A stretch of 53,781 nucleotides of DNA from Actinomycetes bacterium (GTDB taxonomy: Bacteria > Actinomycetota > Actinomycetes > Propionibacteriales > Propionibacteriaceae), in NCBI GenBank assembly GCA_021781735.1, contig JAJXWF010000003.1, positions 1-53,781 of the forward strand. The letters are read 5' to 3'. Position numbers and translations under genes: made by a program. This document shows, in pieces, positions 1 through 53,781 of the stretch. The notes beneath the pieces are model-generated. The model made no database searches, was not told where the DNA came from, and saw nothing but the letters and a program-made list of their open reading frames with translations. Every line of letters begins with the position of its first letter. The first letter of the stretch is position 1.

Positions 1-969
1 TCCTCGTCCCTCCCGGAGGGGGGACGCTGCCGGCCAACTGCTTCACCTGCGCCAGGGTGTCGGTGTTGCGATCCTCGTCCCTCCCGGAGGGGGGACGCTG
101 CATGGTGTTCCAGATGGTTTCGTGGGCGGGTTGGTAGTTGCGATCCTCGTCCCTCCCGGAGGGGGGACGCTGCCGTCGCATCATGCACCGCGATCTCAGA
201 GAGGGCACCGTTGCGATCCTCGTCCCTCCCGGAGGGGGGACGCTGCTGGCGGCGTCGTTGCGTGCTCTGACGTAGAGGGGGACGTTGCGATCCTCGTCCC
301 TCCCGGAGGGGGGACGCTGCTTTCAACGCCCCGTGCACGTCGTCAACGGGGGAAAAGTTGCGATCCTCGTCCCTCCCGGAGGGGGGACGCTGCCGCCCGG
401 ATTGAGGGCGCGGTGAATGCGATCGGGGCGTTGCGATCCTCGTCCCTCCCGGAGGGGGGACGCTGCACCAGTGATGTTGTTGATCACCTGCGACAGGGGG
501 ATGTTGCGATCCTCGTCCCTCCCGGAGGGGGGACGCTGCACACGGTCCGCCAGTGCATGAGCAGCAGCCCGAGGGGGTTGCGATCCTCGTCCCTCCCGGA
601 GGGGGGACGCTGCGTAGCGTTCACTGCGGCCGCGTCCGCGGCGAACACGTTGCGATCCTCGTCCCTCCCGGAGGGGGGACGCTGCATGCGCTGAACGTGT
701 TCGCCGGGAAGTTGATGGTGTTGCGATCCTCGTCCCTCCCGGAGGGGGGACGCTGCACACGCGGATCTGCTCGGCCGACGAGGCCTGGGAGTTGCGATCC
801 TCGTCCCTCCCGGAGGGGGGACGCTGCTCTCCTGTTCGTGCTGGGTGAAGTACCAGGTCGGGTTGCGATCCTCGTCCCTCCCGGAGGGGGGACGCTGCTC
901 TTGGGTGGCTGCGCGGTGAGCTTCACCTGGAGGTTGCGATCCTCGTCCCTCCCGGAGGGGGGACGCTGC
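1..969 (-). CRISPR. Type I-C CRISPR array, 13 spacers visible, runs off the left edge
   Basis: One 37-base repeat occurs complete at 65, 137, 210, 284, 357, 430, 503, 577, 649, 720, 791, 862 and 933, with the last 30 bases of another copy at 1-30. The complete copies read identical by eye. The 13 spacers are 34-37 bases long and all differ. Read on the minus strand the repeat starts GCAGCGTCCCCCC and ends GGATCGCAAC, close to the GGATTGAAAC end of known type I-C repeats, and CCCTC/GAGGG in the middle can form a short hairpin. The likely transcribed strand is therefore minus, the same as the cas genes, with the newest spacer at 899-932 beside the leader. Each spacer can be read in an open frame on the minus strand, as expected if taken from phage or plasmid genes. 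Identical repeats up to the leader suggest an array that was recently maintained. Confidence 0.98.
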
Positions 970-1107
970 CCTGGCCGACAAGGCCCAAGCATCACCAAAG
1001 TAGGTCATACCGCCGACCTTGTGGACAACCTCTGCCCTGGCTGGGAGCTTGGCTGCAGAAACTGCGCCTCAGCGGCATGCGTGATGAGGGTTCCTAAGGA
1101 CTAAGGA
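970..1107 (-). promoter_or_regulatory. CRISPR leader region
   Basis: This stretch lies between the end of cas2 and the first repeat, is less GC-rich than its surroundings and contains no convincing gene. Its position downstream of cas2 and upstream of the array in the direction of transcription is where type I-C leaders lie, so it should hold the array promoter and the integration anchor. No promoter boxes could be assigned with confidence. Confidence 0.6.
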
Positions 1108-1398
1108 TCAGAAGATCCTTGCCCCACGAGGTTGCCGCTGCACCTCCGCTCCGAGATCTTGGGTGCGGTCGAGGCTCCCGGCCGCCAAACGATAGATCCG
1201 GATGCTGTCCCGTTCGTCGATGATTTGGACCAGTTGATGGAGTAACTTCACCAATTGGGCTTCGGCGCAGCGGAACTCGAAGACGGACTTCTGCACACGA
1301 TCACCCACACCCTCGCACGCTTGGGCGACGAGTCGGAGTCGCCGCTCCCCTTCCCGGGTCTGGGTGTTCACGTCGTACGTGATGAGGCATTCGATCAC
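1108..1398 (-). CDS. cas2: CRISPR-associated endoribonuclease Cas2 (type I-C)
   Basis: Cas2 is the structural partner of Cas1 in the spacer integration complex. The 96-residue product begins with the ferredoxin-like first strand VIECLITYDVNT, carrying the usual Asp of the YDV motif, and continues through RVQKSVFEF and a late SIRIYRL strand, all typical of I-C Cas2 proteins; family members are about 95-97 residues. The GTG start at 1398 is preferred because it overlaps the cas1 stop as GTGA; an upstream in-frame GTG at 1410 would add four residues. The gene appears intact. Because the cas1 copy upstream is interrupted by an insertion sequence in the same orientation, cas2 transcription may now depend on read-through from that element. 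Confidence 0.93.
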   Translation of the reverse strand: MIECLITYDVNTQTREGERRLRLVAQACEGVGDRVQKSVFEFRCAEAQLVKLLHQLVQIIDERDSIRIYRLAAGSLDRTQDLGAEVQRQPRGARIF

Positions 1399-1830
1399 GA
1401 GGAGCTCCACGGCTGATAGGGAAAGTCTGGCTCGCGCAGGTGCCGAGCTAATAGCCGTGCCTGGATGATCGGCACCTGTGCGGCGGGCACTTTGCGGGCG
1501 AGGGCCCTGTGGGGCCACTCCCGTTGTCTGGATTGTGCCCACGCGTCGAGGAACACCAGGAGTCCGTCGTGGGTGAATTCTCGTGCGCCTCCGGGAAGCT
1601 CGCGGGTGTGCTTCGCGTCGGTGAGTTGTCCTCGGTTCACCATGGTGGCGACGAGTCGGTCGACCAGCGGTGCGCGCATCTCTTCCATGAGGTCTAGGGC
1701 GAGGGATGGCTTGGTGCCGCGTACGCCGTGCATGAAGCCGATCATGGGGTCGAGCCCTACATGCACCAGGGCGGCGTGGACGGCCGATCGGAGCAGGCCA
1801 TACCCCATGGATAGGTAGCAGTTGACTGGG

Positions 1831-1838
1831 TCGAGTGG
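1831..1838. repeat. Target-site duplication, left copy
   Basis: TCGAGTGG directly abuts the left inverted repeat of the insertion sequence and matches the copy at 3445-3452. It is the cas1 sequence duplicated on insertion. Confidence 0.9.
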
Positions 1839-1885
1839 GGTCAAGTCCCGGGTGGTGGTGTAGCGGTGGATCCTTCGGATTCGGG

Positions 1886-2089
1886 TTAGAAGGGTTGTTC
1901 TGCGGGGGTGGGTTGGGTGGTCGGGTTGGTGTCTGGTCTCCAGTGGGTGTCGGGGTCGAGGATGTCGTCGGGCCAGGGGGCGGGGTGGCCGTTGTCGTCC
2001 CACCAGCCGGTGTCGTGGCCGGCGGTGAGGGTGTGGAGGTAGTCGGCGCGGGGGTGGCCGGGGCCGAACGCGTCGGGGCGGTGGGTCAT
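1886..2089 (-). CDS. Small hypothetical protein encoded inside the IS256 element
   Basis: A 67-residue reading frame starting MTHRPDAFGPGHPR and ending TTQPTPAEQPF, rich in Pro, Asp, His and Trp. Its ATG overlaps the transposase stop codon as ATGA, so it is placed for translational coupling, and it ends well inside the left terminal repeat. No catalytic motif, membrane segment or DNA-binding motif is visible. Most IS256 elements carry only a transposase gene, so this could be a passenger or accessory gene, or simply a fortuitous frame in GC-rich DNA. The coupled start favours a real gene, moderately. Confidence 0.45.
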   Translation of the reverse strand: MTHRPDAFGPGHPRADYLHTLTAGHDTGWWDDNGHPAPWPDDILDPDTHWRPDTNPTTQPTPAEQPF

Positions 2090-3324
2090 GCGGCGTTCTC
2101 CAGTTCAGGGGTGAGCTTGGTGTCGTTGGTGGTGGGGGTGGTGCGGCAGCGGGTGAGCAGGTCGAGTCCGAGGTAGCGGCGGCCTTCGGCCCATTCGTCG
2201 GTTTGTTCGGCGAGTACGGCGCCGACGAGACGGATGATCGCGTCCCGGTTGGGGAAGATGCCCACGGAATCGGTGCGGCGGCGGATCTCCCGGTTCAACC
2301 GTTCGGAGGGGTTGTTCGACCAGATCTGCATCCACACGTCCTTCGGGAAGCCAGTGAAGGCCAGCACGTCGGCCCGCGCCTGGTCGAGGTGGTCGAACAC
2401 GGCGGGCAGTTTGTCCTCGACGTAGTCCAAGAGCCGGTCGAACTGGGCGTGCACGGCCTGCGCGTCGGGTTGGTCGTAGACCGAGTGCAGCATCGCCTTC
2501 ACCGCCGGCCACAGCGACTTCGGGCACACCGACATCAGGTTCGCGGCGTAGTGGGTACGACATCTCTGCCAGACCGCGCCGGGCAGGTTCGCCGCGATCG
2601 CATCTTTCAAGCCCTGGTGGGCATCGGAGGTGACCAGGCGGACCCCGGTCAGGCCGCGGGCGACCAAGTCCGCGAAGAACGTGTTCCACGCCGGCCCCGT
2701 CTCCGAGGTGGCAACCTTCAGGCCCAACACTTCACGATGCCCGTCGGCGTTGACACCGGTGGCGACCAGGACGACCGCGTTCACCACCCGGCCGCCCTCA
2801 CGGACCTTCATCGTCAACGCGTCCGCGGCGACGAACGTGAACGGGCCCGCGTCGTGCAGGGGTCGGTGGCGGAACTGGTCGACGTGCTCGTCCAGCTCGC
2901 CGGCCATCCTCGACACCTGCGACTTCGACAGCGAATGGATACCCAACGTTTTGACCAGCTTGTCCATCCGGCGAGTCGACACCCCCGCCAGGTAACAATC
3001 CGCCACCACGGTGATCAGCGCCGTCTCGGCCCGTTTGCGCCGCTCCAACAACCACTCCGGAAAGTACGTACCCGAGCGCAGTTTCGGGACCGCGACGTCG
3101 ATGGTGCCGACCCGGGTATCCAACTCGCGGTGCCGGTAACCGTTGCGCTGCGCGACCCGGCCCGGCGTGGCCTGGCCCCACTCGGCGCCGACCACGGCAT
3201 CCACGTCCGCCGACAGCAGGGTGTTGATGATGGTCTGCAACAGGTGACGCATCAGATCCGGCGACGCATCACCCAGCGCTTCGCTGAGCACCCCGACAGG
3301 GTCGACAATGTGAGGAGCGGTCAT
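2086..3324 (-). CDS. IS256-family transposase
   Basis: A 412-residue DDE transposase of the Mutator/IS256 group, the usual size for the family. The catalytic triad is visible as Asp168 (FTFVAADAL), Asp234 (VTSDAHQGLK) and Glu341 (NNPSERLNREIRRRT), and the family CxxH signature as Cys255 to His258 (WQRCRTHYAANL). The N-terminal NGYRHRELDTRVG segment is also typical. No frameshift or stop interrupts it, so it is probably functional. It lies in the same orientation as the cas genes it splits, so it may act as a mobile roadblock or promoter for cas2. Its stop overlaps the next small reading frame as ATGA. Confidence 0.97.
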   Translation of the reverse strand: MTAPHIVDPVGVLSEALGDASPDLMRHLLQTIINTLLSADVDAVVGAEWGQATPGRVAQRNGYRHRELDTRVGTIDVAVPKLRSGTYFPEWLLERRKRAETALITVVADCYLAGVSTRRMDKLVKTLGIHSLSKSQVSRMAGELDEHVDQFRHRPLHDAGPFTFVAADALTMKVREGGRVVNAVVLVATGVNADGHREVLGLKVATSETGPAWNTFFADLVARGLTGVRLVTSDAHQGLKDAIAANLPGAVWQRCRTHYAANLMSVCPKSLWPAVKAMLHSVYDQPDAQAVHAQFDRLLDYVEDKLPAVFDHLDQARADVLAFTGFPKDVWMQIWSNNPSERLNREIRRRTDSVGIFPNRDAIIRLVGAVLAEQTDEWAEGRRYLGLDLLTRCRTTPTTNDTKLTPELENAA

Positions 3325-3444
3325 CGTGATGACTCCATTCGAGTGAGAAGTAGAGAGCTTTCTCGAAGGATCACACGGTGACCGCCCCTACGTCCAAGGA
3401 CAGGCCGGACCACCGCGCGCTACACCACTATGAGGGACTCAACT

Positions 3445-3452
3445 TCGAGTGG
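3445..3452. repeat. Target-site duplication, right copy
   Basis: TCGAGTGG directly abuts the right inverted repeat of the insertion sequence. Keeping only one copy restores the cas1 reading frame. Confidence 0.9.
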
Positions 3453-4030
3453 GGGGCGCCGGGAGCGCCCCAACGGGGCGGATCGGGAGAAGATCAGCGA
3501 ACTGTTGGCGAAGTACACGCGAGCGGCGCGGCCTTCGATGCCCAGAATCTCGGCGAGGCTTGTCGCGTCAGCCAGCTGCTTGATGGCCTCGCCGTGCTGA
3601 CGCCCGACTTCTCTCAGAGCGCCTTGTTTGCGCTCCTCGGTCGCGTCGCGAGCTGCCCGCAAGAGAAGCTGTCGATAGCCTTGGAGCTTCCCGGCGACGA
3701 AAAGCCTGGCCAGATCTACTCGATGGTCAGTGTCATTGAAGGCGCGGTACTGGGCGAGCCGTAGCTCTCCCCGCCCGGGTTCGTCTCCCCCGACGCTCGC
3801 GATGAGTCGCCCGTTCTGACTGATCCATGTGACGTGGATACGAAGTTCAGCGCATCTTCGAAGGGCGTCGGGGCTGACTGCCACTCCACCCCACAACACC
3901 ATGGATTCGAGCCGAAGCATAGGGACCAGCCGTCGTTGTGGGTGGTCGGGATGGACAACACGCAGCGCATCTCCCTCAAGGTGAAGCGACGAACCGGGCG
4001 TTGTCACGTAGAGGGTGTCCAGACTGTCCA

Positions 4031-4648
4031 TCAGCCGTCTTCCTCAAATAGGAGGGCGGCGTGTCCGTCGGTGCGGAGCGGCGCCCCATTTTCGTCGACG
4101 AGGCAAACGTCACGAAGGCTGCAGTCCCGACATCGGGCATCAGAAGCTCGAGGAGGCATGACGCCGGAGTCCAGCATCTGACGGACAGCCTCCAAGGTGC
4201 GTATGGCAGCGGCCCGGAGGGGCTCGTCAATGAGGACTTCCTGCCGTCGGTTCTCCTTATGGGCGTACAGGACTCCGTATTCAACGGCCGTATCGAACAT
4301 CGTCTCCAAACACAGTGCCTGAATGGCAAGTTGCTGGGACGCTGGGGCAAGATGTCGCGCGGAGCGAACGGGCTTGTATTCGACTGGCACCGGTCGAGGA
4401 TGCAATTCGACGCAGTCGCAGACCCCGATCACTTCCAGCTCCTGATGAAAGACCGGCAGTGACAGCCAGCATTCGACCCCGTTGCGGCGGACGCGCCTCG
4501 TCTCGCGGTCGACGCTGGAGTGCTGGGCGGATCCGATCGCGGTGTGCACGTTGTCGGACCATTCTCCGTCCAGAGTGATCAGCGCCGCCTGTCTCGGACA
4601 GTAGGAGAAGTGCTCCACAGCGGAGATTGGTAGTGCGTACTCGTCCAC
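4031..4648 (-). CDS. cas4: CRISPR-associated exonuclease Cas4 (type I-C)
   Basis: Cas4 is a RecB-like nuclease with a 4Fe-4S cluster that trims prespacers and selects those next to a proper PAM for Cas1-Cas2. The 205-residue product has the iron-sulfur cysteines in the usual places: Cys17 in FSYCPRQ and Cys173, Cys176 and Cys182 in CRDCSLRDVC. The RecB-type nuclease residues are Asp78 in GVCDCVEL and Glu90-x-Lys92 in PVEYKPV. The stop overlaps the cas1 start by one base, so it belongs to the same operon. It seems intact, but its partner Cas1 is broken, so at present it probably has no adaptation role. Confidence 0.93.
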   Translation of the reverse strand: MDEYALPISAVEHFSYCPRQAALITLDGEWSDNVHTAIGSAQHSSVDRETRRVRRNGVECWLSLPVFHQELEVIGVCDCVELHPRPVPVEYKPVRSARHLAPASQQLAIQALCLETMFDTAVEYGVLYAHKENRRQEVLIDEPLRAAAIRTLEAVRQMLDSGVMPPRASDARCRDCSLRDVCLVDENGAPLRTDGHAALLFEEDG

Positions 4649-5511
4649 TACATGACCTGGTCGTAAGTCACTCCGCTTGGAAGCTCATCTACGTCCACCG
4701 AGATGTCGTAGTCCTGCACGCTCCGCGCAAGCTCCACGTCGGGGTGTCGGCTCACCTTGACCCGGTCCACCAGTTGGTGCATGGGTGCTGCACCAAACGC
4801 ATCGTGGTGGGTGAAGACGAATAGGCCGCGGGTGGCCATGTTTGCGCGCGCAGCGCTCGACGTGTGGTCGAACATAGAAGCCAGCGTCTTGTACAGCAGC
4901 TCCAGATCACGCTCGGACACCCCCGTCTGCTTCCCCCGGCTGGCTGAGTAGCCGATGACTGCGGTGTAGAGCCCGTACGGGATGGTCCACTTGTTGCCCA
5001 TGGTGCCGCCGCCCTTCTCGGCATCGGCGACGGTGGTGTGGGTGAGCCGAGTGATCGCGTGCTCGGCTGGTGCGACTGGGTCGACGCTGCGAGCGAACGA
5101 CACTTGAACTGGCCCACGGATCTGGCCAAGAGCTGGCGTGTCCTTCATGGACAGCACCGCGCCGAACAGGCGGATGTCCACGTAGGTGCGACACAGCCAC
5201 TCGCGGGCGGCATCGGCGTTCTTGGTCTCCTTACCGAGCTTGAGATTGGCTTGCTGATAGGATTTCTCGAGCACTGAGTTCAGGGGAACTCCTGCGGTCA
5301 CGAAGATGTCGTAGCCTCCCTCCCCGCCTGCAGCGAGGGGAATGGTGTCGCGCACCTTGCGCTTCAGTGACACGTCGGTCACCAAGCCGTGGCCGGTCTC
5401 GGGATCGACCCGGGGCCGGTTGCCGGCATCGGGGTCTCCGTTGGGGTTGCCGTCGTGGATGTCGAACAGCAGAACGATGTCGTGACGGACGCTGGGATCG
5501 GTCATGTTCAT
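4648..5511 (-). CDS. cas7: Cascade backbone protein Cas7 (Csd2, type I-C)
   Basis: Cas7 forms the helical backbone that holds the crRNA in the I-C interference complex. The 287-residue product opens with the RAMP-like strand RHDIVLLFDIHDGNPNGDPDAGNRPR, characteristic of Csd2 (positions about 8-33), followed by VTDVSLKRKVRD. Length matches the family. GAAGGA lies seven bases before the ATG chosen; an ATG two codons later is also possible. The stop codon overlaps the cas4 start by one base. No lesions are seen, so the interference complex should assemble. Confidence 0.95.
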   Translation of the reverse strand: MNMTDPSVRHDIVLLFDIHDGNPNGDPDAGNRPRVDPETGHGLVTDVSLKRKVRDTIPLAAGGEGGYDIFVTAGVPLNSVLEKSYQQANLKLGKETKNADAAREWLCRTYVDIRLFGAVLSMKDTPALGQIRGPVQVSFARSVDPVAPAEHAITRLTHTTVADAEKGGGTMGNKWTIPYGLYTAVIGYSASRGKQTGVSERDLELLYKTLASMFDHTSSAARANMATRGLFVFTHHDAFGAAPMHQLVDRVKVSRHPDVELARSVQDYDISVDVDELPSGVTYDQVM

Positions 5512-5522
5512 GGTTGGTTCCT

Positions 5523-7322
5523 TCAGTTCTGGGTCGGGGACGTAGTCGGTTCGGCATCAGCGCCGAGGAGTAGCCGTTGTTGGCGTGCGGCTTCGCGCTC
5601 ATGGCTGCGGTGCGCTCGCTCGTGGTGGTAACCCATGACGAACATCGCCTGTTCCTCGGTGGAGGCGCGCACCGGTAGTGTCCTGCCTGGCTGCAACAGC
5701 GAGACGACCTGGTCGATGTCTCGCTGGTAGAAGTAGTCTCCTTTGCGGCGTCGGAGCTTGTTCAACCAGGCTGCGGCCTGCTTTTCGCCTGCGGTGATCG
5801 CCGTTCGTGGGTCAGCGATCGCTCCCGCGAGGTGCTTGTCGGCGAAGGTGGCATTCGGTGCCGTGCCTCCGTCGGCTGTGGCGGCCGCGTACTGCAGGTC
5901 TGCATAGATCGCGAAAAGTCGACCTGCGACATAACACGGGTCGGTGCAGGTGAGGTCAAGCCCTGGCATGAGAGTTCCTTTCCGGTAGTTGCGGCGCAGC
6001 GCGAGCTGCAGCAGTGCGGCGCGTTGATCGTCCACGTGATGGTCTGCGCGGATACGTTGGAGCAGATGCGAGGCGAGGAAGCTTGGTGCTGGGCTGCCGT
6101 GAAGGGCGACCGTTCCCAGGCTCTCTTGGATGCCGTGGGGATGGTGCCCGGCCGTGTCCCCCAGCGGCAGATATCGGCCCCTGTCTACGTCGAATCGACC
6201 AGTCGCCGTGGCGAGCAGCCACAGCGACTGGTGACGGTGCCCTCCTTGCCCAAGAGGCTCAACCTCGGTGTCGTAGAACCAGCCGGCCACGTTCGCCCGG
6301 AGTTCATCAAGTGGTAGCGAAGTCCAGTCATTCACCACCAGACGGGGGCCGTTTCCCGAGATCACGAGGCTGTTGAACCGTGCGACGTCCATTTGTCCCT
6401 GGGATGCCACCCCCGAACCCACGGAGTCGAACAGGGAGGCGATGTCCTCCTCCCGGGCCTGGTCGAGCAGGGTGAAGACGTCGAATTGCGTTTCCCCTGC
6501 GATCCACCAGGTGGTCGCTGCGTCCTTGCTGCGCCGGACCCTGCGTTCGTCCGAGAGAAGGCTATTGAGGGCGAGGGGGATGCTTCGGGCACACGCTGTG
6601 CAGATCGGCACGTGAACGAGACCGACAGTGAGATCAAAGCCGAATGGGGCGGCGTTGATCGAGATGGGAGCCACGCCGCTCGACTGTCCGCCGGGCACGT
6701 ATGGGCCCTTCACCATCTGGGGGATGGTCTCAATCAATGCGCCGCTCCTCCCGCAGATCAGGCAGGTGCCGTGTTCACCGGACCCCTTGCGCTCTTCCAC
6801 GTGCCGTACCCAATATCCGACCAGGCTGGGAGCAGCGTGAGCGTTCACCCCGTCGACTTGGACCAGGACGTTGTCCTTGCTCGTCCACCTCTCCGGGCGC
6901 TGGATCTCGGGTGATTGATGGACGAATGACTGGAGTGCCTGCGCAATGGGGTCGTCGACGCCCTCATGCGTTGCCCACTCGATGACCAGATCCCTGTACG
7001 CCTGGTGAGAGTCAGCGACCCGATCTGGCTTGGACGACTCATCGCACCACCCGAGCACGTAACCGAGCCCGTCGTAGGGAACCAGAGCCTCCACGCCGCT
7101 GGACCGCACAACGCTCGGTGTCGAGTGCCATACCCCGACTACAAGCTTCGACCTGCCCTTGCGGTCTGAGGTGGAAGTGGTCAGCTCCGTCAGTTCACGT
7201 GCTGCAAGGCTGCCGTCCGCCCCAAGTTGCAGCAGCCATGTGAATCTTGTCTCCTGGTGATATGGCTTGACGTCAGGCAACGTCGCGGCATAGTCAACAA
7301 GTTCGCCATACATGGTTCTCAT
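5523..7322 (-). CDS. cas8c: Cascade large subunit Cas8c (Csd1, type I-C)
   Basis: Cas8c is the large subunit that recognises the PAM and recruits Cas3; in I-C systems an internal start can also give a small Cas11-like subunit. The 599-residue product begins MRTMYGELVDYAATLPDV, the normal Csd1 start, and contains the Csd1-type segments YWVRHVEERKGSGEHGTCL and CTACARSIPLALNSLL. The length is that of the family. Its start overlaps the cas5 stop (TGATG). A second ATG three codons later is an alternative start. The gene appears intact. Confidence 0.94.
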   Translation of the reverse strand: MRTMYGELVDYAATLPDVKPYHQETRFTWLLQLGADGSLAARELTELTTSTSDRKGRSKLVVGVWHSTPSVVRSSGVEALVPYDGLGYVLGWCDESSKPDRVADSHQAYRDLVIEWATHEGVDDPIAQALQSFVHQSPEIQRPERWTSKDNVLVQVDGVNAHAAPSLVGYWVRHVEERKGSGEHGTCLICGRSGALIETIPQMVKGPYVPGGQSSGVAPISINAAPFGFDLTVGLVHVPICTACARSIPLALNSLLSDERRVRRSKDAATTWWIAGETQFDVFTLLDQAREEDIASLFDSVGSGVASQGQMDVARFNSLVISGNGPRLVVNDWTSLPLDELRANVAGWFYDTEVEPLGQGGHRHQSLWLLATATGRFDVDRGRYLPLGDTAGHHPHGIQESLGTVALHGSPAPSFLASHLLQRIRADHHVDDQRAALLQLALRRNYRKGTLMPGLDLTCTDPCYVAGRLFAIYADLQYAAATADGGTAPNATFADKHLAGAIADPRTAITAGEKQAAAWLNKLRRRKGDYFYQRDIDQVVSLLQPGRTLPVRASTEEQAMFVMGYHHERAHRSHEREAARQQRLLLGADAEPTTSPTQN

Positions 7323-7978
7323 CAGGCCCCCCGCCCCACGTCGTCGATGTCAGGAACATGCATGATGCCGTTGGTCAGAGTCGCCTCGAACCATCGCGAG
7401 CGAGGGTTTCGCCCGTGGGCTTGGAATTCGATTGAGTGCAACATGACGCCCAAGTCCCCACTCGCCCCGACCGGGGGCGTCTCATCCGGATCGCCGAAGA
7501 ACGCGCCGAACTCGCGCGTGCCCAGGTAGGGGGTTGAGAAGCAGGCACCGCGCGTGACACGTCGCCGGAACTGGTCACGGTACTTCGCAGCCGGATCTGT
7601 CGCGTGCGGGTGCAGGGAGACGTGAGCATGAATCCGGTATGCGACGTCGACGAGTATCGTCGCCGCCCGCTGGGTGCGCTCGGCCACTGCGTCGACCACT
7701 TGCCCGGACAACGCAGCTTGGCTGGACAAGACCTGGTTCGTTTCGTTCCGCCGTACAGAGCGGTACTTGATCGGCTTCAGTACTTCGATGGCGGCGACAT
7801 CCCAGCGGAATTCTGGCTTCCAGAAGATCGCCTCCAGCACTCCGGTCGCCGCCGACGGCGTCATGACAGGGTAGGTGATCCTTTCCACCTTCGCCTCGGG
7901 TCGTGTGAACAACGCGCCGGGGCCCCATACCTGGACGACCAGGGGAGGTGCGCCGTCTCGCTGTCTAATGTGAACCAC
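7322..7978 (-). CDS. cas5c: crRNA-processing protein Cas5c (Csd5, type I-C)
   Basis: In type I-C systems Cas5 takes over Cas6's task and cuts the pre-crRNA at the base of the repeat hairpin. The product of about 218 residues contains VVQVWGPGALFTRPEAKVER, the conserved I-C Cas5 start region, then MTPSAATGVLEAIFWKP and GACFSTPYLGTREFGAFF. The start is a GTG at 7978, seven bases after AAGGAG; a GTG one codon earlier at 7981 is also possible. The reading frame continues open upstream into cas3, but nothing there resembles Cas5 and the spacing to the cas3 stop (28 bases) fits the later start. Confidence 0.92.
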   Translation of the reverse strand: MVHIRQRDGAPPLVVQVWGPGALFTRPEAKVERITYPVMTPSAATGVLEAIFWKPEFRWDVAAIEVLKPIKYRSVRRNETNQVLSSQAALSGQVVDAVAERTQRAATILVDVAYRIHAHVSLHPHATDPAAKYRDQFRRRVTRGACFSTPYLGTREFGAFFGDPDETPPVGASGDLGVMLHSIEFQAHGRNPRSRWFEATLTNGIMHVPDIDDVGRGA

Positions 7979-8006
7979 CACTCGGCTCCTTCCTGAATTT
8001 CTTGGG

Positions 8007-10136
8007 CTAGTAGACGAATGAGTAGGGTGCCGAGTCGCCGATGCCGGTAAGCGGGTCGTACGCGCCGAGCCACAGACGCAGCCCAGGCACCGGTTCAGTG
8101 ATGTTTGCCGCGAAGTCGGCAGTGGTGAGAAGGCGTCGCGGCAGCTGCACTGTTGCGGGTTGCAGTCGGCGCAGAAACTCCATTGACAGGACGTCCAGCC
8201 CGGATCTGACGCGCTCCGTGGCCGACAACTTGAGCTGCGCTTGGATCCCCAGTGGCCAGTCGACAACGACGGTGTCAGTGTCTTCATCGATCATTCGGAA
8301 CTTCTTTGCGACGTCGGCGAACGCCAATCCTCGGCGCGAGGCCTGGATGTCGGACGCGTTGTCGTCGACGTTGAGCGCGGCGAACAGCTGGCGGTAGTAG
8401 GCACCGAGGGCGGCGGGCGAATCGAGAGCGCCTGGTTCTGCCGAGAAGCGTCCCCGCGTCAATTGGGTGGCGGTCGCGAGGCTGCGGATCGGTGCGAAGT
8501 CCGGGCCGCTGAAGACCACCACCCGCCCTGCACGCAGCCGCCCCTCTCGGTTAGCGCGGCCAGCTGCTTGAATGATCGAGGAAGCCGGGGCTTCGGCGCG
8601 GAACACGATGGGGAAGTCGACGTCGACTCCAGCCTCGATGAGGGATGTCGAAACCAGACGAACGGCTTGGCCGGCCGCTAGCCTGCTTCGGACCTCGGCC
8701 AAGACTTCGGCGCGGTGGGAGCGGCACATTCTCGTCGACAGGTGTCGCACCGAACTGGGCCCGAGCCGCTCGACCAAGGCCTGGGCCACCTGACGCGCGG
8801 AACGAGTGGTGTTCACCACAACTAGCGACTGCTCATGCGGACTGACGGCCGCTACGAGCTGGTCCATGGCCCAGCCCGACTGCCACTCGTACTCGACCCG
8901 ACGGAGGTCACGAAACAGGGTGGCAGGATCGGGGACGACCTCTTTGGGTTGGATTCGCAGGTCGCGCCACGGCCCCAAGCTCTCGAAGGTTGGCTGGGTA
9001 GCCGAGGCGAGCAACACCGTGGACCCAAAGTGTTGTGTCAGAATCTGCAGCGCCCCAAGAATCGGGGGCAGCAACTCCTGCGGTAGGGCCTGGACCTCAT
9101 CGAGGATGATCACGGCGTTCGTCAAATGGTGAAGCTTCCGCGTCTTCGTCGGTCTGTTGGAAAACAGAGAGTCGAACAGCTGAACCGTCGTGGTGACCAC
9201 GAACGGGGCATCCCAGTTCTCGACCCCTCGACCCGGCAGGCCGGTGGGTTCGACGGCGGAGTGGTGCTCGAGTACCACGTCATCGCCCAGAAGTCGACGG
9301 TAGATGGCGGCGTTCTGTTCTGTGATTGATGTGTATGGGACGGCGACGATGACCCGCCGCTTGTGGTGTGTCGCCGCGTGGTGCAGGGCGAAGCCTGCGG
9401 CCGCCAACGTCTTTCCAGAGCCAGTAGGAGCCGACAGGCGGAAGAGGGGCTCGGGCGAGCGAGCCGCGTCAATGCTCGCCTGATAGACGGCATCGCGCTG
9501 TACGTCGATCGTCGACATAGCCCGGCTGTTGATCAGCCTGTGCCGGCCCTGCTCGAATCGAGCGACGAGGGCGGAAAAGTCAGCATCGGCCCTCACCTCG
9601 GGAGGTGCAGATGCGAAATGTGCAGCCGTGTCGAGATAGTCGGCGTCGACCAGAACGGAGTGCAACATCCGGACGCCGAACTCCGCTGCCCTAGGATCCT
9701 TGCGCCAGCTGTCAGGTACGAGCGGCTCACCGCTGAGCGCCTTGGCAATCTCTGGGATCTCTTCGGAGAGGGCAGCCAGCATCGTCGGGTCAGCAGCGCC
9801 CCTCGGGCAATCGGTGGCGTTGGGAATACCCCCGTGGTGACCGAAGATCGCCAAGGCCCCAACTGCACCGAGTCTCTGCTGTGCGGCGAGAGAGCCAAGA
9901 GTCTTGTGGTCAACCAGTTGGGCAGTCGATCCGGCCTCTAAGAGCAGTAGTCGATTCTGCCACGCTGCGGAGATTTTCCCGGCGTCGTGGAGCACCCCGA
10001 CAGCGAACCCGGCATCTCCCGCGCCGAATTCCTCCGCAAAGCGTCGAGCGAGAGACCCCGTGTTGAGGAGGTGTTCTGCCAGTTTCTGTCGCACCCCTGC
10101 CACATTGCGGCTATGCGCCCAGATCGAATCCACCAA
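8007..10136 (-). CDS. cas3: CRISPR nuclease-helicase Cas3 (type I-C)
   Basis: Cas3 is recruited to target DNA and degrades it. The 709-residue protein has an N-terminal HD nuclease domain: WAHSRN (His8), EHL (His22), the LHDAGK motif at His50-Asp51, and FGHHGG at about 99-103. The superfamily 2 helicase follows: Walker A SAPTGSGKT (about 235-243), DEVQ (346-349) and a late QAAGRANREGR motif. All key residues are present. It is the first gene of the cas operon, so the operon promoter should lie upstream in 10137-10400. The rest of the interference genes follow closely. Confidence 0.95.
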   Translation of the reverse strand: MVDSIWAHSRNVAGVRQKLAEHLLNTGSLARRFAEEFGAGDAGFAVGVLHDAGKISAAWQNRLLLLEAGSTAQLVDHKTLGSLAAQQRLGAVGALAIFGHHGGIPNATDCPRGAADPTMLAALSEEIPEIAKALSGEPLVPDSWRKDPRAAEFGVRMLHSVLVDADYLDTAAHFASAPPEVRADADFSALVARFEQGRHRLINSRAMSTIDVQRDAVYQASIDAARSPEPLFRLSAPTGSGKTLAAAGFALHHAATHHKRRVIVAVPYTSITEQNAAIYRRLLGDDVVLEHHSAVEPTGLPGRGVENWDAPFVVTTTVQLFDSLFSNRPTKTRKLHHLTNAVIILDEVQALPQELLPPILGALQILTQHFGSTVLLASATQPTFESLGPWRDLRIQPKEVVPDPATLFRDLRRVEYEWQSGWAMDQLVAAVSPHEQSLVVVNTTRSARQVAQALVERLGPSSVRHLSTRMCRSHRAEVLAEVRSRLAAGQAVRLVSTSLIEAGVDVDFPIVFRAEAPASSIIQAAGRANREGRLRAGRVVVFSGPDFAPIRSLATATQLTRGRFSAEPGALDSPAALGAYYRQLFAALNVDDNASDIQASRRGLAFADVAKKFRMIDEDTDTVVVDWPLGIQAQLKLSATERVRSGLDVLSMEFLRRLQPATVQLPRRLLTTADFAANITEPVPGLRLWLGAYDPLTGIGDSAPYSFVY

Positions 10137-10159
10137 CCACCCCCGATGATATGAAGAGT

Positions 10160-10388
10160 ATGAAGATCACCGTAACGCGGAGGGCCGACAGGAATTTCCG
10201 TGACGCTCGGGGAAGTTATCCCGAGTCTCGTGGAAGGTGAGGTGGTCAACCTGACCCGGGCCGCCGCCCAGGTCGCGTCGGCCCGGCTCGGACGTGCCCG
10301 CACCGCCACCGTGCGCCGCCCTCATCCAGGTCGCTGCCCGGATCGCGAACCACGCCCGAACCTGGCGTCTCCGGCTGCCCGGGACTAG
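10160..10388 (+). pseudogene. Decayed Phd/YefM-type antitoxin
   Basis: Two short frames together resemble a Phd/YefM antitoxin. The first (from the ATG at 10160) reads MKITVTRRADRNFR, like the N-terminal strand and helix of the family, and the second, one base out of register from about 10200, reads TLGEVIPSLVEGEVVNLTRA, like the LGEV...GE.V.lTR core. A frameshift near 10195-10200 separates them, and downstream the match fades. No toxin gene (PIN, Doc or RelE type) is visible next to it. This is inferred from a motif match only; the stretch could be noncoding. Confidence 0.4.
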
Positions 10389-10404
10389 CCCTGGGAACAC
10401 CATC

Positions 10405-10420
10405 TCGAACACTAGTTCGA
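10405..10420. promoter_or_regulatory. LexA (SOS) box
   Basis: TCGAAC-ACTA-GTTCGA is a perfect inverted repeat with a four-base spacer and matches the actinobacterial LexA operator TCGAAC-N4-GTTCGA exactly. It lies between cas3 (start 10136, minus) and the small gene at 10597 (plus), 177 bases upstream of the latter. Which promoter it controls is not certain; the plus-strand two-gene module is the nearest complete downstream unit. Confidence 0.75.
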
Positions 10421-10596
10421 TACCTCCCTCGGTCCGCCTGAGCCAGTCACTTCCTAAACTGAAGTGTCCCGGGTCTTGTGCCTCGCTCGCACGGGCTGCG
10501 GCTCTCGGGTGAGGGTCGCCTAGTGGGTGTTCTCGACTTCGGGGGAATCCTGTTGAGCCACCCCACCCACGGTGACGACTGGGCCACTATGGGGTC

Positions 10597-10944
10597 ATGA
10601 TGAGAAAATCGCCGCAGACGAGTCCGGACGGTGCGAAAGCGAGTGTTGGCCGGGTTGCGGCGCTTCTTGGGCGAGCCCTCTCTCTCGGGGACGCGGGCGA
10701 CGTCATGGCGGTTGACCTGACAGTGTCCTTCGAACTCGCCGGCCTGTACACCGCCGCCTTGGCACTGACTGGTGGCGCCCCGATCCCCAACGAGGACGAC
10801 CCCAGAATCACCCGATCGGGTTCGGTCAGCGACTGCCTGGACGCGGCAGTCGCTGAGACGGTCACATGGGATCTGGGTGTTCTCGAAGAGCCTGAGGCGG
10901 CGGAGTTCGTGATCCGGCTCGGCGATCTGGCCCGCGCCCGATGA
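10597..10944 (+). CDS. Uncharacterised small protein coupled to a sigma-like protein
   Basis: A 115-residue product with no family recognised. Its central part, from DVMAVDLTVSFELAGLYTAA to LALTGGAPIPNEDD, and its C-terminus, EPEAAEFVIRLGDLARAR, suggest a small helical, acidic protein without signal peptide or membrane segment. A second copy at 19277-19621 is very similar over the same regions, which supports it being a real gene. Both copies share CTATGGGGTCATGA at the start. Its stop overlaps the ATG of the sigma-like gene (ATGA), so the two products are likely made together; a partner or antagonist of the downstream protein is one possibility, but this is inference. Confidence 0.75.
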   Translation: MMRKSPQTSPDGAKASVGRVAALLGRALSLGDAGDVMAVDLTVSFELAGLYTAALALTGGAPIPNEDDPRITRSGSVSDCLDAAVAETVTWDLGVLEEPEAAEFVIRLGDLARAR

Positions 10945-12773
10945 GCTACAGCCAACTGCGCCGTGAGGCGCTCGCGATCGTGAACTCACCCGACCCGCTC
11001 CCGGTGTCGGCGTGGGCCGACGCCGTACGAGCTGTCGCCGCGCGGCTACGTGAGCTTGGCGTCGACGACCGTGTCATCGGCACCGCGCTGTGGACGACTG
11101 GAGCCGTCACTGGGATGTCTCAGCAGTCGAAAGCTTCGCCTGGTACGACGACGGACCGGTTGATGGTAACGCTGCGGGATCTGACCGAACGGGACCTCGC
11201 ACAGGATCCACAGGGCCTGCGGTCGGCGGTGGCGCTGATCACGCACGCTGCTGCGCGAGGGTTGCCGTGGGAGGCGCCCGCACGGACCCTGCTCGGCGTC
11301 CTCGAGCGCGGTCTTCTGACCGGGGATGGGCTGCGGCCTCTCCACCCGCCGCTCGACGAGGCGCTGCGTCACTGGCAGGCGGCCCTGTCGGTTGCCGGGC
11401 CGGCACTGTCGCACCCGCACGTCGCCGTGTCGGTGGCCGCCATGCAGACACGACTTCTCGACCTCACCCGCCGCACCCTTGACCGCGTGACCAGTGCCGA
11501 GGACGGCGTGTCCACAGCGCGCTTCGAGGCGGCGGTGGTCGGCGCGACGGCCGCCTGGTCGGCCGCGCGTCGCGAGTGGGCCCGCGACGCCACCCTCCCT
11601 GCGGAGACATCGGCTGGTGAGGTTGAGGGGGTCATGCGCGCCGTCTCGCTCGCGGCGTCCGAGTTGGGTCGCGCCGCTGGGACCCAGGCCCTCGAGGATC
11701 CCGTGCAGTTGCTGCGCACTCTTGCCGTCGCCGAGTTCGGGGGTCACGTGATGGCGGCCACGATGGCGGCCACCGTCCGCCCCGGTGATCAGACTGCGCA
11801 GACCCTCCTCGCGGCGTCGGCACGGCTCGCGGCCGCGGGCGACGTCCTGGACATCAACGCACTCCGCGCCGAGTCGCCGAACGCCCAGCCGCCGGGTCTG
11901 AGCCGCGTGGACGCCGAAGGGCGGACGTCCAGCGATGCCCGGGACCAACATCCGTCTGCGGCCGTCACATCGACCGCTGGTGGCGGTGAGCCGCGGCCCC
12001 TCCCCCGCGCCGTTGATGTGCCGGAGCGAGGGATGCTCAGCCCTACGGAGGCGGCCGAGCTGGCCCGGCGGCGGGATGTCGGCGTCCTGGCCGCGACGGC
12101 GTTGTCTGGTGTCGAGGAGGCCCGGCGGATTACCCGGCACGTGAGCGGCCACGAGCTGGAGTCGCTGATGCGCCAAGGGGCGGAGGCGAAGGCGGAGATG
12201 CTGGCGTCGGTGGTCGGGCTGATCCGCTCGCGGGGACGCCGCTGGCCGGGCATGTCCGATGAGCGCCGCGAGGAGATGAACCAACAGGTCGCCGTGCAGG
12301 TTGCGGGGGCTGCCGGCCGGTGGAACCCGGAGACCGGCGTCCCGTGGCCGGCGTACGCCGCGGTGACCGCGAACTTCGCGAGCCGGAACTTCTTCGATGC
12401 CGAGAACAAGGACGGCCGGTATGTCCCTGACGACGAGTTGGACGACCGACCAAGTCGTCAGGTGGGTGTCGAGGACGACGCGCTGGATCGGGTGCTGGTG
12501 AGTCGGGTGGGGCGGATCATCGACGACATGGCCGAGCCGCAACGCACGGCTGTGCGCATGTACCTCGGCCTCCAGGGCCAGGCGCAGGGCAGTGGAGCAG
12601 CTGTTGCCAAGGAACTGGGACTTCCGGTCGAGTCGGGCAGGGCCAGGATCCGCGACGGGCTGGCAGCGCTGAAGGCGATGCTGAACGACCCGGCCCCGAC
12701 GGACGGCCCATCGTTCCACCCACACGAGCAGACGCAGCGCAATCAACCCAGGCGGCCAGGGCGAGGATTGTAA
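10941..12773 (+). CDS. Large protein with a sigma-70-like C-terminal region
   Basis: A 610-residue product. Residues about 1-330 are Ala/Leu-rich and mainly helical with no family recognised; 330-365 is a Pro/Ser/Gly-rich linker. Residues about 446-485 (AAGRWNPETGVPWPAYAAVT) look like sigma factor region 2, where alphas usually read a..yd...G.pF..YA, and residues 527-581 (IDDMAEPQRTAVRMYLGLQG, then AAVAKELGLP) look like region 4, the -35 recognition helix-turn-helix. It may be an unusual sigma-like regulator or a DNA-binding protein built on the same fold. It overlaps the small gene upstream by ATGA, and a LexA box lies further upstream. Its N-terminal 80 residues recur at 19618-19866 in a truncated copy. 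The last 25 residues are polar and probably disordered. Confidence 0.8.
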   Translation: MSYSQLRREALAIVNSPDPLPVSAWADAVRAVAARLRELGVDDRVIGTALWTTGAVTGMSQQSKASPGTTTDRLMVTLRDLTERDLAQDPQGLRSAVALITHAAARGLPWEAPARTLLGVLERGLLTGDGLRPLHPPLDEALRHWQAALSVAGPALSHPHVAVSVAAMQTRLLDLTRRTLDRVTSAEDGVSTARFEAAVVGATAAWSAARREWARDATLPAETSAGEVEGVMRAVSLAASELGRAAGTQALEDPVQLLRTLAVAEFGGHVMAATMAATVRPGDQTAQTLLAASARLAAAGDVLDINALRAESPNAQPPGLSRVDAEGRTSSDARDQHPSAAVTSTAGGGEPRPLPRAVDVPERGMLSPTEAAELARRRDVGVLAATALSGVEEARRITRHVSGHELESLMRQGAEAKAEMLASVVGLIRSRGRRWPGMSDERREEMNQQVAVQVAGAAGRWNPETGVPWPAYAAVTANFASRNFFDAENKDGRYVPDDELDDRPSRQVGVEDDALDRVLVSRVGRIIDDMAEPQRTAVRMYLGLQGQAQGSGAAVAKELGLPVESGRARIRDGLAALKAMLNDPAPTDGPSFHPHEQTQRNQPRRPGRGL

Positions 12774-12775
12774 GA

Positions 12776-12910
12776 GGTCAAGTCTCAAGTCCCGAGGAGT
12801 GTGTAGCGGCGGTCCTCGGTGTTGTTCGTCGGCTTGTTCGGCCAGCACGGCGCCGACGGGTCGATTGATGGCGACGTGGTGGGAAGGATGCCGACTCTGT
12901 CGGTGTGCCA
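12776..12910 (-). mobile_element. Remnant of a second IS256-family element
   Basis: Read on the minus strand, this stretch encodes a degraded end of an IS256-type transposase: NRPVGAVLAEQADEQHRG matches the IRLVGAVLAEQTDEWAEG segment of the intact transposase at 2086-3324. At the DNA level CGGCTTGTTCGGCCAG and ACGGCGCCGAC resemble 2197-2226. CAAGTCCCGAGGAGTG next to it resembles the terminal repeat of the intact element. The rest of the element is missing, so this is a relic. It lies directly before a 5'-shortened nuclease gene and may mark the breakpoint that truncated it. Confidence 0.7.
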
Positions 12911-13029
12911 GCTCCCCGCATGGACAGGCAGCGTTGGCCGGCAATCCGACGCGGATCGACAACAGGGTGCTGCTCGAGTTCAAGGCCCGTACGCGTGAGG
13001 TGAAGCCTCCGAGCGTCTCCGACGACAGC

Positions 13030-13570
13030 ATGGAGCCTGTTGCCCCAGACGTCTCCCCGGAGGACCTGCTGGCCGCCGCCGTTGCTGAGAATGTGGCGGC
13101 AGTGGAGGGCGAGCTGGTGAAGCGGGCGCTCGCTCTTGACCCCCAGGGGTTCGAGTTGCTGGTGCTCCGGCTGCTGGCCGCGATGGGCTACGGCAAGAGC
13201 GGAGTGGTGGAACACTCCGGACGCTCGGGCGATGGAGGCATCGACGGCATCATCAGCCAGGATCCGCTGGGGTCATGCCCGGATTTGTCCGCAGGCCAAG
13301 CAGTATGCGACCGATCGGACGGTCGGTCGCCCCACTCTGCAGGCGTTCGCCGGTGCCCTGCTGGCGGCGCAGGGTGATCGCGGGGTATTCCTGACAACGG
13401 CGTCCTTCACCCGTGAGGCCATCGACGAAGCGCGCAAGGTGAACCTGCGGATCGAGTTGATCGATGGCAAGCGGCTGGCCGAGTTGATGTTGCGGCACGG
13501 TGTCGGCGTCCAACCGAAGACGAGTGTCACCCTGTACGACCTGGACGAGGACTTCTTCGAGGAATTGTGA
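13030..13570 (+). pseudogene. Mrr-type restriction endonuclease, frameshifted and probably 5'-truncated
   Basis: Mrr-family enzymes cut modified DNA. The frame starting at 13030 reads ELVKRALALDPQGFELLVL, then MGYG and SGDGGIDGII, the core of the Mrr catalytic domain, but runs out of register at DPLG. The other frame continues ARICPQAKQYATDRTVGRP, which carries the catalytic Q-x-K strand, through to FFEEL at 13570. Removing one G from the GGGG run at about 13270 joins them. The N-terminal winged-helix part usual in full-length Mrr proteins is not visible; upstream lies an IS256 remnant. The G-run could also hide a sequencing error, but the missing N-terminus argues for a pseudogene. Confidence 0.8.
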
Positions 13571-13637
13571 GAGCAGAGTGTTTCCCGAAGTTTTGACCTA
13601 GGATGAACGGCAGGAGAAGATCAAAACTAGGAGAAAC

Positions 13638-15410
13638 GTGAGCGCGGACATCACGTCGGCGTTGGATGCGATCTGGGGCGGGTCGACGGCCGACGCCCAG
13701 GAGAGCGCCGTACTGGAGTTCAAGACGGTGGGCAGGTCCATCGTTGACACCTTGACGGACCTCGCTGAGGCCGCCGCATGTTTCGCCAACGCTCAGGGTG
13801 GGAGCCTGGTGGTCGGGGTCAGGGATCGCCAGCCCGGCGCTGAGGCGTTCGTGGGGGCTTCCCAGCTGGATCCTGCCCAGACGGTGGGACGTATCTACGA
13901 GGTGACCGAGCCGGGGCTGATCGTGATCGCGGACGTGCGCGACTATCGCGGGGTGCAGCTCCTGGAGATCACGGTGCCTCGGAGCCCGGACATTCATCAG
14001 GTCGCTGGCAAGGCCACGGAACGGGTCGGCAAGTCTTGCCGAGCGATGAACGCCGCCCGCATCGCGGCGTTGTTGGCTGATCGGCGTGGCGACGACTGGT
14101 CGTCCAAGGACTCGGGGGTGTCGCCGGACTCTGTTGGTCCCGTTGTTCAGGCGACAGTGCGGGAACGTCTCGCGCGATCCTCGAGCATGGAGCGCAACTC
14201 GTGGGCCCAGCTTCCCTGGCCCGACATTTGCCGCCGCATCGGTGCGATGGGAGAGGCGACTCTCAACAACGCCGGGTGGGCGCTGCTTGCGGACTCCGAG
14301 CACGTCCAAGCCCAATACGTGAGGCGCGCGGCGAACGCGGGGTTGCTCTCCGCCAACGAGAGCGTCCACGGGCCGGGGATCCTGGCGATCACCCGGATCC
14401 TTGACCTGGTCGAGAGCAGAACGGAACGCACGGCGATCGTTACTCCCAACGGAGCCCAGTTGCTCGTCGGGGATCTACCTGAGACGGCTGTGCGTGAGGC
14501 GGTCGTCAATGCCTTCATGCACCGCGATTACCGGTCGCCGGAGATCATTAGGGTCGAGCATGACGGTCCCACCCTTCGGGTGACATCTCCTGGGGGGTTG
14601 GTGCCAGGTGTCACTGTCGACAACATCCTGACGGTCTCGTCGCGGTGTCGGAACTTCACGCTGGCGCAGGCCATCCGGAGCCTCGACCTGGCGGAATCGG
14701 CTGGGGTTGGGGTGGATCGCATGTACGCCTCGATGACTGCTGTCGGCCATCAGCCACCCCAGTTCAGCACGGATCTGGTGACCGTCACCGCCTTCCTTCG
14801 GGGCGGGCCACCGAACGAACCGGTCGCACGATTTGTCGCTGACTTGCCACTAGAGCGACGGGGTGATCCCGACACGCTCCTCATCCTCACCTACCTGCTG
14901 ACCCACCGCACCACCACCGCGGTGCACATGGCGCCTCTCATGCAGAAGCCCGAAAGTGAAACCGAGGCACGCCTGCTGGAACTGTCGGCCCCGGGCATGG
15001 GCCTGCTCGAGCGGACCGCCGACACCGCACACAGCCGCCGCGGCGAATACCGGCTCGTCGGTTCGGCTATCCGTGCGCTCGGTCCTGCCGTCAGCTACCG
15101 GACCCGATCGGGGGATGATTCGGACCGCAAGATCATCACGATCGTCAGCGAGATGGGGTCGATCAACGGGCGCATCGTTCAGGCACTGTTTGACGTCCAA
15201 CCCGCCACCGCCTCCAGGATCCTGTCGGACCTCGTCGATCGCAAGATCTTGGAGAAGACCAGCAAAGCCCAGCGGGGGCCCTCTGTCACCTACGGCCCAG
15301 GGAAGGACTTCCCGCGCCGGCCGGCTCGTGAAGGAAAGCGCGCGACCCGGGGGCGGAGCGAGCAGAAGTTGCCGATGGACGTAGAAGAAGGCGGGGAGTC
15401 GAATGAGTGA
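13638..15410 (+). CDS. AlbA/Schlafen-type ATP-binding protein with GHKL-like and winged-helix domains
   Basis: A 590-residue product. Residues about 15-115 form an AlbA_2 (Schlafen AAA_4) domain: ESAVLEFKTVGRS and ACFANAQGGSLVVGV. Around 285-370 there is a divergent histidine-kinase-like ATPase domain (REAVVNAFMHRDYRSPE, then AESAGVGVDRM), and the C-terminal 150 residues hold a winged helix-turn-helix-like region (IITIVSEMGSINGRIVQAL). Such proteins occur as transcriptional regulators and near restriction or phage-defence genes. The start is GTG at 13638, preceded by TAGGAGAA. The end overlaps the hsdM start by eight bases, so it is coupled to that gene. It appears intact whereas its neighbours are broken. 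Confidence 0.85.
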   Translation: MSADITSALDAIWGGSTADAQESAVLEFKTVGRSIVDTLTDLAEAAACFANAQGGSLVVGVRDRQPGAEAFVGASQLDPAQTVGRIYEVTEPGLIVIADVRDYRGVQLLEITVPRSPDIHQVAGKATERVGKSCRAMNAARIAALLADRRGDDWSSKDSGVSPDSVGPVVQATVRERLARSSSMERNSWAQLPWPDICRRIGAMGEATLNNAGWALLADSEHVQAQYVRRAANAGLLSANESVHGPGILAITRILDLVESRTERTAIVTPNGAQLLVGDLPETAVREAVVNAFMHRDYRSPEIIRVEHDGPTLRVTSPGGLVPGVTVDNILTVSSRCRNFTLAQAIRSLDLAESAGVGVDRMYASMTAVGHQPPQFSTDLVTVTAFLRGGPPNEPVARFVADLPLERRGDPDTLLILTYLLTHRTTTAVHMAPLMQKPESETEARLLELSAPGMGLLERTADTAHSRRGEYRLVGSAIRALGPAVSYRTRSGDDSDRKIITIVSEMGSINGRIVQALFDVQPATASRILSDLVDRKILEKTSKAQRGPSVTYGPGKDFPRRPAREGKRATRGRSEQKLPMDVEEGGESNE

Positions 15411-16889
15411 CGCACGCCGGTTAGTGGACAAGCTGTGGGCCTACTGCGATGTGTTGCGCGACGACGGCGTCGGGGTCATCGAGTACACCGAGCAGCTGAC
15501 GTACCTGTTGTTCCTCAAGATGGCGCACGAGCGCGCGACCCGGAAGTTGGCGGCCGAGCAGATCGTGCCCGACGAGTATTCGTGGACGCGGCTCCTCGAC
15601 GCCACTGGAGCCGAGCTGGAGACGACCTACTCGTCGATCCTCTCTGGTCTCGCGCTTGAGTCCGGGATGATCGGCACGATCTTCCGCAAGGCGCAGAACC
15701 GCATCCAGGACCCGGCGAAGTTGCGCCGGCTGATTGTCGACCTGATCGACAAGGAGAACTGGTCGAGTACCGGCACCGACATCAAGGGGGACGCCTACGA
15801 GTCGCTGCTGGCCCGGGGGGCGTCCGACAAAGGCTCGGGCGCCGGCCAGTACTTCACCCCGCGGGCGCTGATCCAGGCGATCGTCGACGTGATGCAGCCC
15901 CGGGTCGACGACTATCTCATTGACCCGGCCTGCGGTACGGGCGGGTTCCTGCTGGTGGCGCACTAGTATGTATCGTGGGGGCGTCCTCGTTCACCCCGAC
16001 GCAGCGGGATCACCTGCGTGACGACTTCGCCACCGGGTATGAGTTGGTCGACGGGACAGCCCGCCTGGCGGCGATGAACATGCTGCTGCACGGCATCGGC
16101 ACCTCGAACGGTGAATCGCCGATCGTCGTCCAGGACTCGCTGCTGACCGACCCGGGATCGCGCTGGTCGATGGTGTTGACGAACCCGCCGTTCGGGAAGA
16201 AGTCGTCGCTGACGATGGTGGGCGCCGATGGACGCGAGGACAACGAGATCGATCGGCAGGACTTCGTCGCGACCACCTCGAACAAGCAGCTGAACTTCGT
16301 CCAGCACATCATGACGATCCTCGACACCAACGGCCGGGCTGCCGTGGTGCTGCCCGACAACGTGCTGTTCGAGGGAGGTGCGGGCGAGACGATCCGGCGC
16401 AAGCTGCTCACCGATTTCGACCTGCACACCATGCTGCGCCTGCCCACGGGCATCTTCTACGCGCAGGGCGTCAAGGCGAACGTGTTGTTCTTCGAAAGGA
16501 AGCCGGCCAACCCGGGACGGCCGTGGACCGAGCGGCTGTGGGTCTACGACCTGCGCACCAACCAGCACTTCACGCTCAAGCAGAACCCGCTGCGCCGCAA
16601 GCACCTGGACGAGTTCGTCGACTGCTTCAAGCCTGGTCACCGAGGCGACCGGGTCGAGTCCGAGCGGTGGCACTCGTTCAGCTATGGCGAGCTCGTTGCC
16701 CGCGACAAGGCAAACCTCGACATCACCTGGCTGCGCGACGAGTCCCTAGAGGACCTGGACAACCTCCCCGCCCCGGACGTGATCGCTCGCGAGATCGTCG
16801 AAGACCTGTCCGCCGCGCTGGCCGAGTTCGAGGCCGTCGCTACGGCGTTGGAGGCGCAGCTCGCCGGTGAAATCGCGGACTCCGACTGA
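15403..16889 (+). pseudogene. hsdM: Type I restriction-modification methyltransferase HsdM, interrupted
   Basis: HsdM methylates adenine in type I restriction-modification. The first part (15403-15966) has the N-terminal helical domain (EYTEQLTYLLFLKMA) and motif I at its end (DPACGTGGFLLVA), followed at once by TAG at 15964. The rest continues in another frame from about 15975 (RDHLRDDFATGYELVDGTAR) with motif IV NPPF at about 16184-16195 and runs to a normal C-terminus at 16889. Both an in-frame stop and a frame change lie in 15964-15980, so a single sequencing error does not explain it. No hsdS or hsdR is present, so this is a remnant of a type I system. Confidence 0.9.
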
Positions 16890-17235
16890 GTGCTACCTGT
16901 CACGCTGGTCTGCGGCCTGCTCCTCTCCTCCTAGGCGGGGCATGGCGGGAGCGCGCGAGAGCGGCTTCGGTGCGCTGTTCGTCGGCGTCACCGGACCGCC
17001 CGCGGCGCTCGTGTCCGCTCTGCTCACCACCGGGATCGCCGCCGTCGCCAGCTGGGTTGCTCGCGGTCCTCAGGGGACCGTCGGCTATGCCGTCGCCGCG
17101 CTGGTCGCGCTGGCGGCATCCGAGGGCTGGAGGTCACATTTCGCCCGGCGTCTCGGCGGTCTGACCGGCGACACCTTCGGCTCCCTCATTGAGATGACCC
17201 AGGCGGTCTTCTGGGTGCTGGTGGCGCTGCTCTAG
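16890..17235 (+). pseudogene. cobS: 3' fragment of cobS (adenosylcobinamide-GDP ribazoletransferase)
   Basis: CobS is the membrane enzyme that joins the lower ligand to adenosylcobinamide-GDP in B12 synthesis. Only its C-terminal part is here: the frame reads SRWSAACSSPPRRGMAGARE, then GFGALFVGVTGPPAALVSAL with a membrane segment, and RRLGGLTGDTFGSLIEMTQ, the highly conserved CobS end. The first half of the gene, with the DDGLAD-like substrate motifs, is missing; upstream sequence changes abruptly to the hsdM end at 16889. An ATG at 16943 could start a short product, but it could not be a working CobS. The fragment sits just upstream of the cobalamin riboswitch of bluB-cobT. Confidence 0.75.
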
Positions 17236-17254
17236 CCATGCCACCTGTGCTTTA

Positions 17255-17420
17255 CTGGCCAGGCACTTCGACGGCAGTGGAGGAAGCCGGTGGGAATCCG
17301 GCACGGTCCCGCCACTGTGACCGGGGAGAGACCCCACGAGGCCACGACCGCTGAGCGGTCGGAAGGCCGGGGCGACGCTGATCCGGGAGTCAGGACACTC
17401 AGGCCGTCGTCCCTTTGGCG
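17255..17420 (+). promoter_or_regulatory. Cobalamin riboswitch
   Basis: The leader of the next gene holds the cobalamin riboswitch signature: GTGGGAATCCGGCACGGTCC followed by CGCCACTGTGACCGG (about 17290-17325; the B12-box-like core), and at the 3' side GTCAGGACACTCAGGCCGTC (about 17389-17408). Its place directly before a B12 lower-ligand gene fits. It should lower expression of bluB-cobT when adenosylcobalamin is plentiful. Exact borders were not determined. Confidence 0.92.
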
Positions 17421-17454
17421 CGGGGCGTGGACACCCCGAGGAAGGCCGGCCCCC

Positions 17455-19224
17455 ATGCCCGGTGACGACTCCGACTCCTTACGGCCCCTTGCTGCCGCCC
17501 CCGCGTTCTCCGCTCCTGAGCGGTCCGCCGTGCACCGCGCGATCCACGAGCGGCGGGACCTGCGCACGGGTTTCCTCCCCGATCCAGTGCCCGACGATGT
17601 CCTGGTCAGGCTGCTGGCGGCCGCACACGTCGGCCCCAGTGTCGGGTTCTGCCAGCCGTGGGACTTCCTGCTGATCCGTAACCCGGAGACCAGGGCCAGG
17701 GTCCGTGATCTCGCCTATCTCCAGCGCGGCCGCTTCGCGAGCGAACTTCCGGGGGCGCGGGGTAGGGCGTTCCGCGACCTGAAGATCGAGGCCATCCTCG
17801 AGACCCCGGTCAACATCGCGGTCACCTCCGACCGCACTCGCGGGGGACGTCACGTCATCGGCCGACACGGGGTCCCGCAGATGTCCGCCTTCTCGACCGC
17901 CTGCGCGGTGCAGAACCTGTGGCTCGCCGCACGCGCGGAGGGCATCGGGGTCGGGTGGGTGAGCTTCTTCGACGAGACCGAGATCTCGGGGCTCCTCGGT
18001 CTTCCGGACCATCTCGACCTGGTCGCCTACCTCTGCGTGGGCTACGTCACCGGCTTCCCGGACGCCCCCGGGCTCGAGACGGTCGGATGGGCCAAACGCA
18101 GGCCACTGAGTTGGGCCGTCCACCACGAGGTCTGGGAGCAGCGAGGCATGCCCGGTGACACGTCGAGCACGGTTCTCGAGGAGACTCTGCGGGCCATCGA
18201 GCCCCTCGACTCCGAGGCCGTCAGCCAGGCGCGGGAGCGTCAGTCACAGCTGACGAAGCCGCCGGGCTCGCTCGGTGTCCTTGAGGACGTGTCGGTCAAA
18301 CTGGCCGGGATGGCCGGAACCTGCCCGCCACCGCTTCCCGAGCCGGCCGTTGTCCTGGTGTTCGCAGCCGACCACGGCGTGCACGCGCAGGGCGTGAGCC
18401 CCTGGCCGCAGGAGGTGACGGTGCAGATGGTCGGCAACTTCCTCGCCGGTGGTGCCGTGGTCAATACCCTGGCTTCCCGGGCCGGGGTCGAAGTGTCCGT
18501 CGTCGACGTGGGAGTCGCCTCCGACGTACCGGCAGCCCCCGGCCTGCTGTCGCGGAAGGTGCGCCGGGGCACGGCCGACATGACCGTCGAACCGGCCATG
18601 ACCCGCGCCGAGGCGGTGCGGGCCGTCGAGACGGGCATCGAACTGGCGCGCGACATGGTCGCGGCGGGCAACCGCTGCCTGCTCGCGGGCGACATGGGCA
18701 TCGCCAACACAACCGCCTCGGCGGCGCTCATCTCGGTGTTCACCGGACGCGAGCCAGCCGCCGTGACGGGCTATGGAACGGGCATCGATGAGGACACCTG
18801 GACGCGCAAGGTGGCCGTCATCGACAGGGCACTCGCCCTGCACCGGCCCGACCCCGCCGACCCCATCGGAGCGCTCGCGGCCCTCGGTGGGCTGGAGCAC
18901 GCCGCCACGGTGGGCCTGATCCTCGGCGGTGCCGCGCTGCACGTCCCCGTCGTGCTTGACGGGGTGATCTCGGCGGCTGCCGCGCTGGTCGCCGCGGCAC
19001 TGGCCCCGGACGCCACAGACTGGCTCATCGCCGGGCATGTATCCGACGAGCCGGGGGCGAGGGTGGCCCTGGAAGTCCTCGGTCTGGTGCCCCTCCTCGA
19101 CCTAGGAATGCGCCTCGGGGAGGGCTCGGGAGCCGTGCTCGCCCACCCGATCGTCGTCGCCGCGGCCCAGGTGTTGCAGGACGTGGCGACCTTCGACACG
19201 GCGGGGGTGTCGGAGAAGGACTAG
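17455..19224 (+). CDS. bluB-cobT: BluB-CobT fusion: DMB synthase and DMB phosphoribosyltransferase
   Basis: A 589-residue bifunctional enzyme for the lower ligand of vitamin B12. Residues about 1-225 are BluB, a flavin-destroying nitroreductase-fold enzyme that makes 5,6-dimethylbenzimidazole from FMNH2 (RRDLRTGFLPDPVPDDVLVR, GPSVGFCQPWDFLLI). Residues about 235-589 are CobT, which attaches ribose phosphate from nicotinate mononucleotide to it: LTKPPGSLGVLEDV, FAADHGVHAQGVSPWPQEV and GMRLGEGSGAVLA with the catalytic Glu at about 556. Such fusions are known from Propionibacterium freudenreichii. The start is ATG 17455, eight bases after GAGGAAGG; the frame is open further upstream but that is riboswitch. 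Other cob genes are absent from the window except the cobS fragment. Confidence 0.95.
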   Translation: MPGDDSDSLRPLAAAPAFSAPERSAVHRAIHERRDLRTGFLPDPVPDDVLVRLLAAAHVGPSVGFCQPWDFLLIRNPETRARVRDLAYLQRGRFASELPGARGRAFRDLKIEAILETPVNIAVTSDRTRGGRHVIGRHGVPQMSAFSTACAVQNLWLAARAEGIGVGWVSFFDETEISGLLGLPDHLDLVAYLCVGYVTGFPDAPGLETVGWAKRRPLSWAVHHEVWEQRGMPGDTSSTVLEETLRAIEPLDSEAVSQARERQSQLTKPPGSLGVLEDVSVKLAGMAGTCPPPLPEPAVVLVFAADHGVHAQGVSPWPQEVTVQMVGNFLAGGAVVNTLASRAGVEVSVVDVGVASDVPAAPGLLSRKVRRGTADMTVEPAMTRAEAVRAVETGIELARDMVAAGNRCLLAGDMGIANTTASAALISVFTGREPAAVTGYGTGIDEDTWTRKVAVIDRALALHRPDPADPIGALAALGGLEHAATVGLILGGAALHVPVVLDGVISAAAALVAAALAPDATDWLIAGHVSDEPGARVALEVLGLVPLLDLGMRLGEGSGAVLAHPIVVAAAQVLQDVATFDTAGVSEKD

Positions 19225-19276
19225 GCCCCGGTGGACGACCAATCGGTCGATGTTGTCGGCGCGCAACTATGGGGTC

Positions 19277-19621
19277 ATGACGACGACATGTCCGATGACA
19301 GTTGATGGCACTGGGGCGAGCGTTTGTAGGGTCGCGGCGATCCTTGTCCGAGCCACATCTCTGGTGGATGCCGACGATGTGATGGCCGATGATCTGGCGG
19401 CGTGTTTCGAGCTGGCTGGCCTGTACGCGGCGGCCCTGGCCCTGACTGGTGGCGGCCCGATCCCCAGCGAGGACGACTCGGGCGTCGCCCAGTGGGGTTC
19501 CGTAGGCGACTGCCTGGACGCGGCGGTCGCTGAGACGACCACCTGGGATCTGGGTGTTCTCGACGAGCCTGAGGCGGCGGAGTTCGTGATCCGGCTCGGC
19601 GACCTGGCCCGTACCCGATGA
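19277..19621 (+). CDS. Second copy of the small uncharacterised protein
   Basis: A 114-residue homologue of the gene at 10597, sharing FELAGLY-AALALTGG-PIP, WDLGVL-EPEAAEFVIRLGD and the same CTATGGGGTCATGA start context. The first 20 residues differ (MTTTCPMTVDGTGASVCRV). It lies 52 bases after bluB-cobT and overlaps by ATGA with the truncated sigma-like gene behind it. It lacks the LexA box that lies near the first copy. No function can be given; it may be a leftover of a duplication, although its own frame is intact. Confidence 0.65.
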   Translation: MTTTCPMTVDGTGASVCRVAAILVRATSLVDADDVMADDLAACFELAGLYAAALALTGGGPIPSEDDSGVAQWGSVGDCLDAAVAETTTWDLGVLDEPEAAEFVIRLGDLARTR

Positions 19622-19866
19622 GCTACAGCGACTTGCGCCGCCAGGCGTTGGCGATCGTGAATTCACCCGACCCGCTGCCAGTGTTGGCGTGGGCCGACGC
19701 CGGACGGGCTGCCGCCGCTCGGCTGCGGGAGCTCGCCGTCGAGGATCGGGCCATCGACAGGGTTCGCTGGACGGCTGCTGCTGTCACCGGGATGTGTGAC
19801 CGGTCGATCGGCTTGACCGGTCCGACGGCTGAGCGGACAGCATCGAGCAGAATCTGCCCAAAGTGA
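19618..19866 (+). pseudogene. Truncated second copy of the sigma-like protein gene
   Basis: The 82-residue frame starts MSYSDLRRQALAIVNSPDPL and follows the N-terminus of the 610-residue protein at 10941 for about 60 residues (ADAGRAAAARLRELAVEDRA, TAAAVTGM), then diverges and stops at TGA 19864. The sigma-like C-terminal regions are absent. It is therefore the 5' stump of a duplicate gene. A perfect 7-base inverted repeat CCTGATG/CATCAGG (19867-19890) directly follows the stop. Confidence 0.75.
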
Positions 19867-19890
19867 CCTGATGCTGGCGCCGCCATCAGG
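19867..19890. terminator. Hairpin after the truncated module copy
   Basis: CCTGATG and CATCAGG flank a 10-base GC-rich loop just after the stop codon. No T-run follows, so termination is uncertain. The rest of the interval to 20138 (about 250 bases) shows no gene, RNA or repeat that I can support. Confidence 0.3.
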
Positions 19891-20138
19891 CCCGTGTGGG
19901 ACGAGCACCACGCGCGGGACAAGTCGGGTCAGGCAGCTCGGCGTCCGGGGGATCGCGACGTCCCTGGCGTCTGTCTATTGCGAGCCGACATGGGCAGATG
20001 CGCGCGGTGACAAGCAGACCGGCACCAATCCGTGGTGCAGAAGGTGTGTGCCACATCGGAGGGTAGTGACGACGGGCAAGACCAGACTCCTCGACCACTC
20101 TCAAACCGTGCCCTCCGCGCGCTGAGCGTCAGGCTGCA

Positions 20139-20519
20139 TCACCAGGTGCCCGAGGCGACCGTCACCGAGCGCAGGAACTTCTGCAGTGAGCCGAGCGCTT
20201 CGGAACGGACCGTGTAGTGGGCCCATCGTCCTCGTTGCTCGCGGGTGATGATTCCGGCGTCGACGAGCTTCTTGAGGTGGTGGCTGAGGGTTGGTTGGCT
20301 GATACCGAGTTGGGCGGGCAGGTGGCAGGCGCATACGGTCCCGCCGGGGACGGCGGCCAGGTAGTCGACCAGCCGGACCCTGGTGGGATCGGCCAGGGCC
20401 TTGAGCAGGTCGGCGACTACCGTCGCCGGGCCAGTGTCCATCAGGGTCACTCCAGCCACGGCATCGCAGCCGTCGCCTTCGTGTTGAAGGACCGGCAGTC
20501 GCACGGGAAGCTCACTCAT
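20139..20519 (-). CDS. arsR: ArsR-family arsenic-responsive repressor
   Basis: A 126-residue winged-helix repressor of the ArsR/SmtB family. LLKALADPTRVRLVDYLAAV is the usual first helix pair, TVCACHLP carries the metalloid-binding cysteine pair of ArsR proteins, and the recognition helix is ISQPTLSHHLKKLVDAGII. The start ATG at 20519 lies one base after the arsA stop, so it is the last gene of an arsD-arsA-arsR operon; arsR more often comes first. It would release DNA on binding arsenite. Likely targets are the inverted repeats at 22754-22769 and 22824-22841. Confidence 0.92.
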   Translation of the reverse strand: MSELPVRLPVLQHEGDGCDAVAGVTLMDTGPATVVADLLKALADPTRVRLVDYLAAVPGGTVCACHLPAQLGISQPTLSHHLKKLVDAGIITREQRGRWAHYTVRSEALGSLQKFLRSVTVASGTW

Positions 20520-20520
20520 G

Positions 20521-22284
20521 TCACACCGGCTGCAGGGCTCGCCCGAGGTCGGCCAGCCGGTCGTGGCCGACTGGCGCCTCGGCTTGGAGCGGGACGAGCG
20601 CCACCCGCGCCGCCTGATGAGCAACGGCGGCGAGCTGGTCGGCCTCGTTGGCGGCGCGACGCCGCAGCATCGGGCTGCCGGTGCCGGTGCCGGTGAGTGT
20701 CTGGTTGACCACCCAGCACCAGGGATGAATGTCGGCGCGTTCGAGGTCGGCCTGGAGTTGGCCGGCTTCCAGCACCGGGGTCGTCTCCGGCAGGGTGACG
20801 ATAATCACCTTGGTGTAGCCCGGGTCCTGTAGTCGCATCATCGGGGTGGTGAAGTGCATCCCGGCAGCCATGTTGCGGACGATCTCGCGATGGTACGAGC
20901 CGGTGGCATCCATCAGCAGCAGGGTGTGCCCAGTGGGCGCGGTGTCGATGACGACGAACCGTTGAGCAGCCTCCGCCACCGCCAGCGAGAAGGCCTGGAA
21001 GACGGCGACCTCCTCCGTGCAGGGTGAGAGCAGGTCCTCGGCGAGGGCCGCGCGACCGTCGTCGTCCAAGTTCGCCCCCTTGGTGGCCATCACCCGGTCA
21101 CGGTAGTCGCGGGTGGCCTGGTCGGGGTCGATCCGCGACACCGTGATCTCGCCGGTGTCGCCGCCGAGGGCGTCGGCCAGGTGCGCGGCCGGGTCAGTGG
21201 TGGTCAGGTGCACGCTCTTGCCACGGGCGGCGAGCGCGGTGGCGATGGCGGCCGCGATCGTCGTCTTGCCGACCCCGCCCTTGCCCATGCACATGATCAG
21301 GCCGTGATCGGCTGCGGCGAGGTCGTCGACCACCGAGGCCAGGTCAGGCAACGCCGTCACCGGCGGGGGCGGCGGCACATCCGCGCTCGCGTCCATCGGC
21401 CGAGGCGGAGCCAGCAGGGTGCTCAGTGCCTCGACCCCGACGATGTTGTGGTCGACGAGCGCGACTCTGTCTGTCCGAAGGCCGGCCAGTTCGGCGGGCA
21501 GGTCGTTCAGCGTGGCGGCCTCGCGGCGGCGGATGGCGTCGGCCAGTGCATCGGACACCTGCTCGTCGGGCAGCAGCCCGTTGATCACCAGGTGGGTGGC
21601 GCCAATACCGGTCGCGGCGAGCTCGGCACTGGTGCGGGCGGCTTCGCCGAGGCTGGACGGGTCAGGGCGGGCAACCAACACCAGCCGGGTGCGGGTGGGG
21701 TCGGCGAGGGCGGACAGCGCGGCAGCGTAGCTGGCCCTGGTCTTCTCCAGGCCGGACATCGGCCCGAGGCAGGAGGCATCGCCGCGGCCGTCGTTGAGGA
21801 ACGAGGTCCACTCGCCGGGCAGTTGCAGCAACCGCACCGTGTGGCCGGTGGGGGCCGTATCGAACACGACGTGGTCGTAGCCGCTGGTGTCGTGATCGTC
21901 GGACAGCAGCGAGGTGAACTCGTTGAATGAGGCGATCTCGGTGGTGCACGAACCGGACAACTGCTCGGTCACCGACGCCAGGTCGGCCGCCGACAGCAGG
22001 TTCCGGACCGGGGCGAGCGTGCGCTCGCGGTAGCTCTCGGCCGCCTGTTCGGGGTCGATCTCCAGCGCGTCCAGTCCCAGCACACCCTGCACCGGGGTGA
22101 TCCGGTAGCCGATGTCGTGACCGAAGACCTGTCCCACATTGGACGCCGGGTCGGTGGACACGAGCAGCACCCGCCGACCCGACTCGGCGAGCTGAACGGC
22201 GGTCGCGCAGGCCAGACTGGTCTTGCCGACACCGCCCTTGCCGGTGAAGAAGATGAACCGCGGGACGCCGGTCAGCAACTGCAT
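20521..22284 (-). CDS. arsA: Arsenite-translocating ATPase ArsA
   Basis: ArsA energises arsenite export together with a membrane pump. The 587-residue protein has the two-half architecture of the family: A1 with FFTGKGGVGKTS near the N-terminus and DTAPTGHTVRLLQLPGEW, A2 with CMGKGGVGKTT at about 333-343 and DTAPTGHTLLLMDATGSY. The A1 half also has the switch segment STDPASNVGQVF. The ATG at 22284, five bases after the arsD stop, is chosen; an upstream in-frame ATG at 22332 would overlap arsD. No arsB or acr3 pump gene is visible in the window, so the pump must be encoded elsewhere. Confidence 0.95.
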   Translation of the reverse strand: MQLLTGVPRFIFFTGKGGVGKTSLACATAVQLAESGRRVLLVSTDPASNVGQVFGHDIGYRITPVQGVLGLDALEIDPEQAAESYRERTLAPVRNLLSAADLASVTEQLSGSCTTEIASFNEFTSLLSDDHDTSGYDHVVFDTAPTGHTVRLLQLPGEWTSFLNDGRGDASCLGPMSGLEKTRASYAAALSALADPTRTRLVLVARPDPSSLGEAARTSAELAATGIGATHLVINGLLPDEQVSDALADAIRRREAATLNDLPAELAGLRTDRVALVDHNIVGVEALSTLLAPPRPMDASADVPPPPPVTALPDLASVVDDLAAADHGLIMCMGKGGVGKTTIAAAIATALAARGKSVHLTTTDPAAHLADALGGDTGEITVSRIDPDQATRDYRDRVMATKGANLDDDGRAALAEDLLSPCTEEVAVFQAFSLAVAEAAQRFVVIDTAPTGHTLLLMDATGSYHREIVRNMAAGMHFTTPMMRLQDPGYTKVIIVTLPETTPVLEAGQLQADLERADIHPWCWVVNQTLTGTGTGSPMLRRRAANEADQLAAVAHQAARVALVPLQAEAPVGHDRLADLGRALQPV

Positions 22285-22289
22285 GATGC

Positions 22290-22679
22290 TCACCGGCCGC
22301 AGCAACCGCTGCTGGAGGAGCCGCCGCAGCACGACGAGCTCGTGGACGCCAGGGGCAACGTGGTGGTGGGCGCGGGGGCCACACCGGCGAACCGGGCGAG
22401 TTCGTCACGGCTCGGGTAGCGCCCGGTGAGCACGGTCAGGTCATCGACCAGCACCAGCGGGAGACCCTCCACGCCGGCCGCCTGGACGAACTGGAGCGCC
22501 ACCGGCGACTCGGAGAACGCGACCGGGTCCTGAGCCAGGTTGGCGCGGACTACGTCGGCGCCGCGGGCGGTCGCCCAGTACACGTCGGCGGTGAAATCGA
22601 CCAGCCGCTGGTCGACGTCGGTTCCGCACACCCCGGTGTTGCAGCACAGCGGCCCCTCGAACACCCGGATCTTCGGCAT
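22290..22679 (-). CDS. arsD: Arsenite metallochaperone ArsD
   Basis: ArsD hands arsenite to ArsA. The 129-residue product starts MPKIRVFEGPLCCNTGVCG with the essential Cys12-Cys13 and Cys18 (family numbering; visible as LCCNTGVCG), and ends SSSCCGGSSSSGCCGR with two further vicinal cysteine pairs, as in plasmid ArsD proteins. The ATG at 22679 follows GAGTTTCC; the frame is open further upstream but nothing there is conserved. It is the first gene of the minus-strand ars operon and lies divergent to the regulator-phosphatase fusion. Confidence 0.94.
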   Translation of the reverse strand: MPKIRVFEGPLCCNTGVCGTDVDQRLVDFTADVYWATARGADVVRANLAQDPVAFSESPVALQFVQAAGVEGLPLVLVDDLTVLTGRYPSRDELARFAGVAPAPTTTLPLASTSSSCCGGSSSSGCCGR

Positions 22680-22753
22680 CGGAAACTCCTCATCGGCGAA
22701 GCGACACGGGCACCACATCGATGCCCATCGATTCGAACATCCTGCACCGCCAT

Positions 22754-22769
22754 ATTGACGATTGTCAAT
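22754..22769. promoter_or_regulatory. Candidate ArsR operator, arsD side
   Basis: ATTGAC-GATT-GTCAAT is a perfect 6-base inverted repeat with four-base spacer, in the divergent region between arsD and the ArsR-phosphatase fusion. ArsR-type regulators bind such AT-rich dyads. It lies 75 bases upstream of arsD. Confidence 0.6.
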
Positions 22770-22823
22770 GCGCACATACCCCTCCGAACGGTTGACGAGC
22801 CGACTGAGGTACGCGAGCATTTA

Positions 22824-22841
22824 CCTCAACCATGATTGAGG
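22824..22841. promoter_or_regulatory. Candidate ArsR operator, fusion-gene side
   Basis: CCTCAA-CCATGA-TTGAGG is a perfect 6-base inverted repeat, 46 bases before the GTG start of the fusion gene. It differs from the dyad at 22754, so the two may be read by the two different ArsR proteins of this cluster. Confidence 0.5.
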
Positions 22842-22887
22842 CAATCGGGGAGTTGAGCTCCCCCCGGAGCTATGGAGGGGGTCGGGC

Positions 22888-23544
22888 GTGGATGTGCTGC
22901 GTGCGCATCAGGCGCTCTCGGATCCGACGCGGCTGGGCATCGCCCAGGCGCTGCTCACCCACGATCTCTCCCCCGGCGAGGTCGGCGAGCAGTGGGAGCT
23001 GTCCACCAGCCTGGTTGCCCACCATGTCGGCGTCCTGACCACCGCGGGGCTGATAGTGCGGAGGCGCGGTGAGCACGACGCCCGCAGAAGCTACTTGTCG
23101 CTGCGCCGGGACGATCCCGAGGTGGCCCCACTGGTGGCTGTGGGCGTGGACCCGGGGCCGGCGCCGCGGCGGGTCGCGTTCGTGTGCACCCGCAACTCGG
23201 CTCGTTCCAAGCTCGCCGCCGCACACTGGCGACGCATCAGTCGCATCCCCGCGGTGGACGCCGGCACCGCTCCCGCGCCCGCACCGAACCCGATGACCCT
23301 CCGCATCGCCGAGCGCCGCGGCCTCCCCATCGACCCGACCACCCGCGACGTCGCATCCTTGGCAGACGACGACCTGGTGATCGTCGTCTGCGACCACGCT
23401 CACGAGCAGTGGCAGCCGGGAATCCCCAGACTGCACTGGTCGGTGTCCGACCCGGTCGCCAGCAGCGCCGCGTCCGCCTTCGACACCGCCTGCGACGAGC
23501 TCGAGGCCCGAGTCACCACCCTGAACCGCCAGGTGAGCCAGTAG
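22888..23544 (+). CDS. ArsR-type regulator fused to a low-molecular-weight phosphatase/ArsC-like domain
   Basis: A 218-residue two-domain protein. Residues 1-75 are an ArsR-like winged helix (ALSDPTRLGIAQALLTHDLS, STSLVAHHVGVLTTAGLIV). Residues about 90-215 have the fold of low-molecular-weight tyrosine phosphatases and thioredoxin-type arsenate reductases: the P-loop FVCTRNSARSKLAAAHW (C-x5-R) and the late Asp in VVCDHAHEQW. Unlike the ArsC next door it lacks the extra CPFYPG-type cysteine segment, so the domain could be a phosphatase or an arsenate-sensing module. The N-terminal domain lacks the CVC-type arsenite site. The start is GTG 22888 after GGAGGGGG. It is divergent from arsD and followed after 48 bases by arsC. 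Confidence 0.88.
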   Translation: MDVLRAHQALSDPTRLGIAQALLTHDLSPGEVGEQWELSTSLVAHHVGVLTTAGLIVRRRGEHDARRSYLSLRRDDPEVAPLVAVGVDPGPAPRRVAFVCTRNSARSKLAAAHWRRISRIPAVDAGTAPAPAPNPMTLRIAERRGLPIDPTTRDVASLADDDLVIVVCDHAHEQWQPGIPRLHWSVSDPVASSAASAFDTACDELEARVTTLNRQVSQ

Positions 23545-23592
23545 TCCCTCTCACGCCCGACGGAACCACCCCGACCGAACAGGACACCGATC

Positions 23593-24021
23593 ATGATCGA
23601 CACTACCCCGCGCCCATCCGTGCTGTTCGTCTGCGTACACAACGCCGGCCGTTCGCAGATGGCCGCCGCCTACGCCACCCACCTGTCCGCAGGAGCCGTC
23701 GAGGTCCGCTCCGCGGGATCCGCACCGGCCGAGTCCATCAACCCCGCCGTACGCGAGGCCATGCTCGAAGAAGGCATCGACATCTCCGCCGAGAAGCCGA
23801 AGATCCTCACCACCGAGGCCGTGCAGGCCTCCGACGTCGTGATCACCATGGGCTGCGGCGACACCTGCCCCTTCTACCCAGGCAAGCGCTACCTCGACTG
23901 GACCCTCGACGACCCCGCCGGCCAAGGCGTTGGAGCGGTCCGCCCGATCCGCGACGAGATCAAGCGCCGCGTGACCGTCCTCCTCGAAGAGCTCGGCGTC
24001 CCGACAGTGGACCTGCACTGA
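23593..24021 (+). CDS. arsC: Arsenate reductase ArsC (low-molecular-weight phosphatase family)
   Basis: ArsC reduces arsenate to arsenite, which ArsDA and a pump then remove. The 142-residue product has the P-loop FVCVHNAGRSQMAAA (Cys14 to Arg20) and a second redox cysteine region MGCGDTCPFYPGKRYLDW typical of thioredoxin- or mycothiol-linked enzymes. The start ATG 23593 follows a gene gap of 48 bases and is probably cotranscribed with the fusion gene upstream. Downstream, 24060-24085 has a short hairpin CTGCG/CGCAG with a T-run in its loop, not a convincing terminator. Confidence 0.95.
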   Translation: MIDTTPRPSVLFVCVHNAGRSQMAAAYATHLSAGAVEVRSAGSAPAESINPAVREAMLEEGIDISAEKPKILTTEAVQASDVVITMGCGDTCPFYPGKRYLDWTLDDPAGQGVGAVRPIRDEIKRRVTVLLEELGVPTVDLH

Positions 24022-24172
24022 CCGCCGACCGGCGTGACTTGACCGGTTCGGCGAATTCCATTCTGCGGAGTCGCTTTTCGCAGAGTCTGGACTCGGACCT
24101 CCCCCAGGTGCTCTCCTTGCAGTGCCTTTGCTGGGTGGTGCGGGATGAGTTCGCTCTACCGCTGGGGCAGCG

Positions 24173-24248
24173 GCGATAGCAAGCTAATAGATAGGGTGCC
24201 CCTAATGCCCTTCGGGCCTTGCGCTATCGCGCCGGTGAGGGGCACCCT
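24173..24248 (+). other. Candidate origin of transfer (oriT)
   Basis: Interleaved inverted repeats lie just upstream of the mobilisation genes: GCGATAGC (24173-24180) with GCTATCGC (24223-24230), and the 11-base perfect pair AGGGTGCCCCT (24193-24203) with AGGGGCACCCT (24238-24248). Between them sits the small hairpin GCCCTTCGGGC (24208-24218). Such repeat clusters directly before mobC-relaxase genes are typical of oriT. The nick site was not identified. The interval 24022-24317 contains nothing else that I recognise. Confidence 0.65.
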
Positions 24249-24317
24249 GGGAGTGGGTCGCGCTGGGCGTTGGACGCGCGACCCACCGAGAGATGGTGGC
24301 AAAGAGGGGGCGCCCAG

Positions 24318-24710
24318 GTGGATGAACGGCTCGGTACCTATCGGCGTCGATTGACCGAGGGTCGTCGGGAGAAGCGCACGGTCATCAAGCACACCCCCGA
24401 GGAGTGGGAGCGGGTGGCGTCCCTGGCGAAGGCGCAGGGGGTGAGTGTTCCGCGGCTGTACGAGTTGGCGGTGCATACCGGCGATGCGATGTCGGCGTCG
24501 ACGCTCACACGCGTGGTCGGTGAGTTGCACGTGATCCAGCGGATCATGGCGGGCGTGGCCACCAATCTGAATCAGTTGGCGCGCGCGGCGAACGCGACCG
24601 GAGAGGTGTCCGAGCCGCAGGTTCTTGCCGCTGCCGAGGCGATGCAACGGCAGGTGTCCCGACTGCGGGAGACCATCCAGCAGGTGCCGGGGGGAGACCT
24701 ATTCAAGTGA
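24318..24710 (+). CDS. mobC: MobC-like mobilisation protein
   Basis: A 130-residue accessory protein that helps the relaxase at oriT. It has the family layout: a basic N-terminus (RLGTYRRRLTEGRREKRTVI), a ribbon-helix-helix-like part (TPEEWERVASLAKAQGVSVP RLYELA, about residues 30-55), and the conserved MobC region GELHVIQRIMAGVATNLNQL followed by a helical tail. The GTG at 24318, seven bases after GAGGGGG, is preferred; the frame is open upstream across the oriT candidate. The stop overlaps the relaxase GTG start. Confidence 0.88.
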   Translation: MDERLGTYRRRLTEGRREKRTVIKHTPEEWERVASLAKAQGVSVPRLYELAVHTGDAMSASTLTRVVGELHVIQRIMAGVATNLNQLARAANATGEVSEPQVLAAAEAMQRQVSRLRETIQQVPGGDLFK

Positions 24711-26323
24711 CCGGCGAACCGTCGACGATGGTGGTGCACGTGTCCCCCCGCGGCAAGGACGCCACCGGGTTGATGCGCTACCTGTACGGGCCCGGCGACC
24801 ACAACGAACACGTCGAGCAGCACATGGTGTTCGGCTCGCACGGCATGGCTGCCGCCTACCCGGGAGGTCTGAACCCTGGGGAGGCTACCGAACTAGGGAA
24901 TGTCGTTGAACTCTCGTGGCGAACTCAGATGCAGCAGCAGTTGGCGCTGGTCGGCGCGTCGCGGGGCGGGATCTCGCGCGACCGGCTGACCTACTCCGAC
25001 GACACGCTGCGGGCCGGTGAGAAGGAGCACATGTACCACCTGATCGTGTCCCTCCCCCCTGGAGCGCAGTGGACCGATCAGCAGTGGGAGCAGGTCGGCT
25101 GGGAACTGGTCACCGGCATGGGGTTCACCCAGGGCCCGGACGACGACGCCGGCTGCAAGATCGTCGGCGTCCGGCACGGCCTGTCCGCCGAGGGCAACGA
25201 TCACCTGCACATCGCGATCAACCTGGTCCGAGAGGACGGGCGGCGGGCGACGGTGCCGAAGTACGACTTCGCCGTGGCCCAGCAGGTCGCCCGACAGGTC
25301 GAGCAGACCCTCGATTTCGTGCTGCCCCTGCGCGACCCGGACGCCACGCCTGGCCGGTCGTTGCCGGCGTTCAACAAGATCGAGATGGACGAGGCCCGAC
25401 AGCGCGGCCAGGCGGTCCCGGATCGGGTGATCCTCCAGCAGGTGGTGCGGGCGGCGGCGACCGCGGCGACTACCGAGGAGGAATGGATCAACGCCGTCCT
25501 TGACCATCCCGGACTGTCGCTCGAGGCCAGCCGGTGGGCACCCGGTGGGCGGGATCTCGTGACCGGCTACCGGGTCCGTATCGGTGAGGGGCGGTGGCTC
25601 AACGGGAGCCAGCTCGCCCCCGACCTCACGCTCGGGAAGCTGCGTCCGCAGTGGGCTGGCAAGGAGACCGACGAGACCCGCGCAGGCGCGCTTGCCCTGT
25701 GGCGTGAGGATGTCTTGCCCGCGGATGCCGCCACCCCCGGTTCGGTTACCGAGGAGCTGCACCTGGCCGTGGAGCAACTGCAGCAGTGGTCGGCGAGCGT
25801 CGCGTTGCTGGATCCGCAGGATCGGGCGGCTTGGTCCCGAGTTCTGGCCGAGGAGGCCGGCCTCGTCGCCAGCGTGGCGCGTACCGACGGTGCCCTGGGT
25901 CGAGGCCTGACTCGGAGTGCTCAAACACTGGCGAGGCAAGCGCTGCCTCCATGGGAGGGCGGCGATCGGTCCGCACCTGTCCCCCACTACGGTCAGACCG
26001 CAGCTCAGCTGGCCGCTCGGCACGTGCAGCTCGCCCTCCGTGCCGGCAGTCTCGACCAGCACCAGGGATGGATCGCGGTGTTGCAGCAACTCCACCAGGT
26101 CTCGCAGGCCATCGAGGCTGCCCATCGGGCTCGCGGTGAACTCGCCAGTGCCCGCCAACTCCATCAGGTCAGCGGCGTCCTCTCACAAACAGAACAACGG
26201 CTCAGCCCCATCCCAGGCCGCGGAACCGCTAGGTCGGTCGCGTCGCAGCACAGCTACGCCGGCACTCAAACGACCGAGTTTGGTCAGGACCAGCACGGGC
26301 TTCGCCGCCAGCAAGGATACTGA
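24707..26323 (+). CDS. Conjugative relaxase (MobA/VirD2-like)
   Basis: The relaxase nicks one strand at oriT and pilots it to the recipient. The 538-residue product carries the MobA/VirD2-type relaxase domain in residues about 10-200: tyrosines near the N-terminus (RYLYGPGDHNEH), KEHMYHLIVSLPPGAQW (108-122) and the metal-binding motif GNDHLHIAINLVREDG with His166 and His168. The C-terminal 300 residues are Gln/Ala-rich and helical, without recognised helicase or primase motifs. It starts with GTG overlapping the mobC stop. A hairpin terminator at 26340-26360 follows. It matches relaxases of actinobacterial conjugative elements in style; the MOB class was not determined. Confidence 0.9.
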   Translation: MTGEPSTMVVHVSPRGKDATGLMRYLYGPGDHNEHVEQHMVFGSHGMAAAYPGGLNPGEATELGNVVELSWRTQMQQQLALVGASRGGISRDRLTYSDDTLRAGEKEHMYHLIVSLPPGAQWTDQQWEQVGWELVTGMGFTQGPDDDAGCKIVGVRHGLSAEGNDHLHIAINLVREDGRRATVPKYDFAVAQQVARQVEQTLDFVLPLRDPDATPGRSLPAFNKIEMDEARQRGQAVPDRVILQQVVRAAATAATTEEEWINAVLDHPGLSLEASRWAPGGRDLVTGYRVRIGEGRWLNGSQLAPDLTLGKLRPQWAGKETDETRAGALALWREDVLPADAATPGSVTEELHLAVEQLQQWSASVALLDPQDRAAWSRVLAEEAGLVASVARTDGALGRGLTRSAQTLARQALPPWEGGDRSAPVPHYGQTAAQLAARHVQLALRAGSLDQHQGWIAVLQQLHQVSQAIEAAHRARGELASARQLHQVSGVLSQTEQRLSPIPGRGTARSVASQHSYAGTQTTEFGQDQHGLRRQQGY

Positions 26324-26339
26324 CGCAAGACCGTCTGAA

Positions 26340-26360
26340 GCCCCCGCACATCCCGGGGGC
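26340..26360. terminator. Hairpin terminator between relaxase and nanE
   Basis: GCCCCCG and CGGGGGC pair around a seven-base loop, followed on the plus strand by a T-rich stretch (GATTCCTCTTTAT). It lies between the converging relaxase and nanE genes. Confidence 0.75.
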
Positions 26361-26386
26361 GATTCCTCTTTATCTTGCGGATCTGG

Positions 26387-27154
26387 TCACAGGGCCAGAT
26401 CCGCGCCGCTTATTGCCGCGTCCCCACCGGGTCGAAGTGTTGACATGCCCTCGTGCTGCTCTCGAGCCGACGTCAGCGCGGCGACGAACCATGACGTGAT
26501 GGTGGTCGGGTGGGTGATAGCAGTGCCGACCACGACGGAGAACGCCCCGGCGTTGAGAGCTGCTGCCGCCTGTGCCGGTGTGTGGATTCGCCCTTCCGCG
26601 AAGAGGGGCGTAGCCAGCGTGCTAGCAATCTGTGCGATGAGGTCGAGGTCGGGACCATTGGTCTTCGGCCGCTCGCCTGTGTACCCGGCGAGTGTGGTGC
26701 CCAATATGTCGACGCCGGCATCCTCCGCAGTACGCGCGTCGTCCAGGCTTCCGCAATCCGCCATCACGAGGACGTTTGTCTCCGTGCGCAACGCGGCCAC
26801 CGTCTCCGCCAAGGTTCGCCCGTCGGGGCGAGGCCGACGAGTCCCGTCCAGCGCCACCACGTCGGCTCCAGCTCGAGCAACGGCGAGAGCATCGTCCAGA
26901 GTTGGGGTGATGAACACGGGGTCATTGCCGACCTTCAGCAGACCGATCTGTGGTGCCTGGACGTTCTCGTGAATGAGTTTGATGTCGTCCAAACCTTGAG
27001 TTCGAACCGCGGCTGCTCCGCCATCGATCGCCGCTTGGGCGAACAGCATCATGACGCGGGGGTCGCGGAGCGGCTCGTTCGGATATGCCTGGCACGAAAC
27101 GATCAGCTGTCCTCTGAGGTTGCCGATCAGGTCCGGGTGTCGGGGGGTGTCCAC
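26387..27154 (-). CDS. nanE: N-acetylmannosamine-6-phosphate 2-epimerase NanE
   Basis: NanE turns ManNAc-6-phosphate into GlcNAc-6-phosphate in sialic acid and amino-sugar breakdown. The 255-residue TIM-barrel protein has the family segments LIVSCQAYPNEPLRDP, AAAVRTQGLDDI, VVALDGTRRPRPDG, VLVMADCGSLDDA, GVDILGTTLAGYTG and FAEGRIHTPAQAAAALNAGA, including the catalytic lysine/aspartate region. It follows the kinase gene by four bases in the same operon. The last 25 residues extend past the usual end. The nearby kinase and NagB complete a route from phosphorylated amino sugars to fructose-6-phosphate, except that no nagA deacetylase is visible here. Confidence 0.93.
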   Translation of the reverse strand: MDTPRHPDLIGNLRGQLIVSCQAYPNEPLRDPRVMMLFAQAAIDGGAAAVRTQGLDDIKLIHENVQAPQIGLLKVGNDPVFITPTLDDALAVARAGADVVALDGTRRPRPDGRTLAETVAALRTETNVLVMADCGSLDDARTAEDAGVDILGTTLAGYTGERPKTNGPDLDLIAQIASTLATPLFAEGRIHTPAQAAAALNAGAFSVVVGTAITHPTTITSWFVAALTSAREQHEGMSTLRPGGDAAISGADLAL

Positions 27155-27158
27155 TCAA

Positions 27159-28097
27159 CTAGCCTTCCGTCAAGGTGATATATCGAATTAGGGGGTTAGG
27201 TGGGTCGATCTTGTCGAGGTGCAGTAATGCCGCGGCCCCGTCCAGCCCTGTTCCTCGTGGCAAGATGCGTTTGACGCGCTCAAACCGAGACCGTAGGGCG
27301 ACGCTGAGTCGCGGTTCTAGCAGATCAGTCGCGCGGCCGATGCCGCCGAGCAGCGCATAGTTGAGGGGTGGGGTGAGTTCCGCCCGCTCCGCGCCTGCGG
27401 AGATCGCCCGGGCGATGAATTCTGTCGCGGAAACCCAGATGCTCTTTGCAGTGACATCACCGGCTCGCGCCGCCTCGGCGACGTCGATGGCGAAGGCAGC
27501 GACGGCCGCATGCGGCGACGGCGCATGCGCGAGGAGGCCAGGGATCTCCTGCGTCGGCCCGTAGCGAGCCCGCGCTGCGGAGAGCAGCATGGGAGATCCG
27601 TGGTCACGTCCGTCTACGGCAGAGAAAGCCGCGATCAATCCCTGCCGGCCGATCCACCACCCGGAACCCTCATCCCCGACCATTGGGCCAAGTCCATCGA
27701 CTCGAGCGAAGTGGCCAGCGCGCCCACGTCCGAGGACGACCAGACCGGTGCCGATCGCCGCCACGACACCGGCGTCATCGCCCAGAGCGCCGAAGTAAGA
27801 GGTCAACGCATCATCGGCGACAATCAGGCGTCGTACGCCGAACTCCGCCTTGAGCCGTGCGGCCGGAACATCGATGTTCGGGACAGCACCATGCACCCCA
27901 GTCAGCCCCCCGGCCATAGCGTCGAACCGGCGCACGCCCGACACCTCTGCGGCCCGATGTGCCACGGCCAGCAGTTGCTCATTCAGGGTGACATCGGCGC
28001 TGTAGCCGCCGGCGGAGAATTCTGCGAGGGTCTGCCCCTGGGCCCCCACGCGGGCGCGTAGACCGGTTCCTCCGAGGTCGAATGTCAGCGTGATCAT
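27159..28097 (-). CDS. BadF/BadG-type sugar kinase (probable N-acetylhexosamine kinase)
   Basis: A 312-residue ATPase of the BadF/BadG/BcrA/BcrD and N-acetylglucosamine kinase group, with an ASKHA fold: phosphate-1 motif TFDLGGTGLRARV at the N-terminus, VAAIGTGLVVLGRGRAG at about 110-125, and GPMVGDEGSGWWIGRQGL. Between nanE and a GntR-type regulator, phosphorylation of N-acetylmannosamine or N-acetylglucosamine is the likely job; nanK of other bacteria is a ROK protein, so this would be a replacement of it. The start overlaps the regulator stop as ATGA. Substrate is inferred from the neighbours only. Confidence 0.85.
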   Translation of the reverse strand: MITLTFDLGGTGLRARVGAQGQTLAEFSAGGYSADVTLNEQLLAVAHRAAEVSGVRRFDAMAGGLTGVHGAVPNIDVPAARLKAEFGVRRLIVADDALTSYFGALGDDAGVVAAIGTGLVVLGRGRAGHFARVDGLGPMVGDEGSGWWIGRQGLIAAFSAVDGRDHGSPMLLSAARARYGPTQEIPGLLAHAPSPHAAVAAFAIDVAEAARAGDVTAKSIWVSATEFIARAISAGAERAELTPPLNYALLGGIGRATDLLEPRLSVALRSRFERVKRILPRGTGLDGAAALLHLDKIDPPNPLIRYITLTEG

Positions 28098-28801
28098 CGC
28101 TTGATGGACACGTCGAAGGAGTATCGGTCCGCACGGTAGGCGCTGCGGCCGTACTCCACAGCACGCCCCTTCTTGTCGAAACTGCGCCGGATTACGATCA
28201 AAGCGGACGAGGGGTTTGGCATCGAGAGCAACTCGCGTGTGCGCCGGTCCATGATGGCAGATTCGATCTTCTCGTCAGCGCTATCGATGTCCACCTGGTA
28301 ACGGTTCGACAGGATGCTGTAGAGCGACTGGTGCAAGTCTTCCGTCAAGAGGCGCGGGAAGAGCGACGTGGGTAGCCAGATCGTTTCGAGGCACATGGGG
28401 AAGCCGTCAGCGAGCCGCAATCGCTCGAGATGCACCACCGTGGTGCCTGGCGCCAGTTCGAGCCTCGCGGCGACCTCTGCGGCAGCATCGACTTCTTCGG
28501 CAAGAAGGAGTCGAGTGGACGGCTCGAGGCCGCGTTCACGCATGTCCTCGCTAAAGGACCTCAGCCGAAGTCCTCTGGAGATGGGCTCACCGGCGACGAA
28601 GGTGCCGTGTCCTCTGATCGAGTAGATCTTCTGCTCGTTCACCAGCGCGGCTAGGGCCTGTCGAACCGTCGCTCGACTCACTCCGAACCGCTCCGTGAGC
28701 TCCCGTTCGTCGGGCAACCGGGTATCGGTGGGCAGCCCAGCAACTTCGGCCAGGAGTTGTGACCGAATCCACTCGTGCTTAGGCATCCCATGGCCCACCA
28801 T
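28094..28801 (-). CDS. GntR/HutC-family transcriptional regulator (DasR/NagR-like)
   Basis: A 235-residue regulator with an N-terminal GntR winged helix (PDERELTERFGVSRATVRQA LAALVNE, then IRGHGTFVAG) and a C-terminal UTRA effector domain (DADSADEKIESAIMDRRTR-like region and SSALIVIRRSFDKKGRAVEY). DasR and NagR proteins of this kind sense GlcN-6-phosphate or GlcNAc-6-phosphate. The intergenic region upstream carries AGGTCTAGACCT, the core of the DasR operator, so it probably represses both this operon and the divergent transporter. AAGGAG lies close before the ATG at 28801; the next ATG is five codons in. Confidence 0.9.
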   Translation of the reverse strand: MVGHGMPKHEWIRSQLLAEVAGLPTDTRLPDERELTERFGVSRATVRQALAALVNEQKIYSIRGHGTFVAGEPISRGLRLRSFSEDMRERGLEPSTRLLLAEEVDAAAEVAARLELAPGTTVVHLERLRLADGFPMCLETIWLPTSLFPRLLTEDLHQSLYSILSNRYQVDIDSADEKIESAIMDRRTRELLSMPNPSSALIVIRRSFDKKGRAVEYGRSAYRADRYSFDVSIKR

Positions 28802-28949
28802 TCACTCCTTCATTCGTGCCGCTAGTTGGCTTCGTCACCAGCATCGCGCCTGTCGGCTCGCCGAGCGGCTGCGTGCACCCACCGCTCTGCGGCCACACGC
28901 AACGTCCAGAAGAGGGGCTTCCTCTTTGCATGGTGCTAGTCTAGCCGAT

Positions 28950-28961
28950 AGGTCTAGACCT
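28950..28961. promoter_or_regulatory. DasR-type operator (dre site)
   Basis: AGGTCTAGACCT is a perfect 12-base palindrome whose core GGTCTAGACC is that of the streptomycete DasR-responsive element. It sits in the divergent region between the GntR-type regulator and the sugar-binding lipoprotein, 54 bases before the latter. A weaker relative, GCTAGTCTAGCC, lies just upstream at about 28935-28946. Confidence 0.7.
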
Positions 28962-29014
28962 GCGCTACATTGGTACGGACCTGAGTCCTTTCGCATAGGA
29001 GCAATGGAGCTACG

Positions 29015-30346
29015 ATGAACCGCACGCAACTGACTAGGCGGGCCTGCATGACGCTCGCGACGGCCGCCGCCGCCGCTCTGGCGTTGGCTGGCTGCAACGC
29101 CGCTGCACCCAGCAACACGACTGCTGGTGGCGTCACCAATCTGAAGCTGATCATGAACCCGGGCCCCGAGGCCACGGCCATGTCGAAGGTGATGGCGGCA
29201 TATAACGCCGGCCAAGGTGCCACGGACAAGATCCACGTAGCGGTTGACCAACTCAGCCGCACAGACACCTATGCCAAAGAAGCAACCCTGATGTCGACGA
29301 AGTCCGCCGACTACGACTTCTACCAAACGGCGAGCTACTACATCGCCCAGCACGCGCCCTACCTCGAGCCGCTCCAACTCAACTCCTCGCAGTACTTCCC
29401 GGGGGCGCTCAACTCCCTGAAAGTCAACGGTGAGCAGGAGGCGATCCCGCTTGACCCGAGCGTCAACTTCGTCTTCTACCGCAAGGACCTCATCGGCAAG
29501 ATGCTGACCGACAAGGCAAAATTCGAACAGATTAGTCAGCAGGTCCTTGGCAAGAAGCTCGAACCCAAGAGCCCGGACCAGTGGACCTGGGACGACTACA
29601 TCGCCTCGGCAGCTTACTTTACGAGGAAGTACAACAGTGCCTCACCGACGCAGTATGGAACTGAACTGCAGGCAAAGAACCTCGTCTACAACTCGATGCT
29701 GTGGGACGACGTCCTATGGAATGAGGGTGGGAGCTGGCTGAACTCCTCGGGCAAGCCCGACCTCACCAGTGCTGCGGCAAAGAGTGCGGTGAACGTGTAC
29801 CGCACCATCTACACTAAGGGCCTCACGTCCCCGGCCTCGGATCAGGCCGAGTACCCGGAGACCGAGGCAGCCCTCAGTAGCGGTAACGCTGCATTTGCGC
29901 TCCAGTGGAACGCTGGCTACGACCAGCTAAACGACCCGAAGCAGTCCCCCAAGACCGCTGGCAAGATTGGCATTGCGCCAGTCCCCGGTGTCCAGCACCT
30001 AAGTCACGTCCATACGCTGGCCATCGGCGTCAACAAGTACGGCCAGCACGTGGCGCAGGCCCAGAAGTTCATCGCCTACCTCGACACGGTGAATGCTATG
30101 AAGGCCTATGTCGCCGCTGGCGGTCTCGCGTCGATGCCCTCCGCATTGACCGACGGGAGCGCGAGCATCAGCGCGCTGAAGAGCACGCTCGCGAACGGCA
30201 CCTTCAACGAGCCAGCCCTTCCTAAGGCGTTTGACATCTACACTGCGTTGGCCAGCGACCTCTCGGGCGCCTGGGTCGGACAGGGGTCGGTGGATTCGGC
30301 GTTGCAGAAGGCCAACGCGGACTTGGCCCAGTTGTCCGGCAAGTAG
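29015..30346 (+). CDS. ABC transporter sugar-binding lipoprotein
   Basis: A 443-residue extracellular solute-binding protein of the family that binds sugars for ABC import. The N-terminus has a lipoprotein signal with Arg-Arg, a hydrophobic stretch and the lipobox LALAGC (Cys27), so the mature protein is lipid-anchored. Mid-protein features such as QEAIPLDPSVNFVFYRKDLI and GNAAFALQWNAGYD are typical. It heads the operon SBP-permease-permease-nagB. By context it binds an amino sugar or a chito- or sialyl-type oligosaccharide; that is inference. Base composition here is visibly less GC-rich than in the flanking transfer genes, suggesting a different origin. Confidence 0.9.
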   Translation: MNRTQLTRRACMTLATAAAAALALAGCNAAAPSNTTAGGVTNLKLIMNPGPEATAMSKVMAAYNAGQGATDKIHVAVDQLSRTDTYAKEATLMSTKSADYDFYQTASYYIAQHAPYLEPLQLNSSQYFPGALNSLKVNGEQEAIPLDPSVNFVFYRKDLIGKMLTDKAKFEQISQQVLGKKLEPKSPDQWTWDDYIASAAYFTRKYNSASPTQYGTELQAKNLVYNSMLWDDVLWNEGGSWLNSSGKPDLTSAAAKSAVNVYRTIYTKGLTSPASDQAEYPETEAALSSGNAAFALQWNAGYDQLNDPKQSPKTAGKIGIAPVPGVQHLSHVHTLAIGVNKYGQHVAQAQKFIAYLDTVNAMKAYVAAGGLASMPSALTDGSASISALKSTLANGTFNEPALPKAFDIYTALASDLSGAWVGQGSVDSALQKANADLAQLSGK

Positions 30347-30371
30347 ATATTGAGTGCATCAAGGAAGCATA

Positions 30372-31307
30372 ATGTCTGCACTGACAACCACGCGTCCAGA
30401 GATCGGGGCGGCTGCAAAGTCGCCCCGATCCACCCGGCGCCAGCGAAGCCTTCATGCCCGCGGATCAGCCCGATGGGTCCTCGGTATTCCGCTAATCTTA
30501 TTTCTAGCATTGTTGGTCGCCTACCCGATCGGCAACGGGGTGATTTCATCGCTGCAGAACCACACCCTGCTAAACCCGAATCCAACCTGGACTGGATTTT
30601 CCAACTACGTTCGGATACTCACGGATAGCAACTTCTGGGATGCGCTGAGCTTCACAGTGGTTTACACGGTCCTAGTAACATCCATCGAGCTCGTTCTCGG
30701 TTTCCTTCTCGCTCTAGTGTTCGACAGGCCATTCCCAGGCAGGCGCTTCTTGCTAAGCGCGTTGATCCTGCCGATCATGATCGCCCCGGCACTGATGGGG
30801 ATCATGTTCCGACTCCTGCTCAGTCAGAACATCGGCGTCATTCCGGCGCTGCTCCAGGCGCTTGGGATCAACATTTCGCTGCTCAGCGCCAGCACTGTGA
30901 TACCGCTGCTTGTGGTCTTGGACGTCGTCCAATGGACGTCTTTTACTTTCCTCCTCTTCCACGCCGCCCTGCAGGGGGTCCCGGCGGAACTCGAGGAAGC
31001 GGCGCAACTCGACCGAGCGAGCCGCGCACGATTCGTCTTCTCAATCCTGATCCCATTGCTCGCCCCCACCATATTCATCACCGGATTTCTTCGCGCGATC
31101 GACGCTTTTAGGGCCTTCGACACGATCAACGTGCTGACCGCTGGCGGCCCTGGGACTACAACGACCACGCTCAGCATCTACGTATACAAGATTCTCTCCA
31201 GCGGCGACTTCGGTCTTGCGTCGGCCGCTTCGGTCGTGATCGCGATCATCGTGCTTCCAATCATCCCGTTCGTCATCCGGCGCATCACAGATGGAGCGAC
31301 TTCATGA
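30372..31307 (+). CDS. ABC sugar transporter permease 1
   Basis: A 311-residue integral membrane protein of the MalF type. After a basic cytoplasmic N-terminus six hydrophobic segments follow (first WVLGIPLILFLALLVAYPIG), and the permease loop that contacts the ATPase is seen as LEEAAQLDRASRARFVFSIL (EAA motif). The ATG at 30372 with AAGGAAG four bases before is preferred to a GTG six codons earlier. Its stop overlaps the start of the second permease (ATGA). No ATPase gene is in the cluster, so a shared MsiK-type ATPase encoded elsewhere is probably used. Confidence 0.92.
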   Translation: MSALTTTRPEIGAAAKSPRSTRRQRSLHARGSARWVLGIPLILFLALLVAYPIGNGVISSLQNHTLLNPNPTWTGFSNYVRILTDSNFWDALSFTVVYTVLVTSIELVLGFLLALVFDRPFPGRRFLLSALILPIMIAPALMGIMFRLLLSQNIGVIPALLQALGINISLLSASTVIPLLVVLDVVQWTSFTFLLFHAALQGVPAELEEAAQLDRASRARFVFSILIPLLAPTIFITGFLRAIDAFRAFDTINVLTAGGPGTTTTTLSIYVYKILSSGDFGLASAASVVIAIIVLPIIPFVIRRITDGATS

Positions 31308-32188
31308 CGCAGGATCATCCCGTGCGCACTGTCTCATCCTCACCTGCGGCTCGCATTTCTCATCGCAGGAGACAGCCCAGAGGATGGTGGCGAACGGGGG
31401 TAATATCACTGGTCGCGCTGGTCATCAACGTGCCGCTAATGAACGCCGTCTACACGTCCATAAAAACGGATGCCGCCATCGGAATATCTCCGTTCTCCCT
31501 GCAGGGAGGTTTCAATTTTGACCATTATTCAAACGTGCTCGGGGGAAGCTCGGGCTTCAATTTCCCGGGCTACCTGCTGAACTCTGTGCAGCTGTCGCTC
31601 GGCACGGTTATCCTCGTGATGGTGATCGCAGTACCGGCGGGGTATTCCATCGTCCGGCTCGGCTTCGGCGGCCGATGGGTATTACAGCTAATCACGAGCC
31701 TCCGGCTTGTACCCGCGATGTTCTTCGCTGTACCGTTCTTCCTCATTTTCTCGGCGCTCGGGATCTACGACACCGTCGTAGGTCTTATCCTCGCCGACAC
31801 CTTCATGCAGCTCCCACTTGCCCTACTGATCATCTGCGGCACCCTACGAGACATCCCCATGGAGGTCGAGGAAGCCGCGGCCATCGACGGTGCCGGTACT
31901 TACCGAAGCTTGGTCTTCATCGTCCTGCCCTTGCTGGCGTCGGGACTCGTGGCTGTCGGCATCATCGTGTTCGTGTTCGCCTGGTCCGACTACCTCATGG
32001 CGGTGATCCTGTCTGCCTCTGGCGCGGTACCCGTCACGGTCGGAGCTGCCTTCTTCGTCACCAGTGCAGGCATCCAGTGGGGCAATCTCGCAGCGGTCAC
32101 TGTGGTCTCTGTCATCGCGCCATTGGCTTTCGCGGTCTTCGCCCAGCGCTATCTCGTCCGGGGCCTCTCTGCCGGCGCCATCAAGTAA
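31304..32188 (+). CDS. ABC sugar transporter permease 2
   Basis: A 294-residue MalG-type permease with six hydrophobic segments and the EAA loop VEEAAAIDGAGTYRSLVFIV at about 188-207, partner of the permease encoded just before. It ends in the usual short tail FAQRYLVRGLSAGAIK. Start ATG overlaps the preceding stop. NagB follows after 118 bases, a gap in which no clear promoter or operator was found. Confidence 0.92.
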   Translation: MTQDHPVRTVSSSPAARISHRRRQPRGWWRTGVISLVALVINVPLMNAVYTSIKTDAAIGISPFSLQGGFNFDHYSNVLGGSSGFNFPGYLLNSVQLSLGTVILVMVIAVPAGYSIVRLGFGGRWVLQLITSLRLVPAMFFAVPFFLIFSALGIYDTVVGLILADTFMQLPLALLIICGTLRDIPMEVEEAAAIDGAGTYRSLVFIVLPLLASGLVAVGIIVFVFAWSDYLMAVILSASGAVPVTVGAAFFVTSAGIQWGNLAAVTVVSVIAPLAFAVFAQRYLVRGLSAGAIK

Positions 32189-32306
32189 TCGAGGTCGCCA
32201 GAGGGACCGGGACCGGTGCCGACCGTCGACCAGCCGCCCTGAGGTCGACGACTGATGGACCATCCCCGTCTCAAGCGCACCCGACCCATCACCAACAAGG
32301 AGTCTC

Positions 32307-33086
32307 GTGGAAGTCATCATCGTGTCGACCGATGCCGAGGTTGGCCACCTCGCGGCCGAGAAGATCGCGACCCTAGTCGCAAGGACACCGACGGCGGTCA
32401 TCGGCCTGGCTACCGGCTCGAGCCCCGAAGGGATCTACAGGGACCTCCGCGCACGGGTGGAGGCGGGGGAGATCTCTTTCGCTGAAGCGCGCGGCTTCGC
32501 GCTTGATGAGTACGTCGGCATCCCGTTGAACCATCGCGAGTCCTACGCAAGTGTGATCAACCGTGAGGTCGTCGAACCGCTCGGCTTCAATCCTTCACGA
32601 GTGCGAGTGCCGGACGGACGAGCCGAAGACCTCGAGTTCGTCGCCGCTAAGTACGACGCGGACATCGGGGCAGCAGGCGGCGTCGACATCCAAATTCTCG
32701 GCATCGGGACGAACGGACACATCGGGTTCAACGAGCCCACGTCCTCGTTCGCTTCCCGCACCCGGATCAAGACCTTGGCGCCCCGCACCCGGCAGGACAA
32801 CCAGCGCTTCTTCAACTCGCTCGACGAAGTTCCTGTCCACTGCATCACTCAGGGCCTGGGAACCATCCTGGAGGCGCGGGAGCTACTGCTCGTCGCACAA
32901 GGAGAGAAGAAGGCAGACGCCATCGCCGCTGCGGTCGAAGGACCGCTCACCTCGTTCGTTCCCGGATCAGCCCTACAGCTTCACCCCCACGCCACCGTGA
33001 TCCTCGACAAGGCTGCCGCCTCCCGGCTACAACTCACCGACTACTACCGTCACACCTATGCGAACAAACTCAACAGAATTGCATGA
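32307..33086 (+). CDS. nagB: Glucosamine-6-phosphate deaminase NagB
   Basis: NagB converts GlcN-6-phosphate to fructose-6-phosphate and ammonia. The 259-residue protein shows the family motifs GLATGSSPEGIYRDL, GFALDEYVGIPLNHRES (catalytic Asp), QILGIGTNGHIGFNEP and LLVAQGEKKADAIAAAVEGP. The GTG start at 32307 follows AAGGAGTC. It closes the transporter operon, and a hairpin terminator follows. With NanE and the kinase it links imported amino sugars to glycolysis; the deacetylase NagA would have to come from elsewhere in the genome. Confidence 0.96.
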   Translation: MEVIIVSTDAEVGHLAAEKIATLVARTPTAVIGLATGSSPEGIYRDLRARVEAGEISFAEARGFALDEYVGIPLNHRESYASVINREVVEPLGFNPSRVRVPDGRAEDLEFVAAKYDADIGAAGGVDIQILGIGTNGHIGFNEPTSSFASRTRIKTLAPRTRQDNQRFFNSLDEVPVHCITQGLGTILEARELLLVAQGEKKADAIAAAVEGPLTSFVPGSALQLHPHATVILDKAAASRLQLTDYYRHTYANKLNRIA

Positions 33087-33089
33087 TCC

Positions 33090-33110
33090 ATGGGGCTGAG
33101 GTCGCCCCAT
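33090..33110 (+). terminator. Hairpin terminator after nagB
   Basis: ATGGGGC and GCCCCAT pair around a seven-base loop four bases after the nagB stop, followed by TATCT. It lies between the converging nagB and primase-like genes, at the border of the amino-sugar segment with the transfer genes. Confidence 0.7.
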
Positions 33111-33144
33111 TATCTCCGACTGGCCGATCTTGGGACGCATCTGG

Positions 33145-35253
33145 TCATCCGCGTGGTGAGCGGGTGCGGGTCGGGTCCCTCCCAGCAGGAACACGTGCCC
33201 CGGGAAATGCGGGGCCGGGGGGTTGCCCGAGCATGTCGTGTGTGGTTCGGCTGAATCCCGGGGCAGATGCCCGGCGGGCCTGCACGCCCTGGGCGTCGTG
33301 AACGGCAGTCAGCTCGGTCTGGTGGGCCCTGTTGTAGGCGGCGTTCCCGGGTGAAGGTGGGTCGGCTGGCAGAGCCTCCCCCGCTGCTTCCCCCCGCCCA
33401 ACTCCGGACTTGCCAGCCTCCGAGATGGTGCTGTCGAGAGCTGCGCTGGCGTAAGCGTTCAGGATCGGCTGCTCGGGGCGGGGGCTGCGTGCGGTGATCC
33501 GGTCGATCTGGGCCCGGTAGGCGTTCACGGTGTCCGGATCGTCCATGGCGAGGCGACCGCGGTCGCGGTCGATAAGGTCGTCGATCACGGTTTCTCCGGC
33601 GCTGGGCCAGGTGTCTTCGGCAGCGAGGACGCGGCGGAGTTGGTCGGGGTCTCGTTGCCAGATTTCGGCGGGGTCTGATCCGGGCAGGTGGACACCGCGG
33701 ACGTCGACGCCACGGTCGGTGAGGGCCCAGAAGTCTTTGGCCGTGGCGTGGCGGCCAGCGGGGTCGTTGTCGAGGGCTTCCCACACCCGTCCACCGCTGG
33801 ATGAGGCAAGGGCGTCGGCCTGGGTGCTGCTGAGCGCAGTCCCCAGGGGCGCGATGCCGGCCGCCCGTCCCTCGCCGGCGGCGGTAAGGGCGATCGCGTC
33901 GAATGGTCCTTCGACCCGGTACAGGGACGCCCCAGACGGTGCCTCGTACAGTCCGAGCAGGTGGTCGCCCTTCTTGTAGACGAGGGTTTCACCCGTGTTG
34001 AGGTACCGGGGCGCGTTCGGTGCCCCGGACAGGTCGCGGCCGACGAATCCGACGATGGCTCCCGTGGTGTCGCGGATGCCGATCATCGCGCGATCACGGA
34101 AGACGTCGATGAGGGTGCCGCGGGACGACTGGCGTCCGAGGCCGGCGGCGACGAGCTCGGCGTCCGTGGTGGTCTGGGTCCGGCGGAGGTGGTCGCGCAG
34201 GCCGGTCCACCCGGCGGGTGCGTACCCGAGTTGCCATTGCCCACTGGCCACCACGGCGGTGCCGAGTCGTTCCTCGAGGTAGGTGCGGCCCTTGCTGCCA
34301 GGCGCGGACTGCTGGGTGAACCAGTCGGCGGCGGCCGCGTTGAGGGCGAGGATCCGTTCGCGGCTCGGCTGCGCATCGGCCAAGCTGACGGTGCCGGCGG
34401 CCGGGGTGGGGATGGTGGCGGGGTCGTCGTAGGCGGTCCAGTAGCGCAACAGCTTGTCCTGCCAGTCCAACTGGTTCCAGGCCGCCGTGGCGTCGTGCTC
34501 GCTCAGACCGGGGTTGTCGGCGGCGAAGCCAGCCTGAGCGGCCGTCCACGCGTGTTCCCGGTGGTGCCGTTCCTCGGCGGTGGGTGCCTTGGATGGGGAG
34601 ACTCCCCGTTCCGTCGCCGGGGCGGTGGTCACGGTGCGCGCCTGGGGGGTGTCGTACTGCTTCCAGTACAGGTCGGTCTTGTCCGACATGGGCAGGGCGT
34701 CCCAGCCGGCGCGGGTATCGGTGCCGGCGGGTTGCTGGCCGGCCCAGGTGGCCTGCGTGATCCGCCAGGTCCGGCGTCGGTGTTCGGCCTCCTCGGGGGT
34801 GGTCGCCTTGGTGGGTGAGACTCCCCGGTCCGGGTTGGCGCGGTACGCGGGCAGCATCACCTGCCGGGTCTCCTTTTCGGCTGCGGCGCGGGCCTGAGTC
34901 TCACGATGAGCATCGTCGAGGTTCGCGGCAGCGTCACTTAGCATGGCGGCCGACATCTGCTCGGCCCGGGTAGGAGCCGACGGCGTGGAGTCACCAGGGC
35001 GGCCTGTAGGAGGGGGCGGGAGGGGGTGTGAGGACCCACCCGTGGGCGCATTCTCCGGGAGCCTGTCAGCGGCGTCCCGGGATGTGCCAGCTTGTCGCAG
35101 GGCGTCCTCCCGCAGGGACGCCGCGCGGGTCCGGTCCCTGTCGGCAGCGGTGCGGGCGGCGCGTTCGGCGATCTGCGCGGCGGTCGTGATGCCGGCGCGC
35201 AGGGTCTGGTCGACGTGTCCGAGCATCTCGAACTCTTCGTGCGGGTGACTCAT
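33145..35253 (-). CDS. DnaG-type primase-like protein of the conjugative element
   Basis: A 702-residue protein with a DnaG-type catalytic core in the middle: LEERLG at about 326, the core segment VFRDRAMIGIRDTTGAIVGF (384-403) with RYLNTGETLVYKKGDHLLGL, and a TOPRIM fold with Glu449 (YRVEGPFDAI) and DxD at 495-497 (EALDNDPAG). No zinc-binding N-terminal domain is present. Instead residues 142-201 and 215-277 form a tandem repeat, each starting RGVSP-KA-T and ending YW--YD. Such primases may prime the transferred strand in the recipient. The ATG at 35253 overlaps the upstream gene by ATGA. The C-terminal 150 residues show no known domain. It is the last gene of the transfer block. Confidence 0.82.
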   Translation of the reverse strand: MSHPHEEFEMLGHVDQTLRAGITTAAQIAERAARTAADRDRTRAASLREDALRQAGTSRDAADRLPENAPTGGSSHPLPPPPTGRPGDSTPSAPTRAEQMSAAMLSDAAANLDDAHRETQARAAAEKETRQVMLPAYRANPDRGVSPTKATTPEEAEHRRRTWRITQATWAGQQPAGTDTRAGWDALPMSDKTDLYWKQYDTPQARTVTTAPATERGVSPSKAPTAEERHHREHAWTAAQAGFAADNPGLSEHDATAAWNQLDWQDKLLRYWTAYDDPATIPTPAAGTVSLADAQPSRERILALNAAAADWFTQQSAPGSKGRTYLEERLGTAVVASGQWQLGYAPAGWTGLRDHLRRTQTTTDAELVAAGLGRQSSRGTLIDVFRDRAMIGIRDTTGAIVGFVGRDLSGAPNAPRYLNTGETLVYKKGDHLLGLYEAPSGASLYRVEGPFDAIALTAAGEGRAAGIAPLGTALSSTQADALASSSGGRVWEALDNDPAGRHATAKDFWALTDRGVDVRGVHLPGSDPAEIWQRDPDQLRRVLAAEDTWPSAGETVIDDLIDRDRGRLAMDDPDTVNAYRAQIDRITARSPRPEQPILNAYASAALDSTISEAGKSGVGRGEAAGEALPADPPSPGNAAYNRAHQTELTAVHDAQGVQARRASAPGFSRTTHDMLGQPPGPAFPGARVPAGRDPTRTRSPRG

Positions 35254-36314
35254 GCCGAGGCTCCTTTCTGGTGGCGGATCCGCTGGGGTTTGACCTCGGC
35301 GTCCGGGTCGACGCAGAACAGTCCGTCGGGGGCTGGTGCGCTGGCCCAGGTGCCGATGAGCTGGTGGGCCGGTGGTTCGCCGGGCCTGGTCGAGCATCGG
35401 TTGAACGTGCCGGTCTCGTCGGTGAGGGCTCGCATGTGTGGGTCGATGTGGTCGCGCCACAGCGCGGACAGCGCGGGCGCGGGTTGCAGTCGGAGCACCT
35501 CGAAGGCCTCCCACAGCGCTTCCAGCCGGGTGATCGCCTCGGCGTGCCGCCACCAGTAGGTGCACCAGTGGGTGGTGCTGGTCATCTGGTGGCGCCAGTT
35601 GGGCAGCAGGTATTCCTCGACGAACGCGTCGAGGCTGGCGAAGTACGGCGCCCGCGGCGACTCTGGCCCGCTCGCGGATGCCACGGCTCTCCGGATCGCC
35701 GCGGCGTGTTCCCGGCGGGCGTCGGTCAGGGCGGCGCGGGCGTCGTCGAGCGCGCGGGACGCACCGCCGACCGCCACCTCCGCTGCGATCACCGTGACGG
35801 CCGGTGATGCATGGTGTGCCCGAGCGGCGTCGAGGTCCTGCTCCGCGGCGCTCAGCCGTGACTCTGCGTCCGCGGAGCGTTCCTGCGCGTCCAGGAGCTT
35901 GTCGCGGGCGGACGCCGAGGACCGCTTGGCCTTGTCCGCCCGCAGTGTGGCCGTGATCAGCCGGGATTCGACGCCGTCGTGCTGCTGCAGGTGGGCGAGG
36001 ATTGCCTCCGCCGCCTCGAGCGCCCCGTCGGCGTCCGCGACGCGTCGCTGCGCGGTGACCACCCGGCTTGCAGCGGTGTGCGCCTGGTCGCGGGCCAGCT
36101 CGACGCGCTGTTCCGCGCTGATCGCTCGGGGGCTGACCGGTGGAGTGGTCTCGGTGAGCTCAGCCAGGAGCGCTTCTGCCACCCGCAGGGTGCCCTCGCA
36201 TCTGAGGACGGTGGTGTCCGCCTCCCGGACCCGGGCGATGGCATCGGCCACGTCCGGGTCGATCGGGCCGGTGGGGGCGGCGCCCAGGGATACGACGTTG
36301 TTGGGCCTTCTCAT
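35250..36314 (-). CDS. Coiled-coil protein with a DUF4913-type C-terminal domain
   Basis: A 354-residue product. Residues about 25-235 are Ala/Glu/Arg-rich and predicted to be a long coiled coil with heptad-like runs. Residues about 245-335 resemble the DUF4913 domain of actinobacterial plasmids and conjugative elements: EEYLLPNWRHQM, TYWWRHAEAITRLEALWEAF and LWRDHIDPHM. The function of the domain is unknown. The ATG at 36314 overlaps the stop of the coupling-protein gene (ATGA), and the gene is in turn coupled to the primase-like gene, so it belongs to the transfer operon. Confidence 0.78.
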   Translation of the reverse strand: MRRPNNVVSLGAAPTGPIDPDVADAIARVREADTTVLRCEGTLRVAEALLAELTETTPPVSPRAISAEQRVELARDQAHTAASRVVTAQRRVADADGALEAAEAILAHLQQHDGVESRLITATLRADKAKRSSASARDKLLDAQERSADAESRLSAAEQDLDAARAHHASPAVTVIAAEVAVGGASRALDDARAALTDARREHAAAIRRAVASASGPESPRAPYFASLDAFVEEYLLPNWRHQMTSTTHWCTYWWRHAEAITRLEALWEAFEVLRLQPAPALSALWRDHIDPHMRALTDETGTFNRCSTRPGEPPAHQLIGTWASAPAPDGLFCVDPDAEVKPQRIRHQKGASA

Positions 36315-38044
36315 AGTGCTGCTCCTGTCTCCGCCCCGAGGCGGCTGTAGTGCTCCTGGGACGCGTCGACCTTCCACGCCCAGGGCTGCTGGGTGTAGTC
36401 GACGGTTTCGATGAGGATCGGCCGGGCACCGCTGGCGAACAGCACCGCCCGGCCGCGCGGCAGGGCCCGCAGGTCGGCCTCGCTGAAGATGCGTTCCTCG
36501 CGGACGTCCACGCTCGAGGAGTGGTGGCCCTTGCTGCCGGTCGAGTGCGACCGGTGCCGGGTCTGCCGGTCACCGATCAGCAACGCGAGGTCGTGCAAGT
36601 CGTCGGCGTCGTTGAGGCCCCGCCCGCAAGCCAGGATGTTGGTGGCGCCGGTCATCTTCCGGAAGCCCAGCTGGTCCCACACCTCGCGGCCCTGGGACGC
36701 CGACTGCAGGATCGTGACCAGGATCATCCCCTGGCCCCCGGCGTGGGAGTACAGGGAGGGGAGTTCCGGCCAGCGACACACGTTCGCGGCCTCGTCCAGG
36801 ACGAACAGGATCGGCGTGGGACAGCGTCCCCCGCTGTGCTGGGCCAGGTGCTCGCCGGCCGCCTGCACCGCGGCGACCAGGGCGCCGGTGATCGCGCGGG
36901 CCGACCCGGCGCCCTCCTTGGACACCAGGAACAGGGTGTCGGTGGAGCCGACGAAGGCGGCGGGGTCGAACTAGGGTCGGGTGTCCTGGGCTCCCTGCCG
37001 GGTGATCCAGCGCACGTAGCGCGGGTCACGCAGGAACCCGAAGAAGCTGGCGGCGGTGCCCACGATGCCGTCGCGTTGCTCGGGGGCCAGTTGCCAGATC
37101 TTGTCCAGGTCCTTGGCCATCATGAGGTAGCCGGCACCGCGCAGGTACTCGCGGGGGTCCGGGACACCGGGTGCGGGTTCGCGGCCGGTCAGCCAGTCCG
37201 CCAGCCGGGTGAGGTCCTCACCGCCGGACGCCGCGGCCATCAGCAGGTTGGCGGCGTAGCGCCGGCCCTCCGGATCGAAGTACGGGTCGAGGCTGCCGAC
37301 GGTCTCGCTCGTCCGGCTCGCCGCCCACAGGGCCACCAGCTTCTCGGCCCGCTCGACGGTGGTCACGTAGCTCAACGGGTTCCACCACCACGACGCGGGC
37401 TCCCCCACGATGTCCTGCGGGTCGTTGACCCACACCGTCCCCCTCTCGGAGCGGGGCCCGCGGCACCAGTCGTGGGTGTCGCGCTTGTTCGACGTGGTGA
37501 CCACCGGGCCGCCGTGCTCGACGATCTGCCGGACGGCGACGTGGCGGGTCTTGCCGGCGCGGGTGCCCATGATCCACACCTGGGACCACTCGTAGGTGGC
37601 GTACAGCTCCACCCGCTGCGCGACCGCCCGGCCCAGGCCGATCCCGATGCCCGCCCGTTGGGCGCCGAGCCGCGCGGTGTCCCGGCCGACGGCGTCCGCG
37701 GTCATCTCGCGCACGTCGCGCGCCGACGACATGCTGCGCGCCAACGGGTCGGTCCACTCCCGCCGCCGGCGTGCCCGCACGAGCGCGACGCCGATGGCGG
37801 CCGTCGGCACCGCCACGACGCTGAGCAGCGCGACCAGGGCCACGGTCGCGCCGGCGGACCAGCGGGCCCCGGCGGGACGCACGAGCCACCGGACCGGGCC
37901 GCCCTCTCCGTGACCGGTGATCGCCGCGGCCAGGTAGACGAGCCCGCCCCCGAGGATCGCGACCACCATCACCCCGAGCACCGCCAACACCAGCGCCGCA
38001 TCGTCGCCCGGTGAGGCCTGCTTGTTGGGCCGAAGGTCGCTCAT
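36311..38044 (-). pseudogene. Type IV coupling protein (TraG/VirD4-like), split by an in-frame amber codon
   Basis: The coupling protein is the membrane ATPase that brings the relaxase-DNA complex to the secretion channel. The gene encodes two N-terminal membrane segments (about 16-42 and 66-89) and the nucleotide-binding loop MGTRAGKT at 159-166, then a helical domain to Pro357. There TAG (36971-36973) stops translation. The same frame continues for another 219 residues (FDPAAFVGSTDTLFLVSKEG, then Walker B LFVLDEAANVCRWPELPS and LVTILQSASQGREVW) to a normal C-terminus. There is no frame change, so a single base change (for example CAG to TAG) explains it. The C-terminal part has no good ribosome site of its own. 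Unless the codon is suppressed, transfer should fail. Confidence 0.88.
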
Positions 38045-38271
38045 CGCTCGGCCCTCCGCCGGGCCCGGTGGACGCCGGCCAGCGCCGCCGCCACCCACAC
38101 CGATGCCACCGTCGCGGCGCCGAGGGCCAGCGATGCCCAATCGGCACGGCGCAGCCCACCGGTGACCAGTGCGCGTTGGACGCCGTACCCGCAGGTGAAC
38201 AGGGCAACGGCGAAGATCAACAGTCCCACCAGCGGAGCGACCCGCCCCCACCGGCGGCGCAGGCGGCGCAT
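38041..38271 (-). CDS. Small membrane protein of the transfer operon
   Basis: A 76-residue product with a strongly basic N-terminus (MRRLRRRWGRV) and two hydrophobic segments (VAPLVGLLIFAVALFTCGYG and LALGAATVASVWVAAALAGV), ending in RARRRAER. Its start abuts the stop of the VirB4-like gene and its stop overlaps the coupling-protein start as ATGA. No family recognised; a small inner-membrane partner of the coupling protein is plausible from position only. Confidence 0.7.
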   Translation of the reverse strand: MRRLRRRWGRVAPLVGLLIFAVALFTCGYGVQRALVTGGLRRADWASLALGAATVASVWVAAALAGVHRARRRAER

Positions 38272-39833
38272 CAGGCGTCCCCGCCGACGGGCCGGGTCCG
38301 GTTCAGGGACTCGATCGTGTCGCGCCAGTTCACGTTGGTGTCGTGGACGTCGATCTCCAGCTGGGACAGCAGCACCGAGAACGGCGTCCCGATCTGCTGG
38401 CCGACCTTGAGCATGAACTTGCCGCGCCCCGGCGGCGGGTCGCTGGTGCCGGTGTCCGGGTTGGTCTCCCCCGGCGGCGACCACGCCTCGAGCTGCTTCT
38501 GCTCCTGCTCGGTGATCGCGAACACCTGGCGCAGGTTGCCCATCTCCTTGGGGGCCAGGCCGCCCATGAAGACCATCTCGCTGCGGGACACGAACCCGAA
38601 CGCCTTCTCGGTGGCCTCGGCGGTGGTGAGCTTGAGGTCGTCCATCGTGTGGGTGCACAGGATCTGCGCCAGGTTGAGGGTGCGGTTCAACCGGGTGATC
38701 TCGTCGACCCGGTAGACCATGAAATCGGCCGCCTTGAGCGAGCGCCACAACTCATCCATCACCATGAGGTAGCTGCGCCGGGGTGCGACGCCAGCTTCGG
38801 CGGCGAACTTGGCCGCCGCGACCGCCCCGCTGCCGATGCTCCACATGACCAGCTGCAGGCCGGCCTGCAACCGGGTGTCCTGCTCGTCGACCCAGGACAG
38901 GTCCACGCACAGGGGCCGGTGCATCTCGATCGTCACCGACGTGTGGTGGGCGAAGATGTCGCCGAATTCGCCGTTCCCGGCCAGGCTGGTGAGGGCGTCG
39001 ATGACGCCCTCGAGCCGGTCGAAGTACCGGTCCGGATCGCCGCGGTCGTGCACCACCTGGGTCAACGCGTCGGGACGTTCCAGCACCACGTCCAGCAGAT
39101 CGGGCAGCACCGGCGTCTCGTCTGGATGCCGGGACTCCCACAGCTGGAGCGCCTGCGACAGGGCGTTACGTTCGTGGGCCCTGAGTTGGCGGACGAGGGC
39201 CAGCTCGCACAGCCCGTACAGCACGTTGAGGCGGCGGGCGTCGATGTCGGCCTCGGCCGCGCCGCGCAGCTGCTCGGGCAGCGTGGCCAGCAACGGCCAC
39301 AGCGGGCCGCGGTCCAGCGGGTTCACGTAGGCCGCACCGCGCTGGGGCCGGATCACCTGACCGTCCAGCCCGCGGATCAGCGGTGCGTACTCGCCCTTGA
39401 CGTCGGACAGCACCATCGGGATCAGGCCCTTCACCGCGAGCATGATGAGGATCCGGCACACCAGGCTCGACTTGCCCAATCCGGGGCGACCCAGCACGAA
39501 CGCGCTCGGGTTGTTGATCAGCCCGGCCGCGAACCACGACACCGGATCGGCGCACACCACGCCCCGCTGGTGCAGGTGCGGCCCCAGGGGTGCGCCGGTC
39601 ATCGGCAGGCTGGCCCCCGCCGAGAACGGGTACAGGCCCGCCACCTGGACCGACGGGCCACGCCACTCCGGTGCGGCGTCCACGATCGGCGTCCGGCCAC
39701 CACCGGGCATCTCCCACCCCCGCCAGGCCGGCTCGGTCGGGCCCAGCTTGGGGGCCTTGCGCCGCTTCGGGTGGCCACTGGCGGCCTCGGCGTGCGTGGG
39801 ACGCCGCCTGCTCCGCCACAGATCGAGCGCCAT
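38271..39833 (-). CDS. VirB4/TraC-like secretion ATPase
   Basis: A 520-residue ATPase that powers the type IV secretion channel. Walker A is FVLGRPGLGKSSLV (about 113-126), Walker B YLMVMDELWRSL at about 355-366, and between them PMVLSDVKGEYAPLIRGLDG and the RLNRTLNLAQILCTHTMDDL motif of the VirB4/TraC and AAA_10 group. It lacks the large N-terminal domain of proteobacterial VirB4; that part is probably supplied by the SCO6880-like protein encoded just before, as in other actinobacterial elements. The ATG at 39833 overlaps the upstream stop (TGATG). Confidence 0.88.
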   Translation of the reverse strand: MALDLWRSRRRPTHAEAASGHPKRRKAPKLGPTEPAWRGWEMPGGGRTPIVDAAPEWRGPSVQVAGLYPFSAGASLPMTGAPLGPHLHQRGVVCADPVSWFAAGLINNPSAFVLGRPGLGKSSLVCRILIMLAVKGLIPMVLSDVKGEYAPLIRGLDGQVIRPQRGAAYVNPLDRGPLWPLLATLPEQLRGAAEADIDARRLNVLYGLCELALVRQLRAHERNALSQALQLWESRHPDETPVLPDLLDVVLERPDALTQVVHDRGDPDRYFDRLEGVIDALTSLAGNGEFGDIFAHHTSVTIEMHRPLCVDLSWVDEQDTRLQAGLQLVMWSIGSGAVAAAKFAAEAGVAPRRSYLMVMDELWRSLKAADFMVYRVDEITRLNRTLNLAQILCTHTMDDLKLTTAEATEKAFGFVSRSEMVFMGGLAPKEMGNLRQVFAITEQEQKQLEAWSPPGETNPDTGTSDPPPGRGKFMLKVGQQIGTPFSVLLSQLEIDVHDTNVNWRDTIESLNRTRPVGGDA

Positions 39834-41383
39834 CACCACTCCTTGCTCTTCGCGGGCTTCGCCCCGGTGTCGGGGCCGTGGATGATCGTCTGCGCCACCA
39901 GCCCGAGCGGCAGGCCGACCAGGAACGCCATGTCCTGGGACCCTGCGGGGACGCGGATCGCGAGCCGGGCCTTGGCCGCGAGCGCGCCCTTGATCGCGCG
40001 GGTCGCCCGCCGCAGCGCCGCCTCGTCGTCGCAGGTCGCCGTGATGACCAGGCCGACCCGGACGAGCGGGGCGCCCTTTGCCTCCTGCACGGCGGTTCGC
40101 TGCGCCGACTCCAGTTCGACCCTGGCCAGGGCGCTGGTGCGGCCCTGGTTCGCCTTGAACAACGCCTTGGTGACATCCCGCTCGGCCGCCGTCGCCGACA
40201 TCTCCGGGGTCTCCGGGCGGTACAGCAGGGTCACCCGCTTGCGGGAACAGTCCTTGTGCGGCTCCAGCAGCCCCTGCAGCGTGGTCGCGTAGAAGCTGCC
40301 GCGGGGTGGGGTGCGCATCTGCCAGGTCCGCGAGTACGAGCTCTCGTGCCGGTAGGTCGTCGGCGTCAGCTCGTGGTAGATCGGACCCGCGTCGGCCCAG
40401 GTGAGGCCGGTGCCCTCGCCGCTGAGGTTCGCCTCCTCCACATCCACGGCCACGCTGGGGTCGAAGGCCACCCGGGTCGCGTCGATGATCTGTTGTGCGG
40501 TGCAGGCCCGCACCCGGTTCCCGGCTCCGGTGTGGGCGATGGACGCGATCCACGCCGGCAGCAGATCGCCGATCTGATCGGCCATCTCCTCACGGCCGCG
40601 CAGCACGGCTCGTCCGTCCTCGTCGGCGTCCACCCGCGCCGACAAGCTCAGGGTCACCCGACAGGTCAGCGTCGGGGACCCCATCCGATACATCCGCCGG
40701 ACGTCGGCCTCCACTGCCGAGGCGAACGCCGGCACCTGGTCGTCCCCCAACCGGCCGCGGTCCATCGCCCGCTCCAGTCGCCGGCCCGAGTCCGGGACGG
40801 TCTCCACCGTCACCGCCGCCCCGACGATCTCCGGGACGGTGTTCAGCGATCCCAGCCAGGCCGCCCAGTGGGCCACCAGGTCGTTCTGCTGCGGCTGGTC
40901 GACCCCCGCGAATCCGGACGGGCCCGCCTGCAGCACCACCGCGTACAGGTTCGCGTGCGGCCAGTGCAGCAGCCCGTACTCGCGTCCCTGGCCGTCGACA
41001 TGGCTCGACAGTTCGGTCGCCGCCGCCGCCCCCGGCAGCCGGCACGCACCGTCGGGGGTCGCGCCGACCAGCCCCTGGCGCAGCACCGTCTCCCCCCGCT
41101 TGCGCGCCGTGGTGTACCGGCGGCGGCGGAACAGCATCTCGTAGCGGCCGTATCCGTCCCTGGTGGGGATCGCGGTCGGGATCACCAGTGCGACCGCGAT
41201 CACGGCCCAGCCGATCGCCGCCCACAGGTTCACGAACGCCGTCGCCATGAAGATCAGGGCGGCCAGGACCAGGAACGCGCTCGCTCCGGCTGGCAGCGCG
41301 AACAAGCCCGGCAGCTTCGGCTCCCGCAGGTTCCCGAACTGGGCCGGCTCCTCGGCCGGCCTCGGCTGTGCTGGTGCGCTCAT
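39833..41383 (-). CDS. SCO6880-like conjugation protein
   Basis: A 516-residue protein with two adjacent hydrophobic segments near the N-terminus (residues about 28-68, LPAGASAFLVLAALIFMATA and the following stretch), then a large soluble part including GYGRYEMLFRRRRYTTARKR and the late RVGLVITATCDDEAALRRAT. The layout is that of SCO6880-type proteins found beside VirB4-like ATPases in actinobacterial plasmids and integrative elements, probably acting as their membrane-bound partner. Its start is 28 bases after the TrbL-like gene. Function beyond that is unknown. Confidence 0.75.
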   Translation of the reverse strand: MSAPAQPRPAEEPAQFGNLREPKLPGLFALPAGASAFLVLAALIFMATAFVNLWAAIGWAVIAVALVIPTAIPTRDGYGRYEMLFRRRRYTTARKRGETVLRQGLVGATPDGACRLPGAAAATELSSHVDGQGREYGLLHWPHANLYAVVLQAGPSGFAGVDQPQQNDLVAHWAAWLGSLNTVPEIVGAAVTVETVPDSGRRLERAMDRGRLGDDQVPAFASAVEADVRRMYRMGSPTLTCRVTLSLSARVDADEDGRAVLRGREEMADQIGDLLPAWIASIAHTGAGNRVRACTAQQIIDATRVAFDPSVAVDVEEANLSGEGTGLTWADAGPIYHELTPTTYRHESSYSRTWQMRTPPRGSFYATTLQGLLEPHKDCSRKRVTLLYRPETPEMSATAAERDVTKALFKANQGRTSALARVELESAQRTAVQEAKGAPLVRVGLVITATCDDEAALRRATRAIKGALAAKARLAIRVPAGSQDMAFLVGLPLGLVAQTIIHGPDTGAKPAKSKEW

Positions 41384-41411
41384 CTGCGATCAGGTCCCTT
41401 CCTGCTGTCCG

Positions 41412-42575
41412 TCATGCCGCGGTGTCGTCCGCGCCGCTCGCCGCCGTTGAGGATCCCTGCTGCACCATCCCGGCCACCGCGGGCACCGACGACGACCCGC
41501 CTCCGGGCGACGCAGCCCCGGCCCCGTCGGCGGGCGCCGCCATCCCGGCGCCGGCCGCGGATCCGCCCACCGCCGCGGATCCACCTGCTCCCCCGGACGC
41601 CGCCGCTCCCCCACCGGCGGCCGACCAGCCACCGGTGGCCACCAGGGCCGCGCCGGCGGCGACCACTCCCACCGCGGCCGCGCCGGACGCCGCGCTCGAG
41701 CTGCCCATGGCCGCCATCGGTGCCAGGAATTTGATGAACGCCGGCAGAGCGAGGGCGGCCATCACCATCACGGTCAGCCCCCACAGCGCGTTGCGCACGT
41801 CGTTGCCGGCCGGGCCCATCATCGACAGGCCCACCGCGTAGATCACCGCAGCCACCGGCTTGTACAGGACGAACCCGAGAATCAGCAGGCCCAGTCGCCG
41901 CAACCGCAGCCACCCCTCGTCACTGGCCGACGCCGCGGCGGTGGGGCCGACGAACACCATCAGCACGATCAGCGCGGCGGCCCTCAGGTTCATGAACACG
42001 CACTGCACCAGCGCACCGAGCAGGCACAGCAGATACACGAGGAACCACATGCCCTGCTGGGAGGTCGGACTGCCGCCGGCCAGTCCCACGGTGATCAGCG
42101 TCTCCATGCCCTGGCTCGGCTGGCTGCTGCCGGACGCCTGGCGGATGATCCACGGGGAGAACGCGTCACCGGCCAGGATCAGCACCTGGGTGATGGCCAC
42201 GAACGCGACCGGTGCCCCCGACACCGCCACCAGCTGGCGCACCAGCCCGCCGGCGTCCCGGATCGAGGTGCGGAAGGCCACCCGCGTCAGCTGCACGGCG
42301 AACGACACCGCGGCGATCGCACCGGTGATCGGGGCCAGCCACAGGTTCATATCCCCGATCACCGTGACCGGGGTCCAGGAGTTCCCCGAACCCGTCGCCA
42401 CCGTCGGCGAGGGGGTGGCCAGCCAGAACGTCGACAGGAACTTGACCATCGCGATCACCCCCGCCCCGAGCGCGCTCACCAGGGAGTCGAACGCGCTGCC
42501 AGCCGCCGCCTTCGCCAGGCAACTCAGATCGGTGAACCCGCACAAGGGGATCAGGAGCAACGGGGACGCGCTCAT
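41412..42575 (-). CDS. TrbL/VirB6-like channel protein
   Basis: A 387-residue polytopic membrane protein. It has at least six hydrophobic segments between residues about 75 and 300 (for example LWLAPITGAIAAVSFAVQL, GMWFLVYLLCLLGALVQCVF, ALIVLMVFVGPTAAASAS, RLGLLILGFVLYKPVAAVIY) and a long Gly/Ala/Ser-rich tail, the pattern of TrbL/VirB6 proteins, which form the inner-membrane part of the DNA channel. The ATG at 42575 overlaps the stop of the upstream gene as ATGA; the open frame upstream of it is not conserved. Confidence 0.8.
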   Translation of the reverse strand: MSASPLLLIPLCGFTDLSCLAKAAAGSAFDSLVSALGAGVIAMVKFLSTFWLATPSPTVATGSGNSWTPVTVIGDMNLWLAPITGAIAAVSFAVQLTRVAFRTSIRDAGGLVRQLVAVSGAPVAFVAITQVLILAGDAFSPWIIRQASGSSQPSQGMETLITVGLAGGSPTSQQGMWFLVYLLCLLGALVQCVFMNLRAAALIVLMVFVGPTAAASASDEGWLRLRRLGLLILGFVLYKPVAAVIYAVGLSMMGPAGNDVRNALWGLTVMVMAALALPAFIKFLAPMAAMGSSSAASGAAAVGVVAAGAALVATGGWSAAGGGAAASGGAGGSAAVGGSAAGAGMAAPADGAGAASPGGGSSSVPAVAGMVQQGSSTAASGADDTAA

Positions 42576-43330
42576 GCGGCCGGCCCCCACTGGGTGAACC
42601 CGGCCGGGAGGGTGCTGGACAGCCCGCCGTCGGGGCTGGTCTGCGACCCGTCCACGGACCAGTCGCCGTTGCGCCAGATCATGGGGACGACCGAGCTCGC
42701 GTACTGGCCGCCCTGGGTGACCGCGAGCTGCACGTTGCATCGCATGGGTGTGCACCCGGCGAAGGCGAACCCGGCGATGTTAGCGGGCTGGCCGCTGGAC
42801 TGGGCCAGGTCGCTCAGGGCCTTGTCGCGTCCCGGACCAGCGGTCCACTGGGTGAGGATTACGCTGCGTCCGCCCGGTGCGTACTCGGCAAGTCCGATGT
42901 TGGCGGCCGCCATCACCGCGCCAGCGGGTGAGTGGGCGTAGCACTGGCGCAGCGGCCCGGTGATTCTCGTGGGCCCCAAGAGCTGGGTGCTCGGCAGCGC
43001 CGAGGTGAGGAACGGCGTCCAGGCCGTGCCGGTGAGCTGGGGTCCGACGTCCCGGCTGGAGGAGGAGTGGCCGTTGCAGCCCAGGTCGGCCCACGTGCCC
43101 GCCGGGGTTGAGGTGACGACCGCGGTAGGGGTGGACGCCGACCCGCTGGGGATGGGAGAGCCTCCAGCATTGGGCGCGGTCGAGGTCGGCGCGGGGGGTG
43201 TGGCGTCGGCTTGCCCGTGCCGGTGGGTGAGGACCCACACCAGTCCCACCGCCACGGCCACCACGACCACCGCCGAGGCCCACCACCAGCGCTCGACGCC
43301 CCCGCGGGGCTCGTTGTGCGTGTCAGTCAT
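42572..43330 (-). CDS. Single-pass membrane protein of the transfer operon (possible VirB8-like role)
   Basis: A 252-residue product with one membrane segment near the N-terminus (WWWASAVVVVAVAVGLVWVL, about 15-34), a Pro/Thr/Ser-rich linker (about 42-80) and an extracellular domain of about 170 residues with four cysteines (DLGCNGHSS, LRQCYAHSP, GCTPMRCNV) that could form disulfides. The topology resembles VirB8/TraH-type scaffold proteins of type IV systems, but no diagnostic motif is seen, so the role is inferred from position. It overlaps the TrbL-like start by ATGA. Confidence 0.7.
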   Translation of the reverse strand: MTDTHNEPRGGVERWWWASAVVVVAVAVGLVWVLTHRHGQADATPPAPTSTAPNAGGSPIPSGSASTPTAVVTSTPAGTWADLGCNGHSSSSRDVGPQLTGTAWTPFLTSALPSTQLLGPTRITGPLRQCYAHSPAGAVMAAANIGLAEYAPGGRSVILTQWTAGPGRDKALSDLAQSSGQPANIAGFAFAGCTPMRCNVQLAVTQGGQYASSVVPMIWRNGDWSVDGSQTSPDGGLSSTLPAGFTQWGPAA

Positions 43331-43375
43331 CCGCGTGTCCTCACTGTCGAGGGGAATGTCCGGCCGACTCGGAGG

Positions 43376-43666
43376 TCATGCTCCGGTGATCCCCAGCGCC
43401 GCGAAGATCGCGCTCGTCGCCCCCAGCGCGACCCCGCAGATCAGGCACACGACGGCCGCCGTGCCGCCCTCGAAGCTTCCGTGGCGCAGGGCCTTCAACC
43501 CGGTACTACCGATCGCGACGATCCACGCCACGATCAGCGCCACCCCGGCCAGGCCGGTGACCCAGGCCACGATCGTGGTGATGTTGCTCATCCCCGGTGG
43601 CAGCACCAGCGGTGCCAGGTGGTTCAGGGTGGTGATGGCCGAGGTCGTGAGGGGTGCGATGCCCAT
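43376..43666 (-). CDS. Small pilin-like membrane protein (VirB2-like topology)
   Basis: A 96-residue protein with two hydrophobic helices (ITTIVAWVTGLAGVALIVAW and TAAVVCLICGVALGATSAIF) separated by a short polar loop with basic residues (GLKALRHGSFEGG). This is the shape of VirB2/TrbC pilins and of small membrane subunits of actinobacterial type IV systems. It lies between the transglycosylase and the bitopic protein genes. AAGGAG lies seven bases before the ATG at 43666. No pilin signal-cleavage motif is evident, so identity rests on size, topology and context. Confidence 0.68.
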   Translation of the reverse strand: MGIAPLTTSAITTLNHLAPLVLPPGMSNITTIVAWVTGLAGVALIVAWIVAIGSTGLKALRHGSFEGGTAAVVCLICGVALGATSAIFAALGITGA

Positions 43667-43734
43667 CGAAGGGCTCCTTCCGTGGTGGGTCTCCCCCGTC
43701 CGGGTCGGACGGGCTGGGTGGACGGAGGGGGTGG

Positions 43735-44748
43735 TCAGACGCGCGGTGGCGACCAGCCGATGAAGCGTTGGTGCCAGGTGGCTTCGAAGAAGCTGATCGG
43801 TTCGATGCCGATGTAGCCGTTGTCGGCGGGAACATCGGTGCTGATCGCGTAGCCCCCGCCGACGCTCAGCGCCACGTGGCCGGCGCCGCCGTCGTCGAAC
43901 CAGACCACCGCCCCGCGCGGGATCGCGGCGTAGTCGGTGGTGGCCGGCTGCATCAGCCCGGCCGACTGAACCGCCTGCGCGGCCGCGAGGGCGGTCAGGT
44001 CGCCGATGCCGGCGAACTCGCCCCCGTAGGCCAGGGTCACCAGGGTCAGGCAGAGGTTGTGCCAGACCGGCTGGTGGGCGTCCATCTGGGCCACCGCATA
44101 GGCGATCGCCACGTTGCACGACACCCCGGTGTTGGACGCCCCCAGCGGGCAGGGCCCGCTCGAGCCCAGGTCCTTGACGGTGGGACCTGACAGCGAGGAG
44201 CCCGGGATGCCGAACGTCACCTGCAGCGCCAGGATCGCCGGAACATACCGGTCCGTCTCGCCGATCCCGGTCGGGAACCCGCCGGCTCTGAGCACGGCGC
44301 CCAGGCCCGCGTTGTAGGCGGCCAACGCGTTCTGGGTCGGCGTTCCGTGGCTGATCGCGCCGTCCCCCATGAGGGACTCCACCTGGCGGAACAGCCCGCA
44401 CATCAGCGTGGCCATCGCCGGAATGGCCGCCGACGGGTCCAGCGGGGAACTCGTCAGGCCTAAGGACGCCCAGGTGTTCGGCATGAACTGGGCGATCCCC
44501 TGGGCCCCGACCGGTGACATCGCCGCCGGGTTCCACCCGCTCTCCTGCTGAATCTGGGCGGCCAGCAACGCGGCCGGGTACTCCGGGCAGGTCTGGCCCG
44601 CGCGTTCCACCAGGGACACGTACTGGGGAGGGACGACGGCTGTGTTGATGCTCACCGGCGTCCCCTGGTTCTGGGCGGCCGAGAGTGCCGCCACCATCAG
44701 GGGCAGCAGCACGAGGAGTGCCACCACTCCCGCCACCGTCGCCTTCAC
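43735..44748 (-). CDS. Cell-wall hydrolase: lytic transglycosylase plus NlpC/P60-like domain
   Basis: A 337-residue secreted or membrane-anchored protein that should open peptidoglycan for the transfer channel. It starts with a signal-anchor (ATVAGVVALLVLLPLMVAAL), then an SLT domain at about 40-175: LLAAQIQQESGWNPAAMSPV with the catalytic Glu, GAQGIAQFMPNTW and NALAAYNAGLGAV. The C-terminal part (about 205-337) resembles an NlpC/P60-type peptidase: SCNVAIAYAVAQMD, PRGAVVWFDDGGAGHVALSV (His of the active site). The two-domain layout is that of conjugative hydrolases of Gram-positive bacteria. It follows the propeller gene by two bases. Confidence 0.88.
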   Translation of the reverse strand: MKATVAGVVALLVLLPLMVAALSAAQNQGTPVSINTAVVPPQYVSLVERAGQTCPEYPAALLAAQIQQESGWNPAAMSPVGAQGIAQFMPNTWASLGLTSSPLDPSAAIPAMATLMCGLFRQVESLMGDGAISHGTPTQNALAAYNAGLGAVLRAGGFPTGIGETDRYVPAILALQVTFGIPGSSLSGPTVKDLGSSGPCPLGASNTGVSCNVAIAYAVAQMDAHQPVWHNLCLTLVTLAYGGEFAGIGDLTALAAAQAVQSAGLMQPATTDYAAIPRGAVVWFDDGGAGHVALSVGGGYAISTDVPADNGYIGIEPISFFEATWHQRFIGWSPPRV

Positions 44749-44750
44749 GG

Positions 44751-46289
44751 CTACCGCCTCGAGCCCGTGGATTGCAGGGCGTACAGCGAGGTGCGGTCGC
44801 CGTCGTTGGCAACCACGAACAGGTGCCCGGCGTCATCGACCGCGACCGGCGCCACCGGGGTCGCGGTCCCGGAGGACGCCGCGCTGGTCACCCGGCCATC
44901 CGGGTACGCCACAGCCAGACCGCTGCTCGCGGTCCCGAACGCCATCTGATCGCTGATCGCCGTCGTCACCCATCCGGCCGGCAGGGGGTGCATCCGGCCG
45001 GAGGCGTCCATCAGCTCGGTTCCCGCGATCGCCCACCGGGCCTGCCGCCCCTGCTCCAACAGTGCCGGGGACACGGTCTGGCCAGTGCTGGTGGTGTCGA
45101 ACCCTGTGGCCGGGCCGGCGTCCACGGACCACGCGGTGCGCCACGTCCCCACGCGGAACCCGGTCAGGACCGCGTCCCCGGACGGGTTCGAGTAGGCCAT
45201 CACAAGGACGCCATGTGCCACGCCCAACGGCCCGAGGACAGTCGTTCCCCGTGGTGCCGTCAGGGGCACGCCGTCACCGGCGACCGCATCGGAAGTCACC
45301 AGCCATGCACGACCGTCCCCGACGGTCACCACTCCGCCATCGCCAGTGACGCCGGCGACCACCGCTCCGGCGGGGATCACGCGCTCGGTCATCCCTGAAC
45401 TGGTGAACACGGACGCGTGCTGCCCCTGGCCCACCGCCACCACGCCCAACGGGTAGGCCACCACCTGGGCGGCGGCCGGGAGGGGCCACTCCCCCTTTGC
45501 GGCACCACTGGTTGCCGACCACGCCGCCACGTGGTCAACCGACCAGGCCATGACCATTGCAGCGGCACCCGAGCCGACGACCACCGGTCCACCAGCCATC
45601 GTCGCGGGCGTTCCCAGGGAACCTCCAGCCAGAGTCCCTTGCCAGCGCCGAACCCCGGTACCGGCGTCCAGCGCCACCACTCCCGAGGCGTCCGCGTTCG
45701 GCGCGAACACCAACCCGTCCGCCGTGGCCACCGCATCGGCCCCTGAGAACGACACCGGGGCCGCCCAGGCCGCCACCGCTCCGTATCCCGGCGGCGGCAC
45801 CACCGGTAGCTGCGTGGCCGAAGCACTCGGCGCGACGACGGCCGTCCTCGGATGGCTTGGTGCGGCCCGCGCCACCATCGTCAACGTCACTCCGGCCGCA
45901 GCCACCACCGCCACGATCCCGCTGGCAACCGCAGTGACTCGCCTACGCGACCGGTTCTCGTTTGGTGCGCCGGTCGGCGTCATCTGTCCATCGGCCGTGA
46001 CCACGAAGTCGGAGGTCTCGTCGTTGAACCCCTCCGCAACCACCCGGATCGCCCCACCCGGTCGCAGCGACGCCGCCTGCGCCGCCTGGGCCAGCAGCAC
46101 CACCCGAGCGGCCTGTTCGTCGGCCTGGTCGCACACGGTGATGCCGTTCGCCAGCCCCGACCACAGCCCGCCTGTCAGCTCACGTAACTCAAGGCGCACC
46201 ACTGGGTACACGGGCACACTGGTCACCTGGTCGAGCTGTGCGCGGTGTTCACGCTCTTCCGTTCGAGATGACGGGCGAGGGGCGAGCAT
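44751..46289 (-). CDS. Membrane-anchored beta-propeller protein, first gene of the transfer operon
   Basis: A 512-residue product. Residues about 1-112 are cytoplasmic, with no family recognised; one membrane segment follows (VTAVASGIVAVVAAAGVTLT, about 117-137); the outer part from about 165 on is made of repeated blades such as ADGLVFAPNADASGVVALDA, GTGVRRWQGTLAGGSLGTP and LFVVANDGDRTSLYALQS, typical of PQQ-type beta-propellers (pyrrolo-quinoline-quinone-like repeats). It probably is a structural or surface-contact component of the transfer apparatus; that role is inferred from position. It is the first gene of the minus-strand block, with 46290-46330 as likely promoter region. Confidence 0.72.
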   Translation of the reverse strand: MLAPRPSSRTEEREHRAQLDQVTSVPVYPVVRLELRELTGGLWSGLANGITVCDQADEQAARVVLLAQAAQAASLRPGGAIRVVAEGFNDETSDFVVTADGQMTPTGAPNENRSRRRVTAVASGIVAVVAAAGVTLTMVARAAPSHPRTAVVAPSASATQLPVVPPPGYGAVAAWAAPVSFSGADAVATADGLVFAPNADASGVVALDAGTGVRRWQGTLAGGSLGTPATMAGGPVVVGSGAAAMVMAWSVDHVAAWSATSGAAKGEWPLPAAAQVVAYPLGVVAVGQGQHASVFTSSGMTERVIPAGAVVAGVTGDGGVVTVGDGRAWLVTSDAVAGDGVPLTAPRGTTVLGPLGVAHGVLVMAYSNPSGDAVLTGFRVGTWRTAWSVDAGPATGFDTTSTGQTVSPALLEQGRQARWAIAGTELMDASGRMHPLPAGWVTTAISDQMAFGTASSGLAVAYPDGRVTSAASSGTATPVAPVAVDDAGHLFVVANDGDRTSLYALQSTGSRR

Positions 46290-46835
46290 GAGGGAAGACT
46301 ACTACGGTAATGTTATGAACTACTGCTGTAACTTAGATCCGTGGTGGACGAACCGCTGAATCGCACGCGGACCCGCCAGTGTCTGGGGGTCGAACTGTGC
46401 ACTTTACGACGCGGCGTGCTGGCGGGCCGCGTCTCACGGTCGCAGCTTTCCGCATACTCGACCACGATCGCTCTCACCTCCGCCCCGAGCGGTGAGAACG
46501 AGGCCGCCTCCTTGCGTTCGCACCGGCGAGGCCGATCCGAGGCCAACGCCCGATCCACCGTCGACCAGTTTTTCAGCGTCCAGCAAAGACCCGCACCTCG
46601 CTGCCGCCGTCGAACGCCTCAGCGGATGGCCCGCCCACATTGGCGAACTCAAACTCCGACGGCGCCCCAGCGGCGAACTCGCTCAGCGCCACGGGCACTG
46701 GCTTGATGCTGCTTGACACCCACGAGGAGCGTCAGTCCCCGTCTCGTAGACGGGACCTCCGCGCCGCCGGCTTCCCAGCCAACATCAGTGGGAGGCAACC
46801 CGTGCCCGGGTCTTGCCATGCCAGGTCACCTCACG
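46290..46835. other. Interval without a supported gene between the transfer block and manD
   Basis: About 545 bases. 46290-46345 is AT-richer and probably carries the promoter of the transfer operon. Between 46340 and 46720 several short frames overlap on both strands; one plus-strand frame (46492-46716) ends ERLSGWPAHIGELKLRRRPS and might be a relic, but no family could be assigned. At about 46734-46757 GTCCCCGTCT/AGACGGGAC forms a hairpin with one bulge, a possible terminator for manD. No tRNA or attachment site was recognised. Confidence 0.4.
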
Positions 46836-48056
46836 TCACCAGTCGTGCAGCGTCCCGTCGGTCTTGCGGTTGACCGGGAGGTACTTCGGGTCGAACGGGA
46901 AGCGCTTGGCGGCGTCCTCGTCGATCTCGACTCCGAGGCCGGGGGTGTCGTCGAGGACCACGACGCCGTTCTCGACCACCGGGAACCGGGTGAAGACCTT
47001 CGATACCTGCTCGGGGTAGCCCATATATTCCTGGACGCCGAAGTTGTGGATCGACCAGCTGAGGTGGCAGTTGGCCGCCATGCCGACCGGGGAGATGTCG
47101 CTCGGGCCGTGGAACCCGGAGCGGACGCCGTAGAAGTCGGCCACGCCCATGAGTTGGCGCAGGTGGGTGATACCGCCACCGTGGGTGACCGGGGTGCGGA
47201 CGAAGTCGATCAGCCGTTCGGTGATGAGCGTCTGGTAGTCGAACCAGCTGTTGAACACCTCACCGACCGCCAGCGGCGTAGTGGTGTGCTGGCGGATCAG
47301 TCGGAACGCCGCCTGGTCCTCGGCCGGCGTGGCGTCCTCGAGCCAAAACATTCGGTAAGGCTCCAGCTGCTTGCCCAACCAGCCTGCCTCGATTGGGGTC
47401 AGCCGGTGATGTGAGTCGTGCAGCAGTTCGAAGCCGTAGCCCAGCTCGTCGCGAACGCGCTTGACCAGCTTGGGGACGAAGTCGAGGTAGAGCTTGGTGT
47501 CCCAGATCTCCTCGTCAGGCAGCGCACCGGACGCCGGCTCGTAGGCACCCGTCTCCTCGTCGTCCGCATGCGCGTGCACGCCGTAGGTCGTGGCCAGCCC
47601 AGGGACGGCCGCTTGGACTCGGATCGCCTTGTAGCCTTCCTCGAGCTTCGCAGCGGCCTCGTCGACGACCTCGTCGACGGTCATGCCGGTGCAATGCGGG
47701 TAGGTCATGAGGTAGTCGCGGCTGGTGCCACCGAGTAGCCGGTGCACGGGGACGCCGAGTGCCTTGCCGCTGATGTCCCACAGTGCCTGGTCGACCGCGG
47801 AGATCGAGGCCATGGTGATCGGGCCGCGCCGCCAATACGCGCCGCGGTAGAGGTACTGCCAGGTGTCCTCGATGCGGGTGGCGTCACGACCGATGAGCAG
47901 CGGGATGAGGTGTTGGAGGTAGCCCTCGACGGCGCGCTCGCGGCCGTTGACGGTGCCGTCGCCGTAGCCGACCACGCCGTCGTCGGTGACCAGCTTGAGT
48001 GTGACGAAGTTGCGGCCGGGGCTGGAGACGATGACCTCGCCAGCGACGATCCTCAT
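46836..48056 (-). CDS. manD: D-mannonate dehydratase (enolase superfamily, ManD/RspA type)
   Basis: A 406-residue enolase-superfamily enzyme that dehydrates D-mannonate to 2-keto-3-deoxygluconate. The N-terminal capping domain has LKLVTDDGVVGYGDGTVNGR, and the barrel the ManD motifs RVQAAVPGL, ELLHDSHHRLTPIEAGWLGK (metal ligand Asp), FWLEDATPAEDQ (Glu), TPLAVGEVFNSWFDYQTLI (Glu) and VTHGGGITHLRQL with the catalytic His. Length and motifs fit the mannonate dehydratase group; some relatives act on D-gluconate with low activity. It overlaps the fructuronate reductase gene by ATGA, which makes the two successive steps of hexuronate breakdown. Confidence 0.92.
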   Translation of the reverse strand: MRIVAGEVIVSSPGRNFVTLKLVTDDGVVGYGDGTVNGRERAVEGYLQHLIPLLIGRDATRIEDTWQYLYRGAYWRRGPITMASISAVDQALWDISGKALGVPVHRLLGGTSRDYLMTYPHCTGMTVDEVVDEAAAKLEEGYKAIRVQAAVPGLATTYGVHAHADDEETGAYEPASGALPDEEIWDTKLYLDFVPKLVKRVRDELGYGFELLHDSHHRLTPIEAGWLGKQLEPYRMFWLEDATPAEDQAAFRLIRQHTTTPLAVGEVFNSWFDYQTLITERLIDFVRTPVTHGGGITHLRQLMGVADFYGVRSGFHGPSDISPVGMAANCHLSWSIHNFGVQEYMGYPEQVSKVFTRFPVVENGVVVLDDTPGLGVEIDEDAAKRFPFDPKYLPVNRKTDGTLHDW

Positions 48057-49465
48057 GAGTGCGACCTCTCTGCTGCGGTGTCGTGGGAGCCGAGGCGGGC
48101 CAGCAGCTCTGCCAGCCGACCAGCGGCGATGTCGTCGAGATACTCTCCCACGAGCGCGATGAAGTTCTCGCGCAGGGCCAGTTCTGGACCGAGGACGGCC
48201 TCCTCGGTAAGTGCCGCCCGGGCCAGGTCGGCGGGATGCTCCGATGCCTGGTCGAGCCGGCGAAGCAGGTCGTGCATCGGTTCATCAGGAGCCTGGCCGG
48301 CGGGCAGGTCGAGCCGGGTGACCACATGCAGCCATGCGGCGACGAGCAGCGCGATCACGTGAGGCACCCGCCCGCGTTCCTCGTACCAGGCGACCGGGCC
48401 GGGGACCCGCTGGGTGAGTTTGGCCGAGCCGTCGGATCCGACCTGTTGGCAGGTGTGGCGGAGCTCGACGTTGGCGAACCTGGCGAACATCTCCTTCCGG
48501 TAGGCCAGGGGGTCAAGACCGTCGGGCAGGGCGATCGTCGGCTGCATCTCGTCGCCGAGTCGCCAGGCTACCGGGAGGATGACCGGGTGCTGGGCAGCCT
48601 CGGCCTGGTAGGCCAGGCCGTTCAGGGGGCCGAGATAGGCGAGCAGTGAGTTGGTGGCGTTGAGTAGCCGAAGCTTGACGAGTTCGTACTGGTGCACCTG
48701 GTCGGTGAGGATGGCGCCGGCGGCCTCCCAGCGTGGGCGCGGGCCGGCGAAGGCGTCCTCGAGCACCCACATGGTGAACGGCTCGCAGGGCACTGGGATC
48801 TCGTCGTCGCTCCCGGCGGCCTTGGCCGCGGCGCGGGTCGCGTCGGTGGTGGCGGGGACGATCCTGTCAACCATGGTGTTCGGGGTGGCGCACCGGGCGA
48901 GGAATTGGCCGAGGGTGCCGGCGTCCGGCTCGGGCATCAGCGCCGCGAACTGAGTGAGAACGGTCCGCAGAACGCTTCCGTTGCCGCTCACGTTGTCGCA
49001 GCTCACCAGGCTCAGCGGGGTGCCATCGGACACGGCCCGCCGCAGGAGGCCGCGGGCCAGCAGCCCCATCATCGTGCGGGGTGCGGCCGTGCCGGTCGCG
49101 TCGCTGCGGATGTCGTCGGTGATGTCGAGGTCGTGGCTGCCGGGTCGGAATCCGTAGCCGTTCTCGGTGATCGTCAGGGTGACGAGGTGGGTCTCGGGGT
49201 CGGCGATCTCGGCGATGACCGCGTTCGGGGCGCGTCGGGCGACCAACGCGCGGTCGATGACGGCGAGCCGTCGCGCCGGTTTCGCCCCCGGGCCCACCTC
49301 GACGACCGTGTAGGTCATGTTCTGGCGGCGTAGCGCCTCCACCACGCTGGGATTCGAGTGGGCGACGCCCGTGATCGCCCAGGGTTCCCCGGGGGCGTCG
49401 GCAGTGTAAACAGCTTGGTGGGCGCGATGGAAGTTGCCGAGTCCGAGGTGGACGATCCGATTCAC
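48053..49465 (-). CDS. uxuB: Fructuronate reductase / mannitol dehydrogenase family protein
   Basis: A 470-residue polyol dehydrogenase with the NAD-binding start VHLGLGNFHRAHQAVYTADA, the family block TLTITENGYG, and the C-terminal domain VLEDAF, QYELVKLRLLNATNSLLAYL and the catalytic-lysine region typical of mannitol dehydrogenase and UxuB proteins. Paired with manD it most likely reduces D-fructuronate to D-mannonate; mannitol 2-dehydrogenase is the alternative. It starts 126 bases from the divergent lutA. No uxaC, kdgK or transporter for hexuronates is seen nearby. Confidence 0.88.
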   Translation of the reverse strand: MNRIVHLGLGNFHRAHQAVYTADAPGEPWAITGVAHSNPSVVEALRRQNMTYTVVEVGPGAKPARRLAVIDRALVARRAPNAVIAEIADPETHLVTLTITENGYGFRPGSHDLDITDDIRSDATGTAAPRTMMGLLARGLLRRAVSDGTPLSLVSCDNVSGNGSVLRTVLTQFAALMPEPDAGTLGQFLARCATPNTMVDRIVPATTDATRAAAKAAGSDDEIPVPCEPFTMWVLEDAFAGPRPRWEAAGAILTDQVHQYELVKLRLLNATNSLLAYLGPLNGLAYQAEAAQHPVILPVAWRLGDEMQPTIALPDGLDPLAYRKEMFARFANVELRHTCQQVGSDGSAKLTQRVPGPVAWYEERGRVPHVIALLVAAWLHVVTRLDLPAGQAPDEPMHDLLRRLDQASEHPADLARAALTEEAVLGPELALRENFIALVGEYLDDIAAGRLAELLARLGSHDTAAERSHS

Positions 49466-49591
49466 TGGTGTTCCCTTCGGTGCCCCGGCCGCCCAACTTG
49501 CGTTGGCGAACTGCCGGGTATGGAATCACAGGCAACGCTAGGGATTGGTCCCGGAGCCGTCAAAGGCGCCCCTGGCTTCGGAGGTGAATCC

Positions 49592-50332
49592 GTGTCCGAT
49601 CAGCCAGCACGGCCAGCGAGGGTCGGTTTCTGGCCCACGTGCATGGCCGACCTTGCCTCCCCCGGTCCCGCGTTGGCAGCCCTCGACGTGCTGCGGGCGA
49701 TGGGGTTCGACCCCGTCGTGCCCGCGGACGCCGGATGCTGCGGCCAGCCCGCGTTCAACACCGGGCAGCCCCGCGCCGCGGCCCCCGTGCTCCGGCACAC
49801 CGTCGGGGCGTTCGAGGGCTGCGACGCGATCGTCACGGTGGCCGGCTCGTGCGCGGCGATGGTCGCCCACAACGGCCCGGCGCTGGTGCCGGCGGCGTCC
49901 GGATTCGTCCGGCGGATGTGGGAGTTCACCCAGTTCGTCGCGGCCTTCGGCGCCGGCCTGCCACTCCACCTCGACGCGACCGTCACCTACCACGACGGCT
50001 GCCACATGACCCGGGTGCTCGGCGAGCGCACCACCCCCCGCGAGCTGCTGTCGCGCATCGACGGACTGCGGGTGGTCGAGATGGTCGACCCCGACGGGTG
50101 CTGCGGCTTCGGCGGCACGTTCGCGGTGAAGTTCCCCGAGCTGTCGGCGGCCATGGCCGACGTGAAGCTCGACCACGCCGCGGCCACTGAGGTCGACTGG
50201 ATCGTCTCGGCCGACCCCGGCTGCCTGGTCCACCTCAGCGGCCGAGCTGGCGCGACCGGCCGAGCCCTCCCCACGCGACACATCGCCGAGATCGTCCGCG
50301 ACGCCCTGGTTCCGGCGGGCGTGACGGCATGA
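49592..50332 (+). CDS. lutA: L-lactate utilisation protein LutA (Fe-S oxidoreductase subunit)
   Basis: LutA, LutB and LutC form the iron-sulfur L-lactate oxidation complex that turns lactate into pyruvate. The 246-residue product has the two CCG domains of the family: GCCGQPAFNTGQ with an upstream VGFWPTCMAD and, in the second half, YHDGCHMTRVLG and DPDGCCGFGGTFAVKFP, the cysteine-rich cluster ligands. The GTG at 49592, behind GGAGGTGAATCC, is preferred; the frame is open upstream but not conserved. It overlaps lutB by ATGA. Lactate is a central substrate of propionibacteria. Confidence 0.93.
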   Translation: MSDQPARPARVGFWPTCMADLASPGPALAALDVLRAMGFDPVVPADAGCCGQPAFNTGQPRAAAPVLRHTVGAFEGCDAIVTVAGSCAAMVAHNGPALVPAASGFVRRMWEFTQFVAAFGAGLPLHLDATVTYHDGCHMTRVLGERTTPRELLSRIDGLRVVEMVDPDGCCGFGGTFAVKFPELSAAMADVKLDHAAATEVDWIVSADPGCLVHLSGRAGATGRALPTRHIAEIVRDALVPAGVTA

Positions 50333-51840
50333 CTGCCCCGTCGGAGCAGGGGAGGGCCGGGTCCCGGCCCTCGTCCACGGCCCTCATCGGCACCGAGCGG
50401 GTGTCCCTGTCGCACCCCGAGTGGGCCGGGGCCGAGATTCCGCCGGGCACCCGCCGGTTGCCCCTCATCAGTGCCGATGCCGTGCGGCGTCCCGGCGTGG
50501 GCCATACCCGGGAGCGGCTCGAGGCCCTGGGCCGAGAGCGCGCCTCGGGCGTGTGGACGCCGGAGGCCGCGGCCCGACGTGAGCGGGGAGCAGAGATCCG
50601 ACGCGAGACCCTGAAGGACATGTCCGGCCACCTCGACCGGCTCTGCGCGAGCCTGGAGGCCAACGGCGCCATCGTCCACCGGGTGTCGACGCCCGAGCAG
50701 GCCCGTGAGGCCGTCGGGCAGGTCGCCCGCGACCACGGCGTCAGCCTGGTGGCCAAGTCGAAGTCGATGGCGACCGAGGAGATCCACCTGACCCCCTACC
50801 TCAACGGGCTCGGGATCGACGTCGTCGAGACCGACCTCGGCGAGTACATCGTCCAGGCGGCGGGGCAGCGGCCGAGCCACATCGTGGGCCCCGCGCTGCA
50901 CCTGTCGAAGGACGACGTCACCCACCTGTTCGCCGATCTCAACGGCGCCCCGGTGAGCGACCGGCCCGACGACCTCGCCGCGTTCGCCCGCGCCCGCCTC
51001 CGCGCCGATTTCAAGGCGGCCCAGATGGGCATCTGCGGGGTGAACTTCGCGGCAGCCGACACCGGCACCCTGGTGGTCGTCACCAACGAGGGCAACGCCG
51101 ACATGGTCACCAGCCAGCCCGACGTGCTGGTCGCGGTGATGCCGATCGAGAAGGTCGTGCCCCGGCTGTCGGACGTCGGCGTCCTGGTGCCGCTGCTGAG
51201 CGACACCGCAAACAAGCAGTTCGTCACCACCTACCAGACCTGGCTCAGCGGTCCCCGCGACCCGGACGCCGGCGGCGACGGACCGCGGGAGCTGCACGTG
51301 GTGATCTTCGACAACGGACGCAGCGACGTGCTCGGCACCCCTCTCGAAGAGGTGCTGTGCTGCATCCGCTGCGGCAACTGCCAGTTCGCCTGCCCGGTGT
51401 TCCGGACCATGGGCGGCGGCCACGGGTACGCGTCGATCTACGGCGGCCCGATCGGCGCGGTGCTGAGCCCGGTGATCGGCGGCCACTCCGCCGACGCCGA
51501 CCTGCCGTTCATGTCGAGCCTGTGCGGGGCCTGCGCGGACGCCTGCCCGGTGAAGATCCCGATCCCCGACCTGCTGGTCGACCTGCGCAACCGCTATGTC
51601 GAGGAGCACCCCCGCCCGGTCGAGGACGCCGGCTGGCGCGCCTGGTCGCTGGCGTGGAGCACCCGGGTCGGCTATGCGGCGTCCATGATCGGGGCCAGGG
51701 CCGCCTCGGTCGTGCCGGGCGGAATCCTTCGGAGGCTGCCGCTGGTCTCCACGTGGGCGTCGGTGCGCTCGCTCCCCTCGTTCACGGGCGCCGGTGCGGT
51801 CCGCCGCGCGGCGCGGAAGAAGGACGGCCATGACCGATGA
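50329..51840 (+). CDS. lutB: L-lactate utilisation iron-sulfur protein LutB
   Basis: A 503-residue protein. The N-terminal two thirds hold the LUD domain (VAKSKSMATEEIHLTPYLNG, GVNFAAADTGTLVVVTNEGN), and at about 342-415 two 4Fe-4S clusters are bound by CIRCGNCQFACPVF and CGACADACPVKIPIPDLL. This is the LutB/LldF architecture. It links LutA to the electron carrier. The gene overlaps lutA (ATGA) and, by 11 bases, lutC. Confidence 0.94.
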   Translation: MTAPSEQGRAGSRPSSTALIGTERVSLSHPEWAGAEIPPGTRRLPLISADAVRRPGVGHTRERLEALGRERASGVWTPEAAARRERGAEIRRETLKDMSGHLDRLCASLEANGAIVHRVSTPEQAREAVGQVARDHGVSLVAKSKSMATEEIHLTPYLNGLGIDVVETDLGEYIVQAAGQRPSHIVGPALHLSKDDVTHLFADLNGAPVSDRPDDLAAFARARLRADFKAAQMGICGVNFAAADTGTLVVVTNEGNADMVTSQPDVLVAVMPIEKVVPRLSDVGVLVPLLSDTANKQFVTTYQTWLSGPRDPDAGGDGPRELHVVIFDNGRSDVLGTPLEEVLCCIRCGNCQFACPVFRTMGGGHGYASIYGGPIGAVLSPVIGGHSADADLPFMSSLCGACADACPVKIPIPDLLVDLRNRYVEEHPRPVEDAGWRAWSLAWSTRVGYAASMIGARAASVVPGGILRRLPLVSTWASVRSLPSFTGAGAVRRAARKKDGHDR

Positions 51841-52318
51841 GCTGATCGAACGGTTCCGTCGCGAGGCAGAGGCCAACGGCACGACGGTCGAGGTGCTCAG
51901 CCGCGACGACCTCCGCGCACGCGTCCGCGACCTTGTCGGCGGGCGGGCCGCACTCGTCGACCCGATCCCGCTGCTCCAGGGCGTCGACCTGCCAGCTCCC
52001 CCCGCCGACCCGTGGGACGCCGAGATCGGCGTCAGTGAGGCGTTCGTCGGCGCGGCGGAGTCGGGGACGGTGGTGCTGCCGCAACGTCCGGACGCCCCGC
52101 GGCGCACGTCGCTGCTGGTGAATACCCATGTCGTACTGCTCGCCCGAGAGGCCCTGCTGCCCACCTACCAGGACGCCGTCGACGCCACCGCGGCGCTGCG
52201 GCCGCGGCCGATCGGCGTCCAGTTCGTCAGTGGGCACAGCCGCTCGGGCGACATCGAAAGCGCGATGATCCACGGCATGCACGGTCCGGCCGAGCTCATC
52301 GTCCTCGTCCACCCCTGA
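51830..52318 (+). CDS. lutC: L-lactate utilisation protein LutC
   Basis: A 162-residue LUD-domain protein, the third component of the lactate oxidation complex. It ends in RPIGVQFVSGHSRSGDIESA followed by MIHGMHGPAELIVLVHP, the conserved C-terminal part of LutC/LldG; the middle has GVSEAFVGAAESGTVVL. The ATG at 51830 lies seven bases after AAGAAGGA within the lutB end. It closes the operon; no strong terminator is seen in the 50 bases before the convergent dehydrogenase gene. Confidence 0.93.
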   Translation: MTDELIERFRREAEANGTTVEVLSRDDLRARVRDLVGGRAALVDPIPLLQGVDLPAPPADPWDAEIGVSEAFVGAAESGTVVLPQRPDAPRRTSLLVNTHVVLLAREALLPTYQDAVDATAALRPRPIGVQFVSGHSRSGDIESAMIHGMHGPAELIVLVHP

Positions 52319-52368
52319 CGCGGTCCCCTCCCAACCTCCACCACGCACCCCGGCGATCGGACCCGGGC

Positions 52369-53406
52369 TCAGGCGTCGAGCTTGAGCACGACCTTGCCCG
52401 AGATGGCCGGGTCGCCCGCCACGGCGAGCGCCTCGAGGGCGTCGTCGAGCGGGAAGGTGTGGGTGATCACCGACCCGAGTGACGGCGTCGCCGCGAGCAT
52501 CGTCAGCGCCTCGTCGATCTCCTGGTCGAAGCGGAATGCGCCCTTGATCGTGTGCTCGGCCTTGTTGATGACGGCCATCGCGACCGTGATCGTCGGGCCC
52601 GGCAGCATGCCGACCTGGACGATGGTCCCCAGCCGCCTGGTGGCGGCGATCGCCGACGACAGCCCCGCGGGCGCCCCGGACGCCTCGAAGGCGAGGTCGA
52701 ACGACATGGGCTCGAGCCGGTCGACCCCGATCTTCACCACCTCGTCGGCGCCCATCGCCCGGGCGATCCGCAGCGGGTTGTCGAGCAGGTCGGTCGACAC
52801 GACCTCCGCGGCTCCCCGGGCCTTGAGCGCGCCCACGGTGAGCGCGCCGATCGGCCCCGACCCGGTGACCAGGCAGCGCTTGCCGGCGACGTCCCCGGCC
52901 AGGTTGATGCCGTGCAGCGCCACACCGAGCGGCTCGGCGAGAACCGCAAGCGACAGGTCGAGCCCCTCCGGAAGAGCCCGGAGCTGGTCCAGCCGAACGT
53001 TCAGCCGCTGAGCGAACCCTCCGTTCGTCTGCGGGTCGGACGCCGCTGATCCCAGGTAGGTGGCGTTGCGGCAGACGTGCGGATTCCCCGACAGGCACTC
53101 GGGACACTGGTGGCAGGCGTAGGCCGGGTGGATGGCCACCGGCGTCCCCGCGGCCCACTGGCCGGACGGGTCGTCGGCGACGCGCCCCACGACCTCGTGG
53201 CCGAGCGTGAGGGGGTAGCGGATGACGAAGTCACCCACCCGGCCCTCCTTGAAGTAGTGAAGGTCGCTGCCGCAGATGCCGCCGTGGGTCATCTCCAGTT
53301 GCACGTGCCCGTCGGTGGGGGCCGGGATGTCGATCTCGTCGACCCCGGCTCCTCCACCCACATGGGCGACGAGGGCGTGGATCTTCTGGCGTGCGGGCGC
53401 TGTCAT
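52369..53406 (-). CDS. Zinc-dependent L-idonate 5-dehydrogenase / sorbitol dehydrogenase-like enzyme
   Basis: A 345-residue medium-chain dehydrogenase. The catalytic zinc site is seen in GGICGSDLHYFKEGRVGDFV and LGHEVVGRV, the structural zinc site in ACHQCPECLSGNPHVCRNAT, and the NAD(P)-binding loop in LVTGSGPIGALTVGAL. The SDLHYFKEGRVGDF segment is that of L-idonate 5-dehydrogenases, which interconvert idonate and 5-ketogluconate. The ATG at 53406 follows AAAGGA by eight bases; an ATG three codons earlier is less well placed. With the MFS gene upstream on the same strand it may form a sugar-acid uptake and use unit, though a strong hairpin separates them. Confidence 0.88.
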   Translation of the reverse strand: MTAPARQKIHALVAHVGGGAGVDEIDIPAPTDGHVQLEMTHGGICGSDLHYFKEGRVGDFVIRYPLTLGHEVVGRVADDPSGQWAAGTPVAIHPAYACHQCPECLSGNPHVCRNATYLGSAASDPQTNGGFAQRLNVRLDQLRALPEGLDLSLAVLAEPLGVALHGINLAGDVAGKRCLVTGSGPIGALTVGALKARGAAEVVSTDLLDNPLRIARAMGADEVVKIGVDRLEPMSFDLAFEASGAPAGLSSAIAATRRLGTIVQVGMLPGPTITVAMAVINKAEHTIKGAFRFDQEIDEALTMLAATPSLGSVITHTFPLDDALEALAVAGDPAISGKVVLKLDA

Positions 53407-53473
53407 GCGCACCATCCTTTCGTGGTGGTGATCTGTGCTGCTGCGTGGGGTGAACCGAGGGCGTCCCACGCAC

Positions 53474-53508
53474 TGAGCGCCCCGTCCCGGGGTGGGACGG
53501 GGCGCTCA
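53474..53508. terminator. Strong bidirectional-type hairpin terminator
   Basis: TGAGCGCCCCGTCCC and its exact reverse complement GGGACGGGGCGCTCA enclose a five-base loop, a perfect 15-base stem. It lies between the end of the MFS transporter gene (53544) and the dehydrogenase gene (53406), both on the minus strand, so it should end transporter transcripts. No clear T-run follows. Confidence 0.8.
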
Positions 53509-53543
53509 ACGGTTCTCAGGTGGTCATGCGACCGGGTTCGGGA

Positions 53544-53780
53544 TCAGACCGACTCCAGCACTGCGTCGAGGTCCTCTTCCTTCTCCACGTAGTTGAACAT
53601 CTCCGGGAGGACGAACTTCGCCGACAGGAACCCGATCAGCGACAGGATCGACACCGCCAGGGTGGCACCGGCCTTGCCCCAGTGGGCGCTCATCACGGGG
53701 AAGACGAACGCGCCGAAGAACGACGCACCCTTGACGAACATGTATCCGAAGCCGGACGCCGTCGCCTTGAAGCGCGACGG
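53544..53780 (-). CDS. MFS transporter, C-terminal end (partial)
   Basis: The last 78 residues of a membrane transporter; the gene continues beyond the right edge. The frame enters as PSRFKATASGFGYMFVKGAS and includes a membrane helix (GATLAVSILSLIGFLSAKFV) before an acidic tail (VEKEEDLDAVLESV). The R-FKATASGFGY segment resembles the conserved region between helices 10 and 11 of sugar and acid transporters of the major facilitator superfamily. The substrate is unknown; the neighbouring idonate-type dehydrogenase suggests a sugar acid. Confidence 0.75.
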   Translation of the reverse strand, partial: PSRFKATASGFGYMFVKGASFFGAFVFPVMSAHWGKAGATLAVSILSLIGFLSAKFVLPEMFNYVEKEEDLDAVLESV

Positions 53781-53781
53781 C

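Follow-up and report, generated by a model that had tools for sequence, protein, structure and literature searches.

Two overlapping genes in a Propionibacteriaceae genome raise the question of what a protein built on parts of a sigma factor does beside a small partner without a recognizable family. The window, meaning the whole stretch of 53,781 nucleotides that was analyzed, is an entire contig (C277), one of 285 that make up a genome of 3.19 Mb. A reading made from its letters alone proposed that the pair resembles a regulator with a cognate partner and held that no function could be read from the sequence. We asked whether the genes are real, where the large protein comes from, and what the surroundings of the pair suggest about its role.

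The overlapping gene pair and its relatives

Both genes lie on the forward strand. The small partner gene (10597–10944) is an open reading frame (ORF) of 115 amino acids, and the large gene (10941–12773) encodes a sigma70-derived protein of 610 amino acids with a helical N-terminal domain. The stop of the first and the start of the second share the four bases ATGA (10941–10944), as the sequence-only reading had described. The large gene showed a coding-type pattern of GC content by codon position, whereas the signal from the small gene was weak. Comparison of the two small-gene copies within the window gave a dN/dS of 0.28, the sole informative value for this gene, as close pairs of small genes contained too few changes. 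The 74 codons common to both large-gene copies in the window gave 0.42, and values of 0.26 and 0.45 in two closely related large-gene pairs outside the window show that the large protein is kept by selection. The pairing has been kept although the small proteins are just 22–34% identical among loci, which argues that neither ORF arose by chance, and we regard both as real genes.

Homologs of the large protein were found in 13 of 294 genomes in a search of the window's order, every one of them Propionibacteriaceae, with Tessaracoccus among the hosts, and a search of the family added one further genome (G311). A class-level search of 395 genomes with a single query (L022, E cut-off 1e-10) matched the window's genome only, so the family looks restricted within that sampling. 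Full-length loci numbered 14 in 12 genomes, all Propionibacteriaceae (the window, two in G185, one each in G140, G092, G283, G222, G230, G293, G193, G138, and G311, and UBA6238 with two contigs). At each of these loci, the small gene was immediately upstream of the large gene on the same strand, with an ORF of roughly 100–145 amino acids that ended no more than 4 bases from the large start. Eight loci had a 4-base overlap of the frames (ATGA or GTGA), and the other six had a 1-base overlap or lay 1 base apart, assuming a GTG start in L025 and L035. With the window small protein as query, matches in 197 genomes of the order fell only beside large genes or the truncated copy, and we therefore found no genomes in which the two genes are regularly apart. 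Searches for phage or plasmid relatives of the entire window large protein (tblastn) returned none, and viral contigs gave none either. The L022 protein gave only weak partial matches, including one to a regular sigma-70 gene that a Streptosporangium plasmid carries.

The pair was also thought to occur twice in the window, which holds for the small gene but not for the large one. The second copy (19277–19866) is a 577-bp block with 78% DNA identity to the first. It contains an intact small gene (19277–19621, forward strand, with a longer ORF from 19250) whose protein is 72% identical to that of the first copy, followed by a truncated large gene (19618–19866, forward strand) with an ORF of 82 amino acids. 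Two intact copies are ruled out because the second large gene ends after about 74 homologous codons, and tblastn of the window and its genome detected nothing more of this copy. Just ahead of the truncated pair ends a 644-amino-acid ORF (17290–19224) that by eye seems to fuse a nitroreductase/BluB-like part to a CobT-like part.

Descent of the large protein and features of its partner

Several lines of evidence place the large protein among sigma70 relatives. NCBIfam sigma-factor models matched window residues 410–581 below their cut-offs (SigK, E 5.8e-6; sigma70-ECF, 8e-4), and a profile of the family matched SigA, HrdB, RpoS, and SigB chains in the PDB, with E-values down to 3.1e-16 (SigA). 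Alignment with Propionibacteriaceae SigB by hhalign covered window residues 364–580 (probability 97.5%, E 5.8e-12), and the stretches LTxE..ELA....G..A and A(S/T).EL...G..A are common to both proteins. In a predicted structure built from 8 sequences (mean pLDDT 67.5), residues 367–489 superposed on domain 2 of mycobacterial sigma-A (4x8k; Z 14.4, rmsd 2.5 Å, 117 residues), and longer structural alignments ran from residue 355 in region 1.2 to residue 582 in region 4. Given this homology in sequence and fold over regions 1.2/2 and 4, the large protein is a sigma70 member by descent, derived from the SigA/SigB type (groups 1 and 2 in Actinobacteria).

The architecture proposed earlier, a helical N-terminal part of 330 residues followed by sigma regions 2 and 4, agrees with both the profiles and the predicted structure. 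Residues 1–310 (10941–11870) form an all-helical domain in the prediction. A search against PDB sequences found no relatives of this domain, and the whole-protein structure search barely probed its fold. A low-confidence linker (residues 305–363) leads to region 1.2 and domain 2 (residues 355–489, 12003–12407), where region 2.2 has an eroded core-binding motif, and then to the helix-turn-helix of region 4 (residues about 520–582, 12498–12686). Region 3 had no aligned residues in the hhalign alignment with SigB, where just a short segment separates regions 2 and 4. Compared with SigA and SigB, the large protein thus lacks region 3 and the hallmarks of regions 2.2 and 2.3 but adds the N-terminal domain and a constant small partner. 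Neither window protein matched a family in Pfam or PADLOC, and the pair, real and conserved, belongs to a family without a description in the libraries searched.

Working sigma70 factors carry a DLxQEG core-binding motif in region 2.2 and, in region 2.3, an aromatic WW pair with a role in promoter melting. Across the 11 paired members compared, the Q of the region 2.2 motif was present in six, the E in two, and the G in one, and the WW pair was found in none. Identity to SigB consensus positions in paired members was 48% in region 1.2 and 10–18% in regions 2.1–2.4. Three relatives without the N-terminal domain (L030, L031, and L032) essentially retained the motif, as QEG, QEG, and QDG. Two of these sigma-only relatives, L030 and L031, scored above the Pfam cut-offs in both region 2 and region 4; L032 did so in region 2 and fell slightly short in region 4. 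Because the region 2.2 motif and the WW pair are gone in paired members, ordinary sigma function of the large protein is doubtful. Retention of the predicted fold alongside loss of polymerase-contact residues suggests that the protein works in an altered way, and we file it as sigma70-derived, not as a canonical sigma factor.

The small protein is predicted to form four or five helices (pLDDT 82), and a W-D...L motif near its C-terminus is almost invariant across the family. As first described, it has no known family, with no match in Pfam, PADLOC, or PDB sequences and none to anti-sigma families. Profile and PDB-sequence searches found no sigma similarity in it, and an origin as a duplicated part of the large protein was rejected, as the two showed no profile similarity. 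A fold search gave nothing more specific than four-helix bundles, Dps among them (Z ≤9.4). Helical bundles can score this high through their arrangement alone, and we claim no fold match. Like an anti-sigma factor, the small protein is encoded beside its sigma-type neighbor in a single unit at all 14 loci, and it is most likely a partner of the large protein, either anti-sigma-like or a co-subunit.

Conjugative neighborhoods and an upstream element

Relaxase and/or type IV secretion system (T4SS) genes were present on the same contig at 11 of 12 inspectable loci, a count that leaves out the two short UBA6238 contigs, and L024 had a Tad locus with no T4SS within the stretch fetched. Recurrent neighbors encode TrwC or MobA relaxases, TraG/VirD4, VirB4, SCO6880-like and TrbL-like proteins, an M23 peptidase, a DnaG-type primase, and ArdC, along with a Tad pilus locus in one subgroup. 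In L025 and L026, genes for ParA and for a ParB-like protein adjoin the pair. The T4SS genes of L026 and L086 start immediately after the pair, and L020–L023 have a T4SS operon downstream on the strand of the pair, with about 7 kb of other genes in between in L020. The window pair lies 12 kb from a gene for a MobA/VirD2-type relaxase (24707–26323, forward strand; Pfam PF03432, E 1.6e-10) and about 20 kb from a conjugation block on the opposite strand (33145–46289). This block includes genes for a DnaG-type primase, a DUF4913 protein, the C-terminal part of TraG, and VirB4-like and SCO6880-like proteins, its last genes being unannotated. We conclude that the pair belongs to the backbone of conjugative elements, which makes transfer regulation the leading hypothesis. 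The survey of neighborhoods thus links the constant pair to mobile elements through conjugation genes, and the pair is more interpretable than the sequence-only reading, which saw no readable function, had supposed.

The window contig further carries CRISPR-Cas type I-C, restriction-like, and metabolic genes. A CRISPR-like repeat array with a period of about 72–73 nt occupies positions 1–970, and type I-C cas genes lie within 2086–10136. The cas1 ORF (3420–4031) covers the first 60% of its family profile only and abuts an IS256/Mutator-type transposase gene (2086–3324), and so appears truncated. A type I methyltransferase in two adjacent ORFs (15403–16889) and an apparently split TraG (36311–36925 and 36971–38251) may each reflect a frameshift or an assembly error. 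On two other contigs that bear elements, tRNA-Pro(tgg) genes some 20–25 kb from the pair (L061, 772–847; L064, 16334–16409) are possible integration sites. Two Micrococcales plasmids, L067 (pXCEL01) and L068 (pCPRO01), have the same ParA / next gene / SAF / TadZ / TadA locus, with the pair absent between the par and Tad genes.

When the 260 nt that precede the first T4SS gene were aligned for seven elements, they revealed a common two-box block, GGGGTA-N15/16-GTCA, at −130 to −142 (GGGGTG as a variant in L060), and the same upstream regions contain GGGGGTA(G/C)G repeats. The sequence GGGGGTAGG is present in four to five copies upstream of the transfer operon in L020 (18704–18875) and L021 (11378–11558), with two copies inverted in L020. 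The strict two-box pattern had six matches in the loci against 0–1 in shuffled sequence, a comparison that overstates significance because the pattern was read from six of those very sequences. Across 147 genomes of the family, it matched five times and a reversed control pattern three times. Three of the five matches were at the near-subtype transfer operons of that sample, known loci that were all in pair-bearing genomes. We take the other two (G007 and G197), which lie away from transfer genes, as chance, since the reversed control also matched three times.

In this sample, near-subtype T4SS and the pair gave 4e-5 in an approximate Fisher test, assuming that pair status is known for all 147 genomes, which is not fully so. 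Four distant T4SS operons (first gene 27–29% identity) had no such element upstream, and the two of these that were checked are in genomes without the pair. Nor was it found upstream of the window T4SS block, ahead of L026-type operons, or upstream of the pair genes themselves. The GGGGTA element is tied to the near-subtype transfer operon, and it may be read by the sigma-like protein. Alternatively, this element or the GGGGGTA(G/C)G repeat could be the operator of another regulator. In L073–L076, distant T4SS operons that lack the GGGGTA element, the 300 nt ahead of the first T4SS gene have another recurrent block, approximately GGGGGA(C/A)-N-TGAC(A/T)AGG, at which some other transfer regulator may act.

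Candidate functions and known systems

Our preferred reading, to which we assign a probability of roughly 0.45, is that the pair is a co-translated regulatory module of Propionibacteriaceae conjugative elements, composed of a sigma-derived transfer regulator and its cognate partner. An ancestor of the SigA/SigB type would have retained regions 1.2, 2, and 4, lost region 3, and gained the helical domain of about 310 residues on a flexible linker. The large protein would direct or activate transcription of the transfer (T4SS) operon from a dedicated promoter, for which GGGGTA-N15/16-GTCA is the candidate. The small helical protein, made from the coupled frame, would bind the large one, perhaps at its N-terminal domain, to hold or release it; we infer binding, promoter use, and direction of control alike. 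Four routes to homology, pairing at 14 of 14 loci, conjugation genes at 11 of 12, and the upstream block common to seven elements favor this reading. Against it are the losses in regions 2.2 and 2.3, the separation of the window pair from its T4SS block, and the lack of the element at the window and L026-type operons, and the link between pair and element is a correlation in few genomes.

A different use of the same ancestry is a close and only somewhat less probable alternative. The large protein may no longer initiate transcription, serving instead as a DNA-binding regulator through the region 4 helix-turn-helix or as a mimic of a sigma factor, titrating an anti-sigma factor or diverting RNA polymerase, with the small protein again as partner. 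The disparity in conservation between regions 2.1–2.4 and region 1.2 (10–18% versus 48%), the loss of the QEG motif, and the absence of region 3 are all consistent with this, and PhyR, which uses a sigma-like domain, provides a precedent (PMC8103513). However, the sigma2 fold is predicted to persist, and the two-box spacing of the upstream element is promoter-like. Both this and the transfer-regulator reading predict altered tra expression upon loss of the pair and differ in their biochemistry.

More specific is a two-protein, sigma-derived switch, in which domain 2 would lack the usual polymerase contacts, the N-terminal domain and small partner would supply or control them, and conjugation operons would fire from a non-canonical GGGGTA-N15/16-GTCA promoter; we find this rather doubtful in its full form. 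Quite unlikely is that the large protein is inactive alone and requires the small one, which would then be no inhibitor but a co-subunit, either as in the two-subunit sigma factor SigO-RsoA or as a co-activator. Constant pairing and overlapping frames with coupled translation would fit, and a partner could stand in for the lost core-binding residues. Sigma domains can be reused or split, and SigO-RsoA resembles our pair in that a sigma-related protein is encoded beside a small partner, but there sigma2 and sigma4 are split over two proteins (PMC8103513), whereas here the large protein carries both and its partner shows no similarity to sigma factors. The toxin-antitoxin possibility raised earlier lacks positive evidence, unlike the regulator-and-partner part of that proposal, and a toxin-antitoxin or defense module carried as element cargo is highly improbable: the small upstream gene does overlap a larger one, and the window pair sits between CRISPR-Cas type I-C and restriction-like genes, but neither protein matched PADLOC or a toxin family, no domain beyond the sigma-derived ones was recognized in the large protein, and the recurrent neighbors are conjugation genes.

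Extracytoplasmic function (ECF) sigma factors do not have region 1.2, which the large protein retains. In ECF sigma/anti-sigma operons (PMC8103513), a sigma-type protein and a neighboring partner gene likewise share one transcription unit, but here the small gene is upstream and has no anti-sigma family match. In a limited literature check, the portions seen of a review of Gram-positive conjugation (PMC6540685) and of a survey of actinobacterial ICEs (PMC3218068) made no mention of an element-encoded sigma factor, and from these sources control of T4SS-type conjugation in Actinobacteria appears little described. If correct, the transfer-regulator reading would give Propionibacteriaceae transfer operons a regulator pair and a candidate promoter, both of them defined, and would offer a natural test of how many core-binding residues a sigma factor can lose yet act in transcription.

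PHROG 351 (RNA polymerase sigma factor, 928 positions) and MzaA are likewise long proteins whose C-terminal portion holds a sigma domain. PHROG 351 matched 5 of 11 members (best E 2.7e-11), and its match to L022 was limited to the sigma part (residues 423–569). MzaA matched the sigma-only relative L030 and not the window protein. In L030 (12307–13904) and L031 (9224–10725), an element-borne sigma gene also overlaps an upstream gene by ATGA or GTGA beside the T4SS gene traG, a second arrangement of this kind. These two differ from the pair in having intact Pfam sigma regions, no N-terminal domain, and another upstream partner of 203–211 amino acids, which has no Pfam match and by eye is DUF4913-like.
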